Assembly: GCA_006384855.1 (NCBI GenBank)
Contig: VCJN01002132.1
Location: 1 to 64,000 of the forward strand
Source: Tetraselmis striata
Lineage: Eukaryota; Chlorophyta; Chlorodendrophyceae; Chlorodendrales; Chlorodendraceae
Length of the DNA stretch: 64,000 nt
Direction of reading: 5' to 3'
The notes beneath the pieces are model-generated. The model did not search any database and was not told the DNA's origin. It saw only the letters and a program-made list of their open reading frames with translations. Every line of letters starts with the position of its first letter. The first letter of the stretch is position 1. Shown here piece after piece: positions 1-64,000 of this stretch. The position numbers and the translations under genes were made by a program.

Positions 1-415
1 ATTCCCGGGGATTTTTGCCTCATATATCATAACTTGTGATCCTTAACGCCTTGTCATACTTAGCCAGGCACCTACCATCATCCATGTAGCGCACCCTATC
101 CTATCCATCATCGGCGGGTAATCGTGGACGGTTCCGCGTGCACAATTAACATGACGACCCGGAAATATATAAAGGAGGGGAAGCGGGGAAGTTATAGGTG
201 ACGAGGGGAAAGAGCTGGGCAAGGTAAGAGTGCGACGTTCTCATCCGCGTGGCGCGATGGTTTCCACCACCACCACCACCACCACCACCACCGCCACCAC
301 TCCGGTATTGCGAGGCGCAGAGATAAGCCCAAACACTCTTGGCGCTGCAACTAAGTATGATATAGAGTTATGGGGTAGTTACATGGGGTAGAGTCGAGTG
401 AAGGTAAATTTCAAA
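1..415. other. gene-free left edge with CCA triplet repeat
   Basis: No credible coding exon is visible. The only structure is a short CCA/CCG triplet run at about 264-297. The stretch ends where the B2 terminus of element N1 begins. Confidence 0.6.
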
Positions 416-508
416 ATTTCAAACATGCAATCGGGGCTGGTTTTTGCCAAAAAGTGCGATGTTTTACACGAAAGAAGTGTCATTTTATGGCTAGGAAGGC
501 TCAGCAAA

Positions 509-537
509 GGGGGGGGGGGGGGGGGGGGGGGGGGGGG
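509..537 (+). repeat. 29-nt G homopolymer in N1 B2
   Basis: Uninterrupted G run. It lies where the B2 segment of sister element N2 has mixed pyrimidine/purine sequence, so it looks like an expansion within this copy. Confidence 0.9.
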
Positions 538-2443
538 AGCATGCAAGGCGGGAACGGAAAACGGGAGGGTGCCGCCGAAGGCAGCGAGCTGGAAGAGGGC
601 AGGCGAGCGGGCGGTGGCTGTTGTCTTAAGTAGCTCCCCCGCCGGGAACGTAGAGCTCGCGGGCGATGGGGCAACCCATACCGAAACCCATTGGCACCGG
701 TAAAACTAAATCGATTGAAACCACCAGCAGACCGTACGAGTTGCACTAGGACAACTAAATTGTTGGGAAATACCCCATAATCTAGTTCAGAACATTTCAA
801 ACATGCAATCAAGTCTGGCTTTGCCAATTACACGCGATTAGTTTACGACGATGACTGCGAGCGCGTGGGCAGTCGGCAGGCTTGCTGGCCAATACAAACG
901 AAGCCATAAGATGTAGTCTTGAGCAGTTATTCTAGAGGGGTCTACCGCCGAGAGGACGTACATGAACCTCGATTGAGGCGCATGCGCAGAACAGACGTGG
1001 ATGGGTGATGTCGGCGTCGGCGGACGTTGGAGCGACATCATAGACCGGACGCGTTATTGCGAAATCCAAGCGCCATGCAACAATTGCCACGCGCAGCACG
1101 GACCGGAACTGTAGTAAGGTAGGGCAGGTCGGCAACGAGTGCCCCGCAGAGAGGCACAGATAGGTCGAGTATGGGCTGCGCGAGCGGGCGCGCGAGCGTG
1201 CCGCGTATAGCTAGCTGAAATACGGAACGTTGTACGCGACGCGACGGCGGTAACTTTGCACATCTGCCGGGGGTGTACATTACGAGCAATAGGGGTGGAT
1301 ACGTGACGCCGCGCGACGACGGCGGTGTACGACCACTGCCACCACCATGGGCGGTCGCCGCACGAGGGGCGGCACCTGAAACGCATAACGCATCGGGGCT
1401 CGGGCACATGGAACCCAATGTGGCCGTGCCGCCGTACCGGTTTTGAGGTGTGTAGGGCTCGGTTCCCGGCGAGGTGGCATAAGACCCGCCGACGCGGTAA
1501 GTCGTCGTTGCGGGTCTCGCTTCGCGGAGTGTGGCAAGGCGGCCAGCTCTGATGCACAAGCAACGGTTGCCGACAAGCTCACAAGTTGCAGACCTACGAT
1601 GACGCCACGAAACGCATAGGTCGCGCGAAGTGGCGGAGCTGCCCCCCGGCGGGCAGCTCTTGATGCCAAAGGTGGGATGTCGTGAAGTCGGGACAGGTTA
1701 GCCGGCGTCGAGACTTTGACAGCCTACGCCGGCCCGTCACGACGCCATTGTTGTCGGTACGGGTGTAATGACTACGAGGCGGCCGCCGCTGATGCATCAG
1801 CGACGGCCGCCGACGTTCTAAACCATACAAGGGTAGATACGGACACCACTAGACGTCGAGCACGCATGGTAGGAGACTTGCCCCTCGGCAAGCATCTCCA
1901 GGTTGTTGTCCTTGTGACGACGACGACGTTGCAATATAGGAAGCGCCGGAAACGCGACGAACCGACCCGAGCGGACGTCTCCCACTGCAGCCACGGCAAA
2001 CGTTATTGCTGCGGCACGGTTAGGGCGACGAAGGCAACGAGCCCCCTCAAAACACAGGCGCATGAGCGGTGCCATCCTCGTAAAACACCGATTAGTTACG
2101 TGCGTGGTTCGGGAAAACCACAACGTGCAACGACCGTCAATTCCACGACGCCCTCCTACTGTGAGGACAGAAGGACCGAGTTATTGAAGTATTTTGCGGG
2201 ATGGCAAACGGCAGCTTTGACGATACGGACGTCCTCGTCCTCCGTACGCGACGAATTGTTGCGGTAGCCATAGTTGTCGTCGTTGACAACCGTGACAAGC
2301 AGCGGCCATGGTATACCGAGCGCGTTCGCCCCACCTAACCTCAAGAGTTGTTCATTGCAAAAGGATACCCCCTACTGCTGCGGGAGCCCATTCACGAAAT
2401 AAAGCTTACATGCGACTCGACCTCGGGGGTTGAGGGACACCAA

Positions 2444-2467
2444 CCCCCCCCCCCCCCCCCCCCCCCC
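2444..2467 (+). repeat. 24-nt C homopolymer in N1 body
   Basis: Uninterrupted C run. The homologous position in N2 (58127-58134, opposite strand sense) has only eight G, so the tract has grown or shrunk between copies. Confidence 0.9.
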
Positions 2468-2607
2468 TCCCAATGGGGACCTCCAGCTATAATTTCATAT
2501 CGCCATATCGCCATAACTCCGCATCGCCACCCGGCAACGTCCCAACTGCAAAGCCAAGGCAAAACGGAAAGCAACTTCGGGCGCACGAGTCGTACAAAGC
2601 ACACTAT

Positions 2608-2651
2608 AGTGGTATAAATAAAGGTGTTGCAACACCTTTATTTATACCACT
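2608..2651. repeat. 44-bp perfect palindrome inserted in N1
   Basis: Reads AGTGGTATAAATAAAGGTGT and then its exact complement, meeting at TTGCAA. A second GTGGTATAAA-like block sits just to the right (about 2650-2665). The homologous stretch of N2 lacks it, so it is probably a small fold-back insertion. Confidence 0.8.
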
Positions 2652-3143
2652 TTATGTTTATACCACTACCATGTTTGTCGTTGCCAATGATGTAACGCAT
2701 GTACGTGGCATGACAACTCAGACACTACCGGGAAAAGGAACCTCGGTGCGGACTTGATCATCCTTTGCGACCCTTGGGCGCACAATAAGTACGCGAATCC
2801 GCTGCAGTAGGCAGCGAGCTGGAAGGTGGCAGGCGAGCTGGTGGTGGCTGTGCTAAGGAGCTCCCCGGCCGAGAACGCAGGGCTCACGAGCGCGACGTGG
2901 CAGCCCGTACTGAAACCGGCTAGTACCGGTACTACCTCAACCGGTTGAAACCACCCGCATGATGTACATGGTACCTGTACGGGTTGCACTAGGGCACTTT
3001 TATATTGTTATGGGAAACTACCCCATACATAGGTACCCGTATGTTAAAATAGTTTAGTTGCTGAGAACTTGACGGCGAAGCAGGGGTACGAAAGCAGATG
3101 AGAAGCGTCATCGCCGACTGCAGTATCAGCTCCAAACCAACAC

Positions 3144-4367
3144 ATGATCAACTCCCGTCCTTGCGTTGGCTCCTTGCCAGGCACAAACCAACTACTCGCA
3201 GCCGGCCGCCGGCCATGTTACGGAATTGGCCAGATTGGCATATTGAATCTACCCCGCCCTGACAGCGGCCGTCACGCAGCGGGTGGGTGGTTGCCGGTTG
3301 CGATGGCGTCGCCGGCGACCCGGCAGGACGAAGAGAGCGGCAGGTTCGTGTACATCGCTCTGCATCCGCTTGTCGTCCGCACCGGCCCCAGCGTATGCGA
3401 CAAGTGGCAAAGCGAGCTGGCCGTGGAGCCAGGGGAGAACATCGCCGCGGACCTCCGTAGACAAGACCGCACATCGGGCAAGCCGCACGGCCCGTTCCCC
3501 CGCCTCTCGGACGGCGACGGGTGGCTGTTCGAACGCAAGAGCAACAAGCGCATGACGATGGAGCCGCTGCTTGTCTCCACCGGCTTGTGGTGTTATCGGG
3601 TCGACAACGAGCGCGGTGGCTTGGCACTCCGCGGGCATCCCACCCGCAGGTCAGATCTTCACTGCGACCTAGAGCAATTGTTTCCCCACGACATGGTTTT
3701 TGGGGCCGATAGGAACGTGGAGGCTGGCGGTACCACCTTTGTGCGGGTGCAAGGAACCGCCGGGTGGTTATTCGAAACTATCGACGGGAAGCATACTCTC
3801 ATGCCGTGCGACCCAACAGTCGGCCATCCCGTGCCGACCAACCAGCAAGTTCGGACGCTGGTTGCCCAGCACAGGCTCACAGAGCTCCTGTTCAACGAGA
3901 CCAACCGCGTTATCAGCTTTGTGTCTCGGCAAACCGAGGAGGGCACCGTCCGGATACATGTGTACTACACCACCGGCACCGTCGGCACCTGCCTCGAGCA
4001 CCCAGGCCTGGGCCGCACACAAATTTACCGCCGCGGCTGCACACTTGAGCAGCTCGCGGAGATCATGTCCAACCCCCGCGCTCACACGGAGAAGGGCTAC
4101 TACAAGAGGGGGGCCGCCAGCGTGGGAGACGCCGCTCTTGTAACTGTGAAGGCGTTTATGGAGCTGTTCTCCTCGGAGGAGATGGCCTTGCGGTCGGAGC
4201 TTCGGGTCTTGGAGGAGGAGACGGCGGGCTTAGCAAAGCAGCGCGAGGTGGTGCTCCAGCTGCTACATGCCCGGGAGGCCGAGAGGGCGGCGGTAGCCAA
4301 AGCGCAACTAGACTCCTCGAATGAGCAGAATAAGGACGAGGCCAAGAGGAAGCGCGCTCGGCGCTGA
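3144..4367 (+). CDS. multi-domain SH3-like protein with C-terminal coiled coil
   Basis: Open frame of 407 codons from a true ATG; an internal ATG at about residue 53 is an alternative start. Two tandem beta-rich blocks (about 68-146 and 147-225) each end in a GWLFE[R/T] motif followed by a basic/hydrophobic tail, the pattern of bacterial-type SH3-like domains seen in many algal multicopy proteins. A third block (about 245-330) holds the short motif NPRAHTEKGYYKRG. Residues about 335-407 are a charged coiled coil ending in a KRKRARR basic tail. The frame stops exactly where a second frame of the same apparent gene opens (4334-5142), so the stop may be a frameshift. Function is not known; a structural or surface role is only a guess. 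It lies 108 bp outside element N1. Confidence 0.55.
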   Translation: MINSRPCVGSLPGTNQLLAAGRRPCYGIGQIGILNLPRPDSGRHAAGGWLPVAMASPATRQDEESGRFVYIALHPLVVRTGPSVCDKWQSELAVEPGENIAADLRRQDRTSGKPHGPFPRLSDGDGWLFERKSNKRMTMEPLLVSTGLWCYRVDNERGGLALRGHPTRRSDLHCDLEQLFPHDMVFGADRNVEAGGTTFVRVQGTAGWLFETIDGKHTLMPCDPTVGHPVPTNQQVRTLVAQHRLTELLFNETNRVISFVSRQTEEGTVRIHVYYTTGTVGTCLEHPGLGRTQIYRRGCTLEQLAEIMSNPRAHTEKGYYKRGAASVGDAALVTVKAFMELFSSEEMALRSELRVLEEETAGLAKQREVVLQLLHAREAERAAVAKAQLDSSNEQNKDEAKRKRARR

Positions 4368-5142
4368 GAAGACAGCGGAAGAGACCACAAAATGCGGAGC
4401 GGAAGAGGCGGGCTGCTCTAAGGGAGGCCAACCACCGTGGAACACGCGTGAAGTGGCTGTTGAGCGGAGATTACGACCACGATGAGCTTCTGAACGCTGA
4501 TGGCCTCGGAAGCGCAAGCTGCATCGCTCTTGGGGGTGGCTACTTTGTGTTGTGGAGTGGCGGGGAAAGCATGTACTGGGGCATCCCAAGGCTGCTTCGG
4601 CACACGATCACTAGCGGGCAAAAGAGTCTCCCTAAACCCGAGTACGTCGCCATCGGCCCGCAAAATTGGTACTATGTCAAGTTTGCTGCTGGGAAATCCG
4701 AATGAGCGGACCCGCCTGGGTTCACGGACGCCCTTCACGGCACCGAACGCGAGAGGTTCACAACGTCGCATTTGGACGGAACCGGTCCAATGGCTAGGAT
4801 ACATGCTACTCATCGGACGACGACTACTACAATGACCACTCAACATCTTCGATGGATATTGGTTCATTTTGTTCATGGGCGGTTCGTTAGAGTGGCGCGG
4901 AGACCTGCCGGGCGAGTTGGCCAGTCACTCTCTTTCACAAGACTTGGCGGTACTCCATCCGAGATGTGACACTCGGTCCGGACGGCGAGTGGTCCATTAT
5001 CTGGGACAACATGCAGTGGATTAGGGGCAACTTCAGCGGCCGCAAAAACAAGGCCATTGCAAAGCTGAAGAAACAGGGTAACAAGATTAGAATGATGTTG
5101 TTTGGGAATAACATACAATTGCTGATCCGTTTTAGTAGCTAG
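4334..5142 (+). pseudogene. frameshifted tandem W/G repeat tail of the preceding gene
   Basis: From 4334 a second frame continues the basic coiled coil and then gives a block containing GGYFVLWSGG and PEYVAIGPQNWYYVKFA, stopping at 4703-4705. Further repeat units follow in other frames: a REVHNVAFG unit near 4750, an FDGYWFILFMGGSLEWRG unit near 4850-4905, and an IRDVTLGPDGEWSIIWD unit near 4955-5010 that runs to a stop at 5140-5142. Such 45-50-residue repeats (V.lG..G.w.v...dG...w.G.lP) occur in tandem in many algal and stramenopile hypothetical proteins (my recollection). At least four frame breaks without convincing splice sites suggest decay, or less likely assembly errors. Confidence 0.5.
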
Positions 5143-7469
5143 CTGCCGATTGGGAACATGACAATGAATACATACATATGTTTAGGCTGGGCTGAATGGT
5201 GCGTGTTGGGACATCACCTCGTACAATCATGTGGTGTGGTCCTAGCCCCGGTCTAGACCGGTATACAAGCTCTACAATATCGGATGATGACATCCAAGTC
5301 CGATCGGCACCTTTTCCGAGCTTGATATCTCAACAGTAGGGCACACTATTCTGATGGCATGATGGAATGACCGCAAGTATTTAGTGGCCGAAGTAGAACA
5401 CCTCGAGATATGAAACAGTACCGAAAATTAAGGTGACGTACCGACCCAGTAGGGAAGTGTCATGTATGTATACAACTTGATATATTCGGCTTGGCCAAGA
5501 TACACATGCACTCATCAATACGCCTTCTCCACCCCACAAAAAACCTTCCTTGGTATGTTTTAACCGCAAGGCACTCCTTACATGCGCAGTACATCAAAGG
5601 CTCTCAATATGTTTGGCAGCATCGACACTACCACTTGGCAGGCAATAGTGACCGACCGCATAGACAGGCACCAAGTGTTGGAGCACAACTTCGAAGGAGA
5701 GACAACCCGAAGACCAGACGCAACCCTAATGAAAACCCATAGATCATGTTTATGGCTGGCCTTCGAAGGGCCTCAGGCTACGGGCGTGAAGCCGACCCTA
5801 CGCAGGTTCATGGAGTAGGGCCCTGAGACGGCTGGCCTGCGCAGTTTCCCGAACGAAGCTGGAATAAATGTCAATTTCTACGTACGAAAGCCCCATCTCG
5901 CAGAACCGGAAATCCACCCCACTTCTGCGGGAATCCATTTTTTCCACATGGCCCATTGTCTGCGATGATTTCCTGATACGAGTGGGTAAAGCTGACTGAG
6001 GGTTTCGCGGATTTTTCGCGGTGATGATCGCAAAACAACCAAAGGGTCAGCTTTGGCCATGCATAAATAGATGGAAATGGTAGTGCACCTGTGTCACAAA
6101 ATAAGCATACTCATAGGCAGTGGCGCTCGTCAGCTACCACAAAGAGGACTGCCATCAGAGCCTGCGCAATCGGCGTATATAGGCTTTTCATGATTAAAGA
6201 CCCAGGGATCCGAAATCAGTACGAACTGCCCCCATGCAAAACGGGAAGGCTAAGCCAAAGATTGACAGGGGGACAATGACGTAAATGGCGTATTTAACTT
6301 TTAAACTAACCCCTAAACTAAGCCTTAAACTAATCTTATATTTCCACGTGTCACCGGCAGAACAAATTTCTATTTTCCTAACGCACACGAATACTGCACG
6401 AACGAATCGCGGACGTGGATGCGCAACGTACGCCTCTCTGCCAAGTACCCGTATGTGGCAATCAATGGCGGACGCCGCAACCCAAGCACCCATGTGTGTA
6501 CAAAAAATGGAGAATTATGCATGCGTATGCAGGAGCAGCCATCACTGTGAGATATCTGCATGCATATCTTGTGAATGTCACGATGCGATGGTTAGCATAT
6601 ATCTCCTATGCGCTCATTTATGTACAGCACTGCGGATATATTCCCGCCCCAACAAAAAAACAACTTCACATACAACTGAATGTTTGCGCCCAATACCCGA
6701 CTCCATCCAAAATGCAAAGAAGAAAATCAGTCTATTTGCCCAACCCGTTATCGATAGGGCGTAGATGACTTTCTCATTGAAGTTCCCTCTAAAACGAAAT
6801 TTTCGACAATGCAAGGGCGCAATCCGATTCCCATTTTCAGTCCTGTTTCGTATACAGGAGCGACTTGGAAGCAATGTGACAGAGCAACTGACAATATGAC
6901 TTAACTGCTGTAGTGGACGTTTTCTATTGCCTATTCGGGTGGTTTCCTGATCGCCTTTTGCAGCTAGCTCATGTAACTATATATAACTTAACATACAGCC
7001 AGCTGATGGCACACCGAGCATTCCTGCATGCACGCGCCGCACGTCCCGGCGGCGCGCCCTGCGCCACGGTGTCGTGCTAGCCCGCCGCCAGCAATTTCCT
7101 CGAACAAGGCATGGGACACCAGCAAGCACACGAGAACACAGCCGAGTGCCCGCTGTGCAAGTGACGACTTGGCCGCAAACAAAGCAATGCTGGCTGCCCC
7201 GGAAGAAGGGGGGATATGACCATGGTTGCATGACCATGCCCGCGACTCGCTGTTAGAACCTTGACTTCGTTTAACAGGTACGGCGACTATTGCGCACATT
7301 CCCGGCTGCCTGTGAAAAACGGCAGCTACATTGGTTGTGTGATGCCACTGTTTCCTTCCCGGGGTTTCGGATCTACCTCGCTGTTTACTAATGTACAACA
7401 CCTGGGGGGGATACCATGTCCCCACTAGTTCGGCCGCCACGCCACATTACCGCAACTGCGCCCCAGCGC
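5143..7469. other. gene-free spacer
   Basis: No frame has recognisable protein features. The short open frames overlap on both strands without motif or splice support. It contains one short dispersed repeat (6903-6980) and the 3' flank of the minus-strand starch synthase gene. Confidence 0.5.
6903..6980 (+). repeat. LINE 3'-tail copy
   Basis: Shares an ordered set of blocks (TAGTGGACGTTT, CTATT.CCT, TTCGGGTGG, GGTTTCCTGA, CGCCTTT, CAGCTAGCTCATGTAAC) with the sequence just downstream of the LINE remnant at 20.2-21.2 kb (there on the minus strand) and with 37100-37185. It is best read as a 5'-truncated insertion that kept only the 3' untranslated tail. Confidence 0.5.
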
Positions 7470-9596
7470 TCAGTCATCTACCGACTCCGCCGCCGACTCG
7501 CTGCCTTCCGCCCCCCGCCCGCCGCCGCCCTCCCCGCCGCCCGCCATCATGCCCGCCAGCGCCGCCTCCCACTGCGCCGCCGCCGCCTCCCACGACACGT
7601 CCGCCGTCATGGCCGCCTCGCGCATGGCGAGGAAGCGGTCGCTGCCGTGCAGCGCCACCGCGTCGTCCAGCGTGTCCAGCAGCGCGCGCACCTGGGCGCG
7701 GTGGGAGGCCGGCCCGCGGCTGCTGAAGTCCAGGTGCAGGCCGTTCACCTGCAGGGGAGCGACAGGGAGGAGCCGGGTGAGCTCGTCCAACACCGCATTC
7801 GAAAGACTGCGCTCGGGCCAGCTACCCAGTCTATTAGGATGCAGGTGAGGCAGAAAGGAAAGGACGGGAAAGGAAAGGAAGTGAAAGGAAATGTCTTGTT
7901 TAGTTGGCTTTTCTTGAAAGAAAATTGACCGACACATCCGAGTCGCATTGGGAATCGATATCGGACAGCGCTAAGGGCATTGTTTGATTGGGTATTGCCC
8001 ATTCGTTCACGGAACGTTTACGTGCATTTGTTTAAAATAGATATCGACAGAGGAATGCAGACCGATGCACGGCGATGGCAACGCGTTAACGATTATTACG
8101 TACGCATTACTTATTGGGAGGAGTACAATGCGCATAGGTTTACCAGTATATCGTCCTGGTACAAGTGTCGTATCGACGCCGCGCAAACAAGCAAGCAAGG
8201 CACTCACTGGAATGCGAGCTTCCAACCTTGGGGCGGCGGCTGGGGGGGGGGGGGGGGGGGGCAGCGCGCAGGAATGCGGGCCCATTGGAACGGTGGCAGT
8301 AAAGACTTTAAACCAAAGGTACGGTGTCACATCAAGCTGAAAGCCGGTTACTGGCCGGCAGCTACATTGGTCTAATTTAGGGGACGGTCAAGAGAGGGGG
8401 AAGAAGGGGGGGGGGGGGGGGGGGGGCTCGCCTGCGGCTGCACGATGTCGCGGAGGCCGCCGACAGGGTTCACGATGGGGAGCGCGCCGTAGCGGAGGGC
8501 CGCCAGCGCCACAAGGCCGCACGGCTCCGAGCGGGATGGGACCAGCTGCAGGGGGGCGGCGGCTCGGCGGCGTCAGTGCCGAGGTGCGACCCAGCGCACT
8601 CAGGAGCCCTCCGCAATCGCTGCAATCAATGTGTTCCCGATGATGAAAGTAAAGAAAAGTTTGCCCCGGGACATCGGCCAAAGACGCTCCAGCGCTTGAC
8701 CTCGTGCGCCAATTGCAGTTGCAGGACTCGCATGGCCCGTAGACCATTGCCTCATTTTAACCAGAGCGGGCAGACGGGGCCTGTAACCAAGGTTATATGG
8801 GATGAATGTATATCTGAATGGTATGTATGTGTATGATGCATGAATGAATGCCACAACTTCCAATACATTGAGATGATAATAGATCTGGAAGTATGGCTTA
8901 TTGACATTAACATCCACACTAATGTCCAGCGGCGCTCGAGCAGCCCCCCCCCCCCCCCCCCGCCCTTCTTCCCTTCTTCCCTTCTCTCCCTGCACAGGGT
9001 GGCTACCCGGTAACAAGAAGCTCCCAGGTGAGCGGGCGATGGAGTTGCGGCAGGGCTACGCGCTCACCAGGTAGTCGGAGGCCGCAATGATGAGGTGCGC
9101 CAGGCCCTCGTCAAAGGAGGTCCGCCCAGCCGCAGCGCCCGGGAAGCTGGCGGCCAGCCCCTCCAGGCCTGCCTCCATCCAGGCCTCGCCCGCGCCCAGC
9201 GCCGCCAGCTGCAGGCGTGGCGGGGGCCGCTCCGGCGGGCCGCTGGCACGGGGCGGCAGGCAGCCCCCCGCCGGGGAGCCCAGCAGCTCCGGGAGGGCCG
9301 ACAGCAGGATGTCCACGCCCTTCTGCGGGTCCAGCCGCCCGACGAAGCCCACCAGCGGCACGCCCGGCAGCGGGTCCAGGCCCAGCGCGGCCTGCAGCGC
9401 CGCTTTGGCAGCGGCCTTGCCGGCAGCTGCTGTCGGCAAGGAATAGCGTGCCTGCGGGGGTAGCAGCGCGTCCGTGGCGGGGTCCCACTCGGAGGTGTCG
9501 AGGCCGTTGAGGATGCCCCTGATGGCCAAGAAGCAGCCATGCCATCAGCTGAACCGGGCCAGCGAGACGTGGAAAGACATTCATATCCATATATAT

Positions 9597-9668
<72 letters not shown>

Positions 9669-12600
9669 ATTCATGGTATCAGAATACACATTATGTACAC
9701 TTTCCGTATTAGAAAATTATAAAATATAATAATATATAACAATACATATTACACTGTACTATACTATTATAGTTTTCTTTTTTACTTTTCGTTTCATAGA
9801 CATACATGTGTATGTATACTTTCCTATGCACCACATAGACGTAGACATGCACTATTTCCCTCCATTCAAACACTAGTATCAAGAGCAGCATACTTCAGAC
9901 AGTAACCCCCCCCCCCCCCCCCCCCCCTCCCCCCCTTGGGCCCTTTGGCGATAGGGACATCAGGCATGGTGGTGGGCCGCGGGCCGTACCCGATGCCCCC
10001 TGCCTGCTGTATTGCCTGCGCAGGGGCAAAGCCCTCTCGATCCGTCTGCAGCTCCTCCGCGTAGGTGGGGCTTACTGTGAGCCGGAGGTCGCTCTGAAGC
10101 AGGGCGGCAGTGAGCCAGTTGAGCGCACCCGTTGACTCAATGCCTGTAGTGCCGGCAGTTGACGACTCGCCGACCCGCTCGGACGCTTCGCTCTTGGGGC
10201 TGGGGGCTCTCGGCGGCCACCGGAGCGCGGCCAGCGCGCTTGCGGGCAGGCCGAGCCTTGGGAATGCCTCCGCCGCGAAGATGCCCTGGTGGAGGCCGTT
10301 GTGCAGGCAGAACGCGATTTTGGCCCCACGCAGGCCGCGCGACACGGTGTTCCACACCGCGCGCAAGCTGGGCTTTGGGATGGCGGCGAAGCGCGAGAAC
10401 GGCGTCGTCGGCGTGCTCGGCGTGTCGTCGACACAATCGACGAAGCTGTCGCTGCTGGCATTCGCTTCGTCGATGAAGTCCCTTTCATCAAGCCTGTCGC
10501 CATCAGAATCCGCGTCGTCGTTGTCGGGCTCGTCGTCGAGCCAATCGTCGTCGTCGGCCGCTGACGACGAGACATCCGATTGGCCGTAGTGATACTTTAG
10601 CCACAGGACCAGCGGTGCGGAGGGCCAGTCGTTGGCGATGAATGTGAGCGGCGGCGCCCGCCCCCCTGCCGCCTTGTCGGATATGTCTATGGCCCCGACG
10701 GCACCGCCTAGCGCGCGGTCGCCGTCCCGAGGGGAATCGCCCCTCTGCCGTAGCGGCCCCGCACCACGCTGCGCATCGTTTCCAGCGTATCGACCAGACG
10801 ACGGACCCCGCTGTCCGTCGCCCCGGGCCATGTCATCTGCGCCTGCAGACCGTCGCGCACCGGCACCCGGTCGAATGCCGCCGGCTGCCTCGGCGCCCCC
10901 ACCGGCGTAGCCACCATCGCAGATGCCCCCCGTTGCCGCGTCCCGTTGATTTAAACCAGCTTTCCCCGAGTTGGTTCGGGCCGTTTGCCCGCGTGCGTTG
11001 TCGTCCGCATCGTCGCGGAGCGACGCCGACGAGGCGGCCCCGCCTTCCATTCCATCCCCGTCGCCAGCTTGGACGTTTTCGCTACAGGTCTCGCTGCGGG
11101 TAGGCTCGCCGCTGTCGACTCCACCGACTCTATCACGGGAGTACTCGACATAGCGATCCTGGTGGTAGTCGACGTAACGGTCGACACCATCGCCGCCGCC
11201 CCCTCTCTTCGCCGTTGAGGTGTCGGAGCGTGGTGTCTGTTTTCGCCGTCGTTCTCGCGCCGAGCCCTCGGCGCTGCGAATCCTGCGCAGCGAGCGGCGA
11301 TCGTCATCCTGCTCCCACTGCGGCACCACGCGGTGGGCGCTGTTGGCCAACCCTGAGGTCTGCGCCCGTGATATCGAGTGGCGCCTGTCGGGTTCATCGG
11401 CGTCCTCGTGGGCGTGCGCCGACATCGACGAGCTCGCAGGTCCAGCAGCCCCCCTCCGTACCGCTTCTGCGATAACAGGGACGGAAGCAACACGTAGTTT
11501 CGACGAAGTTAACCAACCCGTATGGCTGTAATAGATAGCGCCTTCACAATGATTCACCACGCACTGTGAGACTGTAGCTGGGTGCACATTTCCCTGACGC
11601 TGCGAGTAAACATGGATATAGTAGTGCAATCTTGCTGATGGCTGGTGCAACGAAATGAGGCTACAGAGTACTTATCGACAAGTGGGAATCGGTATGAACA
11701 GTGTCGCATACGAGAACATGGCCACAACGAAAAAAAATACGCGGTCACTTAAGATATATACTAACATCACCGGAGGACTAGGCATATTGTTCTCTGAGAT
11801 TCCATCTGCGGGTGACCGTACATGGCCCGTCGCCCGGGTTTATTCCCTGATAGGGCGCACATAATAACTGACGGACTGACGGACTGGTGGGAACAGTGAA
11901 ACAATCTCACGTACACCGTACCTATTGCATTGCTTCCATGTGTGCGCACATTAATTTAACAACATGTTACGTATTTGAGAATAAGCCTGTGACATATATA
12001 TTATGCACAGCTGCACACAAACAGCCATGACGCAGTCCTAGATTGCAGGCCTAAATGCAGCATCTAGTATTCATCTTGTGAGAGGGAAGACATCGGCCGG
12101 GAAGGAGGAGTCAGCGCATAAATGATTCCGGTGAGGGCAGACACTGCCTGCTGAATCCTGAGGGCATATATCCTACAAATCATCGACGATGAGGGTACCA
12201 CTGCCATTGTCTACGGGACATTGTGGAGCGTATCGAAATAGCCATCACGCACAGAAATAGGCCCCGGTCACAGGAGCCGCTACTGCAAGGGCAACTGATG
12301 CCTGAAGCTCATGGAATACATGGGGCCGCAAGGGGAGGGGGGGGGGGGGGGGGGCTTAGCGCGCGCATGGCGCACGAGAGTGCACACCGTGTACGCCGCC
12401 GCCAGGCTGCAGGGGGGTAGTCACTACCGTCCCGAGCCAGGGCGAGGAAGCAGTAGGCGGCGGCAGCGCACCGCTCCACAGCAGGACGGGCGCCGCGAGC
12501 GCCGCCTGGCTCAGCAGGCTGTACATGACGTCCAGGCAGGGGTGCGCGCCGGCGGGGCCGTAGGTGTAGATGCCCCCGCGCTGCAGGCTGAACAACGGGT

Positions 12601-13527
12601 GGTCCACAAACACGCGGTCCACGCCGCCGCGCGTGCACATGTACAGCGCCGCGTGTCGCATGTGGTGTGGCGTCGCTGCGGGATCGCCGCCCAGCTCCGT
12701 CCAGGCGGACAGGATGTCGTCCAGGGGCAGCGCCAGCGGGACGCGCAGGCCTGCGGGGAACCGCCGCCATAGGTGAGTCGGTCCTCGGATGTCACCGGGA
12801 CGATGTGTGCAACCAATTGGCTCGTCGTTTGCGCCATGCAAAGGCAGTCACGGCTGGGACCGCTGGTGTGTTGGTTCAACTGCTATGCTCGTGATGGTCT
12901 TTGTCCAAGGACAGGATGCGTGAATGGCATATTTGGGCCCCTGCCTATGCCACCACATATATCTCTACAGTCGATACCAGTGGTGGTTACGCACGTGGTT
13001 CGCGGCACGTGCTTATACTTGTACACAGCTAGGATACAGCCCTAGAACCATGCCGCCCATGGCCGTACAGATTTCCCAGAGCTTGCTGTTTGATGGCATG
13101 CACGGCTACTTATCCCCTAGTTCGTGTAGAGTCACACTCCAATTCCGCCAGCAAGCCAGCCCTGGACCCTCCGCATGGTAGCCTGAGAGGGCGACGCAGC
13201 CTTAGCACACGCACCTGTGTCGTACACGTCCGTATAGCGCCCATACATGGGCGCGACGCTCATGACCGCGTGCCCCCTCGCCGCCAGGTGCTTGGGCAGC
13301 GCCGCCGCGAAGTCGCCCAGGCCGCCCACCTTGGACCAGGGCGCCACCTCAGTGCTCACAAACACCACCCGCATCCGATTACTACCGCTGCTCCCAGAAG
13401 CTGACACGGCGGGCCGGCTGCGTCCAGCCGCTGCCGAGCCTGTTCGCGGCCGCTGACCGTCGCCATGCATCATCACCGTTCGCCCCCTGTTGCCGTCGAC
13501 GGCAGACGCTGTTGTCGCTGTCGACGC

Positions 13528-13559
<32 letters not shown>

Positions 13560-14112
13560 AATTGCTGCTTCGCCCGCCGCTCCGAATCGTGGCGTTTCGC
13601 TGGATTGAATGAATAGCACTAGTATTGGCCGGAGATAATCGATCATCAAGTACCCGTACGTCCGACGAAGAGGTCGCGTTCGTCCGATGAGACTGCCGCC
13701 GGCGCCCTCTCCCGCGTGGCGGCTGACATTGCAGCGAATTCCGTCGGGGGGTGGTCTTCCCTTGCAGGACCCCGATTCCTGTTGCACGCCGAGCCTCGGG
13801 AAACAGGTGGTACGAAGGCAGCCACTTGTTGCCGCTACAGATGTTTCCGTCGCTGACAGGTCCGGGCTGGCCGCTGCTTTGGGACGGGCACGGGCGCTCC
13901 CTGGAGTTACCCGTTTCTTCTCGGCGCGCCATCCTGTGGCTGGTACCTGGTGACGTACCATCGCCACTAGCCGCCGGCAGTTGCCCTCCCCTGCTTGCCG
14001 CCGGGTGACTCACAAAGCGCACCCGGTTTGCCAGGAACCCTCCTCCGCGGTCCAGCGGGAGCAGCCGCAGCCGGTGCTGGCGCGGATGCTGCAGTACAGC
14101 AGGCGGCGCCAT
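7470..14112 (-). CDS. starch synthase, GT5 family, plastid-type
   Basis: Transfers glucose from ADP-glucose to alpha-1,4-glucan in the plastid. Exons on the minus strand: 14112-13215, 12750-12472, 11466-9990, 9518-9068, 8545-8432, 7748-7470. Phases agree at all five junctions, giving 3498 nt, 1165 aa. Exon 1 has a roughly 245-residue Arg/Ser-rich leader with a poly-Ser run, then the ADP-glucose motif KVGGLGD (about 261-267). Exon 2 has [12 protein letters not shown] and [11 protein letters not shown]. Exon 3 has [27 protein letters not shown] and [13 protein letters not shown]. Exon 4 has [16 protein letters not shown] and [16 protein letters not shown]. Exon 5 has [16 protein letters not shown] and GGLRDIV. 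Exon 6 has the C-terminal helix with [12 protein letters not shown]. Exon 5 needs a GC donor. Two low-complexity insertions (about 270 and 70-80 aa) make it far longer than the usual 500-650 aa core. The motif around [10 protein letters not shown] resembles granule-bound forms, but I do not assign a class. Confidence 0.85.
8242..8261 (+). repeat. 20-nt G homopolymer in starch synthase intron 5
   Basis: Uninterrupted G run in the intron between exons 5 and 6. A second run of 21 G (8406-8426) abuts the inferred GC donor of exon 5. Confidence 0.9.
8590..8790 (-). repeat. dispersed repeat copy in starch synthase intron 4
   Basis: The reverse complement matches 49600-49735 over ordered blocks: AGGCAATGGTCT.CGGGC.ATGC, GAGGTCAAG.GCTGG and GATGTCCCG.GGC followed by a CTTTACTTT block. 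The tRNA-like head next to the 49.5-kb copy is absent here, as expected for a 5'-truncated short element. Confidence 0.5.
9589..9670. repeat. AT dinucleotide microsatellite in starch synthase intron 3
   Basis: About 80 nt of nearly pure (AT)n, in the intron between exons 3 and 4. Confidence 0.9.
9906..9935 (+). repeat. C-rich homopolymer in starch synthase intron 3
   Basis: 22 C, one T and further C, about 55 nt inside the donor of exon 3. Confidence 0.85.
12337..12354 (+). repeat. 18-nt G homopolymer in starch synthase intron 2
   Basis: Uninterrupted G run downstream of the exon 2 donor in the transcript sense. Confidence 0.85.
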
Positions 14113-14458
14113 GGCCTATCGCCCCGGGCGGCTCTATCCCATGCTGGCGCCCAGCGCGTGTTGGGATGAGGCAGCACGAAACACCGCCACGATCGCCGTT
14201 GCCGGTCCTCTGCCAGTCCGGGAAGTGCCTGGTGTGCACACGTGCCCCGGCCAAAGTTTGAGCCGGCAGGGAGGCGTCGTTTGGCTCCGACTGACCTGGA
14301 CTGACGACTATATTTCGCTTGTGAAAGACGATGCATAGAAGGGGTCCCGCTTAGTCAGCAGCGCAGCCGCCGGCGGGCCGCATCATATTAGACCACGACG
14401 ATGGAAGAGCTCGCAACGCAAAACCTCACGTCCTCGACAGCTCGTTTCGTTCCGCGAC
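14113..14458. other. spacer between starch synthase 5' end and element E1
   Basis: Presumed 5' flank of the starch synthase gene. No TATA-like or other promoter element could be picked out with confidence. Confidence 0.4.
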
Positions 14459-14578
14459 ATTTCAAAGTTGAGTCTGGTTTTGCCAAAAAGGTCGCGCAGG
14501 CTGTTTTACACGGTCAAGAGCCGAAATTGGCAGGAAGGTTTAGCGAAAAGCGTGGAGGGAAAACGGAGTCAGGGGGGG

Positions 14579-14763
14579 CGCTGCGTGGAACGCAGCGAAA
14601 ACTGGAAGATGGCAGGCTCAGCTGTTCTGGCTGCTTTTATGTCTACTCGTGCTGCACCCAACAAGGGCGCAACAACAGTTACTAGTTCCCGTACCACTGC
14701 GCAGCACTTGTAGCTGAAAAGCGGTTAGGTCAAGGATGGAAACCCCATAAACTAGTTTAGATC
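14579..14763 (-). repeat. A2 split direct repeat of E1
   Basis: Same 185-nt sequence as 17495-17679, starting CGCTGCGTGGAACGCAGCG (a small hairpin) and ending CTAGTTTAGATC. Confidence 0.9.
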
Positions 14764-14843
14764 ATTTCAAAGTTGAGTCTGGTTTTGCCAGTCTTGAGCG
14801 AACGGAGAGAGCGGTGGATTGACGGAGAAGGGGTAGCGCCAAG

Positions 14844-16469
14844 TCATGAAGGAGGCACTGGGAAGGCCACCGCTGCGGAGTCCTGTTGGACTTGGAAGTG
14901 GCGGAGGGGGGCGATGTGTCCAAAGAAGAACCACGCGCCAGGAGAAGGAAGAACGTTGGGGTCGATGTAGTCCAGAACGACATCAGAGTTAGTGGCCCAA
15001 CCGCCTTGGTAGCGGATGTGGGACAGTGGCGCTCCAATGGCGTTTGCTGCAGTGGCTGCGCCCTTGCGTAAACTGTGTGAAGTCCAGGAAGTGCCAGCAG
15101 GGGGGGCAGCGTTGACTAGGTTGACTGCTGTAGACAACCAGTCTGACATCGTAGTAGCAGTCCAAGGTTTCGACTGCTCAGCCACATTGACAGCCCAGAA
15201 GTTGGAGGTAGCCAAGCCAACAGTAACCAGGGGGACAGACTGGACGTTGTCGATGAAGTAGCGCAAGAGACGTGCCACTCGAGGGTGCTCGGACACTGGA
15301 AGGAGAAGTACGCGCAGGTCGTCAGGTCCCCGCCGGCCGGCGCGACCCTTCTCGCGGTAGATCTGCAAGGTGATGTTGTAGGTGTCGACATGCACATCTT
15401 GCACTCGACAGGAGACGCCAGTAAGGCCCCTGGCAAAGAACAGGAAGTTGACAACCGAGGCCAAGAGGGCTCGGTAGTCGAGGTGGGACTCTGGGTAAGG
15501 AGCAGACACAATTAGCTCGGCCTTTGAGACGAAGCGGTAAGCTACATCCGCAGGCAGAGGGACACGCAAAGGGGCAGCGTCCAGTCGACGCTGACGTAAC
15601 ATTAACCCACGTCTTGCAGAAGTGAGGTGTAGGCTGTCCTTGGCGATCGGGACGAGGTTGTGCAGCTCGAAGAAGGTGTTGATGGCAGACAGATAGGGCT
15701 GTAGCGACTTAGCTGCGATATGCCCTCGCTCCCCGATCCAGGCAACGTACCGAACAACAGTAGCAGTAGTCGCTTCTAGCGGGCTGATGTTCTCGGAGTC
15801 GTGGCAGAACTCAGCAAACTGAGCCAACCTGCCGGCGTAGCTCTTGAGGGTCTGAGCGCTGAGGGAGCTGGAGAGCAAGTCGAGCGTCCGCTGGCCTAGC
15901 TCGTCTGAGCCGAACGCGTCCTGTAGTCGGGATCGCAGTGACGCAGCCCACGGAGCGACAGCTGCGGGCTCGTTGATTACGTAAGTGCGTCGTTTTACTG
16001 ACAGAGTGCCACCGGCACGGCTACTGTTCGCAAAGTACTCGGCAGCAGCGGTTAGGTTCCCGGCGGTTGGCCGGTAGTTGCTGGACGGGTTTGCAGTAGC
16101 TTCAGTACGGGTTTGCGGGGCTAGGTTCAGGTAGGCGGGCCGCCCCGCGCGCCCTTCGCGCTCATAGCGCCTGTCCCGTGCGTAACGTACACGCGCGAAA
16201 CTTGGTCGTTGCGAACCGGTTGTAACTCGTAGTGTAACAACCGACGAACGCAGCCACGGGGTTGTAAGAAAGGCGGATGGTTGAGCCGCCATGTGCAGGT
16301 GTGCGGATGGTTGAGCCGCACTCGGCTGTAGCTGTAAGAAGCGCCGCACCGAGGAAGGTCTAAATGAAGTCTGTAAGGTGGGGGGGTCAGGTCCTGACAC
16401 AGGGCGCTCATCCCGCCGTTGAGCTGCAAGGGTGCGTCTTGCGGCGGTCACCGAAAGGTGGCCTCGCAA
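14844..16469 (-). CDS. ORF2: tyrosine recombinase (integrase) of E1
   Basis: Open frame of 541 codons; the first ATG is at 16292, so the 5' start (initiation at that ATG, splicing or continuation from ORF1) is undecided. Family knowledge: these enzymes cut and rejoin DNA through a 3'-phosphotyrosine. The N-terminal 200 residues are basic and Ser/Pro-rich. Residues about 200-300 form a core-binding-like helical domain (SAQTLKSYAGRLAQFAEFC). The catalytic set is visible, numbered from the frame start: Arg347 in FFARGLTGVS, a candidate Lys374 in YREKGRAG, His465-x-x-Arg468 in HSLRKG, Trp491 in QGGW and Tyr501 in VLDYID. Degraded copies lie in E2 and E3. It sits 36 nt after ORF1 on the same strand, consistent with one element transcript. 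Confidence 0.82.
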   Translation of the reverse strand: MRGHLSVTAARRTLAAQRRDERPVSGPDPPTLQTSFRPSSVRRFLQLQPSAAQPSAHLHMAAQPSAFLTTPWLRSSVVTLRVTTGSQRPSFARVRYARDRRYEREGRAGRPAYLNLAPQTRTEATANPSSNYRPTAGNLTAAAEYFANSSRAGGTLSVKRRTYVINEPAAVAPWAASLRSRLQDAFGSDELGQRTLDLLSSSLSAQTLKSYAGRLAQFAEFCHDSENISPLEATTATVVRYVAWIGERGHIAAKSLQPYLSAINTFFELHNLVPIAKDSLHLTSARRGLMLRQRRLDAAPLRVPLPADVAYRFVSKAELIVSAPYPESHLDYRALLASVVNFLFFARGLTGVSCRVQDVHVDTYNITLQIYREKGRAGRRGPDDLRVLLLPVSEHPRVARLLRYFIDNVQSVPLVTVGLATSNFWAVNVAEQSKPWTATTMSDWLSTAVNLVNAAPPAGTSWTSHSLRKGAATAANAIGAPLSHIRYQGGWATNSDVVLDYIDPNVLPSPGAWFFFGHIAPLRHFQVQQDSAAVAFPVPPS

Positions 16470-16505
16470 GGCTCCTGCAGCTCCGACGAACGGCGCCCCA
16501 CACCG

Positions 16506-17381
16506 TCACTCGTGCTCACCTTCGCGGCCACGTCCACGTCCGCCGCCACGTCCTCGCCCACGCCCGCGACCTGCAGCTGCAGCCGCCACTCGAGAAGTAG
16601 CGGTCGCCTTGGCGCTGCTGGCGACGGTCGCCTCGAAGACACGACGCTCGTAGTCCCGCATGAGGTCCCCAAAGATCGCGGAACCCAGATGCTCCGAAGC
16701 AGGCTGAAAATGCTGGGTCCGCAGCACATCCAGAACACCTTGGTCACCGTGCACACGCTTGATCTCATTGAGCTTCCGTAGGAAGGCCAGACGAAACCGA
16801 AACGCCTTGTCGATGGCCTCGGCGTGGTTCCGGGCTCTCGCGAGGTAGGGGGTGAAGTCCTGGTTAGTGGCGGGGACGTAAGGTAGCAGCTCGTCGAGCG
16901 CCACGAAAAGGGCGGCCATGTGGGCCCCGAAACACGACATCCACAAGTACTCCTCCTGGGCCGGCAGACGCCGGTCATCCTGCTTGAGGTACTCGTTCGT
17001 TAGGTCGGTGCTCAAAGGGAAAAGTCCAGGCACTCGGCTGACCGGTCGAACGGCCTCGTAACCAGACTCTGCTCTCTGCAGTAGCTCTGGCACCGCGAGG
17101 TAATCATCCTCGGCACTCACGGATTTTGCTCCGACACGGCCGCTCTGGGCTAGCTCTAGCAAGTCGGGGCGCTCTGCGGCTCCCCCGCTGCCTGTCGGCT
17201 GTCCCGCGAAGCGCTGCCCTGAGCCGGAGCCATGTGCCCCTTCTCCATCAACAACGCGATCACGAGCCGTCAATTGTGCCACAGCTGTAGCCAGCTCTCG
17301 CAGTAATGAAGACTGGGCCCTCATATCTGCGTTCAGCGACTGCAACGTCGGCTCGGCGACGGGTTCTTCTCCATCTGACAT
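16506..17381 (-). CDS. ORF1: gag-like RG-rich protein of E1
   Basis: Starts at the ATG at 17381 (MSDGEEPV); the open frame begins slightly earlier without an ATG. About 291 aa: an acidic start, a coiled-coil-like stretch (SLLRELATAVAQLTARD), a Gly/Ser linker, a conserved middle with EEYLWMSCFGAHMAALFVAL and ARARNHAEAIDKAFRFRL, and a C-terminal RG/GR tail ending REGEHE. The tail suggests nucleic-acid binding. No zinc knuckle is present. The place ahead of the recombinase fits a Gag-like role in DIRS-type elements, but that is inference. Related copies lie at 35461-36340 and 62291-63104, and a more distant relative at 23239-24048. Confidence 0.75.
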   Translation of the reverse strand: MSDGEEPVAEPTLQSLNADMRAQSSLLRELATAVAQLTARDRVVDGEGAHGSGSGQRFAGQPTGSGGAAERPDLLELAQSGRVGAKSVSAEDDYLAVPELLQRAESGYEAVRPVSRVPGLFPLSTDLTNEYLKQDDRRLPAQEEYLWMSCFGAHMAALFVALDELLPYVPATNQDFTPYLARARNHAEAIDKAFRFRLAFLRKLNEIKRVHGDQGVLDVLRTQHFQPASEHLGSAIFGDLMRDYERRVFEATVASSAKATATSRVAAAAAGRGRGRGRGGGRGRGREGEHE

Positions 17382-17494
17382 AGTAACGCACGGACGTACG
17401 GACGAGAATATCACACTCGGATGGCGAGCCGGGTGTGGTCTTGAACAACCTGGGGTGACCTTGCTCGCAACGGGTTACGAGACAGTTTTTACAT

Positions 17495-17679
17495 CGCTGC
17501 GTGGAACGCAGCGAAAACTGGAAGATGGCAGGCTCAGCTGTTCTGGCTGCTTTTATGTCTACTCGTGCTGCACCCAACAAGGGCGCAACAACAGTTACTA
17601 GTTCCCGTACCACTGCGCAGCACTTGTAGCTGAAAAGCGGTTAGGTCAAGGATGGAAACCCCATAAACTAGTTTAGATC
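17495..17679 (-). repeat. A1 split direct repeat of E1
   Basis: Identical by eye over 185 nt to 14579-14763. The preceding GGGTGACCTTGCTCGCAAC stretch is conserved in E2 and E3. Confidence 0.9.
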
Positions 17680-17682
17680 ATT

Positions 17683-20214
17683 ATTATTGTACGTGTTGAT
17701 GGCTCGCGGTCAGCAGGTGGCTGTCGACGCAAATTACCCGTGAACTCGATGCTTGAGAACTCAAATCATCAAAATGAATGGCGGATTTCATTGTAAAGGT
17801 ACCGCTACGTATAAATAATATATAGTCGCTGGCGGCTACCATAGTTAATCCTTCGTAGCTAGCTATACGAGAAGGATTAAAAAAACTGAATGACGAGCAA
17901 GCACAATGAATGGTCCGCCGTGAGCACCAAAACTCGGTGCCAGATTACCACATCATCTGCCAGGTCAGCGAGTCCCTTGCGGCCGCAAATGCTGACTACT
18001 GTACTCTGTGGCGACCTACCTGCTTTTGAAAAAGTAGATGAGGACCTTGTACGGTACCTGGGGGTTACGTAGAGACATGTGATTACGCGAATTACGCGCA
18101 TGTGGTACAGGTACTGAAGTTCACGGGGGCCGGGGGGGGGGGGGGAGGTGGGGGGGGGGGGGGGGGCGCGGGGGTGCGGGCGTGGATGCTACTACAGTAC
18201 AGCTACAGGTACAGGTACTGGTTGTATCCGCGATGAAGAGCGACCTACAGGTGAAAATTACAAGGGCAGTGAGAGATGATCCAGCGACCACCGCTAAAAT
18301 ATGCAGGACTAACGATCAAAACAGCAAGCCGTCCAACAGCAGCACGCAACCCGCACGAGGCGGGATGGATAAGAGATGCGCGCACGGTTCAGAATCCGGG
18401 CCACGCGTGCGTGTATATGCGAGGGTGATCCACGGACTTGCTGTGCAACTTTGGCAACGGGATAGCGGACGAATCTACGCCGTCTAATGAGACAACGAGC
18501 ACGCTCTCGAGCCGCCACCAATAAGCTCCGGACCCCGAGGAAGTCTCTTGCGAGTAAGGCATGCTGGTGGTGAGCCCGGGGGGTGCACCGAGTGCCCCGC
18601 GATGAGAGGGCACCCAGATCCGCGGCCCGGCGTGCGACACCGCGCACAGTGCGGCGCACCGCCCCGCCCCTTGCTCACCTCGCGCTCACCCAATATGTCG
18701 AATATCATGCCCGTGTACTGTGGCATGTCGGGGATATCTCGAAGAGGGCCCTTCTGTCCTGGCTACGTGTTGTGCCATGCCGCATATTCCGCACGGCCAA
18801 CCCCCGTTGCATGTCGCCCAACAAGCAGCACTCAAAACGATCCACTACAGCTGCCTAGGCCCGGGGCACCGCAGTGTACTTGACCCCGTGCCGCATAGTC
18901 TTAAACTCCAACAGCGTGTAGTACTTCGTTCAAGCTCCGGGGGATCGTAGTTCCCGGTCACGACGTTGACCGCGGAAGAGAGAACTATGCGTCCGGTACC
19001 ATATCCTTGAGGTCATCCTTGGTACGGTGTTGCCGAGAGGCACTGCCTGCTGGAACAAGTCATCCACCTCCCGGCGGTGTTGTGCAGCGATACCCATATG
19101 TCGTGAACACAGTGATTGCGGAAGGCGGCTTCGATAGCGTCGTGCTGTACATGCAAGTGAGCATCTCCCGGTCCCGGGAGGTTCATATGCGCGCCGTTAT
19201 AGAGGTCGACAGTGACGGGTTGTCCGACATGTGCGGTAGTCGCTACCCGTACCTGTTATTTATGAGCGTTAATTTTGGTTTATGGCCGCCCGCAACTACA
19301 AGCCGCCGAAGGGCCGACACAAGGCACGCCCACGGGCTTGCCACACTCCATCGAGCACACCACAACCCGCCCAACTCCCCCAGTATGTGCCTGGGCTTGT
19401 TTGCCTACAAATTCCTGATTATCACCATATTAACCGGTCACTACACCTGGCATTCTTCGGCAGACCAGACGTTCCTTGTGAAACATACTCATCGATCGTA
19501 CTCTTATCCCTATACTACAGGAAGGTACGGTCACGGCATGCTATCAACGGCAGCGCGAGATGGGCGGGTCATAAATTTGCAATTGAACTGCCCGGGGGGC
19601 GGATATTAAACATGATGTACTATGTATGTCCTTGTAGTATTCTTTACCAAAGTTTATAGATGTGAAGCGTTATGTATGGTGAGAATGGTTTCCGAGGGCA
19701 TCATAACGTTGTTAAGCACTATAGTCGTAAGTACGTGTAAGCCAGTCTGATACATGTACTATGCAGTATACGGAGCAGGCCTCCCGGTCTGACGACGCCG
19801 TTGCAGCTGGCCGCCTGCTTCACGCTACCTTGCGCCTGCTGGCGCAGCTGTGGGAGTCGGAGCCATCGACGGTGCACGACTGCCTGACTTGGTCGTGGTC
19901 TGAGCCGGTGGAGGGCGCCATGGCCGTGATTGGTCTCGCCTCGCCCCTATGCGAGACCATCACAAGCGCTGCCACGTCGTACCGCACCCGTATGTATGAT
20001 GATGACATGCGGATCAGTGCACGGTCCCGCGGCTGATAAATCAACGGAGACACTTGGTTTATTTTTTGGGAAAGCTTTCTGCACTAATGATGCCTTTTTG
20101 ACCGGCATCGCGCTATACAACTATGGAGTTGTACTGCTACGTGTATACTGACCCGATGGCGCGCTACTGCTGATATAGCAGGTACTCACCAGGTAGTCGT
20201 GGTATTGGTGCTAT
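17683..20214. other. gene-free spacer
   Basis: No exon with recognisable features. It contains an AT-rich inverted repeat (TTAATCCTTC ... GAAGGATTAA, about 17846-17880) and two G-rich runs (18133-18144 and about 18151-18166). Open frames on both strands at 18.2-19.6 kb look random. Confidence 0.5.
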
Positions 20215-21240
20215 AAAAGTTACATGAGATAGCTGCGAAAGGCGGTCAGGAAACCACGCACCCGAAAAGGAAATAGGAAACGTCCACTAATACAACAATT
20301 GCGCGGTGGAAGCAGCACTAGAAGAGGGTGCGGAATGAGCACGGGCGGACGCATCAAACTTGGCCGTCTGCGCTCCGGCAGAGAGAATGCCGCCCAAGGT
20401 ACCAGTCACGCACGCATAGACTCGCTGCAACAACCCCCGCCGCGTGCGCGACAGGTGATGGCGGAACTCAGCGGGTTGGCTGGCAACGACGTTCCGAAGA
20501 GCATGGACGGACCGACCACGGAGAGAGCATGAAGTCGGGGCGGAAGGACCGCCATGGAAGTTGCGCACAAGTAACACCGCGATTAAGATGATGTAAACCA
20601 CCGTCAAAGCGGATTTCCCGAGGCGGCCGCGGTCCTCAACCACAAAAGGGTAGTACCGGTGAAGACCCTGCACTGGGGCGGAAGACGCCCGGTCCGCCGC
20701 GAGCTTGTTGCTTGTGCTCCGCCTCGGTCGCCGCGATCCCCGGGGTGCACCGGCGGGGGTCGTTGCCCCAAGTGCGGGTCGTGGAGGACACGCACGCGAA
20801 ATCGATCATGTAATCGCACACCGGGCCCTCACACCCCGCCAACGTCAAATCTGACGGCCGCGAGCGGTCCGCTAGGCGCAGCCCAATCGTATCAAGGGTC
20901 ATGTCGCCGACTCCCGGGCGGTCCCGGTCGAGCACCGCGCCCGCTTCAATCGCCACGGAAGCCCACCGATTTTTCAAAGCGGTATGCATGCGGTGCTTGT
21001 AGTTCGAGAAGGGGGAAGATGGGCAGATGATCCACGACAAAATCCGTGGCGTTCCGGATCGAGCCATCCGTAGAGCAAAGCCATAAGCGGTAAATATGGG
21101 CATGTGACAAGCACGGAACCCCTGCGCGCAACGGCGTCCAAATAAGCAGCATGGGGAATCTTGCGGGCCGACTCGCGATCCGACTGGAATAAAAGCGATA
21201 GCGAGCCCGGCCCGCATGCGCTGTACAAGCGCATGGAATA
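20215..21240 (-). pseudogene. LINE-type reverse-transcriptase 3' fragment
   Basis: The minus strand holds two frame segments resembling the C-terminal endonuclease-like region of algal LINE polyproteins. One (about 21000-20700) has RPSDLTLAGCEGPVCDYMID and GIAATEAEHKQQA. After a frame break another (20673-20287) has YYPFVVEDRGRLGKSALTVV and LRNVVASQPAEFRHHLSRTR. The pattern of a PD..-like nuclease core, then an Ala/Glu helix, then FVVE.rGRLG is what I recall from such elements; no RT palm motifs are in the window. The 3' flank (20292-20215) recurs as isolated tails at 6903-6980 and 37100-37185. The upstream limit is uncertain. Confidence 0.5.
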
Positions 21241-23069
21241 TCAAGTCGCGAGGCCGTGGCACCCGTACGCTGGAAGCCAGTAGAGAGGGCCACGAAGTCA
21301 CGCAAGCGAAGCGAATCGCACGGCTGATGTGGCGTTGGACAACCATGGTCGTGGGCGGTTGGTCATCGGAGGCAGCACCCGTACGCGTAACTACCCGAGG
21401 GCGGAGCAGTATGTAGTACCGCATGGCTGTGGTTCTAATAGGGAAGGAGTTGCCAGTGACGGAGGATGTGCCACTAATTCGCGGGGCGACGGTATCTTGA
21501 GAGCTGCAAAAGCGCATGTAGTAACGGTATTGGCAGTACTCGTACCACCGATAGGAAGCGATTGCTGGGCAGCAGCAGAGGCGGCCTCACCAGTACCAAC
21601 TCCATGGGGAGTGGCCGTAAAGATATGATGTGGTGGCGCGCAATCCTCCGTCAGTGCTCGTACCCGTACGGGCCGTAGCACCAGCTGATAATATGGCGGA
21701 TCCGGTGCAACGGTGGTCGTAGCATTACCGACCGTAAGCCCGCAGCCACACCACCGCCGGCGCGCATCCCCGAGTCACCCGCGGCACCGTCCGAGGCAGC
21801 TTCACATCAGCACCTATCTTCGCCCGTTGGTCCGCACTTCACGGTGATGGCTCCGCATGCGCGCCTGCGCGCAGCGGTGTATGTGGGTCGCACCGCCGCC
21901 AACTCCACAAGACTCAAGACATGAAGACGGAGGCCGTGCTCATTCTCGCGTGGGCTTCATGCAGCTTTATTGAAGTTGCTTGTAACGTTGTACTGCGCGG
22001 TAGTCTCTTGTTGCTTACGCTTTTGTAATCCAAACAGTACCAGCATTACCGACCGTAAGTACTGTAACTCAAAGATCTTGTGGGCGTGCCCGTACGCGGT
22101 GCGTGCGCGCCGCACATCTTCCTGTGGTAACGAAGGTAACTGGTACTGCGGTAAATACTGCTACTCGTACCCGCTAGGGTGCCCCGGAAACTCAGCATAA
22201 AGTACAGAGTAGCTTTTGACGCAATCTATGAAGACAATAAGGTCAGTTTCAGACCATATCGCGACTCTGCAAATAAACATAAGCCCACTCGTACCCGGAT
22301 GCCCCACAAGCTCATTCCGAATGAATGACCTGGTTCAGGCCCCTCCCCCCGTTCGTTTAGAATGATCTAATATTTCACGTACTAGGACCCACTATGTAGG
22401 TCATGGTGACTTGTGGCATGCCTCCCTCTGCCTATGGTAAGCCACTGGCATGCAGAGGGGGTGGGATGAGAAAGTTGAGCAATCAGGTGTTGAGTGTGCC
22501 CCGGCAACCCAGCAGAGGGCACCTGGCGGTTTCGGGGCTTGATGCCCATGCGGCTTTGCTTGCAGTGCTGATTTGGGATACTAACTCTATTGAGAGGCGT
22601 CCCGGCAAGGCATCAGCGGCCGTGCGGTGCGGTGCGGTGCGATGGCGGTTCCATCATCATTCCATGTAATGTATCATTGATTTCGCAGCAATTTCAGCGC
22701 GCAACGCACATAGCCGCTTGCTGCCGCCGAGCTATTTCCCGCCAGCCCTTTTCACATGGCCGACGGCATACCTACAAATTGTTGGCGTTACTCCCACTCC
22801 ACACTCTACTCGCATGTCAGGGCGTCATCACACATGAAGGTGTCGCGCAATGGGAGCCTTCGTCGATGTGAAGCGATCATTTGCATGTGCCTTCACTGAT
22901 ATGCACCCACTATCCCACTATGCTATGCCCGCGGTACCACAAAGCCCGCGCTACTGCAATAAGGCACACAACAAATAACACGGCTGTGCATCCGCACTCT
23001 TACTCACTTGTTGGCATTGCGGCCGGGCCCCGCAGCATAGCAAGAAACTAACAATGTATGAAGAAACTT
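21241..23069. other. gene-free spacer with one dispersed repeat
   Basis: No credible exon. It contains the short homologue (about 21740-22010) of the 52.1-53.0 kb repeat. The remainder is scrambled short frames. Confidence 0.45.
21740..22010 (+). repeat. short copy of the 52-kb repeat without the inverted arms
   Basis: Colinear with two separated parts of 52.1-53.0 kb: GAGTCACCC.CGGCACNNTCCGAGGCAGCTTCA near 21770 (52180 in the other copy), then CACTTCAC.GTGATG and CCGCATGCGC near 21840 (52845), then GAAGTTGC.TGTAA.GTTGT near 21975 (52985). The roughly 600 bp between these parts in the 52-kb copy, including the inverted repeat, are missing here. Confidence 0.55.
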
Positions 23070-24660
23070 GAAAGTTATTGAATCAGCGATGCGTCGATTT
23101 TTCAGAAAATTTCAAAAGAACGGGTTCTATGTCACTGACCTACAATTCCATGAATTGCATTGCCAGCTTTGAAGTAGTCGCTACGAACAGCGAGCGTTTG
23201 CATTGCCAGCGCTTTGAAGTACCAGAGTTTTTTTTCCATTACCAGCAGTGAGTAGCGAGTACCAGTACCAGTACCAGCAGCGAGTACCAGTACCAGCAGC
23301 TTTTAGGGCCGCTTTTAGGCGGCTTGCTGTGTTGATTTTCTAATTCTGGGGAACTGTCCTTTTTGTAATTCACACCAGTACCAGCAGCGAGCGTTCGCAG
23401 TGCCAGCGCTCTGAAGTACCCGAGTTTTTTTTCCTGGCGGATAAACGCCAGGAAGTCGCGCCGGTGTTTATTTGAGGCGTCGTAGGCCGCCACGCCCGCT
23501 TCAAGGAGGCGAAGGTCCTCCTCACCAGGGGGCTGCGCCGCGCTTGCCGCTCTCTTAATCGACGCGAGCGCCTCGCAGAGAGCCGCGTGGGCCACCGCAT
23601 CGTAGAAGCCAAAGCAGTACAGAGAGCGGTACTGATCCAAAGTGGCCCAGTGCCGACGCGCGATGAGCTGGCGGTGCGTCTCGTCAGATGAGATGTCGTA
23701 CAGTTGGGGAATCGGAGAGAGGCCGGGACTGGGCTGGACGGAAAAGCCGGGGCCAATTAAATGAGCCCACTCCTCCCAGACTAAGGAAGGGGCAGCGGCA
23801 CTAGGGCCACCGCGCTGGGGCTGGGGCACGGAAACCTGCTCTGCGCGAGCCGGTGCGTCGTGCTGGGAGCTCGCCGCGGCAGCGCTACTAGCGGGCGCGC
23901 GGGGCTCGGTAGGAGTAGAACCACTAGGCCGCTGAAGGTCACTTCGTAGGGCTTCCAGAAGCTCCGTAAGCCCCGCGAAACCGGCCTCCAGCGCGGCGAT
24001 GCGGTCTTCGGCTAGGCCACTAGGGGCGTCACCGGAGTTGTCAGGCATACTGAGCCCTGACAATGCCGTGCGCAGGGCGTCGTGCTAGCGCAGGCGGATA
24101 ATATCGACAAGGATCGCTTCCCCTCGCGGCACAGGTGCCGCGCGATTGCTGGTGCGTGAAGCGCAACAGCAAAAGGGATGAGCGCTATGGTCTAGACAGT
24201 TGGCTAAGTAGTAGCTGCAGGCAGGCAGGGAAACATGTCGGGAGCTGGTGCGGTCGCGAGTCCGCTGCTCACTGTCCCATCCTGGAAGATTCTAGACAGA
24301 GCCGATGACTGGCTACTGTGCTATATTTTCCAGGTGGTAGTCGTTCGACCGCACAACTCGGTCCGTCGTCTGACTAAACTCAGTTAAGTACTTAACAACG
24401 ATTACCAGCAGCGAGTAGCGAGTACCAGTACTCATAGCGTCCCATCCGTGAGATGGTAATCGAACGGCTGTGTAATTAAGGACCGTGGGTGGGCGGGTGG
24501 GTGGGCGGGTGGGTGGATTATAGTACTTAGTAGTAAAAGTCAGTAGATAAGCGCTTTAGTCATGCACCTATAGGCCCGACCCGCTGCACTATACGGGTAC
24601 CCGTACGGCAATAAAGCTCACCGCCGAAAAATCGACGCTTCGCTGATAAACATCGTTGCG
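23070..24660 (-). mobile_element. gag-fragment element with CCAGTA-rich internal repeats
   Basis: Left (about 23070-23240) and right (about 24403-24660) flanks surround the gag-like frame 23239-24048. Both inner edges carry TTACCAGCAG.GAGTAGCGAG. The same outer flanks occur fused, without the internal part, at about 40130-40535. The coding frame runs directly into CAGTACCAG-type repeats, so the internal region is truncated. No recombinase or reverse transcriptase is visible. Confidence 0.6.
23239..24048 (-). CDS. gag-like ORF, distant relative of E1 ORF1
   Basis: The ATG at 24048 opens MPDNSGDAPSGLAEDRIAAL; about 269 aa to the stop. Layout resembles E1 ORF1: an acidic start, a coiled coil (AALEAGFAGLTELLEALRSDL), a Pro/Ser/Ala linker, then a helical core with YRSLYCFGFYDAVAHAALCE and a basic helix (NKHRRDFLAFIRQEKKLGYF). 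The last 20 or so residues (Trp/Tyr/Leu/Val-rich) are translated from CCAGTA repeats and are probably not original protein sequence. A Gag-like role is inferred from this shared architecture only. Confidence 0.5.
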   Translation of the reverse strand: MPDNSGDAPSGLAEDRIAALEAGFAGLTELLEALRSDLQRPSGSTPTEPRAPASSAAAASSQHDAPARAEQVSVPQPQRGGPSAAAPSLVWEEWAHLIGPGFSVQPSPGLSPIPQLYDISSDETHRQLIARRHWATLDQYRSLYCFGFYDAVAHAALCEALASIKRAASAAQPPGEEDLRLLEAGVAAYDASNKHRRDFLAFIRQEKKLGYFRALALRTLAAGTGVNYKKDSSPELENQHSKPPKSGPKSCWYWYSLLVLVLVLATHCW

Positions 24661-25463
24661 AGCTTTCCGGCAGTAGCATGATGTGGTGTACCACATGCAC
24701 TACAAGCCATAGCGACAACCGCCCGTAATAGCGACTATTGATTCCTGTCCGAGGACGATGTTGATTCTCACGAACACGGCAGTGAGTGACGCCGTCGAAG
24801 GTAAACGATGGCTATGGCTCTGAGCAATGGCTACGAGCTGCAGCATTGATGATACTCAGCGGCGGATTAACAACGGCCACCTTGCATTGGACAAGCGGCG
24901 CTGATGCCCACATGCCATGGATCAGTGTTCAATATTGGAAATATATACAATGGGAGAGATCCCTAACATATACCACAAGGCGTCCAGCTCAGGCGCCTAT
25001 GCGCTGCATGTGCATCCCAACAGAGGAGGCTTCTTCCTCACATCCGCCTGTTGGTCAAGGGGCAAACCGGCCCCTGTCGTAGGGATGCCCGGAGACCAAG
25101 GAGGGAAGGGAGGGGCAGGAGAGTGGGTCAGTGTGTGGTCATCCCACGTGCGGCGAGTGGCGTGGTGATGCGTGGATAAGCAGTGCCGCGGCTGCACACG
25201 TACCGTCGCCGAAGACTGCTCCCCATTCTGCGCACCGCCGGTAGAGCGGAGGATCGGCGAGAGCTCGCCATGTGTAGTGCTGTAGTAGCCCTCCTCCTGC
25301 GAGAAGGGGCACATGGCGCCGAAAATAGGATACGTGCTATCCCCCGTTTCAACAGGAATACACGACATATCACCTCATCACGACTCCAGCAGGCAGCGGA
25401 AGCATTGCCATCCCTTTGAGTCCCCAAAAACGCTGACACACCCGCGTGCAAGCAAAGGCGTTA
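24661..25463. other. gene-free spacer
   Basis: 3' flank of the minus-strand hydrolase gene. A search by eye for a lysophospholipid-acyltransferase-like second domain of that gene found nothing here. Confidence 0.45.
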
Positions 25464-25669
25464 CTAAATCGCAATCTCAGGCAGCCCCACCTTGATGATC
25501 TGGGCGATGTCCACGCCCTGCTCCTGCATGAGCAGGTGGGAGTGGCCAGGCAGCACCCGCCGGCTGCACGCTGCGAGCAGCTTCTCGAGGCGCCTCGACT
25601 CCTCCTCGCTGGGCACTAGCAGGTCCGCACTGCCCGCGATCACCAGCACCGGTTGGGTGACCTGGTGGG

Positions 25670-25703
<34 letters not shown>

Positions 25704-27566
25704 GCAGCCACAGCAATCATTGAAGAGCAGCAAATTTGGCATCTGTATGGGGCCACAGGAAGCAATGTGTGTATTTGTATATAATACGATATACATGGAC
25801 AATGTTCTATATGAACGCATGCAGAGAAATTAAATTACTGTGTGTGCGGCTGTCCTTCCCCCCGCGTCGGTAGATGGTGTGGGCAGCCACCCTTGCCTAC
25901 CTGTGACAGCTTGGCCTCGGTGTAGGCGGCGCCCTGGCCCAGGATGTCGATCTTCCACTCGAGCGTGTCGGCAGGCAGCAGGTCCGACAGCATGCCCAGC
26001 AGCGGGAGCATGTTCACCAGCCCCTGCGCCGCAGAAATACACCCCGCCACATCAGTCGGGCCACCGTATCCGCAATGCTGGGCGGAAGTACTCAGAAACT
26101 GCATTCTAATGACACCGAATGTGCACATCCTCAGCGGGGTTCCATACGTGCAAACAACATTAATGTCACGCATCCACATCCTCATTCGCATTCACATCCA
26201 CATCTGCATCCACAACCCATCCACAACACATCCACATTCGCACCCACAACCACATCACCATCCACATCCTCGTCCGCATCCGCATCCACATCCTCATCCA
26301 CATCCACATCCACATCCACATCCACATCCACATCCACACCCTCATCCTAATCCTTGTTCGCATCCACATCCGCATCAACATCCTCAGCCGCATCCACATC
26401 AACACCCACATCCACATCCACATCTACCTCCTCATTCATAGCCACATCATGGCATCAAGCATTGCACCATTCACGGGGACAATTACGGGGGATACAGGCC
26501 AGGCTCCGATGACAGCCACCCGCAGCAGCTGCCTATGATGGCCTGATTTGGGGTTTTAGGGTTTTGAAACCATTAAACCCTCATATCGCCGCACCTGCGC
26601 GAGGAACTCGGCCTGTTCAGGGGGCGCCGCCGAGAGCGGCGTGTAGAAGGACGCCATCTTGAACGGATCCCCCAGCAGCGGGACCAGCGCAAAGGGCGCC
26701 GCACTGTTTGCCACAAGCATGGAACAAATGTGCGATGAGGTGGTGAGATATGGACAGCGAGCAGGGGCCGGGAGAACCTATGGTGACTGAATCATGGTGA
26801 GGGCGATGATGGGGGCTCGCACTTGTACAGCCCAGAGGGGAGCTGGCTGAGCACCGGGCCGAAGGAGGGCCAGATGGAGCGCGGGAAGCTCGTCGCGGGG
26901 TTCACCAGCACCACGCGGTCGACCCTCTCCCTGTCAGAGCACCCGTCCACGTCAGCCCTCCCCGAGCCTGACAATCAACCAAAAACGATCACCCGAGAAG
27001 ACAGGGCGCGCTCACCCCAGCTCCGCCGCCACCGCCAGTGAGAGGATGCCGCCAAAGGACTCGCCCAGGATGTACACCGGCCTGGTGCTGTCCTCCGTCT
27101 CCCGCTGCAGGTAGTCCTGCACATGGGCCCAGGCAGGCAGGCAGGCGGGCAGGCGGGCGGGCGTGAGCCATGCCTCCCGGCGGCCGTAACACATGGTCCT
27201 GACGCCTGCTGATGCGCGTACCTCCACGTACGCCACGAGCTGCGGGAAGGGTGTCCGGTCGGTGAGCGGAATCACCAGCTTCCGTAGGTCAAAGCACTTC
27301 TGCAGGAGCGGGTACTGGCGAGCTTCGCGCAGCGTGAGGAGCAGCCGTGTCAGATGATGCGGACAGGCGAGGGAGAGGGGGGTGTCAAAATGGTGCCCGG
27401 CACTCCCGCAGCTCGGCGGTTGCCGACGGCTCGAGAGAGCGATGGGCATTTATCAAACCTGTGGCGGAGCGGTGGAGGGATGTGTGGGCGGCATGGCCTG
27501 ACCTGCGCAGATACCACTGCCATCCAGGCCTGGGAGGTAGAGCATGAGGGGCAAGTGTGCGCGCTC
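25464..27566 (-). CDS. alpha/beta hydrolase of the phytyl ester synthase / PES acyltransferase type (hydrolase half)
   Basis: Exons (minus): 27566-27503, 27322-27222, 27116-27016, 26930-26823, 26703-26595, 26023-25901, 25661-25464; phases agree at every junction (804 nt). The 5' end is missing, as no start exon was found. Motifs in order: LPLMLYLPGLDGSG (oxyanion region), LVIPLTDRTPF, VYILGESFGG with nucleophile Ser in G-E-S-F-G, DRVVLVNPATSFPRSIW, GLVNMLPLLGMLSDLLPADT, PVLVIAGSADLLVPSEEE (acid Asp) and LPGHSHLLMQEQGVDIAQIIK (His). These follow plant PES1/PES2-type proteins, which esterify phytol and diacylglycerol in plastids. Plant members continue into an acyltransferase domain; here the frame stops eight codons after IIK, unless the GTGGGG after AAG (25491) is a donor to an unseen exon. 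Confidence 0.75.
25671..25702 (+). repeat. 32-nt G homopolymer acting as intronic C tract
   Basis: In the sense of the hydrolase transcript this is 32 C followed by GCCCACCAG and the acceptor of the exon at 25661, so it takes the place of the polypyrimidine tract. Confidence 0.85.
26166..26440. repeat. CATCCA-type hexanucleotide minisatellite in an intron
   Basis: Imperfect (CATCCA)n / (CCACAT)n array of about 270 bp in the hydrolase intron 26024-26594. Its His/Pro open frame on the plus strand is a composition artefact. Confidence 0.8.
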
Positions 27567-28091
27567 CTGCGCGCCCGGCAGGGTAGCCCCCCCCCCTTCA
27601 GCCTCGCCGCGGCGGATGCGATGCCATGCCCTGCCCTCTCTGCCCATTCTGGCACTCGCGCACTGGCCACCTGCTCCGGATCCTCACCATGACCCTCGCT
27701 GACCCCTCATATCCGATGCAATTTGCTGTTTCAGGCGATTATCGTGCCCACCTGTTCTTGCCGCGGGTCGGAGAGGATTGGGCTTGCGAAGCGCGGCGGC
27801 CCATCTGGCACAAAGCAGCACGCAAAAAACACTTCCTCAAAGAGCATCGGAATGAATACGATGCCAAGCAGGGTCGAGGCGTAATACCGACTTCTGAAAT
27901 TGCTGACCATGAGACCACCTGGGAGTGCTGCTTTAGCATATATTACTTGTACCTGGGAGTTTGCGGGTCCATTTGTAGGTATTTAGCCCGCGGCGCACCG
28001 GGGGGATCCCTCTGCGTGCACAGTGCTGCGACTGAAGACATAGCGACGGGCGCTGCAATGGCCACAGCGCGGAGCGCTTCGAACGCCTCAC
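27567..28091. other. no recognisable gene content
   Basis: 5' side of the hydrolase gene. Missing N-terminal exons may lie here, but none could be supported. A C10 run lies at about 27588-27597. Confidence 0.4.
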
Positions 28092-28290
28092 CTGAATGCT
28101 CCGTGATGTACTCGCGGAGCTTGCTCGGGTCGGAGCGGCCCTCTCCGTCGGTGGAGAACATGAGGTCGTTGGCGGCCAGCCGCCGGCCGGGCGACGGGAT
28201 CAGCTTCCACAACTCGTCGAGCTCGCCGGCGGCCGACCGCGAAGCCCAGAGCGGGCCCGCGGTTCGCGGTGCTGGGCGCCCGGGAGCATG
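28092..28290 (-). CDS. isolated exon-like segment, unknown
   Basis: On the minus strand a protein-like stretch with ELDELWKLIPSPGRRLAAND and then SKLREYITEHS ends at a good donor (ATTCAG then GTGAGG, exon end 28092). Composition and codon use look coding, unlike the flanks, but no partner exon was found. It could be an upstream exon of the hydrolase gene or a fragment of another gene. The 5' limit is approximate. Confidence 0.3.
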
Positions 28291-29215
28291 GCTGCTTCTC
28301 CGCGAGGCGACGTGCTGGCGATCCGATGGCCTGGAAAATATGCTCCTGTGCGCGAGTGTTGACGCGCCACGGCAGTGGGTCGTTGCGGAGCGCATACTGT
28401 AGCGCGATCCGGGGCGATCCTGCTGCGCAGTATTTGCGTCGGCGCGCCACTCCACGGGTGCCCTATTTGCCAACCTACCGCGAGCGGACGTTCGCCAGCG
28501 AGAGACTAGCCAGCACACCCCCTGCCCGCTGATACAAGGTGATGATTCGAGCCTGTCGCAAAGGGCGAGGTCGCGAACACGTTGCCCTCCAGGTCGCACA
28601 GGGTAGCGATATTGGCTCATAAAGTCTGCTGCTGGCCACCACCCGTACTGGGGCGAATTACAAAATGGCCAGCACGTATAACAAGTAATATCCACGTACC
28701 GCGCGAAGAGCAGTACCAAGGCAGTACTGTACCGCCAGTACCGGTGTCAATCTTTTTGGTTACAGGCGGGAGAGCGTCCAGTAACGGTGTGGATAACAAA
28801 CAAGCCAGTTCCAAATCCACCGGTAAAAGCGAGGGGATCGATCTATCGTAGGCGGGCGAATGCTCGCGCAAACCAATTAATATTAGCCACTGAGGATTGA
28901 AGGTTTCACAGCAAACTAAATTAAAACTTTTAGCATGTTTAAGCGCGCTTTCGCGCGCCCAGGAAGGCCTGCTGCCCAGCCCTCCCCGGGGCAGCCCTGG
29001 GCCCCAAAACGTCTCGAACTAGGTTAGCAGGCTGCCCTTAAGGGTCCTGCAGGTTGTGCCGAGGCCCTGGGCCGTGTGCCGTGGTGCCGGTTCGTCGGAT
29101 GGCGCGATGGCGCGAAGGCCTCCCGCCGCTTTTTTTTTCCGGGTCGGCACAAGTACCGTCACACTCACTCAGCTCACAGCACTAGCCCCAGCCGGCACTT
29201 TCACGCAGCCAAGCC
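28291..29215. other. gene-free spacer
   Basis: Open frames are long on the minus strand but lack motifs. The segment 28930-29060 is GC-rich with GGGGCAGCCCTGGGCCCC-like palindromic blocks and may be the 5' flank of the element that follows. Confidence 0.35.
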
Positions 29216-30762
29216 ATGCCGTTCACCAAGAACACTTCGAGGCGGCCTTGTCCTCAGAGGGCCAGCACTCGGAGGCTGCCTGCTGTTCGGACTGCCAACA
29301 AATCTACCTACGAGACCATCGCTGATCACCTCGATGCCGCCAAAGGTCTACTCACTAAGAAGACTAAAGACTTGGACAGCACCAGGCTGGAGGTGGCGCG
29401 GCTAGTCGAGGAGACCACCTCCCTGAAAGATGCTATGAGGAAGCAGCGGCGGCAGGCTTTGGACACAGAGCACGCGCTGGAGCGCCAGCTAGAGGCGCTG
29501 ACGACGACAGCAGTGGGCAGCAGCGAATCAGATGGCGACGAGGCAGAAATTCAAATTCGAAAGCGCAAGCGCAGTGGGCCACGAGACGACGAGGACATGT
29601 CAGCCCGCACCAGACTCGCACCACTTTACAAAAGTGATATGGAGGAGTTCATGGACGAGCGCTTCGAGGGCGGCAGCGGTGGGAAAGTGGCTCTTCTGGC
29701 TGTGGTGGCCTATGTGGCTGCGCACCTGGAGGTCCTGGAGTACATCGTGGAGGAGCACGACATCAGGCGGAAGGCTGCCCTCACAGTCATCACTCGGTTG
29801 AAGCAGCACTGGACCATAGATACATGTTGTGCCCTATTTGTCCATGGCAAGTTGGACATGGATGGCTATCAGGCTATCATAAACAACTTATGTAAATGGT
29901 ATTGTCCTGTGCTCGAGCGATGGTTGCCGCTGCATCTTGGTTTCAATGTGTATGCATCAAAGCTAGCTGCCAGAGACGCCATGAAAGACAAGTTGACTGA
30001 GGCAGCAGGCAGCTATGGCATGGCCTCAATCTGTGAGGGTCAGGGAGCTGTGGCCAGCCCAGAGATAGTGCTGAGGGAAAGAGTGGAGGACATCCTGGAG
30101 GAGTGCCCCCCTGCCGAAAGACCAACAAAATGTCAGTGGTTAAGGGGTTGGGTTCAGCCAACTGGAGGAAGCGCCCCTCCAACAAGATCCTGCGCAACTA
30201 CTCTGCCATGGTGCTGAAGCCGTTGTGCATGAAGTACCGGCATCGTGGGGTCAGGCCCAGGGCAGGGGACGCCATCAACAGCCCTGACAACAACATGTTG
30301 ACGATGTTGTACGCTGGCAAGGACAGCTATCACCTGATCGACAAGATGCTGAATGCAGTGCCTGCATACGCCCCTGGGGATCCCAATGAGCCCAAGGTGA
30401 AGGAGACAGTCAAACAGACCCTTGAGCGGATGCAAAGGGACGGCCTGCAGACTAAGTTTGGTCTGATATCCATCTGCTTCTGCCTGGGCGGCGACCTGGC
30501 CTTTCTAACCGAGTTCTTTGGGCTGGCCGGGTGTGCGAGCAACTACCCGAGTGTTTGGTGTGAGATCATGAAGCACCAGCTATCATTTCTATGGTGCCAG
30601 TTCACAACCGAGACAAAACCCAGGCGCAGATCTAATCTGCGCATAAACATGTGTGTGCATGCTTATGGGGCGAAGTGGGGCATCACTGAACCATATCGAT
30701 GCCCTGGCTGCAAGGTACCCCCTCTACCTGCCCGCACCCGCCCTGTGCCTCTCGCTCCATGA
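29216..30762 (+). pseudogene. transposase-like gene with one frame break
   Basis: An ATG at 29216 opens about 300 residues: a basic N-terminus, a coiled coil (about 30-100), an acidic/basic KRKRSG block, then a helical domain. Near 30106-30111, in a run of six C, the frame must shift by one to continue with KMSVVKGLGSANWRKRPSNK, YAGKDSYHLIDKMLNAVP, KFGLISICFCLGGDLAFLTE, FFGLAGCASNYPSVWCEI and YRCPGC. The block hydrophobic-GGDL.FL...GLAG..S..P...C resembles the region around the second acidic residue and Cys pair in several eukaryotic DDE-type transposases; the superfamily is not settled. A splice or extra exon after CPGCK is possible. The break may be a pseudogene mutation, an intron missed by me or a sequencing slip. 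Confidence 0.42.
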
Positions 30763-31217
30763 TGACAACACATGACATGCTGTGCGCGTGTATTACAGGC
30801 AAATATTACAGAGCATGAGTTATCTATGTCTAGCCATTCATCTGGCACCTGAATCTCCTGCATAGGGTGCATTGACCTTACATAATTAAGCGATCCCACA
30901 TTGAACCGGAGCACCGCCTTCTCTACCTTGCAGTGCCGGCTGTCCTCTCCTCTGTGGCTTTCATACTTTTCCCTGTCTGGGAAGTAATCAGTCCTGGGAG
31001 GGCATCACATAGGCGGCATCCGTCAATCGCAACAGTCGGCCAAAAATACATTGCACACCAGCAGGGTGATGGGCACAGCCTCCTTACCTGTGAGAAATGA
31101 AAAGAGGGTTGAGCAGGATGGCTATGCTCTGGGTGTCTGCCACCACGTTCCCGATCCCCCTATACTTGTGTCTAGCGCTCTTGGGGATACAATGAAAGTA
31201 AGCTATCTTCGTGATGA
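30763..31217. other. spacer between two element-like frames
   Basis: No exon is supported. A possible acceptor (CTACCTTGCAG, near 30932) precedes a short frame, but no continuation of the transposase-like protein is convincing. Confidence 0.35.
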
Positions 31218-31532
31218 TCAGAGGAGGTCCGTGGTGATGAAGTCCCGAACGCTCTTGCTGTTGCTGTGTTGCTCGTCCACCTTGTGCCAGTCCGAGAAGC
31301 CGTCCCAGGTCCGAAGCTGCTCGATGGTCAGGCCAGCCAAGCTTGTCAACCAGTTCGTCCCAACTCGGCACTTCCGAAGCCGCCTCTCGACCTGGGTGAC
31401 GAAGGGACCGCGGCCGAGGTTCCCTGTGACCGCCAGTTGTGCGTGGAGGCTGTGACCGCACTCATTGCACTCGCCAGTGGCTTGCGCATTATCGGCCCGC
31501 GCGCCCAAAAACGCGCACATCGGGCACGCCAT
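31218..31532 (-). CDS. small zinc-ribbon-like ORF
   Basis: A true ATG at 31532 gives 104 aa. It begins MACPMCAFLGARADNA and continues to GECNECGHSLHAQL, i.e. C-x2-C and C-x2-C pairs spaced 17 residues apart, a plausible zinc ribbon, followed by a basic helical tail (QVERRLRKCRVGTNWL). It lies convergent with the transposase-like gene and might be a second ORF of that element or a fragment. No homologue is recognised. Confidence 0.4.
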   Translation of the reverse strand: MACPMCAFLGARADNAQATGECNECGHSLHAQLAVTGNLGRGPFVTQVERRLRKCRVGTNWLTSLAGLTIEQLRTWDGFSDWHKVDEQHSNSKSVRDFITTDLL

Positions 31533-32040
31533 GACTCACCCACTCTTCAGGGTGCCCTACAAGAACACACATCGCGGGCGTTACAGGACGGTAACTCAAA
31601 AAGCAAGAACATGACGACCTCACTAACATGTATATGTTGCCGATACAACAAACTCGTGAGACCTTCCGGGGAGGTGTGGAGATCTCCTTCGCATCCCCCA
31701 ACGGGGTTCGTTGTGAGTGAGTGGGATAAAAACGATTTACGCCCCCCCGCCGAGGCGGGTACCGCGCGCGCGACGGCCGATGAGCGAGTCAACACCCAAA
31801 CATACGGCCGGCCAACCCCAGTGTGCAGTCAAACATATGTGAGGAGCGTGTATACCGGGTTTGGGCCTCACCTGCTGGGTTCCGCGCCTGGCAGAGCTGG
31901 TGACAGTGGGGTAGGTGGTGTTGTGAGATGCGAACTGAAACCGGACGCGGCGCGGCGCGGCGATGTACACGTGCGGGGCCGCGCAGAACGGAAAATCGGG
32001 GTGTCTTAAATAATGCTCGAATTTTAATATAGTTTGCTGT
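31533..32040. other. gene-free spacer
   Basis: No supported feature between the zinc-ribbon ORF and element E2. Confidence 0.45.
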
Positions 32041-32309
32041 GTTCAAGTTGAGTCTGGTTTTGCCAAGAAGGTCGCGCAGACTGTTTTACACGACTGGTCA
32101 AGAGCCGAATATGCAGGATGGTACCCGTATAGCGAAAGCGTGGAGGGAAATCGGAGTCAGGGGGGGCGCTGCGTGGAACGCAGCGAAAACTGGAAGATGG
32201 CAGGCTCAGCTGTTATGGCTGCTTTTTTTATATCTACTCGTGCTGCACCCAAAAAGGGCGCAACTAGAGATGCCTAGTTATTCCCGTATACCACTGAGCA
32301 GCACTTGTA

Positions 32310-33655
32310 CACCCCTCCACATAAGTTTGGGGTCCTTTTTTGGCTGAATCTGAAATGAAAAATACTAGGGTACCTAAACGTAGGGCTTTAGGGCTAAAAC
32401 CCGGGAATGTTTTAGGTTGTTACAAAACCTTTTGCTTGATAGGGTCTGAATTATAACCTAGTACCCCCTAAGAATAGGGTATTGCGATCTGGCGCGGGGT
32501 TCAAAGGGCATGACGCAGTGATGCACAACAATACATGTTCTTGGCACATATATGATGGCCCACATGCTTAGAGCATTGTATGGTGCAATGGCCGTAGATG
32601 TGTGAGGAAACATAGTAGCTCGCGGGTTGGGTGGGTTTGGGCGGGCATAGTCACGTAAGGCAGAGTGGTTGGACACACGTGCGTGTGACGATGCTAGGAC
32701 CAGTGCAGTTTTGCCCACTGCAAGCGACACCCCCTTGATTTCAAACGTTTATAGCGGCTCAGGGAGTGCTCCAAAAATTCCAAAAAAAATGCGCAAAAAA
32801 TCCTTGCGTCAAACGCAGGAGGTGATTTTCGGTTTCTGAGCACCTAATTTGCACGTTTTGACCACTTTCTAGCGATGAACATATAATACATCAATCACGG
32901 CATCGTTTCGCAACACTCGGCCTCAACATGGGGGCGTAGCTTTGCGCTATGTGTGTTCCCTTACTGTATACGCATTTGTGTGACAGTGTTATGAATGTAG
33001 ATGCACACGGGCGGCGCAAACTTGCCACATGCTCCCTCTCTAGCCATGTCCTCGATGGTCAACAACATTGTGATGTTTTCAATATAGTATTTTTGCTAAT
33101 ATTCAAGCATGTAATAGCGCGCTGCTATGTGGCATTCTACTTGTGATTCGGCGCAATTGCCATGCGTGCACGTGACCCCCATTGATGCGCTCTCGCCTAA
33201 GCCAAGGAGGGCACAATAAGCCTTTCATGCGTGAGTAGGCAACAACAACACCATTTTTGGCCGAAAATCACGCCATGTAGTGGTGAAACTGTAATTTAGG
33301 GCTTGTGCAATACCCTTTGTGACCTATTCTTGGTGCCCCACACATGTTGTAGGTGTACCTTACACTAAAGATGACAGCATGTCAGTACGGCGTGGATTTG
33401 TGCGTTGGATGTACGCGTACGAAGGGATGGCGCAACTTGTTATTTTCAGTGCAAGTTTTACACGCGTTGATTTGCCATTTCTCGAGGGGCGCAGAACGAC
33501 GCATGCCATGTCGCACGGTTAGGCCTAGAGCGCGCCCCCATTTTTTCCCAAGTCGACCTCGCCCTTAGTCACTTGCATGCAATTGCCCACGCCGTATTTT
33601 CTACATGACATGCGCATGTCGAACAAAAATGCAAAACCCAAACTTATGTGAAGGG
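32310..33655. mobile_element. 1346-bp TIR element nested in the E2 A2 repeat
   Basis: Flanked by TTGTA on both sides (32305-32309 and 33656-33660). The uninterrupted site CACTTGTAGC is present in the sister A repeat of E2 (near 36583), and E1 has the same site. The ends are inverted: the left has CCCTCCACATAAGTTTGGG and the right complement has CCCTTCACATAAGTTTGGG. No transposase frame is visible inside, so it is non-autonomous. A 5-bp duplication with such ends does not fit a superfamily I can name securely. Confidence 0.85.
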
Positions 33656-33739
33656 TTGTAGCCGAAAAGCGGTTAGGTCAAGGGAGGAAAACCCATAAAC
33701 TAGTTTAGATCACTTCAAGTTGAGTCAGGTTTTGCCAGT

Positions 33740-34960
33740 CATGAGCGAACGGAGAGAGCGGTGGATTGACGGAGAAGGGGTAGCGCCAGGTCATGAAGTA
33801 GGCACCGGGAAGGCCACCGCTGCGGAGTCATGTTGGACTTGGAAGTGGTGGAGTGGGGCGATGTGGCCAAAGAAGAACCATGCGCCAGGTAAAGGAAGAA
33901 CGTTGGGGTCGATGCAGTCCAGCACGACGTCGGAGTTAGTAGCCCAGCCGCCATGGTAGCGAATGTGGGACAATGCATGGTACTCCGATGGCGTTGGCTG
34001 CAGACGCTGCTCCCTTGCGAAGGCTGTGTGAGGTCCAGGAAGTGCCGGCGGGAGGGGCAGCACCGACAAGACGGACGGATGTAGTCAATCAGTCCGACAT
34101 TGTAGCGGCAGTCCAAGGTTTTGACTGTTCGCTCGGGGTGACCGCCCAGAAGTTTGTTTCAGCCAAGGCAACAGTAACCACGGGGACAGACTATACGTTG
34201 TCGATGAAGTGGTGCAGGAGACGTGCAATTCGGGGGTGCTCTGACACCTGAAGGAGAAGTACGCGCATGTCATCGGGTCCCCGTCGGCCAGCGCGGGCTT
34301 TCTCGCGGTACACATGCACGGTAATGTTGTAATCGTCGACATGCACATCCCGCACTCTGCAGGAGAGGCCAGTAAGTCCTCTGGCAAAGAACATGAAGTT
34401 GACAACCGAGGCCACGAGGGCTGAGAAGTCGTGTTGGTACTATGGGGTGGGAGCAAACACAATCAGCTCGGCCTTTGTGACGAAGCGGTAAGGTACACCA
34501 GCAGGCAGAGGAACTCGCAAAGGGGCGGTTTCCAGGCGGCGCTGCCGCAGCATCAGCCCACGCCTTGCCGAAGTGAGGTGTAGGCTGTCCTTGGCGATTG
34601 GGTCGAGGTTGTGCAACTCGAAAAACGTGTTGATCGCAGAGAGGTAGGGTTGCAGTGACTTAGCTCCAATGAGCCCTCGCTCACCAATCCAGGCTACGTA
34701 CCGAACGACAGTAGCAGTGGTCGCCTCCAGCGGGCTGATGTTCTCGGAGTCATGGAAGAACTCCGCGAACTGAGACAGTTTGCCGGCGTAGCTCCCGAGT
34801 GTCTGAGCGGTGAGGGAGCTGGAGAGCAAGTCGAGTGTCCGTTTGTCCTAGCTCGTCTGACCCGAAAGCATCCTGCAGTCGTGATCGCACTGAAGCAACC
34901 CAGGGAGCGACAGCCTCGGGCTCGTCAATTACGGAAGTGCGTCGTTTTACCGACATAGTT
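33740..34960 (-). pseudogene. tyrosine recombinase remnant of E2
   Basis: Segments in different frames match E1 ORF2: an N-terminal part with SVKRRTSVIDEPEAVAPW, a core-binding part (LTAQTLGSYAGKLSQFAEFF), a middle with FFARGLTGLSCRVRDVHVD (catalytic Arg kept) and a C-terminal part with SHIRYHGGWATNSDVVLDCI. In that last block the nucleophile Tyr position reads Cys (LDCID against LDYID in E1), so the enzyme would be dead even if the frames were joined. The upstream N-terminal region (to about 35400) is also recognisable but broken. Confidence 0.7.
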
Positions 34961-35460
34961 TTAGAGGTGCGACTACCGTTTGCAAAGTACTCGGCAGCAG
35001 CGGTTACGTTCCCGGCGGCTGGCCGGTAGATGCTGGACGGGTTTGCAGTAGCACCAGTACGGGTTTGCGGGGCAAGGTTCAGGTAGGAGGGCCGCCCCGC
35101 GCGCCCTTCGCGCTCGTAGCGCCTGTCGCGCGCGTAACGTACACGCGCGAAACTTGGTCGTTGCGAACCAGTTGTAACACGCAGTGTAACAACCGACGGA
35201 CGCAGTGATGGAATGGTACGGGAGGCGGTTGGTTGAGCCGCGCCGTGTGCAGGTGTGCGGATGGTTGAGCCGCACTCGGCTATAGCTGTAAGAAGCGCCG
35301 CACCGAGGAAGGTCTAAATGAAGTCTGTAAGGTAGGGGGGTCAAGTTCTGACACAGGGCGCTCCCGCCGTTGACAGAGTTGCAAGGGTGCGCTTTGCGAC
35401 GGTCACCGAAAGGTGGCCTCGTAAAGCTCCAGCAGCTCCGACGAAAGGCGCTCCACACCG

Positions 35461-36340
35461 TCACTCGTGCTCACCTTCGCGACCACGCCCGCGTTCACCG
35501 CCACGTCCTCGTCCACGTCCGCGACCTGCAACTGCCGCCGCCACCCGAGCAGTAGCGGTTGCTTTGGCGCTGCTGGCCACAATCGCCTCGAAGACGCGAC
35601 GCTCGTAGTCCCTCATGAGGTCCCCAAAAATCGCGGAACCCAGATGCTCAGAAGCAGGCTGAAAGCGTTGAGCTCGCAACACGTCCAGAACACCTTGGTC
35701 ACCGTGCACACGCTTGACCTCATTAAGCCTCCGTAGGAAGGCCAAACGAAAGCGAAACGCCTTGTCGATGGCTTCGGTGTGGTTCCGAGCTCTCGCGAGG
35801 TAGGGGGTGAAGTCATGATTTGCAGCAGGGACGTAAGGCAGCAACTCGTCGAGAGCCACGAAAAGTGCGGCCATGTGGGCGCCGAAACACAACATCCATA
35901 AATACTCCTCCTGGGCCGGCAGACGCCGGTCATCCTGCTTGAGGTACTCGCTCGTTCGTTGGGTCGGTGCTCAGGGGGAAGAGTCCAGGCACTCGGCTGA
36001 CCGGTCGAACGGCCTCGTAACCAGACTCTGCTCTCTGCAGTAGTTTCGGCACCGCGAGGTAGTCATCCTCGTCACTCACGGATTTTGCTCCGACACGGCC
36101 GCTCTGGGCTAGCTCTAGCAAGTCGGGGCGCTCTGCGGCTCCCCCGCTGCATGTCGGTTGTCCCGCGACGCGCTGCCCGGAACCGGAACCATGTGCTCCT
36201 TCTCCATCAACAACGCGCTCACGAGCCGTCAATTGGGCCATCGCTGTAGCAAGCTCTCGCAGTAATGTAGATTGGGCCTTCACATCTGCGTATAGCGACT
36301 CGAGAGTCGGCTCAACAACGGGTTCTTCTCCATCTGGCAT
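35461..36340 (-). pseudogene. gag-like ORF1 remnant of E2
   Basis: Starts at an ATG (36340, MPDGEEPVVEPTLESL) and aligns along its length with E1 ORF1. A small insertion near 35950-35960 (a duplicated CGTT-type motif) shifts the frame; the C-terminal half (35895-35461) continues with MAALFVALDELLPYVPAA and ends in the RG-rich EGEHE tail. Confidence 0.7.
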
Positions 36341-36639
36341 GGTAACGCACGGGCGTACGGATGAGAATATCACACACGGGTGGTGAGCCGGGTGTGGTCT
36401 TGAACAACCTGGGGTGACCTTGCTCGCAACAGGTTACGAGACAGTTTTAACATCGCTGCGTGGAACGCAGCGAAAACTGGAAGATGACATGCTCAGCTGT
36501 TATGGCTGCTTTTATGTCTACTCGTGCTGCACCCAAAAAGGGCGCAACGACAGATGCCTAGTTCCCGTACCACTGAGCAGCACTTGTAGCCGAAAAGCGG
36601 TTAGGTCAAGGGAGGAAACCCCATAAACTAGTTTAGATC

Positions 36640-37615
36640 ATAACTGTCAAGTGCGCTGCTGAGGGCGCGCCACGGGCCAGGCCAGCCAGGGCGCCGCCCG
36701 TCACTGCTACAGCGCGCATCATATGCGAGAGGCCGAGATAACAGGAGATGGTCGCACAGGTACTGGTAGCCATTATTATCTACTGATTATGCCAGATAAC
36801 AGGGACTACCCGTACATCGATTGCGTGGTCGCGGGTGCTGCGTTGCTGTAACGGGGATCATGCGTGCATTGGTGCACGTGCAGCAAGAACGACTGGCGCC
36901 TTGATGATGATGATATATGAATTTTAACAAAATATTTTATTTGTTCGACGTCCTTCCCTCCCCGGTATGGATTAGGTGTACACTTTCCGTGCATTCTCAG
37001 GCGGACGCTGTCCCTGCTGCAGCCGACCGCACATAATAATTAATTTGGTCGGCATTCGAGTCGCCATCGGCCTTCGTGCCGTTGCTGACTACAGGTACGA
37101 GATATAGCTGTAGAGGACCTTTCTGATTGCCTTTTATTTTGGTGATTTCCGATATCGCCTTCTGCTGCTAGCTCATGTTAGATACAGCGACAATCTCACA
37201 AATCCTTATTATCCGTAGGTTTACTGTGGCAGCACGACCGACGTACGTGGACTCGTGCAGCGCAAACGATGTCTCGGATGACAGCATGCCCCCTGGCACC
37301 CTGGCAGTCCTCTACCAGTATTAACCACTCGTACCCCTTTCACCCCTATCTTCTCGAACTAGCCTTTCACCTGGCTGTGTCGCCTCAGATTTAACCCCCC
37401 CCCCCTCTCCCCTGCACACACACTCACCGCCACGACCCCACCCATCCACCCTGCATTCGTTTGCACCTGATCAGCGCGAATTCGCTACTTTTGTCAGTCT
37501 CACTGGCTCAGACGCCCGCGTCGTCCTCGTCCTTGTCCTAGGACAGCGAATAAGTCGGCATATTGCTGGGTACAGTGAGACCGCCCCATCCCACAGTCGC
37601 TCGTTCCGGGGAGCG
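36640..37615. other. gene-free spacer
   Basis: No exon recognised. It includes one LINE tail copy (37100-37185). Confidence 0.45.
37100..37185 (+). repeat. LINE 3'-tail copy
   Basis: Diverged copy of the tail described at 6903-6980: GTAGAGGACCTTTCTGATTG, then GATTTCCGATATCGCCTT, then GCTGCTAGCTCATGTTA. Confidence 0.4.
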
Positions 37616-39568
37616 ATGCCGCCGCTCGGCGGGCCGCGAGACATGACGGCAGATTCGGCACTTGTGGGCGCCGCCGTGATGACTGCCGGCACGCGGCCGT
37701 CGCGTTCGACGCCCCTGCCGCGCAACCCGCACGTGCGAGCGGCTGTGCTTCAGAAGCGGCTGCGCCCGCTTCACCGCCGGCTGGACCTCATCTCCACCGC
37801 CGGCGCGCCCCGCACACTGGTACCCACCCTCCCTCCCCCTCCCCCAACACACGAAGCCTGCCTTTTCTCGCATCCTCGTACAGCTGCCGTCGTGTCGACG
37901 GTGGATGGCTCGCTGCACCGTTTGTCAGGGCACCGAGAACGCGCTTTCACTTGCGTGATGTGCTTGGTTTGGTTTTACTGGCATGCCCCCCGCGATTAAG
38001 CTACAGCCTAGCAGTCTGCATCTGGCGGTGCTAACTGTAGGCTACCAGGAACGTCCCTTGCGTGCGCAAATCCGCGTTGGTCGTGATTGACGGGGCAGCA
38101 ATCCGGCGGGCCAGTGCGTAGCTAGGCGGACCCACTACGGTACCGCCGCCCTCCCTCGAGGTGGAGGTGCTCAGTGTCATCCATATATTGATATGACCAT
38201 CATCTACAAGTACTGGCTGGCATCTACAAGTACCAGTACCAGTACCAGTACGAGTGAAGATATTTCACTCCTTGTTCCGGTACGGTAAAGCGTCATATAC
38301 ATCATATCCGAATCAGATCGCCATCAGATTCGTAACAATCTCTTATTGTACGGTACCGGTACCGGTATAGCGTTTGCGCGCGCGTAAGGCAAGTGACGAA
38401 CTGCTGGCACCTTATGCCAGTACTGGCCAGTACTGGCTTGCCGATTACTATACTGGTATTGCGGTACAAGTACCCGTAGCGCCCGGTGTACGGGTACCTC
38501 TTGTACTTCTTATGGTTCTGCTGTATACAGCAGTTACTACCTGCACTTATATTGGTAGATACAGCTAGTCGCTAGATATAATATTAGCGAATAAGATATT
38601 TTGCAAGAATGTTACATCCATAAAGTATCTGTTAAGTCATAGCAAGTCATTATACGCCGGTGCGATGGTGGCGACTTTATTTGCGTTTTGGCATGATTTC
38701 TACTGACATGACCCTAGGTCAGTGAGCAGTCGGCGACCGTTGAATATCCCTCCTATTCATTCATATTCATGGATATAATATATTCCATCTGAAAATATCC
38801 CCACGTGGCCATCTTGCCATGGCTGAGCATGCCGGTCGCCCCTGCCCGTGCAGGCGCAGGCTGTGCAGGAGAATGCGGGCGCCACGTCAGCCTCTTATGC
38901 GGGCCTGTGGCGAAAAAATCCCGACGCGTCCGACCCCATGGATGCAGCGTGCGACGCGGTGGAGCTGGGCTGGGTGCTGCGGCGCGCCATCGGGCTGCTG
39001 AACCAGATGCAGGTAGTGGACACGCCCGACACCTTTGGCACCACCATCAAGGCGGGCGGCGTGCTGGACGTGGTGGAGCGATACCCGAAGAGCGGCGAGA
39101 GCGTGGTGCATAAACGGCGGGATAAGCGCGGTGGGAGCCACACGGGCGTGGTGGTGCAGACAGCAGAGGGGCCCTCCATACAGTGCGCCCCCCGCTCCCC
39201 TGTGGTCCTCGATTGATTACCCACCACGATGGCCTTCATGTTCTAATCTGACCTGGTGGGGATTCACAGGCTAACGGAGCCTTCGTTGTGTGTGGCTGGC
39301 AGGGTGGAGTGGAGCGAGCCCTATGCTGGCTGGTGCTCCGATACCTTCACGCTCTCCGAGGGTGGCCGCCGCCTGACGGTCTCCACGCTGATGCGCATGA
39401 GCAGCGGGCGAGAGGTGTCGTACAAGTGCGCCCTCCCCGCCTCTCCCATCAGCCGCTGGTCTGACCAGTGACCAGCGCACCTCGCCGACGGCCCACTGAA
39501 CCCCCCCCCGCTTGGTTGTCAACCGCAGAACGGTCTACCAGCGCGCCGGCGGAGCTGCCGCAGCGTAG
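37616..39568 (+). CDS. conserved protein of unknown function, beta-rich C-terminal domain
   Basis: Exons: 37616-37819 (tentative first exon, ATG to donor CTG then GTACCC), 38854-39182, 39303-39425, 39529-39568; 696 nt in phase, 231 aa. Exon 2 has SYAGLWRKNPDASDPMDAAC, ELGWVLRRAIGLLNQMQ and FGTTIKAGGVLDVVERYP. Exon 3 has VEWSEPYAGWCSDTFTLSEG and LTVSTLMRMSSGREVSYK. Exon 4 gives TVYQRAGGAAAA. The last two exons read like the strands of a small lipid-binding-type barrel (W..PY.G...D.f.L...g..L.v.t.m....re.sYkTVY.R). Ligand and location are unknown. The exon 2-4 splices are strongly supported by phase and sense; the link to exon 1 across 1 kb is weaker. Confidence 0.62.
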
Positions 39569-40129
39569 AGTGCTTCCTCTAGCAAGCGCACCGCCAGTGC
39601 CGTAAAGTATGCACGTGCTGCGGCTTATACCATCTATCTGTTGTGTACTACTATATACCGCGACCGCTCCCCTGACCACAGGCAGCATTTCCACCCCACC
39701 GGCCGGTGCCCTCTGCCATGTCTTCACAAAGTAGTTATATAGATTGTGGTGGATCTGTGTGAGCGCCCCAAGAAGGAAGCACAGAGCACCACAAACGCCG
39801 TGCTAGACGTGAGGCCGGTGGTCTTTATAACACAGGGTACTCTGGCCGGCGTGGCGCGCCTCACAATAATCACGGCATTGCGTTGGTAAACATTGCCTCC
39901 CAGGACACGAGGCTCCCGCTATTGAGCAGGTGCCCGACCGGCAGTTGCTGTGTTCGTTTGGCTGCCGGTTGCTCTCCTCACCTGTGCGTGGGAACTATTG
40001 CGAGCAGCTGTGTGCGCTTTTATGGCTTGGGCCACTGTTTGCGCGCAGCACAGCCCTCAATATCGCCATCGGCGGCAGGTACAGGAGACTAACAAGGGCT
40101 CTAACTCCCGAGCCATGATATATATGAGT
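39569..40129. other. gene-free spacer
   Basis: 3' flank of the preceding gene; no other feature seen. Confidence 0.45.
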
Positions 40130-40535
40130 ATGAAGTAACTTCACAGTTGAATCAGCGATGCGTCGATTTTTCAGAAAATTTTAAAAGAACGGGTTCTAGC
40201 GACTAGCGACTATATCACTGGCCTACAGTTCCATGAATTGCATTGCCAGCGCTTTGAAGTACCAGAGTTTTTCTTTCCATTACCAGCAGCGAGTAGCGAG
40301 TACCAGTACTCATAGCCTCCCAACTGTGAGATCGTAATCGGACGGCTGTGTAATTAAGGACCGTGGGCGGGTGGGTGGGCGGGTGGGTGGATTATAGTAC
40401 TTAGTAGCACATTCCAGTAGATAAGCGCTTTAGTCATGCACCTATAGGCCCGATCCGCTGCACTATACGGGCACCCGCACGGCAATAAAGCTCACCGCCG
40501 AAAAATCGACGCTTCGCTGGATTATAAACATTTGC
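40130..40535 (-). repeat. solo remnant of the 23-kb element
   Basis: Begins GAATCAGCGATGCGTCGATT and ends GCCGAAAAATCGACGCTTCG. It matches 23075-23240 followed directly by 24403-24650, joined at TTACCAGCAGCGAGTAGCGA. The roughly 1.2-kb internal gag segment of the 23-kb copy is absent, as after recombination between the short inner repeats, or as in a minimal parental form. Confidence 0.7.
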
Positions 40536-41453
40536 TAGCGCCCCATGTCTGAGAGCGAAATGTTGGGTTCTTATATTCGCGCTGTCACCCGTGCGCGGGG
40601 AATGCTGCCCGACCTCCTCTCATTTGTATCTACATAAATCCACGGCTGTCATTATCGGCAAAAGTCTCGCCATTATTGACAGTGCCATTCCGTGGATATT
40701 TCGTGAAATTCAAAGGGCGCTCGCTGGAGATGCTTGGAGGCCGTCCGCACTCGCAGCCCCCCTTCCATGTGCAAATCACCAGTTGATGAATATGCAGGGG
40801 CTGTGCATTTAGATGGTGGAATCATCATATCAACGTGTCATTGAAACTTTACGATCGCCAGTGGCAATGGGGATTCTAGCCAACCCATCATCATTCAGCG
40901 TTAAGAAGGGTCCATCAGCAATGATGCTACGGGCTTGAATAGAAAAGAGCGGATGGAGTTTGCCTCACGGGCAAAAAATGGCCCCGTAGCTAAATTAAAC
41001 CGGTGAATATCTCCAAGCCAACTCTTCACCGCATAAACTAGATTTTCGAGCCGCCTCACACGTGAAGACCCCGAGCAAAAGTGAGCATTGAGCTGTGCGC
41101 TACGCATGCCGATGACTGAATTTCCCTATCCTGGAACAACTCTATATCTATCATGACAGCCAGGCGCACCGGTGTATCAATCGCCCGCCTTTGTTGGTGA
41201 CAGTGTTGTCGGGTTTTTGTCGATGAAGGGCTGGAGGGGTCTTCTCCTTGTTGCTTTGCCCGCCTTGACCGCCCGCCCAGCCTCCCTCACGGGTGTCGTC
41301 GCAAGACAGTCCGTGAGCTGAGGTGCCAAACCGAAGAGCTGCACCCTCAGACTGCAGCCTGTGCGATTAGCCGCTGCCGCCCCCGAGAGGGTGCGCGCCA
41401 TCGTCGCTCCCCCCAACAAACTGTCGAATCACTACTATGCTGCGGCTGCAGCG
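40536..41453. other. gene-free spacer
   Basis: No supported exon or repeat. Confidence 0.45.
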
Positions 41454-42707
41454 TCAAAGCTTCTTGTAGTTGTACATATTGCTGCGCAGATGTGTGACCT
41501 GCAGGAGCAGGGTGATTGGCAGTAGGGGCACAGAGCATCGTTCAGGGATGCACAATCAGGGATGGGTGTGCGCCATTGTCAACAGCGCAAAACACTGCCG
41601 ACTGGGTGGTGGTGGTGCCGGGGGGGGGAGGGGGGACATGCAGGACGCAAGACACACCGAACACTGGAGGTCCGTCGCCATGCCGGCAGCGCTACGGCAG
41701 ATGAGGCACACCACGGCCGGCGTTGCCGGCAGCCACGCCAGGCTCCACCGGAAGCTGGGTGGCAGTGCCGCGGTGCGCCGGAGTGTGTCATACTCCACCC
41801 ACAGCGCCCAGGCCCAGAAGACGCCGCAGCATGCCGAGGCGGCGAGGGCGACGGCCATCCTCCTGGGCAATACAGCGGGCAAGGGGGCAGCTCCGCCTGG
41901 GGAGGGCAGCTGCATCCCAAGCAGGCCAGCGCCTGCCAGAATGCAGGCCACTGCGTTGCCAAGCAGACCCAGGCCGATGGCGGCGGCACTCCGGGTGGTG
42001 CGGAATTCGGCGGTGTAGCGCTGTTTGTTTAGCCGACCCAAAAGGGGAAAGGGGGGGGGGGGGGGGGGTCAGCGCCCTCTGCTCTATGATGTTGACACGG
42101 GGGGCACTACTCACAGAATTGAGGGAATGCATTGCTCCGAGAATACATCCAACTGCGGCGTGGAGGGAGCTTTCAGCTACCTTGTGCATACCCGTTCTCG
42201 TACGGGGAGTTATGAGGCAACACAAAACTTCCACTTTAGGCTTCTCTGTGTGTATTAACTGAGAGACAACGATTCTATGTAAATCGCTGGAGCAGTCCGG
42301 GATCTGTGACTGTTTTTTTTGTTTCACAAGGGTTCCTCTGCTGTGTGTTCCTCGATGAACTCTGATTGATCCAATAATGACAGAACTGCACGATGAGTTT
42401 CACAAGACACTGTGGTTATACTGGTAGGGATGTATGACAACACTATCCCACCCAAAAGGAAGCACGCAACGGCGTAGAAGTGGCAGAGAGGGGAATGCAC
42501 TCAGGGGGGGGGGGGGGGGGTCAGCAGAGTTTGAGACGGGTTTCCACCCACCGTGCTCCAGGGGTCTGCCGCGTGGTGCATCGCCGCCAGGGCGAAAAAC
42601 ACGCCGGCGATGAGAGCCACGGCGGCAAAGAGTCGGCACCACCTGCGGCTCTGCGACGCGCTCTCCTCCTGCAGCGCCTGCACCAGCTCTTCCTGCTCTG
42701 CGCTCAT
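41454..42707 (-). CDS. four-TM membrane protein, unknown
   Basis: Exons (minus): 42707-42552, 42020-41712, 41498-41454; phase 0 at both junctions, 169 aa. Starts at the ATG of MSAEQEELVQALQEESASQS, a short acidic cytosolic-looking helix. TM1 is LFAAVALIAGVFFALAAM, TM2 AAIGLGLLGNAVACILAGAG, TM3 MAVALAASACCGVFWAWAL and TM4 FRWSLAWLPATPAV. The last exon reads VTHLRSNMYNYKKL. The first splice (CCCTGGAGCACG then GTGGGT; acceptor AAACAAACAG) is good. The second is inferred from a GTGTGC donor; if unused, the frame runs to a stop at 41556. G/C homopolymers (42051-42068, 42504-42520) sit at both ends of intron 1. The family is not recognised. Confidence 0.55.
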
Positions 42708-42996
42708 GGGAGGAGGTCAAGGAGGGGGTTCAGGAGCTTGCGGAGTCACACCGCCGCACTTAAGAGCCTGCCAGGGTCTTGCAAGAGTTGTCGAATAAAG
42801 GCATCTCCGTGTGAGGCGGACACGTAACTTCGCACTAGGACATGCCTGAACGGAGCCCAACGCTAGCAGACGGGCAAACAAGTGAAGTACCCCGCGTCTG
42901 GAGTTCTGAATATATGCTTTGAATACCGATACAGTATGTTGCAGTATGGTAACTGAATGTTACGAATGTTCGGACATTGGCGTCTCTTTATTTTGA

Positions 42997-43506
42997 TCAA
43001 AGAGGAAGCGGGTCATGCAGCGGAAATTGTTTAAAAACGAGGTCTACCAATATTCCCGGTATGCCGCGAGCAGTCCCTGGCACGCTGACATCTATCCTGC
43101 GTGCGCGCCAAGCCTCACCCTCCACCCCCAGGAGATCTTGCTCCATCATCTGGAATAGCTCCGCTGTGCGAGTGTTTCCGCTCGTCGTGCGGTTCCGGGC
43201 GAGGGTCGCCGCCATCTCCGCGTTGCGACGGCAGTGCGCAGGGCCGGGAAGTTGTTCAGGCAGGGGCTGGCCGCTATGTCCGGCGGTGAGACGTGCACTG
43301 TGGAGTGACTCGAGGGCGGGTGGGTCAAAAGCCCTGAGTCTGAAAGGTTTCCTGGCGACTGTGTGACGGTCGTAGTGAAGCACTATAGCTATATCGTCGC
43401 CAGGGGCAGAGGCGGTGCTACCCTCTGGTAGCGGCGGTGCTGCTGCGTCCGATCGGCGCACGCAAGCTCCTGGCGCAGCAGCAGGGCAAGCGCGACTAGG
43501 TGTAGA
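42997..43506 (-). CDS. hypothetical ORF or terminal exon
   Basis: Frame open from about 43506 (just after a stop) to 42997. No ATG occurs near its start, but a possible acceptor (CTGCTGCGCCAG) lies near 43473, so it may be a last exon. Product about 150-165 aa with DDIAIVLHYDRHTVARKPF, ELFQMMEQDLLGVEGEAWRA and GIPGILVDLVFKQFPLHDPL. No family recognised; amphipathic helices are likely. Confidence 0.35.
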   Translation of the reverse strand, partial: STPSRACPAAAPGACVRRSDAAAPPLPEGSTASAPGDDIAIVLHYDRHTVARKPFRLRAFDPPALESLHSARLTAGHSGQPLPEQLPGPAHCRRNAEMAATLARNRTTSGNTRTAELFQMMEQDLLGVEGEAWRARRIDVSVPGTARGIPGILVDLVFKQFPLHDPLPL

Positions 43507-44284
43507 ACAATTAGATAGAGACAGACTTCATTGTGTCATCAGCACAAATATTAATTAACAACGAAAACGCCGCTTCAAAAATATGTAGCGGATTTTAGGG
43601 TTTTAGGGTCTTTCAGGGATTTAGGTTTTATGACGCTAGATGGGTTGTAGGACTTTAGGATTTTAGTGTTTTTTCATAAAGCGGGTGTTATGGTTTGTTT
43701 TAGGGTGTTCAGGGTTTTAGGTTTTATGACGCTAGATTATGCACGGCCCACTCGTGTGCGGGAAAATAAATGATGGCTTGGTTTGTCGCTACTTTGTCGC
43801 TAGTTAGTTCGATATAGTCGCTATATCAGATAGTACAGTAACATAAATAAGAGGAGCGCCGATACTACTTCAGAGTATTAGCGTCATATCACGCGGCGGA
43901 AACTACGTGGTAGCGACCTCTATTTGGCGGGCTAGGGCGAGAGCATGCCGCGCGGACGCGATGACGCACCTTCCGATGACGACGAATGGCGGCGGCGACG
44001 GCGACGACGGCGACATACGCACAGCAGCAGCTGTCTCGCAGCACCAGCATCGGCCTAGAATCCGAGCTTCAGGCACGCAATCAGTGCCAGTGCTCTGCCA
44101 AACGGCACTCGTCAACTCGCCGGGTGTTTCCCTCCTCCAACAGCGCGACCTACACACGCCACGACCTATTCCCTGCGATCAGAACTGAGTGGGGCATCCT
44201 CCTTCGGACGTCCCTTCGCCCTAGTGAATGCACTGCATCACTACGGAGGGTGGGACAGCGTTACACGCGAAACTCGCCGGAGGC
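43507..44284. other. spacer with telomere-like repeats
   Basis: Holds the interstitial TTTTAGGG/TTTAGGG tract at 43588-43740 and otherwise no gene. The last roughly 300 bp are the 5' flank of the methyltransferase gene. Confidence 0.5.
43588..43740 (+). repeat. degenerate interstitial telomere-like tract
   Basis: Contains GGATTTTAGGGTTTTAGGGT and several degenerate TTTAGG units. AGGTTTTATGACGCTAGAT occurs twice (about 43622 and 43719). TTTAGGG and TTTTAGGG are green-lineage telomere repeats. Confidence 0.6.
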
Positions 44285-45467
44285 ATGCCAGACCCTAAAC
44301 CACCGCCAGGCGAGCAGTGGTCCTACTGCGACCGGCGCTACTGGGATACACGATATCAGCGAGCTCTGGGCTCATCCGCCGCGCCCGCTGCCCGCTCTGC
44401 GTCCTCGTCCGGTGAGGAGGATAGCGCCGTGTTCGACTGGCTGTGCGATGCGACGTCACTCGCGGCACTGGCCCGCCGCTCCTGGGCGGGTCGCGACCCG
44501 GTGGTGCTGGATATGGGGTGCGGAAACAGCGAGCTGCCCGAGGCGCTGGCGAGGGGCGACCGCTCGGACGTCGGCGGATGGCAGCGGGCGGGGTTCGTGC
44601 TGGGCTCGGACTACAGCAGCAGTGGCGTGCTCCAGCTCATGGCGAGCCGCGCCGCGGCGGGCGGCCTGGGGGGCTATATAGACTACATGATAGACGATGT
44701 GCGCGCGCTTCCGCTACGAAGCGCTACCGTGGATGTTGTCATCGATAAGGGTTGTCTTGACTCCGTGCTTCAGGATGCCGATCAGGTGATGGCGTGGCCA
44801 ACAGGATGTCAATGTATGTAACATGGGTGGTGACGGATGGCATCGCTTGGCGCCCTGTGTGCAAGCAGCTATTATGCTATGTCAGACTAGTTGTAGCACC
44901 TGCCTATAAAGGGAAAAGGGGGGGGCACTCTGCATGTAGCTCTTTACATGACGGCATGACGTGTCTGAGATGCCATGTGTGTGCCCTGCAGATAAGACTG
45001 AGCATGCGGTGGCAGCGGCATACATCTCGGGATGCAGGGCCGTTACGTACGAAACCTGGCGTCCCACTTTGGAACCCCTACCAGCTCAATGTTGAGTCGC
45101 GCACTTGCTGCCTAGGCCTGACAGTAAAACAAGCGTGTGTAAGTTGTTCACTCCGCTAGCCATTGCGCTGAGCCATTTGCCTGCTTTACTCACAGTGGAA
45201 GAGGCCACAGCAAATGCCAACAGCGTCGTGAGAGAAGTATCCCGAGTGCTCGCCCCTGGAGGTGTTTTCATAGTGGTCTCCTACGAGCCGCCCGCTGGGA
45301 GGCGCAGCGTGCTGGAGGCCGATGACGCTACCTGGCACTTGGAGGTGGCTGGGGAGGAGGACGAGATGGGCAATTACATATATGTGTGTCGAAAGGTTGG
45401 CTTGGAGCTGGGCACGCTGGATGCCACGCTCATGGGCGAAGAGGGCAGTCTCATCGAGGTAGACTAG
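44285..45467 (+). CDS. METTL13/EEF1A-KMT-type class I SAM methyltransferase
   Basis: The ATG at 44285 is chosen because the family's YWD.RY N-terminal motif (here DRRYWDTRYQRAL) follows within 30 residues. Exon 1 runs 44285-44785 and carries SAM motif I (VVLDMGCGNSELPEAL), the acidic YIDYMIDDVRALPL and the signature VIDKGCLDSVL (family: DKGTLDA). The last exon starts at 45196 (acceptor TTACTCACAG) with VVREVSRVLAPGGVFIVVSY and ends at the stop 45465-45467 after MGEEGSLIEVD. Exon 1 ends in phase 0 but the last exon needs phase 1, so a small middle exon or different donor in 44786-45195 is unresolved. Family members methylate eEF1A lysine or N-terminus; the substrate here is not known. Confidence 0.75.
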
Positions 45468-47524
45468 CTGACCAAGAATAATGCGTGGGAGGAGAAGGCG
45501 GCCACACAGCTTCCGTAGTATTGTTGATACATGACAGGCTATGGCCTTGCTCCTGACGAGCCGCAAGTAATGTGTTTCCCTCGATAGATTCACCCATGCA
45601 CACCATGTTTGCACATGAGTCAGAAGGCCGGCGATCACCAAGGTCGTTATATACGAATTGAAAGAGTGGACCTTTTTTCACATTGAGGTACAGCAGCATC
45701 CAGAGCATAGTTGCGCGCAAATGTGCCTTTGTTGATTTATTGTATACTATTTCTAAACAACGGGTGTGGTTTACTATAAAAGTGTTTGACCAGCTGCAGA
45801 TTGCTACCAGCAGTGGCACAGCATCGGCATCGAGTATCTGAAGGGCTGTGCACTGGCGATCATGGAGCCAAACAGTTTATCAATGCGAGACATTACGATA
45901 GCACAGAACAAGAAGCAAACAGTGCCAAACATCACATAAACTAGTAGCAGGTCTCAGATGGTTAATCTACTCATGTGCTACTCTACTTGTAAATTCTGCT
46001 GAACAGCTTGCCGATAAATACAATATTAGTCCGTATGGACGAGCTTTAGCGAGTCGATGACGGCATGAAATAAATACTGGCCCATAATGAACATCGATGT
46101 AGACGAGTTGTATTATCTGCTGTACATATAGCTGGCCACAAACCAGCAAGACCCGGGCTGCTGCTTGCCAAGATCACCAAGCAATGGAGTAGCCGCTCCA
46201 CGTTCTATGGTTACCCAAGCTAGTTGTACATTGACACATGCCACATCCTCGACAACGCGCACATTCTTTTGTGGGGAGGTGTACAAGCGATGTCATTCAT
46301 CTACACAGTAGTAACAGCATATATCATCGGTATGTACGGTCAGGTACAGCATGTACTACAGCAGCTCATTCTACTGCTGTATACATATACTATATACTCC
46401 GCCGGATCAGAATGGCGACTTCTTACAGAGTAGTGCACTCCCGCACTGTGTGCAATCGCGTCCTAGGGGTGGTAAGTGTTGCGGCTGTAGCACTACATCC
46501 TGGAAGGGGGTCAGAGGCCGCCGCTCTCCGGGGGGGTGGGGGGGGGGGGGGGGGGATCTTACGGCGGGATCGGCATCATTTCTGCTCGATCACCAGCAAG
46601 CTCAAAATGTCATGGTGTTGCGTGGTGCGTTGCGCGTTGTCGTTGGCGTTGCAAGATGCGCACATTGATGATTTTTTATCGCCCATGGCGAGTTATTGAC
46701 GCATAGCAGTCCTATCAATTGTTGACGATGACCGCCGCACGAGATGAGAGCGGGTAATAACTTCGAGTGCCATCATCAGCCAATGCCGCTGCTGCTGCTG
46801 GTTATACTGCATAGGCTTGTCCGCGTTGCAGGCGCCACGATGGCTGGGATCTTACTACGGATAGCGTCAGCACACTGAGCTATTTATTATGTGTGATGAC
46901 TACCCCTTAGAACTGAAGGGTTTCCTCAGCGCAAGGTTATATATCCTTGAGATCTCTACTCTCTATGATTGCGCGCGGCACTGTTGCAGCATGCTGGTTT
47001 GAGAGTGTCTCTTCAGACTGTGATGCAAGATTGCAAGCATGTGTCAGAAAGTTTATATTTGATCTCTGGGCGACAGCACGCGATCGCTCGGATGATATGT
47101 TATTTTACATATAGTCGCTATATATTCGTAGCAGCTAAAAAATATAAATTCATTTTGGCAGTTTGGGTCACATTATTCTCATATTTCGCTACTGGTGCCG
47201 TGCGGCAGCCATGATGCTGATGGCAACATGCGCGCGTGACAAAATGATACTGGCGCAGCAGGCACTGCAGACACTAGCGACAAGCCGACCAGTCGCTACC
47301 GCAATCGCCGCAAAATCGGACGTCGACCAGCACTTCCCGCTAGTTCCTACTCATCCCGCACCTTTCTCATCTGAGCAGTTCCATGCTCGATCAGCATCTA
47401 AATCACGTGTATATACTCGTTCGATCGTAGCACACAAGCAATAAGCATAAGACTTAGCCTGTGTTCCCGTAAGCCGGCATACGTACCGCGCGGTAAGAAG
47501 CGTCGCATTGTGCTTCTGTATTTA
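45468..47524. other. gene-free spacer
   Basis: Low-content AT-richer stretch. A G-rich run (46530-46555) is the only clear landmark. No credible exon. Confidence 0.45.
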
Positions 47525-48112
47525 GGCCTGGAAGATTTTATTCGTTGTCTTTGGTGGCCCCCCCCCTTTTTTTGGGGCCCCCCCTTTGGAAATACTTCCT
47601 TCCTCTGCAGTACTGCTAAAGTACTGCCATGAAACAAATAACAAAGAAACATCATGTTTGTGCCTTGTAAGCATGCAGGAACAGCCAAGGCAACTAAAAG
47701 CATGTTATAGATGAACTTCTATGGGTATTGGGCACCCCCACCTTCAGGTGAAAAAAAGGGGGGACTGTGACAGTACTTTGTGCAGTACTGTAGACAACGC
47801 TGGGCAGCAGATAGGCCGTTAATATAGATGCAGGAGGATACATAGAAGACCACGCACGGCACATAGATGAATATGGCACATAGATGAATGTAATAAATGA
47901 CAATGTAGTTTTGTCAACCCCATATATACCCGCCCGACTGTATGAGACATCTATCATAGACGGGGGTGTCCAAGCAACAGCCGGGGGCTAAGCGAGCGCA
48001 TGTCGGTTGGGAAATCGCGGTTCACTTGGTGGCCAGCGCTTTCAGCGCCTCGATGGTCTCCACATGCGACGCCGTCCCGGCCGACCGTACCGGCTCCTCC
48101 ATCAGTTTTGAC

Positions 48113-48840
48113 TTAAATAAGGTCATAGTCGCGCTGCTTGCCGAGCCGCTCCTCATACCGAAATAGCGAGAGCTCCAGGGCTTTTAGCAACGCGATGATG
48201 CTCGGCATGTTGCCCTTCTGGACCCCATTTCCGTTGCGGACAGCGCGATACTGAGGTACTCCAACGAGCTTCGGAACGTTCGGCCGATCTGCCTTATGTC
48301 CGAGTTTCTTCTTCCCAAAGAACTGCGCCAAGCGTTTGTCCGGCGGGGTTGGCCCTTTGCATAGCTACTTTCATCATACCCCAGATACAACGCCAGTCTT
48401 GGAACGAGAGCTGAGAGGGAACAAGGCGCGATGGAAGGCGAAGACGAAGTCGAAGCCGACCGATTTAGCCATGTCCGCCGACCAACCGACGCCCTCTAAC
48501 TCTTGCCAGTCTATCAGGGAGTTGTATTGCTGTTTTTTGGCAGACAGCGGGGCGCCGCTAGGCACTTTGTGAGTAGGGAGGCGGTGATGACTCTCAGGAC
48601 TCGCTCGGCGCTGAATCAGTCTCGTCTCGTTCTCGTCTCAAGGAACGCCATGGTGTCTGTGACTGCCTCTAGCAGGAACGCTGTGCAGTCTCGCAAAAGC
48701 CCACGGTCGAGCCGGGTGCCGGCCATGCACACCATCTTGATATCGGTGTCAGCAAGCAGGGGGTGGTAGTCGGGGGCGTGGGCCTCGATTGCCTCATTTA
48801 GCTGGCCCGTAGAGTTCTTGTCGCCCCATCATCCACTCCT
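48113..48840 (-). pseudogene. broken ORF inside the TIR element
   Basis: Minus-strand segments in changing frames look once-coding: HPLLADTDIKMVCMAGTRLD with RDCTAFLLEAVTDTMAFLET near 48790-48640; QQYNSLIDWQELEGVGWSAD near 48530; and FFGKKKLGHKADRPNVPKLV with GNMPSIIALLKALELSLFRY to a stop at 48113. At least two frame breaks. The family is not recognised and no DDE triad is identified. Confidence 0.4.
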
Positions 48841-48984
48841 GAGCGCCTAGCTTTATCCATACGTTCCGCACTGCGGTCCTGCCGTCAACGGAAATGCTTA
48901 CGCACGCCGCCAGTGACGCCAGGAGGTACATAGTGGTGCTGCCTGGTGTGGGCGGCGGGTGCTGCTGGTGGTGGGATAAGCTGG

Positions 48985-49205
48985 AGGGATATCGGATAAT
49001 GGAAGGCAATGAATGGGCGGATGAAATGATGGTGGCTGTCCTATTAAGTAGCTCCCCGGCCAGGCCAGGCGCAACGCTCGCGGGCGATAAGGCAGCCCGG
49101 AGGGTACCGGTAAAACCCGTTTGAAACCCGAAACATATTGCACGGGTCGCACTAGGACAGTTGACTAGTTCTTGAAACCCCATAAACAGAGCTTAGAGGA
49201 TGCAT
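48985..49205 (-). repeat. solo A repeat of the N1/N2 family
   Basis: Matches the A repeat of N1/N2: GGTGGCTGTCCTA.TAAGTAGCTCC, CGGGCGATA.GGCA, GGGTCGCACTAGGACAG and the CCCCATAAAC end. No B segment or body is attached. Confidence 0.6.
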
Positions 49206-49469
49206 TGCGGCGGTTTGTCTCCCCATCAGCCGCTACTGTACTGTGCCGGTGTCGAGTCAGCTGCGCCGGGGCTGTCGCCTACGACATCGGGGGCATCGAC
49301 GAGTACTGTTCAAAGTACTATTAGACTATAAGTTTTTTTTTTCGGAAAAGGAAGATTTCCCCCCCCCCCCTTTTTTTCCGAGCAAAATCGCCACCAAAGA
49401 CAACGGATAAAATCTTCCAGGCCTTATATATTTATTCATATGGCGCTTACTGATGCTTAGTACATCCTT

Positions 49470-49740
49470 TTTCCGCTCGGTTGAGCGGTCGTCTCGTACG
49501 CGAAAAGTCCGGGTATCGATTCCTGGCCGATGCATTTCGGCAATATCGTCCCGGCGTGTCCTGGGTTTACCCGGTTGATGCATTAGCCTTCGGGGTTCGA
49601 ATCAGGCAATGGTCTGCGGGCTATGCCAGACCTACGGCTACAATTCGCGCAAGAGGTCAAGTGCTGGGGCGGCTTCGGCCGACGATGTCCCGCGGCGAAC
49701 TGTTACTTTACTTTGCTGATGCTCAGAGACTGTGCTTAGA
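49470..49740 (+). repeat. possible tRNA-derived SINE
   Basis: The head (about 49472-49530) has a tRNA-like D-arm (CGCTCGGTTGAGCGG), then CTCGTAC as a possible anticodon loop, and GGGTATCGATTCCTGG resembling a B box (GGTTCGANTCC). It is followed by a body (49600-49735) shared with 8590-8790. Stems are imperfect, so it is not called a functional tRNA. Confidence 0.4.
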
Positions 49741-50429
49741 GAATCAGTCCATGCTCAGAGACAGAGACCATGGGGATTGTAAGTTATGATTTGATATAGC
49801 GACTATATGTAAATTTGATATGTGTAAATTTTTATCTGCTGCTAGCTTATGTAAATTTATATATGTGCATGCGGCGCACGATCTTTGCCATAATAATCCT
49901 TAATATGCGCTATTAATCCTTAATAGCGCTCGTCCCGCCGCACGCTACCTTATCAACGTCTCGGCACTTGGCAGTGGCGCGCAGCAGCAGCACGACAAAG
50001 ACGGACGTACTGACCCTTCTCGCCCAATACTCGCGCCTCTGCCCCGCCACAACCTGGTCAGCTCGAGTGTCCGCCCGCCTCTCGCGAGACCGAACAAGCG
50101 CCGTTCCCGCATCGCGCGCGACGACCGACAACCCCTCCCGACCCAGCGGTGCCCGTCACGTGGCGGTCAGCCAGCCGCCAGAAGCAGTGTAGTTCTGCGA
50201 GCTGATCTTCCTGTCCTTTGCGCAAGTGGGCGCTGCGCAAGATACAGAGCGGCGTTGAACTACACAAGACTGACTCCCAACTGAGTCTGACTGCCCGATC
50301 ACTGCAACTGAGAAAGCATACGGACAACCGGCAAGCGCTGAAGCCAAACACGCTTGAGGGTGGCGTGGGAAGGGGGGGGGGGGGTAGCTACTTCGAGCAC
50401 AGGCAAGGTTCGCTACTGGGAGCACGGGG
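49741..50429. other. gene-free spacer
   Basis: 5' flank of the longin-like gene. A G13 run lies about 45 nt before its ATG. Confidence 0.45.
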
Positions 50430-51533
50430 ATGGACCCCGGACACGTGCACTGCGTGCTGGTGGCCACACGAGCCGGGGAGGTCGTGCTGGAGCGCTTCTT
50501 CGACCCGCTCAGCGCGGTCGAGCGCAGTGAGCTGCGTGCAGCCCTGCACGAGGCCAGCGCGCCGGTGATAGCCAGCGCTCCAGATGAGGCAGAGTTTGTG
50601 AGCTGCTACAGGTACTGCGGAGCCACTGCGTGTGCGGCCCAATGGCCCTGAATCTGTGCTTCTGGAGGCTGCCTCTAATGTGGTTGGCCCACTGGCGCGT
50701 TGTGTACAGGGACGCCAGTGTTGTGTTCAGCCCAATGGCAGACTGCGTGCTCTACCTAGTAGGATCCGGGGAATATGACGAGCTGATGTGTGAGCGCCCT
50801 ACCACTTGGATGGTTCAGCGCAGCCGTTTTGTCCTTGATTCACGGGGATCGCCTGAGAGCTCCTGCTGTCACCTATGCGGCTGACGTGTGGCTGGCCGCA
50901 GTGTCCAATGTCACGAGGGTGCTCCGGGAGGCTCTGAAGTACGTGCTCAAGCGGCCGCCCAGCGAGACAGCGATAAATGAGAAGTACACCAAGGCACGCC
51001 ACCATCGAGCCTCACCCTGACGCCCCCATTGCAATTGTGCCAGGTCATGCCATCCTTTGACCCCCAAAACTCCTCTCCCCCCCCCCTCCCCCCACTGCGT
51101 CCCGCATAAATTGCCCGCCTTGCTCAGAACAGGCATGTCTGGCGATCGATGAAGTGCTAAATGAGGTAAAATAACCCCACGCCGCTACTCTGTCTGTAGC
51201 GCATTCACTCCTGTCCTATCCCTAGAGCACCTTCAGTCAATACGCCCCTGCACTCAACAGGGCATGCTGGACAACACCAATCCGGAGGCGATCAAGAAGG
51301 CGCTCAAGCTGAAAGTGAAGCCCCGCCGGTGCCTCTTGCCTGAAAGCTTGCCAGCAGCAGCAACCGCATCACCGTATGGTGTGGATGTAGCAGGGATGGA
51401 TGCTCGGTGTGCAAAGAGCGGCGAACTGAACCTGCCGGCACCGCTTGCTGTGGCATGCTTGCACGGCAGGTGGCGGACTAGCTTGGAAGCGCGTTTGCTG
51501 TCTGCTGACCTGGAGGGGAGCCATACGCCCTGA
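50430..51533 (+). CDS. longin/clathrin-adaptor small-chain-like protein
   Basis: Exons: 50430-50611, 50710-50787, 50858-50993, 51133-51165 (33-nt microexon), 51261 onward; phases agree throughout. MDPGHVHCVLVATRAGEVVL and ERFFDPLSAVERSELRAALH form the first beta-hairpin and helix of a longin fold. Exon 2 has VVFSPMADCVLYLVGSGEYD, exon 3 ADVWLAAVSNVTRVLREALK, exon 4 ACLAIDEVLNE, exon 5 GMLDNTNPEAIKKALKLK. The order matches plant SNARE-like/adaptor-small-chain proteins that end in (V/I)..GMLENTD. Likely a cytosolic membrane-trafficking subunit. The exon 3 donor must be GC (AAG then GCACGC). The C-terminal 70 residues after KLKVKP look unlike the family; the true end may be a further splice, so 51533 is a maximum. 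Confidence 0.75.
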
Positions 51534-52355
51534 ACGGCACAGGACATCCTGCAGGAAGGCAGCCAACGGGACGCATTGCAATCGCGCAGCCCTCCATGCA
51601 GTTGGGCTGCAGCCCCAGGACCCTGGCACCACATTCCCCGATGGCGCCCCATGTCATCGCGTCATTTGACTGTGGAGCCTAGTACCCCATCATGCTCCGG
51701 GATCAGTGCTGCACTGAACGCAGTCGCATGAGATGAAGCACCTGTGGCTCCTCATCGCGCAAGCAGGCAACAACCTAGCTGCCGGTAGTTGGGTCACCAA
51801 GAGGCTGAACCCCCTGTGAGCAGCCCCACGCACTGCCAGGGCGTGTGAATGTGCAGGGGCAATATCCTGCAAGCAGCCCTGTCGTAGCTTTTCACTGCTG
51901 GTTCTACCTCCCCCCCCCCCCCCCCCCTTTGTCACTTCGGTGACCGTGTCGCGGGCCGGCGGGTGCTACAGATGGCTGATGCTTGTCGACGCGTCATTTA
52001 ATAGGGTGCGGGTACTAATACATGAACTCGTGTGAATTACGATAATCACGCTGCTAGTAACAGTGTTCCCACATGTATGAGGTCGCTACCCTCCGAGCCG
52101 CGCCCTACCACCCCCCTTCAGCCAAACACACCCGCTCCCCTCCCCAACCCCGAGGCCAGATCACCTCCGGCACGCATCTCTGAGTCACCCACGGCACGCT
52201 CCGAGGCAGCTTCAAAGCACTTGCGTGAAGTGCGACCGACGCGCAAAGAGATGTGCTTTGAAGCAGCTTCGGACGGTAAGTGAGCTGCCCTCATCATCAG
52301 GAGAGCAGGATTCGTACATAATATCATCCAGAAAACTACACACAAAACTACACAC
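51534..52355. other. spacer with C tract and start of a dispersed repeat
   Basis: Contains an 18-nt C run (51910-51927) and, from about 52080, the left part of a repeat shared with 21740-22010. No exon seen. Confidence 0.45.
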
Positions 52356-52875
52356 AGGCGGGGCGCATGCGGAATCATCACTGTGAAGTGATACCAGTGC
52401 GATAGACTGTGTATGAACATTTTCAGAGCCCACATCAGTAAAATCATGAGCGTCCGAGGACGCTTCCTCAACATCAGAAGCGCAGGATTCGCGCATAGTC
52501 ACATCATCCGGAAAACTACAAACATTCATTGTCCACAAGCCATACTCGGATGGGCCACGGCGCTGGGCGTGCATTCTCATGGGACAGAAGCATATGCCCG
52601 GTGAAACACCGTCAAAAAATTGAGTTTTAGCCGATATGCTTTTGTCCATCAAAATGCACGCCCAGGGCGCCATTGCCCATCCGAGTATGGCTTGTGGACA
52701 ATGAATGCTTGTAGTTTTCCGGATGATGTGACTATGCGCGAATCCTGCGCTTCTGATGTTGAGGAAGCGTCCTCGGACGCTCATGATTTTACTAATGTGG
52801 GCTCTGAAAATGTTCATACACAGTCTATCGCACTGGTATCACTTCACAGTGATGATTCCGCATGCGCCCCGCCTG
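52356..52875. repeat. large inverted repeat, about 240-bp arms, 38-bp spacer
   Basis: The left arm 52356-52595 starts CAGGCGGGGCGCATGCGG; the right arm 52634-52875 ends with its exact complement. Arms are about 95 percent alike by eye, differing by a few substitutions and small indels near the centre. Both arms carry the same coding-like strand (FPDDVTMRESCASDVEEASS), once in each direction. It lies inside a repeat whose shorter relative at 21.7-22.0 kb lacks it. Confidence 0.85.
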
Positions 52876-53760
52876 CGGTGGCAAGTCCTGAATCGCCATC
52901 GGTTGCACCGCCAACCCCATATGGCCCCAACCAACACCAGGATGGAGGCGGAGCTCATTATTCCGTATGCTTTAGCCCGCGGTGAAGTTGCCTGTAATGT
53001 TGTGCGGAAACTATGGTGTAGGTTTCTCATGCGCGCGTGCATACAAGGTAAATCATTCTTCGTCGCGCCAATACAACGTATCTGTGCTGGTCGGTGCATG
53101 TTGATTAAATCAAATAAAATACAGATAATACATATAGAATTATTCCAATGTATATTATACAAATATTTATTTGTAATATATATAGAAGTATGTATTTATA
53201 TGCATATCATATATTTTGATGTTCTATGTCATATATCGTCGCTGCGCGGCGAAATGTCACATATATAGAGTAGCCCTCAGGGTAGGTACGTCTGAACCGG
53301 ACCTAGCAAATACCGCCAATTCTGGCGCGCGGTTGCTGGTACCCGTACTCGTAGTACTTTCCTCGATTGACGAAAATTTCGGCTGGCGTTGTAGCGTGGC
53401 AATCTGTATGCTTCAGAAGTTGCCACGCTGTACTATCCAAACTCGCATTTGCGATGCTTAGCTGTCATTTACGTTTGTACATCATGACCGTTTTCAGCCG
53501 GCCTGTTTTGCTTCATAGCGAAACCATAGCCAGTTTGGCCCTTTGCCCTGGTTGTAGCAGCCGTGACCGCAACAGCGACAACAGCGACGCGCACACATCA
53601 TAGCAGCGATGGGGGAGTAGGGCGGGAGGCACAGCGACAGGCACCACGCGGCCTTCAAGTTGCCAGCAGTACGACGTTGAGCGCCAAAACCCCTCTTCGC
53701 GAGCAAGGGACCACGTCCTGTCGGGCGTCGCCTTGGCCTGTAGGTAACCTTGCGCATACA
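52876..53760. other. AT-rich spacer, right end of the 52-kb repeat
   Basis: The repeat homology continues to about 53010 (GAAGTTGCCTGTAATGTTGT). 53100-53280 is AT-rich. No gene. Confidence 0.45.
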
Positions 53761-54552
53761 ATGGCCGTTGCCTTGGCAGGGAGCCGGGCGCGCATCGCCG
53801 CCGGCGCTGCCGCCCGCCCAGCCGGCCCGCTGCGGCCGCCGGCCGCGCGGGCACCGCTGCGCCTGCCTGGTCGCCACGCCGAGCGCCGCACCGCCACCGC
53901 AAATGCTGTGTCGGAGGTAGTTGGGCCGCTTGCCGCCCTGGACCTGGACTGGTCCGATCCCGACACGCTCATCGGCGCCGCCGGCGCTGTGCTCGGCCTG
54001 GGTCTCGGCATCGGCATCCCTCTCTTTTTCATCTCTCGCGACGAGAAGGACGAGGAGCGCCTGGAAGAGCTCCGCCAGCTCAACAGGGAGACGTTCAAGG
54101 AGACCGGGGAGTACATGTCTCCGGTGAGCCTTGCTTCCAGCTTGTCTACATAGTTTCGCTGTGTACCCAGCGGGGGCTCAAAAAATTCTACCCCGGCAGG
54201 ACTTACCTGCGTGTATTCCTATCTTAATAATGCGATTTCTCCGATAAGCAATTCTTAGTGGTCTTCCTTCGCTCTTGTTCGTATTCGTCCAAGCGGCGAA
54301 GGAGCAGGCCGCTGAGCCCTGCTTCCGTTGCATGTCCCACAGGAGGAGATCGAGGCCATCCGCCCGCCGCGGTGGACCGACCGCAGGTGCGCCTCCAACC
54401 TTGCCTTACATGTGGCTCAGGCACGCTCTTGCTGCCTTACCCCAGCTGCCGGGTGCGCCTGTAGACACTTCTCCTGCAGGTCTGCCGTGGCGACTGATCC
54501 CCACCTGCTCACCCCGCCCCCCACCGACAGGGAGTTTGTGGATGATGATTAG
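53761..54552 (+). CDS. small predicted plastid membrane protein
   Basis: Exons 53761-54123, 54343-54386 and 54531-54552; phases agree, 429 nt, 142 aa. The N-terminus MAVALAGSRARIAAGAAARP with a long Ala/Arg/Pro stretch is a typical algal chloroplast transit peptide (to about residue 45). A Gly/Leu-rich TM segment follows (GAAGAVLGLGLGIGIPLFFI), then a highly charged helix (DEKDEERLEELRQLNRETFK) and the tail EYMSP-EEIEAIRPPRWTDRR-EFVDDD assembled from three exons. The TM plus charged tail suggests a single-pass thylakoid or envelope protein facing the stroma. The clean conserved-looking tail implies a functional gene; I cannot name the family. Confidence 0.7.
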
Positions 54553-55650
54553 GCTGGAACATTCATTGCGCCTTCACCCAGGGCCACTTCTACATGCGAT
54601 GACTGCTCGTCCCATTTTAATTCAGCCATGCTCAATACGTAATACTCCATGTGACACTGTGCTATGCCCTCTGCCCACAACTGGCTGCATATCACCGCAC
54701 CTCTGATTCTACGTCCAGCAGCAGAATTATAGGGCCAGCAGGTCCTGGTACGAATCCGAGCGACTACTGCATGCAAACCGTATTTCGTTGCATTGCCTGC
54801 CAGCCCTTCTCTTCTCCGCCTGGTCTCCTCGCAGCATGGTTCAGTATGTGGGAGGCATTGGGAATCGCAATGCGCCGCTGGGTATTGTTGCCGGGATGGT
54901 AGTCGCCAGTCCAGTCCAAGAAACCCTGTGTTTTCTCCAGATATGTGGCCCCACACTTGCTCTGCGTTGCCACGAGGAGTGCGGTCCGACGGGTATTCGA
55001 TTCGTCACATCTTCCGGGCAGCTGCTTCTTCACTGATGGGCGAAAGCACCCGCAATCTTCTGCAGTGCCATGCCGTTGCTGAGCAAATCTCGTTCTCTCG
55101 CCCTTGGGTACAGGCATTTCCCAAGGCATGACATTTCTTAGCATTCACCAGCTTTGCCACAGACGCAATGTTGCCATTGGACTGCCGGGGGTTGCCCGCA
55201 GCTGGATCATCCGCTACCCAAACAACACAACGAGCTCTAGTCCCTCGCAGGTCTCGCTTGTTCACAGTACATGCCCTTGGACATGTGTGGGTTCCTGCCC
55301 AACTGTGCGTCACTCGGACTCGCTTGCGTGTGTAGCCGGATGACTATGGGTATAGAGAGGCACCTCCACGATAAGCACACTACAGGGGGGGCGGGGGGGG
55401 GGGGGGGGGGGGGTATACTTACCCACATAGGCCTGTAGAGTGTCACACCTGGCGGCAGCCCATAAGTTATGTAGAGGTTTCCCATTGAAACGCCCAGGCG
55501 AGTGAATGAGCCACCGTGGCAGCTGAGTGCCGTGCTCTGGCTCGCTCACAGACATGCGGTTACGCGGCATTCCACTGCACCAGCATTGCGACCCGATAAT
55601 GCTGACGTATGATGCTGTAGATGCAGTGCATGGCCCGGCAGCTAAACTGG
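54553..55650. other. spacer between convergent genes
   Basis: Holds a G20 run (55394-55413) and no supported exon. Confidence 0.5.
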
Positions 55651-55656
55651 GCATTG

Positions 55657-55661
55657 TTACA
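55657..55661 (-). promoter_or_regulatory. candidate TGTAA polyadenylation signal
   Basis: TGTAA on the minus strand, about 97 nt past the stop of the TPR gene. TGTAA is the usual signal in Chlamydomonas-type green algae. Confidence 0.4.
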
Positions 55662-55757
55662 AAAAACAGCCCCGCATGGCACCGAACAGCAGCACGGCTA
55701 CCGGAGCATGTCCTTGCCCCGGAGCCTCTCTCCCTGGACGGCCAGCGCACAGCGGCC

Positions 55758-57200
55758 CTACCAGATCAGCCATGGCTTGTTGGTGCCCGAGTTCTTCCCC
55801 CTCTTGCGCCCAAAGATGGCGTTGATCTTGTCTCCCGGGTTCTCAAACCTTCGCAGCGTGTTTGAGCGGGAAGGGGGGGGGGGGGGGAGGGCAGTCAGTC
55901 CATGGCAACAGGGGCGCGGGTGCGGTCACGGGGTGAGCAGCAGGAGCAGTCAGATGCGCCTCACTTTCTGATGGCAGCCTCCAGCTCGCCGCCCTGAATG
56001 TTGGCGAGGTCGGGGTCCTTCCTGAGCTGCTGGAAGTCGTCAAAGCCTGAGAAACCGCCACACAGAGGCCGCATCAGCTGCAGGGGAGGGGCCTTCTGTG
56101 CCTGCACCTGATTGATGATACGGTGCCAGCCGGGCCGAACGAGTGCGCCCTGAAGGCACGTCGCGGGCTGGGCGGATGGGAGCACCGTTTTCCAGGGCGC
56201 CCTGAAGGCACGTCACGGCGCTCTGCGTCTCGCCCAGCTGGCTGTACGCACACGCCATGTTGTACAGCGCGGCGTTCTCCTCGCCTTCGCTTGGGCAGCT
56301 GCGGGTCAGATGGCGGGCGCCATCCGGTCAGCCCCGCCCCGCCCCGCCCCGCCATGCGCCGCCACATCGCCGCGGTACCAACCCGCCCCGCGGGGCCACG
56401 CTGCCAGTCGCTCAACGACTGAGCCGATGGACGTGATCAGGTTGTCGCCGTCGTCGGCAGGTATAGATTAGGTGAGGGCGGCCGCGCACCTGAACTCGCG
56501 CACCGTGCCCGACATGCGCATTGCCCCGCTGCCGGGCAGCTCCAGCGACTTCTGCCACATCGCGATGGCCTTCTTGAACTGCTTGTCGGCGTACAGCTCC
56601 AGGCCCAGGCTGATGGCATCCTTGCACGTCTTGGGCCTACATAGGATGGCGGGATGGCAGGCCGTTACTCTCGATGCGCCATGTCTGGCATGCGTGGAAG
56701 AACCCTCACCCATCATCGAGATGTGATATTGTTTGCTCTTATGTGATGCAGTTGGGGCTGGGCTGGAGGGCGCCCACTCATCCTTGGCTCCAGTTGTGCT
56801 AGCATCCCTGAGCGCAAGAGCAGGCTGTCAGTAAGTTTCCTGGGCACACCCAGAAGCTCTGCCACATCTCCCTGCGGGGCTTTCCTTGATCGACAGGAGC
56901 CCTGGTGAAGGATACAGGGATACCCCCCCCCCCCCGCGGGCCCCCCCATTGTGTGACCTACGTGTTTCCCGCCTAGCCCAGTTCCCCAGCCCCAGCTGGG
57001 GGCTCTCACTCTGCCTCGGCACGCAACAATAGCGGCCGGCGCGTACGCTGCGCGCCGCACAGAGCGCGCCCGGCGCGTGTCATCCGCTGTGGCAGCGCTG
57101 TCGCCCTGAACGCAGGCGTGCCTCCGCGGCCGGCCGGTGCGAGGTGTGTCCTCGAGGCGGACGCAAGGGGCAGGGTCGCTGCGAGAGATGCGAGGGCCAT
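55758..57200 (-). CDS. plastid-targeted TPR protein
   Basis: Exons (minus): 57200-57010, 56636-56490, 56298-56186, 56046-55965, 55848-55758; all phases agree, 624 nt, 207 aa. A Ser/Arg/Ala-rich leader (MALASLAATLPLASASRTHL, to about residue 64) fits a chloroplast transit peptide. TPR-like pairs follow: KDAISLGLELYADKQFKKAI / AMWQKSLEL and EENAALYNMACAYSQLGETQ / SAVTCLQGALENG, then FDDFQQLRKDPDLANI. This ALYN.AC.Ys.l....a...L..al..GF.d...lr.DpDL pattern occurs in plastid TPR proteins of plants and algae. The C-terminus FENPGDKINAIFGRKRGKNS is basic. Probably a soluble stromal or thylakoid assembly factor; the partner is unknown. Intron 4 carries a G/C homopolymer close to its acceptor. Confidence 0.8.
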
Positions 57201-57673
57201 TTTGTGATCCCGAGGAACGGTCAGCAGGTCACGAGGAACGGCGAGCGGCAAGGTGCGGCGGGCTACGGTCCTCGAGCTTCAAATACCTGCCTTGACCACT
57301 GTCGATGGAGTGCTGCTGCTGCTGTGTGGCGCCGCCAGCCAACAACCACAAACTCGCCGACGATATCTACCTTGGAAACGCGCCGATAGTTCGTACGCCA
57401 CAGTGCAGGCGCGCAGGCAGACGAGGCCGGCGGAGCCCCCCCCGCAACCCCCCCCCCCCCCCCCCCCCCCCCCCGGGTGTCCTTGACAGTAAGAATCCTG
57501 TCTGTGTGGGTGTGCAGGGCATATTCTAAATAGGGATTGATCAAGGCGTAGCGTTAGGTCAATAGAGATGACTACGGCAGGATTCTTAGGATTATATGTC
57601 GGTCGCTGAGCAAGAGCAGGCCGGACGGACATTCAGATATATATTGCCCTAATCCTAACTGGTTCTGATCTAA
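57201..57673. other. spacer, 5' flank of the TPR gene
   Basis: Contains a 27-nt C run (57448-57474). No promoter motif identified. Confidence 0.45.
57448..57474 (+). repeat. 27-nt C homopolymer
   Basis: Uninterrupted C run upstream of the TPR gene. Confidence 0.9.
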
Positions 57674-60112
57674 ACGTGTTTATGGGGTTTCCTAACGGAC
57701 TATAGCTGTCCTAGTGCGACCCGTACGGTCTGTAGTGGTTTCAAGCCGTTACCATCGGGGTTTGGTACGGGCTACCCCATCGCCCGCGAGCCCTGCGCTC
57801 CCGGCCGGGGAGCTACTTAGGACAGCCACCAGCAGCTCGTCTGCCATCTTCCAGCTCGCTGCCTTCGGCAGCGGCTTCGCGTACTTGTGCGCGCGAGGGT
57901 CACTGAGGCTGAACAAGTCCGCACCGAGGTTCATCCACCCGGTAGTGAGTCGTCGTGCCGCGCACATGCCTTACAACATCAGGCAGCGACAGACAGCCCC
58001 TCGGTAGTGTGGTTTTCCCTACTCGTGCGCCCGATGTCGTTTTCCGTTTTTGCCCTGGCTTTGCAGCTGGGACGTTTTCGGATGGCGATGCGCACGGCAA
58101 GGAATTGGAGCTGGGCGGTCCCCGTTGGGGGGGGTTTAAACCTCAACACCCGAAGTCGAGTCGCAATACAGGCCTTCGGGGCTCCCGCAGTGGAGCGCCC
58201 TCTCGCAGTAGTCAACTCTTGAGGTTTAGGTGAGGTGGACGCGCTCGGCACCATGGCCGCTGCTCGTCACGGTTGTCAACGACGACGACTACGCCCACCG
58301 CAACAAATCGGCGCGGACGGAGGGGGACGTCCGTGTCGTCGGGGCGACCACTTGTTGTCCCGCAAGACACTGCAACCCAGTCCCCGTGTCCTCGCAGCAG
58401 GGCGCCGTGGCATCAACGGTCGTTACATGCTGTGGTTTTCCGGAACTACTCGCGTAATTGGCCTGTTACATGGGTGGCGCCGCTCACGCGCCGGTGTTTT
58501 GAGAGGGCTCGTTGCCCTCGCCCCAATGAAGCTTCAGCAACGTTTGTTGTGGTCGCAGTGGGAGGCGTTTGTGCGGCCCGTGCCGATGCGTCTCCGACGT
58601 CTCCTACTCCAACGTCGTCGTCACAAGGACCACGACAACCTGCCGCTGCCCGCCGGGGGGCAGCTCCACCACCTGGCGTGCCTGGCGTCTCGTGGTGTAC
58701 GTAACTACCCTTGGCCAACTCTGGGTTTGGGACTTCGGCGGCCGTCGCTGGTGCAACAGCAGCGGCCGCCTCGTCGTCTCCCTCGCCCCGACATCATTGG
58801 CATCGTTACGGGCCGGCATAGGCTACAAGGGCCTCCACGCCGGCCAACCCGCTTCCAACGTCACGGCAACGCATTTGTGACAACACGAGCTGCCCGCCGG
58901 GGGACAGCTCCGCCACCTAACGCGACTTGTGCGTTTCGTGGCATCATCCTAAGCCGACGCTTTGTGGGTTGGTCAGCAGCCGTCGTTGGTGCAGCAACGG
59001 CGGTCGGCTCACCGCTCTCCGCGAAGAAAGACCCACGGCGACAACTAACCGAGTCGGCGGGTCTTCTGCGACGTCGCCGACAACCGACCCCGACACACCT
59101 GAACCGGTACAGCACGACCACACAGGGTTCCACATTTCCGCGCCCTCAGCGTTGTGCGTTTCACCCGCCGCTCTTCGCGCAAGGGGGCGAAACAACCACC
59201 GCTGGTGATGACAGCGGCAGTACATCGCTGTCATCGCGAGTTGTTGCGTCCACCCCTCGTAACGTGCATCGCCAGTACAGGTACATGGTACGAGTTACCA
59301 TCGCGTCGGGTACAGTGCACCAGTACTTCACCTGACTGTACTCGGCGCGCTCGCGCGCTCGTGCGCGCAGCTGTACTCGTCCTACTCGTGCATGTGCCGC
59401 TGCTTTGCTGGGCGCTCGTCGCCAACTTGGGCTTTGCTACCCCTGCTGCTTCTACTGGCCCGCAGTTCCGGCTCGTGCCGCACGCCACCATGGCGCGCAA
59501 CCAATACTATAGGGCGCCGTCGGGAGACTGCGCCTTAATTCCGCGACACGTCCAGCCTATGTCATGCCGGCGTCAACATCTCCCGCCCGCGCCTGATGCG
59601 CCTGCGCCTCGATCGAGGTCCTCTTGGCGCGAGACCCCTCTACAACTCAAGACATCTTCCGCCTTCGTCTGGTCGGCACGCCTGCCGACTGCCCACGCTC
59701 GCAGTCGTAAACGAACCGCGTGTAAACTGGCAAAGCCAGACTCGAATGCATGATTGAAATGACGTGTTTATGGGGTTTCCTAACGGACTATAGCTGTCCT
59801 AGTGCGACCCGTACGGTCTGTAGTGGTTTCAAGCCGTTACCATCGGGGTTTGGTACGGGCTACCCCATCGCCCGCGAGCCCTGCGCTCCCGGCCGGGGAG
59901 CTACTTAGGACAGCCACCAGCAGCTCGTCTGCCATCTTCCAGCTCGCTGCCTTCGGTAGCGCCCTCCCGTTTCCCGCCTCCGCCCTGCGGGCTCCTCCTC
60001 CGACATTCCCTCCCCTTTCGCTGAACCTTCCTAGCCATAAAATGGCGCTTTTCCGTGTAAAACAGCCTCCGCACTCTTTTTTGGCAAAACTAGACTCGAA
60101 TGCATGATTGAA
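57674..60112 (+). mobile_element. N2: young split-direct-repeat element without recombinase
   Basis: A1 57674-57873 and A2 59762-59961 are 200 bp with a single difference seen. B1 (about 59722-59757) ends CCAGACTCGAATGCATGATT and B2 (59962-60112) ends with the same motif (CTAGACTCGAATGCATGATT). A starts ACGTGTTTATGGGGTTTCC, the mirror of the A end of E1-E3 (GGAAACCCCATAAAC). The 1.85-kb body has no recombinase or RT. It holds two diverged tandem blocks (about 58640-58780 and 58890-59020), each with a GG.CAGCTCC.CCACCT start and a CAGC.GCCG box. The body aligns with N1. Very similar A copies suggest recent mobility. Confidence 0.78.
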
Positions 60113-60598
60113 ACTATTCCTACTCACCGATCAGACGGATTTCAAAGCAGACTCTCGTTTTGCCAAAAAGGTCGCGCAGGACAAGAGCCGAAATTGCCAG
60201 GAAATAGTGGAGGGAAAACGGAGTCAGCAGGTGAGGGGAGGCGCTGCGTAGTGTAACGCAGCGAAACTGGAAGATGGCAGGCTCAGCTGTTATGGCTGCT
60301 TTTATGTTTACTCGTGCTGCACCCAAAAAGGGCGCAACGACAGGTGCCTAGTAACCCGTACCACTGAGCAGCACGCGGTAGCCGGAAAAGCGCTTTAGCG
60401 ATTTATAAGGAAACTAAGGATGAAACCCCATAAACAAAGTTGGGTATCAAAGATGAGTATGGTTTTGCCAGTGATAAGCGAACGGAGATAGCGCTGGATT
60501 GACGGAGAAGGGGTAGCGCCAGGTCATGAAGGGGGCACCGGAAAGGCCACCGCTGCGGAGTCTTGTTGGACCTGGAAATGGCGGAGGGGCGCGATCTA

Positions 60599-60746
60599 AC
60601 CGAAGAAGAACCATGCGCTAGGCGAAGTAGGAAGGACGTTGGGGCCGACGTAGTCCAGAACGACGTCGGAGTTAGTGGCCCAGCCGCCTTGGTAGCGGAT
60701 ATGGGACAGTGAAGTGCCGATGGCGTTAGCGGCTGATGCTGCTCCC

Positions 60747-60780
<34 letters not shown>

Positions 60781-62086
60781 GGGCGGGGCAGCACCGACAA
60801 GACGAACGGCCGTAGCGAGCCAGTCTGAAATTGTGGCGGCAGTCCAAGACTTGGACTACTCGCTCGGGGTGACCACCCAGAGGTTTGTTTCGGCCAAGGC
60901 AACAGGGGCCAGGGGGGAAGACTGCACGTGGTCGATGAAGTGGTGCATTTTTCAGACGTCGACGCGCAATGCGGGGGTGCTCCGATAATGACACTGGAAG
61001 GAGCAGTACGCGGTACGCGGCGCGCGCGGTCGGGGCCGCGTCGACCGGCGCGGCCTTTCTCGCGGTAAACCTGCAGGGTAATTTGTAGTCGTCGACGACA
61101 TGCACGTCCCGCACTCGGCATGACACGCGAGTAAGTCCCCTGGCAAAGAACATAAAGTTGACGACAATATTCGAGGCCATGTGGGCTCGGAAGTCGTACT
61201 GGTACTCGGGACGGGGAGCATCATACACAATCCACTCTGCACGCTCGACAAAGCTGTAAGCGACATTAGCAGACAGAGGGACTCGCAAAGGGGCAGTATC
61301 CAAGCGGCGTTGCCTGAGCATCAAGCCACGACGAGCCGCGGTATAAGGGGCAGGTTGTCCTTCATTGGCGATCGGGTCGGGGTTGTGGAGCTCAAAGAAC
61401 TTGCTTGTTGATTGATGACAGGTAGGGCTACAACGACTTAGCCCCCATGTGCGCCTCATCACCAATCCAAGCAACGTACCGGACGACAGTAGTAGTGGTC
61501 GCCCCCATCGGGCTGATGTTCTCGGAGTCGTGGCAGAACGCCGCGAACTGAGACAGTTTGCCGGCGTAGCTCCTGAGCGTCTGCGCGGTGAGGGAGCAGG
61601 AGATTAGGTCGAGTGTGCGCTGTCCCAGCTCGTCTGAGCCGAACGCTTTTTGTAACTAAGCGAGACCGGAGTGAAGCAGCCCAAGGGGTGACAGCTTCGG
61701 GCTCGTCAATTACGTAAGTACGGCGCTTGGCCGACGGAGTAACATGAAGCCGGTTTATTTCAGCGAAAATACTCGGCGGCAGCGGTTAGGTTCCCGGCGT
61801 TTGGCCGGTAGTTTCTGGACGGTTTTGCAACAGCGTGAGTACGGGTTTGCGGGGCCAAGCTCAGGTAGGAGGGCCGCCCCGCGCGCCCTTTGCGCTCGTA
61901 GCGCCTGGCACGCGCGTAACGTACACCTGCGGAGCTTGGTCGTTGCGAACCAGTTGTAACACGGAGTGTAGCAACCGACGGACGTAGCGGCGATGAGATG
62001 GTACGGGAGGCGGATTGTTGAGCCGCCATGTGCAGGTGTGCGGATGGTTGAGCCGCACTCGGCTTTAGCTGTAAGAAGTGCCGCAT
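60599..62086 (-). pseudogene. tyrosine recombinase remnant of E3
   Basis: Matches E1 ORF2 in broken frames: FMFFARGLTRVSCRVRDVHV keeps the catalytic Arg, and SHIRYQGGWATNSDVVLDYV keeps the Trp and Tyr. A 31-nt G/C run (60749-60779) replaces the codons just before KGAA, removing the His-x-x-Arg box. Several further indels break the frame (61.4-61.8 kb). Confidence 0.7.
60749..60779 (+). repeat. 31-nt G homopolymer replacing the recombinase HxxR box
   Basis: Uninterrupted G run. E1 has at this place ordinary codons for GTSWTSHSLR ahead of KGAA. Confidence 0.9.
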
Positions 62087-62290
62087 TGAGGAAGGTCTAA
62101 ATGAATAAGTGTGTAAGGTGGGGGAGGGGGGTCCGGTCAGGGCACATGGCGCTCATCCCGCCGTTGAGCTACTAGAGTTCGCCATCCATATGCACTATAT
62201 AGGCTCACTAGGGCTCACTAGGGATGCGGCGGTCACCGAAAGGTGGCCTCGCAAAGCGCCATCAGCTCCGACGAAATGTGCCCCACACCG

Positions 62291-63104
62291 TCACTCGTGC
62301 TCTTCTTCGCGGCCACGCCCGCGACCGCCGTCATGCCCTCGTCCACGCCCGCGCCTTGCAGCCGCTGCCGCCACCCGAGCAGAGGCGGTAACTTTTGCGC
62401 TCATGGCAACCGTCGCTTCGAAGACGCGACGCTCGTAGTCCTTCATCAGGTCCCCGAAAATGCTGGGCTCGCAGTACGCCCTAAACACCTTGGTCACCGT
62501 GCACACGTTTGACCTCGTTCAGCCTCCGTAGGAAGGCTAGACAATAGCGAAACGCCTTGTCGATGGCCTCGGCGTGATTCCGAGCGCGCGCGAGGTAAGA
62601 TGTGAAATCTGGATTAGCAATAGGAACGTAGGGTAGCAGCTCGTCCAACGCTACGAAGAGTGAGGCCATGTAGTGGGCTCCGAAACACGATATCCAAAGA
62701 TAGTTTACTCCTCCTGGGCCGGCAGACGGTGCTCAAGGGAAACATATCCGGCACTCGACTGACCGGTCGAACGGCCTCGTAACCAGACTCATTCCTCGCT
62801 GCAGTAGCTATGGCACCGCGAGATAGTCGTCCTCGTCACTCACGGATTTTGCTCCGACACGGCCGCTATGGGCTAGCGCTAGCAAGTCGGGGGGCTCTGC
62901 GGCTCCCCCGCTGCATGTCGGTTGTCCCGTGCTTACGCGCTGCCTGGAACCAGAGCCACGTACTCCGTCTCCACCAACAACACGGTCACGAGCCGTCAAT
63001 TGAGCTTACGATGTTGCCAGCTCGCGTAACAATGTAGAATGGGCATACATGTCTGCTTGTAGCGATTCGAGCTCATCGACGGGTTCTTCTCCACCTGACA
63101 CTAT
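62291..63104 (-). pseudogene. gag-like ORF1 remnant of E3
   Basis: Matches E1 ORF1 in fragments: SLFVALDELLPYVPIANPDF, ARARNHAEAIDKAFRYCLAF, YERRVFEATVAMSAKVTASA, and an RG-rich end (EEEHE). It contains frame breaks and a deletion around 62700-62740. Confidence 0.65.
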
Positions 63105-63262
63105 GACGCACGGACGTATGGATGGGAATTTCACACACGGGTGCTGATGAGCCGGGTGTGGTTTTGAACAAGCTAGGGTGACCTTGCTCGCAACAGGTTT
63201 CGAGACAATTAATCGCCGCGTGTGACGCAACGAAACTGGAAGATGGCATGTTCAGCTGTATA

Positions 63263-64000
63263 GTTGAAACGCATTTTGCGCGTAGTGACAGCGGATCGGG
63301 TGGTGTTTGAAATATCCGGGAGCGGGATCATGCTCGATGCGGACGTTCTAAAACAACCGGCAACGCGTAGCCTACACGTCGCCGATTTTTGGTCGGGGGC
63401 GTTGCCGATTTTGATTACTGCTTTTATTCCGGCTAGATTAGTAGAGGTATCCAGAAGCACTGGAGGGGTCCTTGCGGCATGACAGCATAGTTTTCAGATG
63501 TTTCCACGATCTGGTGGCACTGCTGCAACCTGTGTAAAAATTTTCAGCCTTCTCCCGCCAGTGCCATTCCATAACTACATGCTTAGATGCCGTCTCCACC
63601 TGCCGGCTGTGCCCCAAGTCGTCCATCAGGCTGTGAAAGTAGGTGCCGGTACTTGGCGAACATGGACAACAACACCCACCGAGGCATGTGCGTGCATGAC
63701 CGGCGGTGCTCTTTGCCAGCAAGACTCTGGTTACATGCGGTGCCGCCAGCGCTTCGCGAGCAGCCGCCTCGCCACTACTGTCGCCCGCATGCGGTGGCAA
63801 TGCTTATAGTGAAGTCGCGTTGTTCTTGTAATACTGCTCCCACTTGGCGCCAAACATGGTGGTGAGACACTGCCTGAGCTCGTCACGCCGGCGCGCGTGG
63901 GTGTACGCGTCGATGTTGCCCTTCGATACCGGGGCTGTCCTCCGCATCGTGTAATGCAACACTTTCGCTGCGCTGTCCCGGCTCCTCGCCGTTAGTTGTC
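63263..64000 (-). other. right edge, possible gene fragment on the minus strand
   Basis: Short minus-strand coding-like stretches appear (RRDELRQCLTTMFGAKWEQY near 63880-63830; YFHSLMDDLGHSRQVE near 63640-63580) but in different frames and without splice support. They may belong to a decayed element or a gene extending past the window. Confidence 0.3.

Follow-up and report, generated by a model that had tools for sequence, protein, structure and literature searches.

Retrotransposons of the PAT/TOC/Kangaroo superfamily, found in Chlamydomonas, Volvox and nematodes, carry split direct repeats and a recombinase that replaces the integrase. They are described as bearing a reverse transcriptase (RT), which such retrotransposons require for their own copying, and the split-repeat plan suits PAT/DIRS replication. 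TOC1 of Chlamydomonas is a non-autonomous split-repeat element. TOC1 is termed retrotransposon-like (PMC7722844), PAT-like families are present in chlorophytes (PMC3266345, PMC4157794, PMC8226300), and Toc3-like members lack the gag zinc finger (PMC4157794). Ngaro and VIPER have an A1-B1A2B2 plan, and their reduced forms include isolated AB repeats and SIRE, which is the A2-B2 part of VIPER (PMC8547959, PMC6681497). Crypton DNA transposons have a recombinase and no RT, and they lack long direct repeats (PMC3212892). The TR-GAG elements of plants, which are of the LTR class, retain gag in the absence of RT and transposed in Arabidopsis ddm1 (PMC8704663). Our literature search, which covered titles and the first lines of abstracts, mostly of papers outside subscription, met no RT-less element that combines gag, a recombinase and split repeats.

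The window analysed here, a 64,000-nucleotide stretch of Tetraselmis striata contig VCJN01002132.1, contains a complete element on the minus strand, designated E1 (14459-17682; strict ends 14461 and 17679), that is flanked on both sides by a shared AT (AATG) core. In minus-strand sense the order is A1, ORF1, ORF2, B1, A2, spacer and B2. The 188-bp A1 repeat at the 5' end (17495-17682) is identical to A2 (14579-14766) at 188/188 positions, and the 27-bp B1 (14764-14790) is identical to the 3'-terminal B2 (14459-14485) at 27/27, the B identity spanning 28 bp in the window (14458-14485 and 14763-14790). These repeats agree with the A1-body-B1-A2-B2 termini proposed in a first-pass annotation, and the body described there as about 2.7 kb measured 2704 bp from A1 to B1. 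A 93-bp spacer of unique sequence, C (14486-14578), separates A2 from B2 and has related sequence in three further elements (E2, E3 and E4); the annotation had not mentioned it. A 16-bp piece of B matched the window nine times with at most three mismatches, versus 0.45 matches expected, and nine matches were reached in 0 of 100 shuffles, which ruled out a chance origin of the repeats.

E1 shares with PAT-like elements (DIRS order) the split direct repeats, with the 93-bp interval between A2 and B2, but at 3.2 kb it lacks the RT and RNase H that PAT-like and Ngaro elements hold within the element, and the Dam-like methyltransferase domain of the PAT-like group. By description rather than by sequence, E1 has the repeat plan of Ngaro and VIPER, which unlike E1 encode RT, and resembles Cryptons in having a recombinase without RT; Cryptons have terminal repeats of only 4-6 bp, whereas those of E1 are 188 and 27 bp long. 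Compared with TR-GAG, E1 additionally brings its own integration enzyme.

ORF2 (14844-16469, minus strand) encodes 541 amino acids, with an uncertain start codon, and matched Pfam Phage_int_SAM_1 (E 6.6e-8) as well as Phage_integrase under the Pfam cut-off (E 4.4e-4). The catalytic residues R347, H465, R468, W491 and Y501 were located as in the first-pass annotation, and the addition of K374 completes the R-K-H-R-W-Y set of PAT-like (DIRS order) tyrosine recombinases. The predicted fold resembles Cre. Judged from its sequence, the tyrosine recombinase of ORF2 is complete. At least one catalytic position could be aligned in 129 of 133 Tetraselmis proteins; all six positions were covered in 118 of these 129 clusters, and all six residues were kept in 108.

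ORF1 (16506-17414, minus strand) encodes a 302-aa protein that is predicted to be helical. The gag-like label it had earlier was a guess, which now has support from an RT-bearing relative, P0132 (ENA, 1488 aa): ORF1 resembles the N-terminal part of that protein, with 29% identity over 153 aa by BLASTP (E 2e-12; 55.8 bits, versus 23.9 for the best of 300 shuffles) and an E value of 1.5e-12 by phmmer. A 100-row ORF1 profile matched P0132 weakly (E 0.0027), tblastn with P0132 on the window did not recover the ORF1 similarity, and neither the profile nor phmmer detected it in Cymbomonas proteins. The structure model of ORF1 had low confidence (mean pLDDT 45), and a capsid fold cannot be read from it. 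The middle of P0132, which also contains a gag-like region and a recombinase, encodes RT-RNase H when read in the +1 frame, where it scored 279 (P0138) and 256 (P0143); the real +2 frame gave no score above 51, and 12 shuffles compared with P0143 gave none above 46.

P0132 and the RT-RNase H-recombinase proteins of Cymbomonas tetramitiformis (P0143) have the closest recombinases found beyond the Tetraselmis clade and, compared as proteins, retain the RT/RNase H region whole or partly, unlike E1. RVT_1 scored above the cut-off in seven of nine relatives scanned, and Dam matches under the Pfam cut-off occurred in five of the nine. A recombinase tree of 24 rows, with green-algal sequences and unnamed relatives, was obtained by greedy clustering of 148 extracted recombinase regions, after Tetraselmis rows below 300 aa and all other rows below 250 aa had been dropped; the Tetraselmis sequences formed a clade (100/99), and P0132 adjoined it at 97/95. 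Because the nearest recombinases beyond this clade lie in RT/RNase H-bearing proteins, RT was most simply lost by the E1 lineage. Domain content and nearest neighbours, with the DIRS, PAT, Ngaro and Crypton reference recombinases outside the tree, suggest a PAT/DIRS-type rather than a Ngaro affinity. Relatives with RT, RNase H and, in Cymbomonas, a sub-cut-off Dam-like methylase would favour the PAT part of the earlier label Ngaro/PAT-type over the Ngaro part. Viral contigs scanned with ORF2 and with P0132 yielded no relative.

Pfam searches of ORF1 and ORF2 found no RT. When the window was searched by tblastn (E<=1e-3) with 31 relatives (P0136-P0166) and P0132, 113 of 114 matches lay where E1-E3 carry ORF2, and the remaining match was to gag-like sequence at 23.4-23.8 kb. 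With RT, RNase H and methylase pieces by themselves as queries, the entire window gave two matches, both weak, at 3522-3674 (E 0.041) and 48126-48290 (E 0.45), neither of them inside E1-E5. These results confirmed that the E1 body holds ORF1 and a recombinase without RT. No PAT-type RT query matched the 133 Tetraselmis-named proteins, a set that leaves out P0132 and P0002. Gene models with ORF1 and a recombinase but without PAT-type RT recurred across divergent Tetraselmis sequences among the best 120 of 337 matches; by hand sum, these matches hold at least 341 members over 119 Tetraselmis-named clusters, counted as predicted proteins and not as DNA copies. The gene models also suggest that splicing may join ORF1 to ORF2. 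In the domain scan of 135 proteins, 14 had no ORF1 match and one, the tandem-copy model P0121, gave a negative distance. A search of proteins of 818-2604 aa returned five T. striata proteins, none with PAT-type RT, so that no intact helper RT turned up; it also missed longer T. striata recombinase proteins that another search had recovered, so that its silence on a helper RT is weak.

Two gene models with Pfam RVT_1, P0080 and P0122 (the latter under the cut-off), were rejected as RT-bearing Tetraselmis members, as PAT-type RT/RNase H/methylase queries matched neither (E<=1). Their RTs, by reading of the sequence, are putatively Ty3-like and LINE-like. Several other gene models fuse ORF1 pieces with unrelated host domains, and this, together with the lack of a PAT-type match, led us to view both as probable gene-model chimaeras. 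The host gene model P0072 contains an RNase H stretch (E 1e-8), and a gag fragment of a second lineage (23437-24063, minus strand), which aligns over 112 aa with P0132 in its gag-like part at 34% identity, is the trace of another recombinase retroelement. The RNase H stretch and this fragment (23.4-24.1 kb) are both traces of PAT/DIRS-type kin in the host.

Two relatives of E1 on the minus strand, E2 (32042-36639; 88%) and E3 (60141-63259; 75%), are colinear with it and have decayed ORFs. An insert with 20-bp terminal inverted repeats (18/20 match) and a TA duplication is nested in the A2 repeat of E2 (32310-33658), and E3 is truncated at its 5' end, leaving 46 bp of A1. The alignment of the three was unbroken across the ORF1-ORF2 junction, so they are not separate deletions. 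The earlier proposals that three copies share one gene content and that RT loss was not a one-off deletion were thus upheld, and the recurrence of RT-less models in divergent Tetraselmis sequences extends the stable RT-less state to the lineage; the count of three overlooked two elements of the same architecture, E4 and E5.

In a simple Nei-Gojobori count, dN/dS of ORF1 was 0.14 for E1/E2 and 0.28 and 0.33 in the remaining pairs, and that of ORF2 was 0.40 (E1/E2), 0.55 (E1/E3) and 0.57 (E2/E3); the higher values are less sharp, since E2 and E3 are frameshifted and decayed. On the E1 branch the ratio was 0.12 for ORF1 and 0.18 for ORF2, versus 1.17 and 1.26 in out-of-frame controls. Third positions accounted for 50/77 (E1/E2) and 74/128 (E1/E3) changes in ORF1, and for 131/234 and 181/337 in ORF2. 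These substitution patterns show both ORFs as genes under purifying selection.

E4 (57667-60112, plus strand) follows an A1-B1-A2-C-B2 plan (A1, 57674-57882; B1, 59728-59759; A2, 59762-59970; B2, 60082-60113) around a 1.85 kb body without a recognised gene. E5 (about 418-3050, minus strand), also without a recognised gene, is colinear with E4 (69.7% over 2601 columns) and more decayed, with an A1/A2 identity of 75%. Both share architecture and end motifs with E1, but not genes; TOC1, by description, resembles them in plan, whereas E1 has genes for a gag-like protein and for a recombinase. Five ORFs in E4 and E5 had no Pfam match, the 166 proteins retrieved matched neither element, and the differences between the two showed no third-position excess and no codon signal, so that their bodies were called apparently non-coding.

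The A repeats of both families changed jointly. Sites that divide the four A copies two against two were split by element and never by position, at 8/8 sites for E1/E2 and 17/17 for E4/E5, or 25 to 0 over four pairs. Seven changes occurred in both A copies of E1 and none in a single copy, with E2 and E3 in agreement as reference. A lone A-type repeat of the second family, E6 (49016-49197, minus strand; 72% identity to E4 A), polarised 9 of the 17 sites, five changed in both E5 copies and four in both E4 copies. The A repeats of E2 had eight single-copy changes and no paired ones. Over ungapped columns A1/A2 identity was 100% in E1, 96% in E4, 95% in E2 and 75% in E5, and it was about 91% over 46 bp in E3; as with LTR pairs, it drops in decayed copies. 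The pairs look equal at birth and drifting later, which argues against continual gene conversion. In a tree of A repeats built without the 46-bp A1 of E3, E2 A1 stood apart from E2 A2, with a support of 24, and the two E5 repeats paired at 61. Renewal of both repeats at each birth, as expected of a retroelement, is the pattern in these few elements.

Because E1 retains its ends, a capsid-like gene and a recombinase but no RT, it probably borrows RT from another element. We consider it probable that E1-E3 are members of a high-copy, RT-less lineage of split-repeat recombinase retroelements that obtains RT from another element and integrates with its own recombinase. Such a lineage would be semi-autonomous and of PAT/DIRS type, most likely reverse-transcribed in trans. 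We infer an RNA intermediate, RT in trans, a circle, and mobilisation of E4 and E5 by E1-type proteins. The segment for RT, RNase H and methylase between gag and recombinase would have been lost, most simply once, before the sampled Tetraselmis sequences diverged. RNA from A1 to B2 may be packaged by the ORF1 protein and copied by the RT of another element; the internal B1-A2 junction would be the template that rebuilds both ends, yielding a circle in which a B-A junction joins the ends; ORF2 would integrate this circle at a short AT/AATG core. Gene-less passengers of like machinery would be E4 and E5.

The first-pass annotation did not decide between borrowed RT and a DNA transposon that moves by circle excision. 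Concerted evolution of A1 and A2, selection on ORF1, RT-bearing nearest relatives and gene-less elements of the same plan favour borrowed RT, and make the second option less likely. An element that after RT loss moves solely as DNA, by Crypton-like circle excision at short cores and reintegration, with the split repeats as a relic, is unlikely: the complete and conserved recombinase (six residues kept in 108 of the 118 fully covered clusters), the absence of PAT-type RT from the copies and gene models examined, and the same short core at both E1 ends are consistent with it, but the joint A1/A2 changes, the selection on ORF1 and the A-B-A-B plan kept by E4 and E5 without recognised genes are left unexplained. 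A gag-like gene is useful in an RNA cycle and not obviously so for an excised DNA circle, and the selection on ORF1 therefore counts for an RNA cycle. We hold it improbable that a retrotransposon reverted to a DNA element whose excised circle is copied by host polymerases, with B1-A2 renewing the ends and gene-less passengers carried along.

It is likewise rather doubtful that the copies are non-autonomous deletion derivatives of RT-bearing Tetraselmis masters with the same recombinase, from which the ORF selection was inherited. The RNase H fragment in P0072, the RT-bearing relatives elsewhere, the decay of E2 and E3, and the reliance of the RT-less gene-model evidence on the best 120 of 337 matches fit such masters; the 0/133 result with PAT-type RT queries argues against them, as do the E1-specific changes, which are themselves at ratios of 0.12-0.18. 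Within the borrowing explanation, an RT of a different class (LINE or Ty3/gypsy) could copy the RNA with no YR-type helper, since RVT_1 of other kinds, fused to ORF1 or recombinase pieces in the seemingly chimaeric P0080 and P0122, suggests that other RTs are present in the genome. The PAT/DIRS-class traces in the host and the fit of the split repeats to PAT/DIRS replication make this very unlikely. Independent internal RT deletions in each of the three copies are contradicted by the unbroken E1-E2-E3 alignment, have nothing found in their favour, and seem barely credible.

A scan of domains alone would class E1 with DNA recombinase elements, and the presence of RT is therefore an unsafe test for retroelement status. 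To our knowledge, the integration of recombinase retroelements and the action of their proteins in trans have been little tested. The E1 lineage separates these functions, having a gag-like protein and a recombinase without RT, beside elements of the same plan without a recognised gene. It offers a small system for the role of the split repeats, for recombinase action in trans, and for which RT serves the cycle.

E1 (14459-17682, genes on the minus strand) is bounded by split direct repeats and consists, in sense order on that strand, of A1 (17682-17495), the gag-like ORF1 (17414-16506), the tyrosine recombinase ORF2 (16469-14844), B1 (14790-14764), A2 (14766-14579), a 93-bp spacer C (14578-14486) and B2 (14485-14459). 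The two A repeats match at all 188 bp and the two B repeats at all 27 bp. Pfam identified an integrase SAM-like domain in ORF2, together with a catalytic domain that scored below the cut-off, and the catalytic set comprises R347, K374, H465, R468, W491 and Y501. The AlphaFold model of ORF2 (mean pLDDT 59) had good confidence across much of the catalytic region and poor confidence in residues 1-174. Its best PDB match was Cre (E = 1.6e-9), which was again among the matches of a PDB profile search with ORF2. Neither Pfam nor translated searches with relatives detected a reverse transcriptase (RT), RNase H or methylase in E1. The first-pass annotation of E1 was confirmed, and is extended below by elements E4 and E5.

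E1 proper starts with GATCTAAAC and ends with TTTGAA, and a common AT, inside AATG, lies at both outer ends and at the internal B1-A2 joint. In E2 and E4, the bases at the corresponding position are not alike between the two ends. Of these elements, only E1 would be explained better by a short crossover core of the recombinase than by a staggered-cut duplication. E1 starts approximately 350 bp past the second of two Glyco_transf_5 matches (9866-11650 and 13132-14112) in pieces of a starch synthase gene (9866-14112, minus strand).

E2 (32042-36639) and E3 (60141-63259), both on the minus strand, are 88% and 75% identical to E1, respectively, and the alignment is unbroken across the ORF1-ORF2 junction. 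The gene content is therefore common to the three copies, as had been claimed, and separate RT deletions in E1, E2 and E3 are rejected. A2 of E2 contains a nested insert (32310-33658, about 1.35 kb) with 20-bp inverted ends (18/20) and a TA duplication, marks by which it appears mariner-like; it held no ORF of at least 150 aa in the ORF list.

A search of 5.8 billion proteins with ORF2 returned 337 matches. Among the 120 matches listed, 119 were clusters named Tetraselmis striata (Tetstr1), with at least 341 member sequences summed from those matches, and one was metagenomic (P0002). All six catalytic positions were covered in 118 and kept in 108 of 129 Tetraselmis clusters aligned. The 120 proteins were combined with 15 longer ones (14 Tetstr1 and P0132, a 1488-aa relative); ORF2 matched 135/135 and ORF1 also matched 121. 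The distance between the two parts had a median of 22 aa and a maximum of 61 in Tetraselmis, and was 727 in P0132. Queries for PAT-type RT, RNase H and methylase matched a single protein of the 135, P0072, which begins with a short RNase H stretch; as a control, they matched 31, 30 and 31 of 31 relatives (P0136-P0166). Tetraselmis gene models (P0001-P0135) fuse ORF1 either with the recombinase frame or with unrelated upstream exons; several of these joins fall at one recurring place near GQRF, which may be a real splice acceptor in ORF1.

With the P0132 recombinase as query against long proteins only, 37 matches were obtained: P0132 itself, five from T. striata, 28 from Cymbomonas tetramitiformis, the metagenomic P0143 and two others. 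In a Pfam scan of nine of these relatives, RVT_1 was above cut-off in seven, and RNase H (eight) and Dam methylase (five) were nearly all below cut-offs; P0143 carried RNase H and a recombinase. P0132 and ORF2 share 39% identity in the recombinase. The N-terminal region of the P0132 gene model was similar to ORF1 (29% over 153 aa, E = 2e-12; 55.8 bits versus at most 23.9 in 300 shuffles), with support from phmmer (E = 1.5e-12) and, weakly, a profile search (E = 0.0027). This similarity was missed by tblastn and was absent from Cymbomonas proteins in the profile search and phmmer. The middle of P0132, unrecognisable as annotated, is RT-RNase H one frame on: the shifted frame scored 279 against P0138, 256 against P0143 and 83 against P0163, compared with at most 51 for the real +2 frame and at most 46 for 12 shuffles with P0143 as target. 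This public entry represents a retroelement, with its RT-RNase H translated in the wrong frame. In a recombinase tree (24 rows, midpoint root, two long branches), the Tetraselmis rows and P0002 formed one clade (100/99), with P0132 next to it (97/95) and P0143 and Cymbomonas outside. Because RT or RNase H is present in the nearest outsiders, it is simplest to assume that RT was lost once, on the Tetraselmis stem.

PAT elements are described as retrotransposons with a recombinase and split direct repeats (PMC3266345, PMC4157794), DNA recombinase elements as containing a recombinase only (PMC4157794), and Cryptons as lacking long direct repeats (PMC3212892). None of these descriptions fits E1 fully. 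E1 has the build of a PAT element without RT, and RT is carried by its nearest relatives; we therefore file it as a putative variant of the PAT kind, and neither as a PAT member proper nor as a Crypton. The earlier comparison with Ngaro held for repeat order. The nearest conceptual precedent is a plant TR-GAG LTR element, which has been observed to transpose without its own RT (PMC8704663). No RT-less gag and recombinase element with split repeats was found in the literature searched, at the level of titles and abstract openings.

The dN/dS of ORF1 between E1 and E2 was 0.14, and on the E1 branch, counted solely at codons common to E2 and E3, the ratio was 0.12 for ORF1 and 0.18 for ORF2; out-of-frame controls for ORF2 gave 1.17 and 1.26. 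Values were higher in pairs involving the frameshifted and decayed E2 and E3 (ORF1, 0.28 and 0.33; ORF2, 0.40, 0.55 and 0.57). Third positions accounted for 50/77 (E1/E2) and 74/128 (E1/E3) differences in ORF1, and for 131/234 and 181/337 in ORF2. Thus, both genes have been in use since E1-E3 parted, with RT already gone.

The earlier list of copies was correct for E1-E3 and left out a non-autonomous family, E4 (57667-60112, plus strand) and E5 (approximately 418-3050, minus strand). E4 has A1/A2 of 209 bp (98%), B1/B2 of 32 bp (94%) and a related spacer; E5 has the same plan. The two are colinear (69.7% over 2601 columns) and share end motifs with E1. They were matched by none of the 166 retrieved proteins, Pfam found nothing in the ORFs tried, and their differences showed no third-position excess, in contrast to ORF1 and ORF2. 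E4 and E5 are read as probable gene-less passengers. A lone A-type repeat of this family, E6 (49016-49197), is perhaps a solo remnant. The tails of E3 and E4 face each other across a gap of about 30 bp.

For elements moving as DNA and taking both A repeats along, A1 should be closest to A1 across copies, and A2 to A2. Sites split two versus two grouped by element in 8/8 cases for E1/E2 and 17/17 for E4/E5, and never by position, which argues against movement as a DNA-only circle. Seven A-repeat changes in E1 were paired in both repeats and none was in a single repeat; in E2, eight were single and none paired. With E6 as polariser, five of the 17 E4/E5 sites had changed in both E5 repeats and four in both E4 repeats, the rest having no clear direction. 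A1/A2 identity was 100% in the intact E1, 96% in E4 (98% over the 209 bp), 95% in E2 and 75% in E5. Continual gene conversion is disfavoured, since it would have kept the E5 pair uniform too. In the A-repeat tree, support was 97 for the E1 pair, 99 for E4 and a weak 61 for E5; the E2 pair was not recovered (24). Because sites split by element and the E5 pair is not uniform, both A repeats seem to derive from one template at every birth.

In the split-repeat replication model of Goodwin and Poulter, RT reportedly copies over the internal B1-A2 junction, and both A repeats come from one template. In E1, RT would likewise copy across this junction and renew both repeats from that template. The genome bears two traces of PAT-type kin. 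One is the P0072 RNase H stretch; the other is a gag-like fragment (23437-24063, within 23.4-24.1 kb) that is related to P0132, runs into short tandem repeats and belongs to a second lineage of recombinase retroelements. No intact helper RT was seen in the window or the retrieved proteins. A borrowed RT is favoured with reasonable confidence over the DNA-only circle, which is unlikely, and, as E1 has none of its own, the RT for its cycle should be supplied from outside the element.
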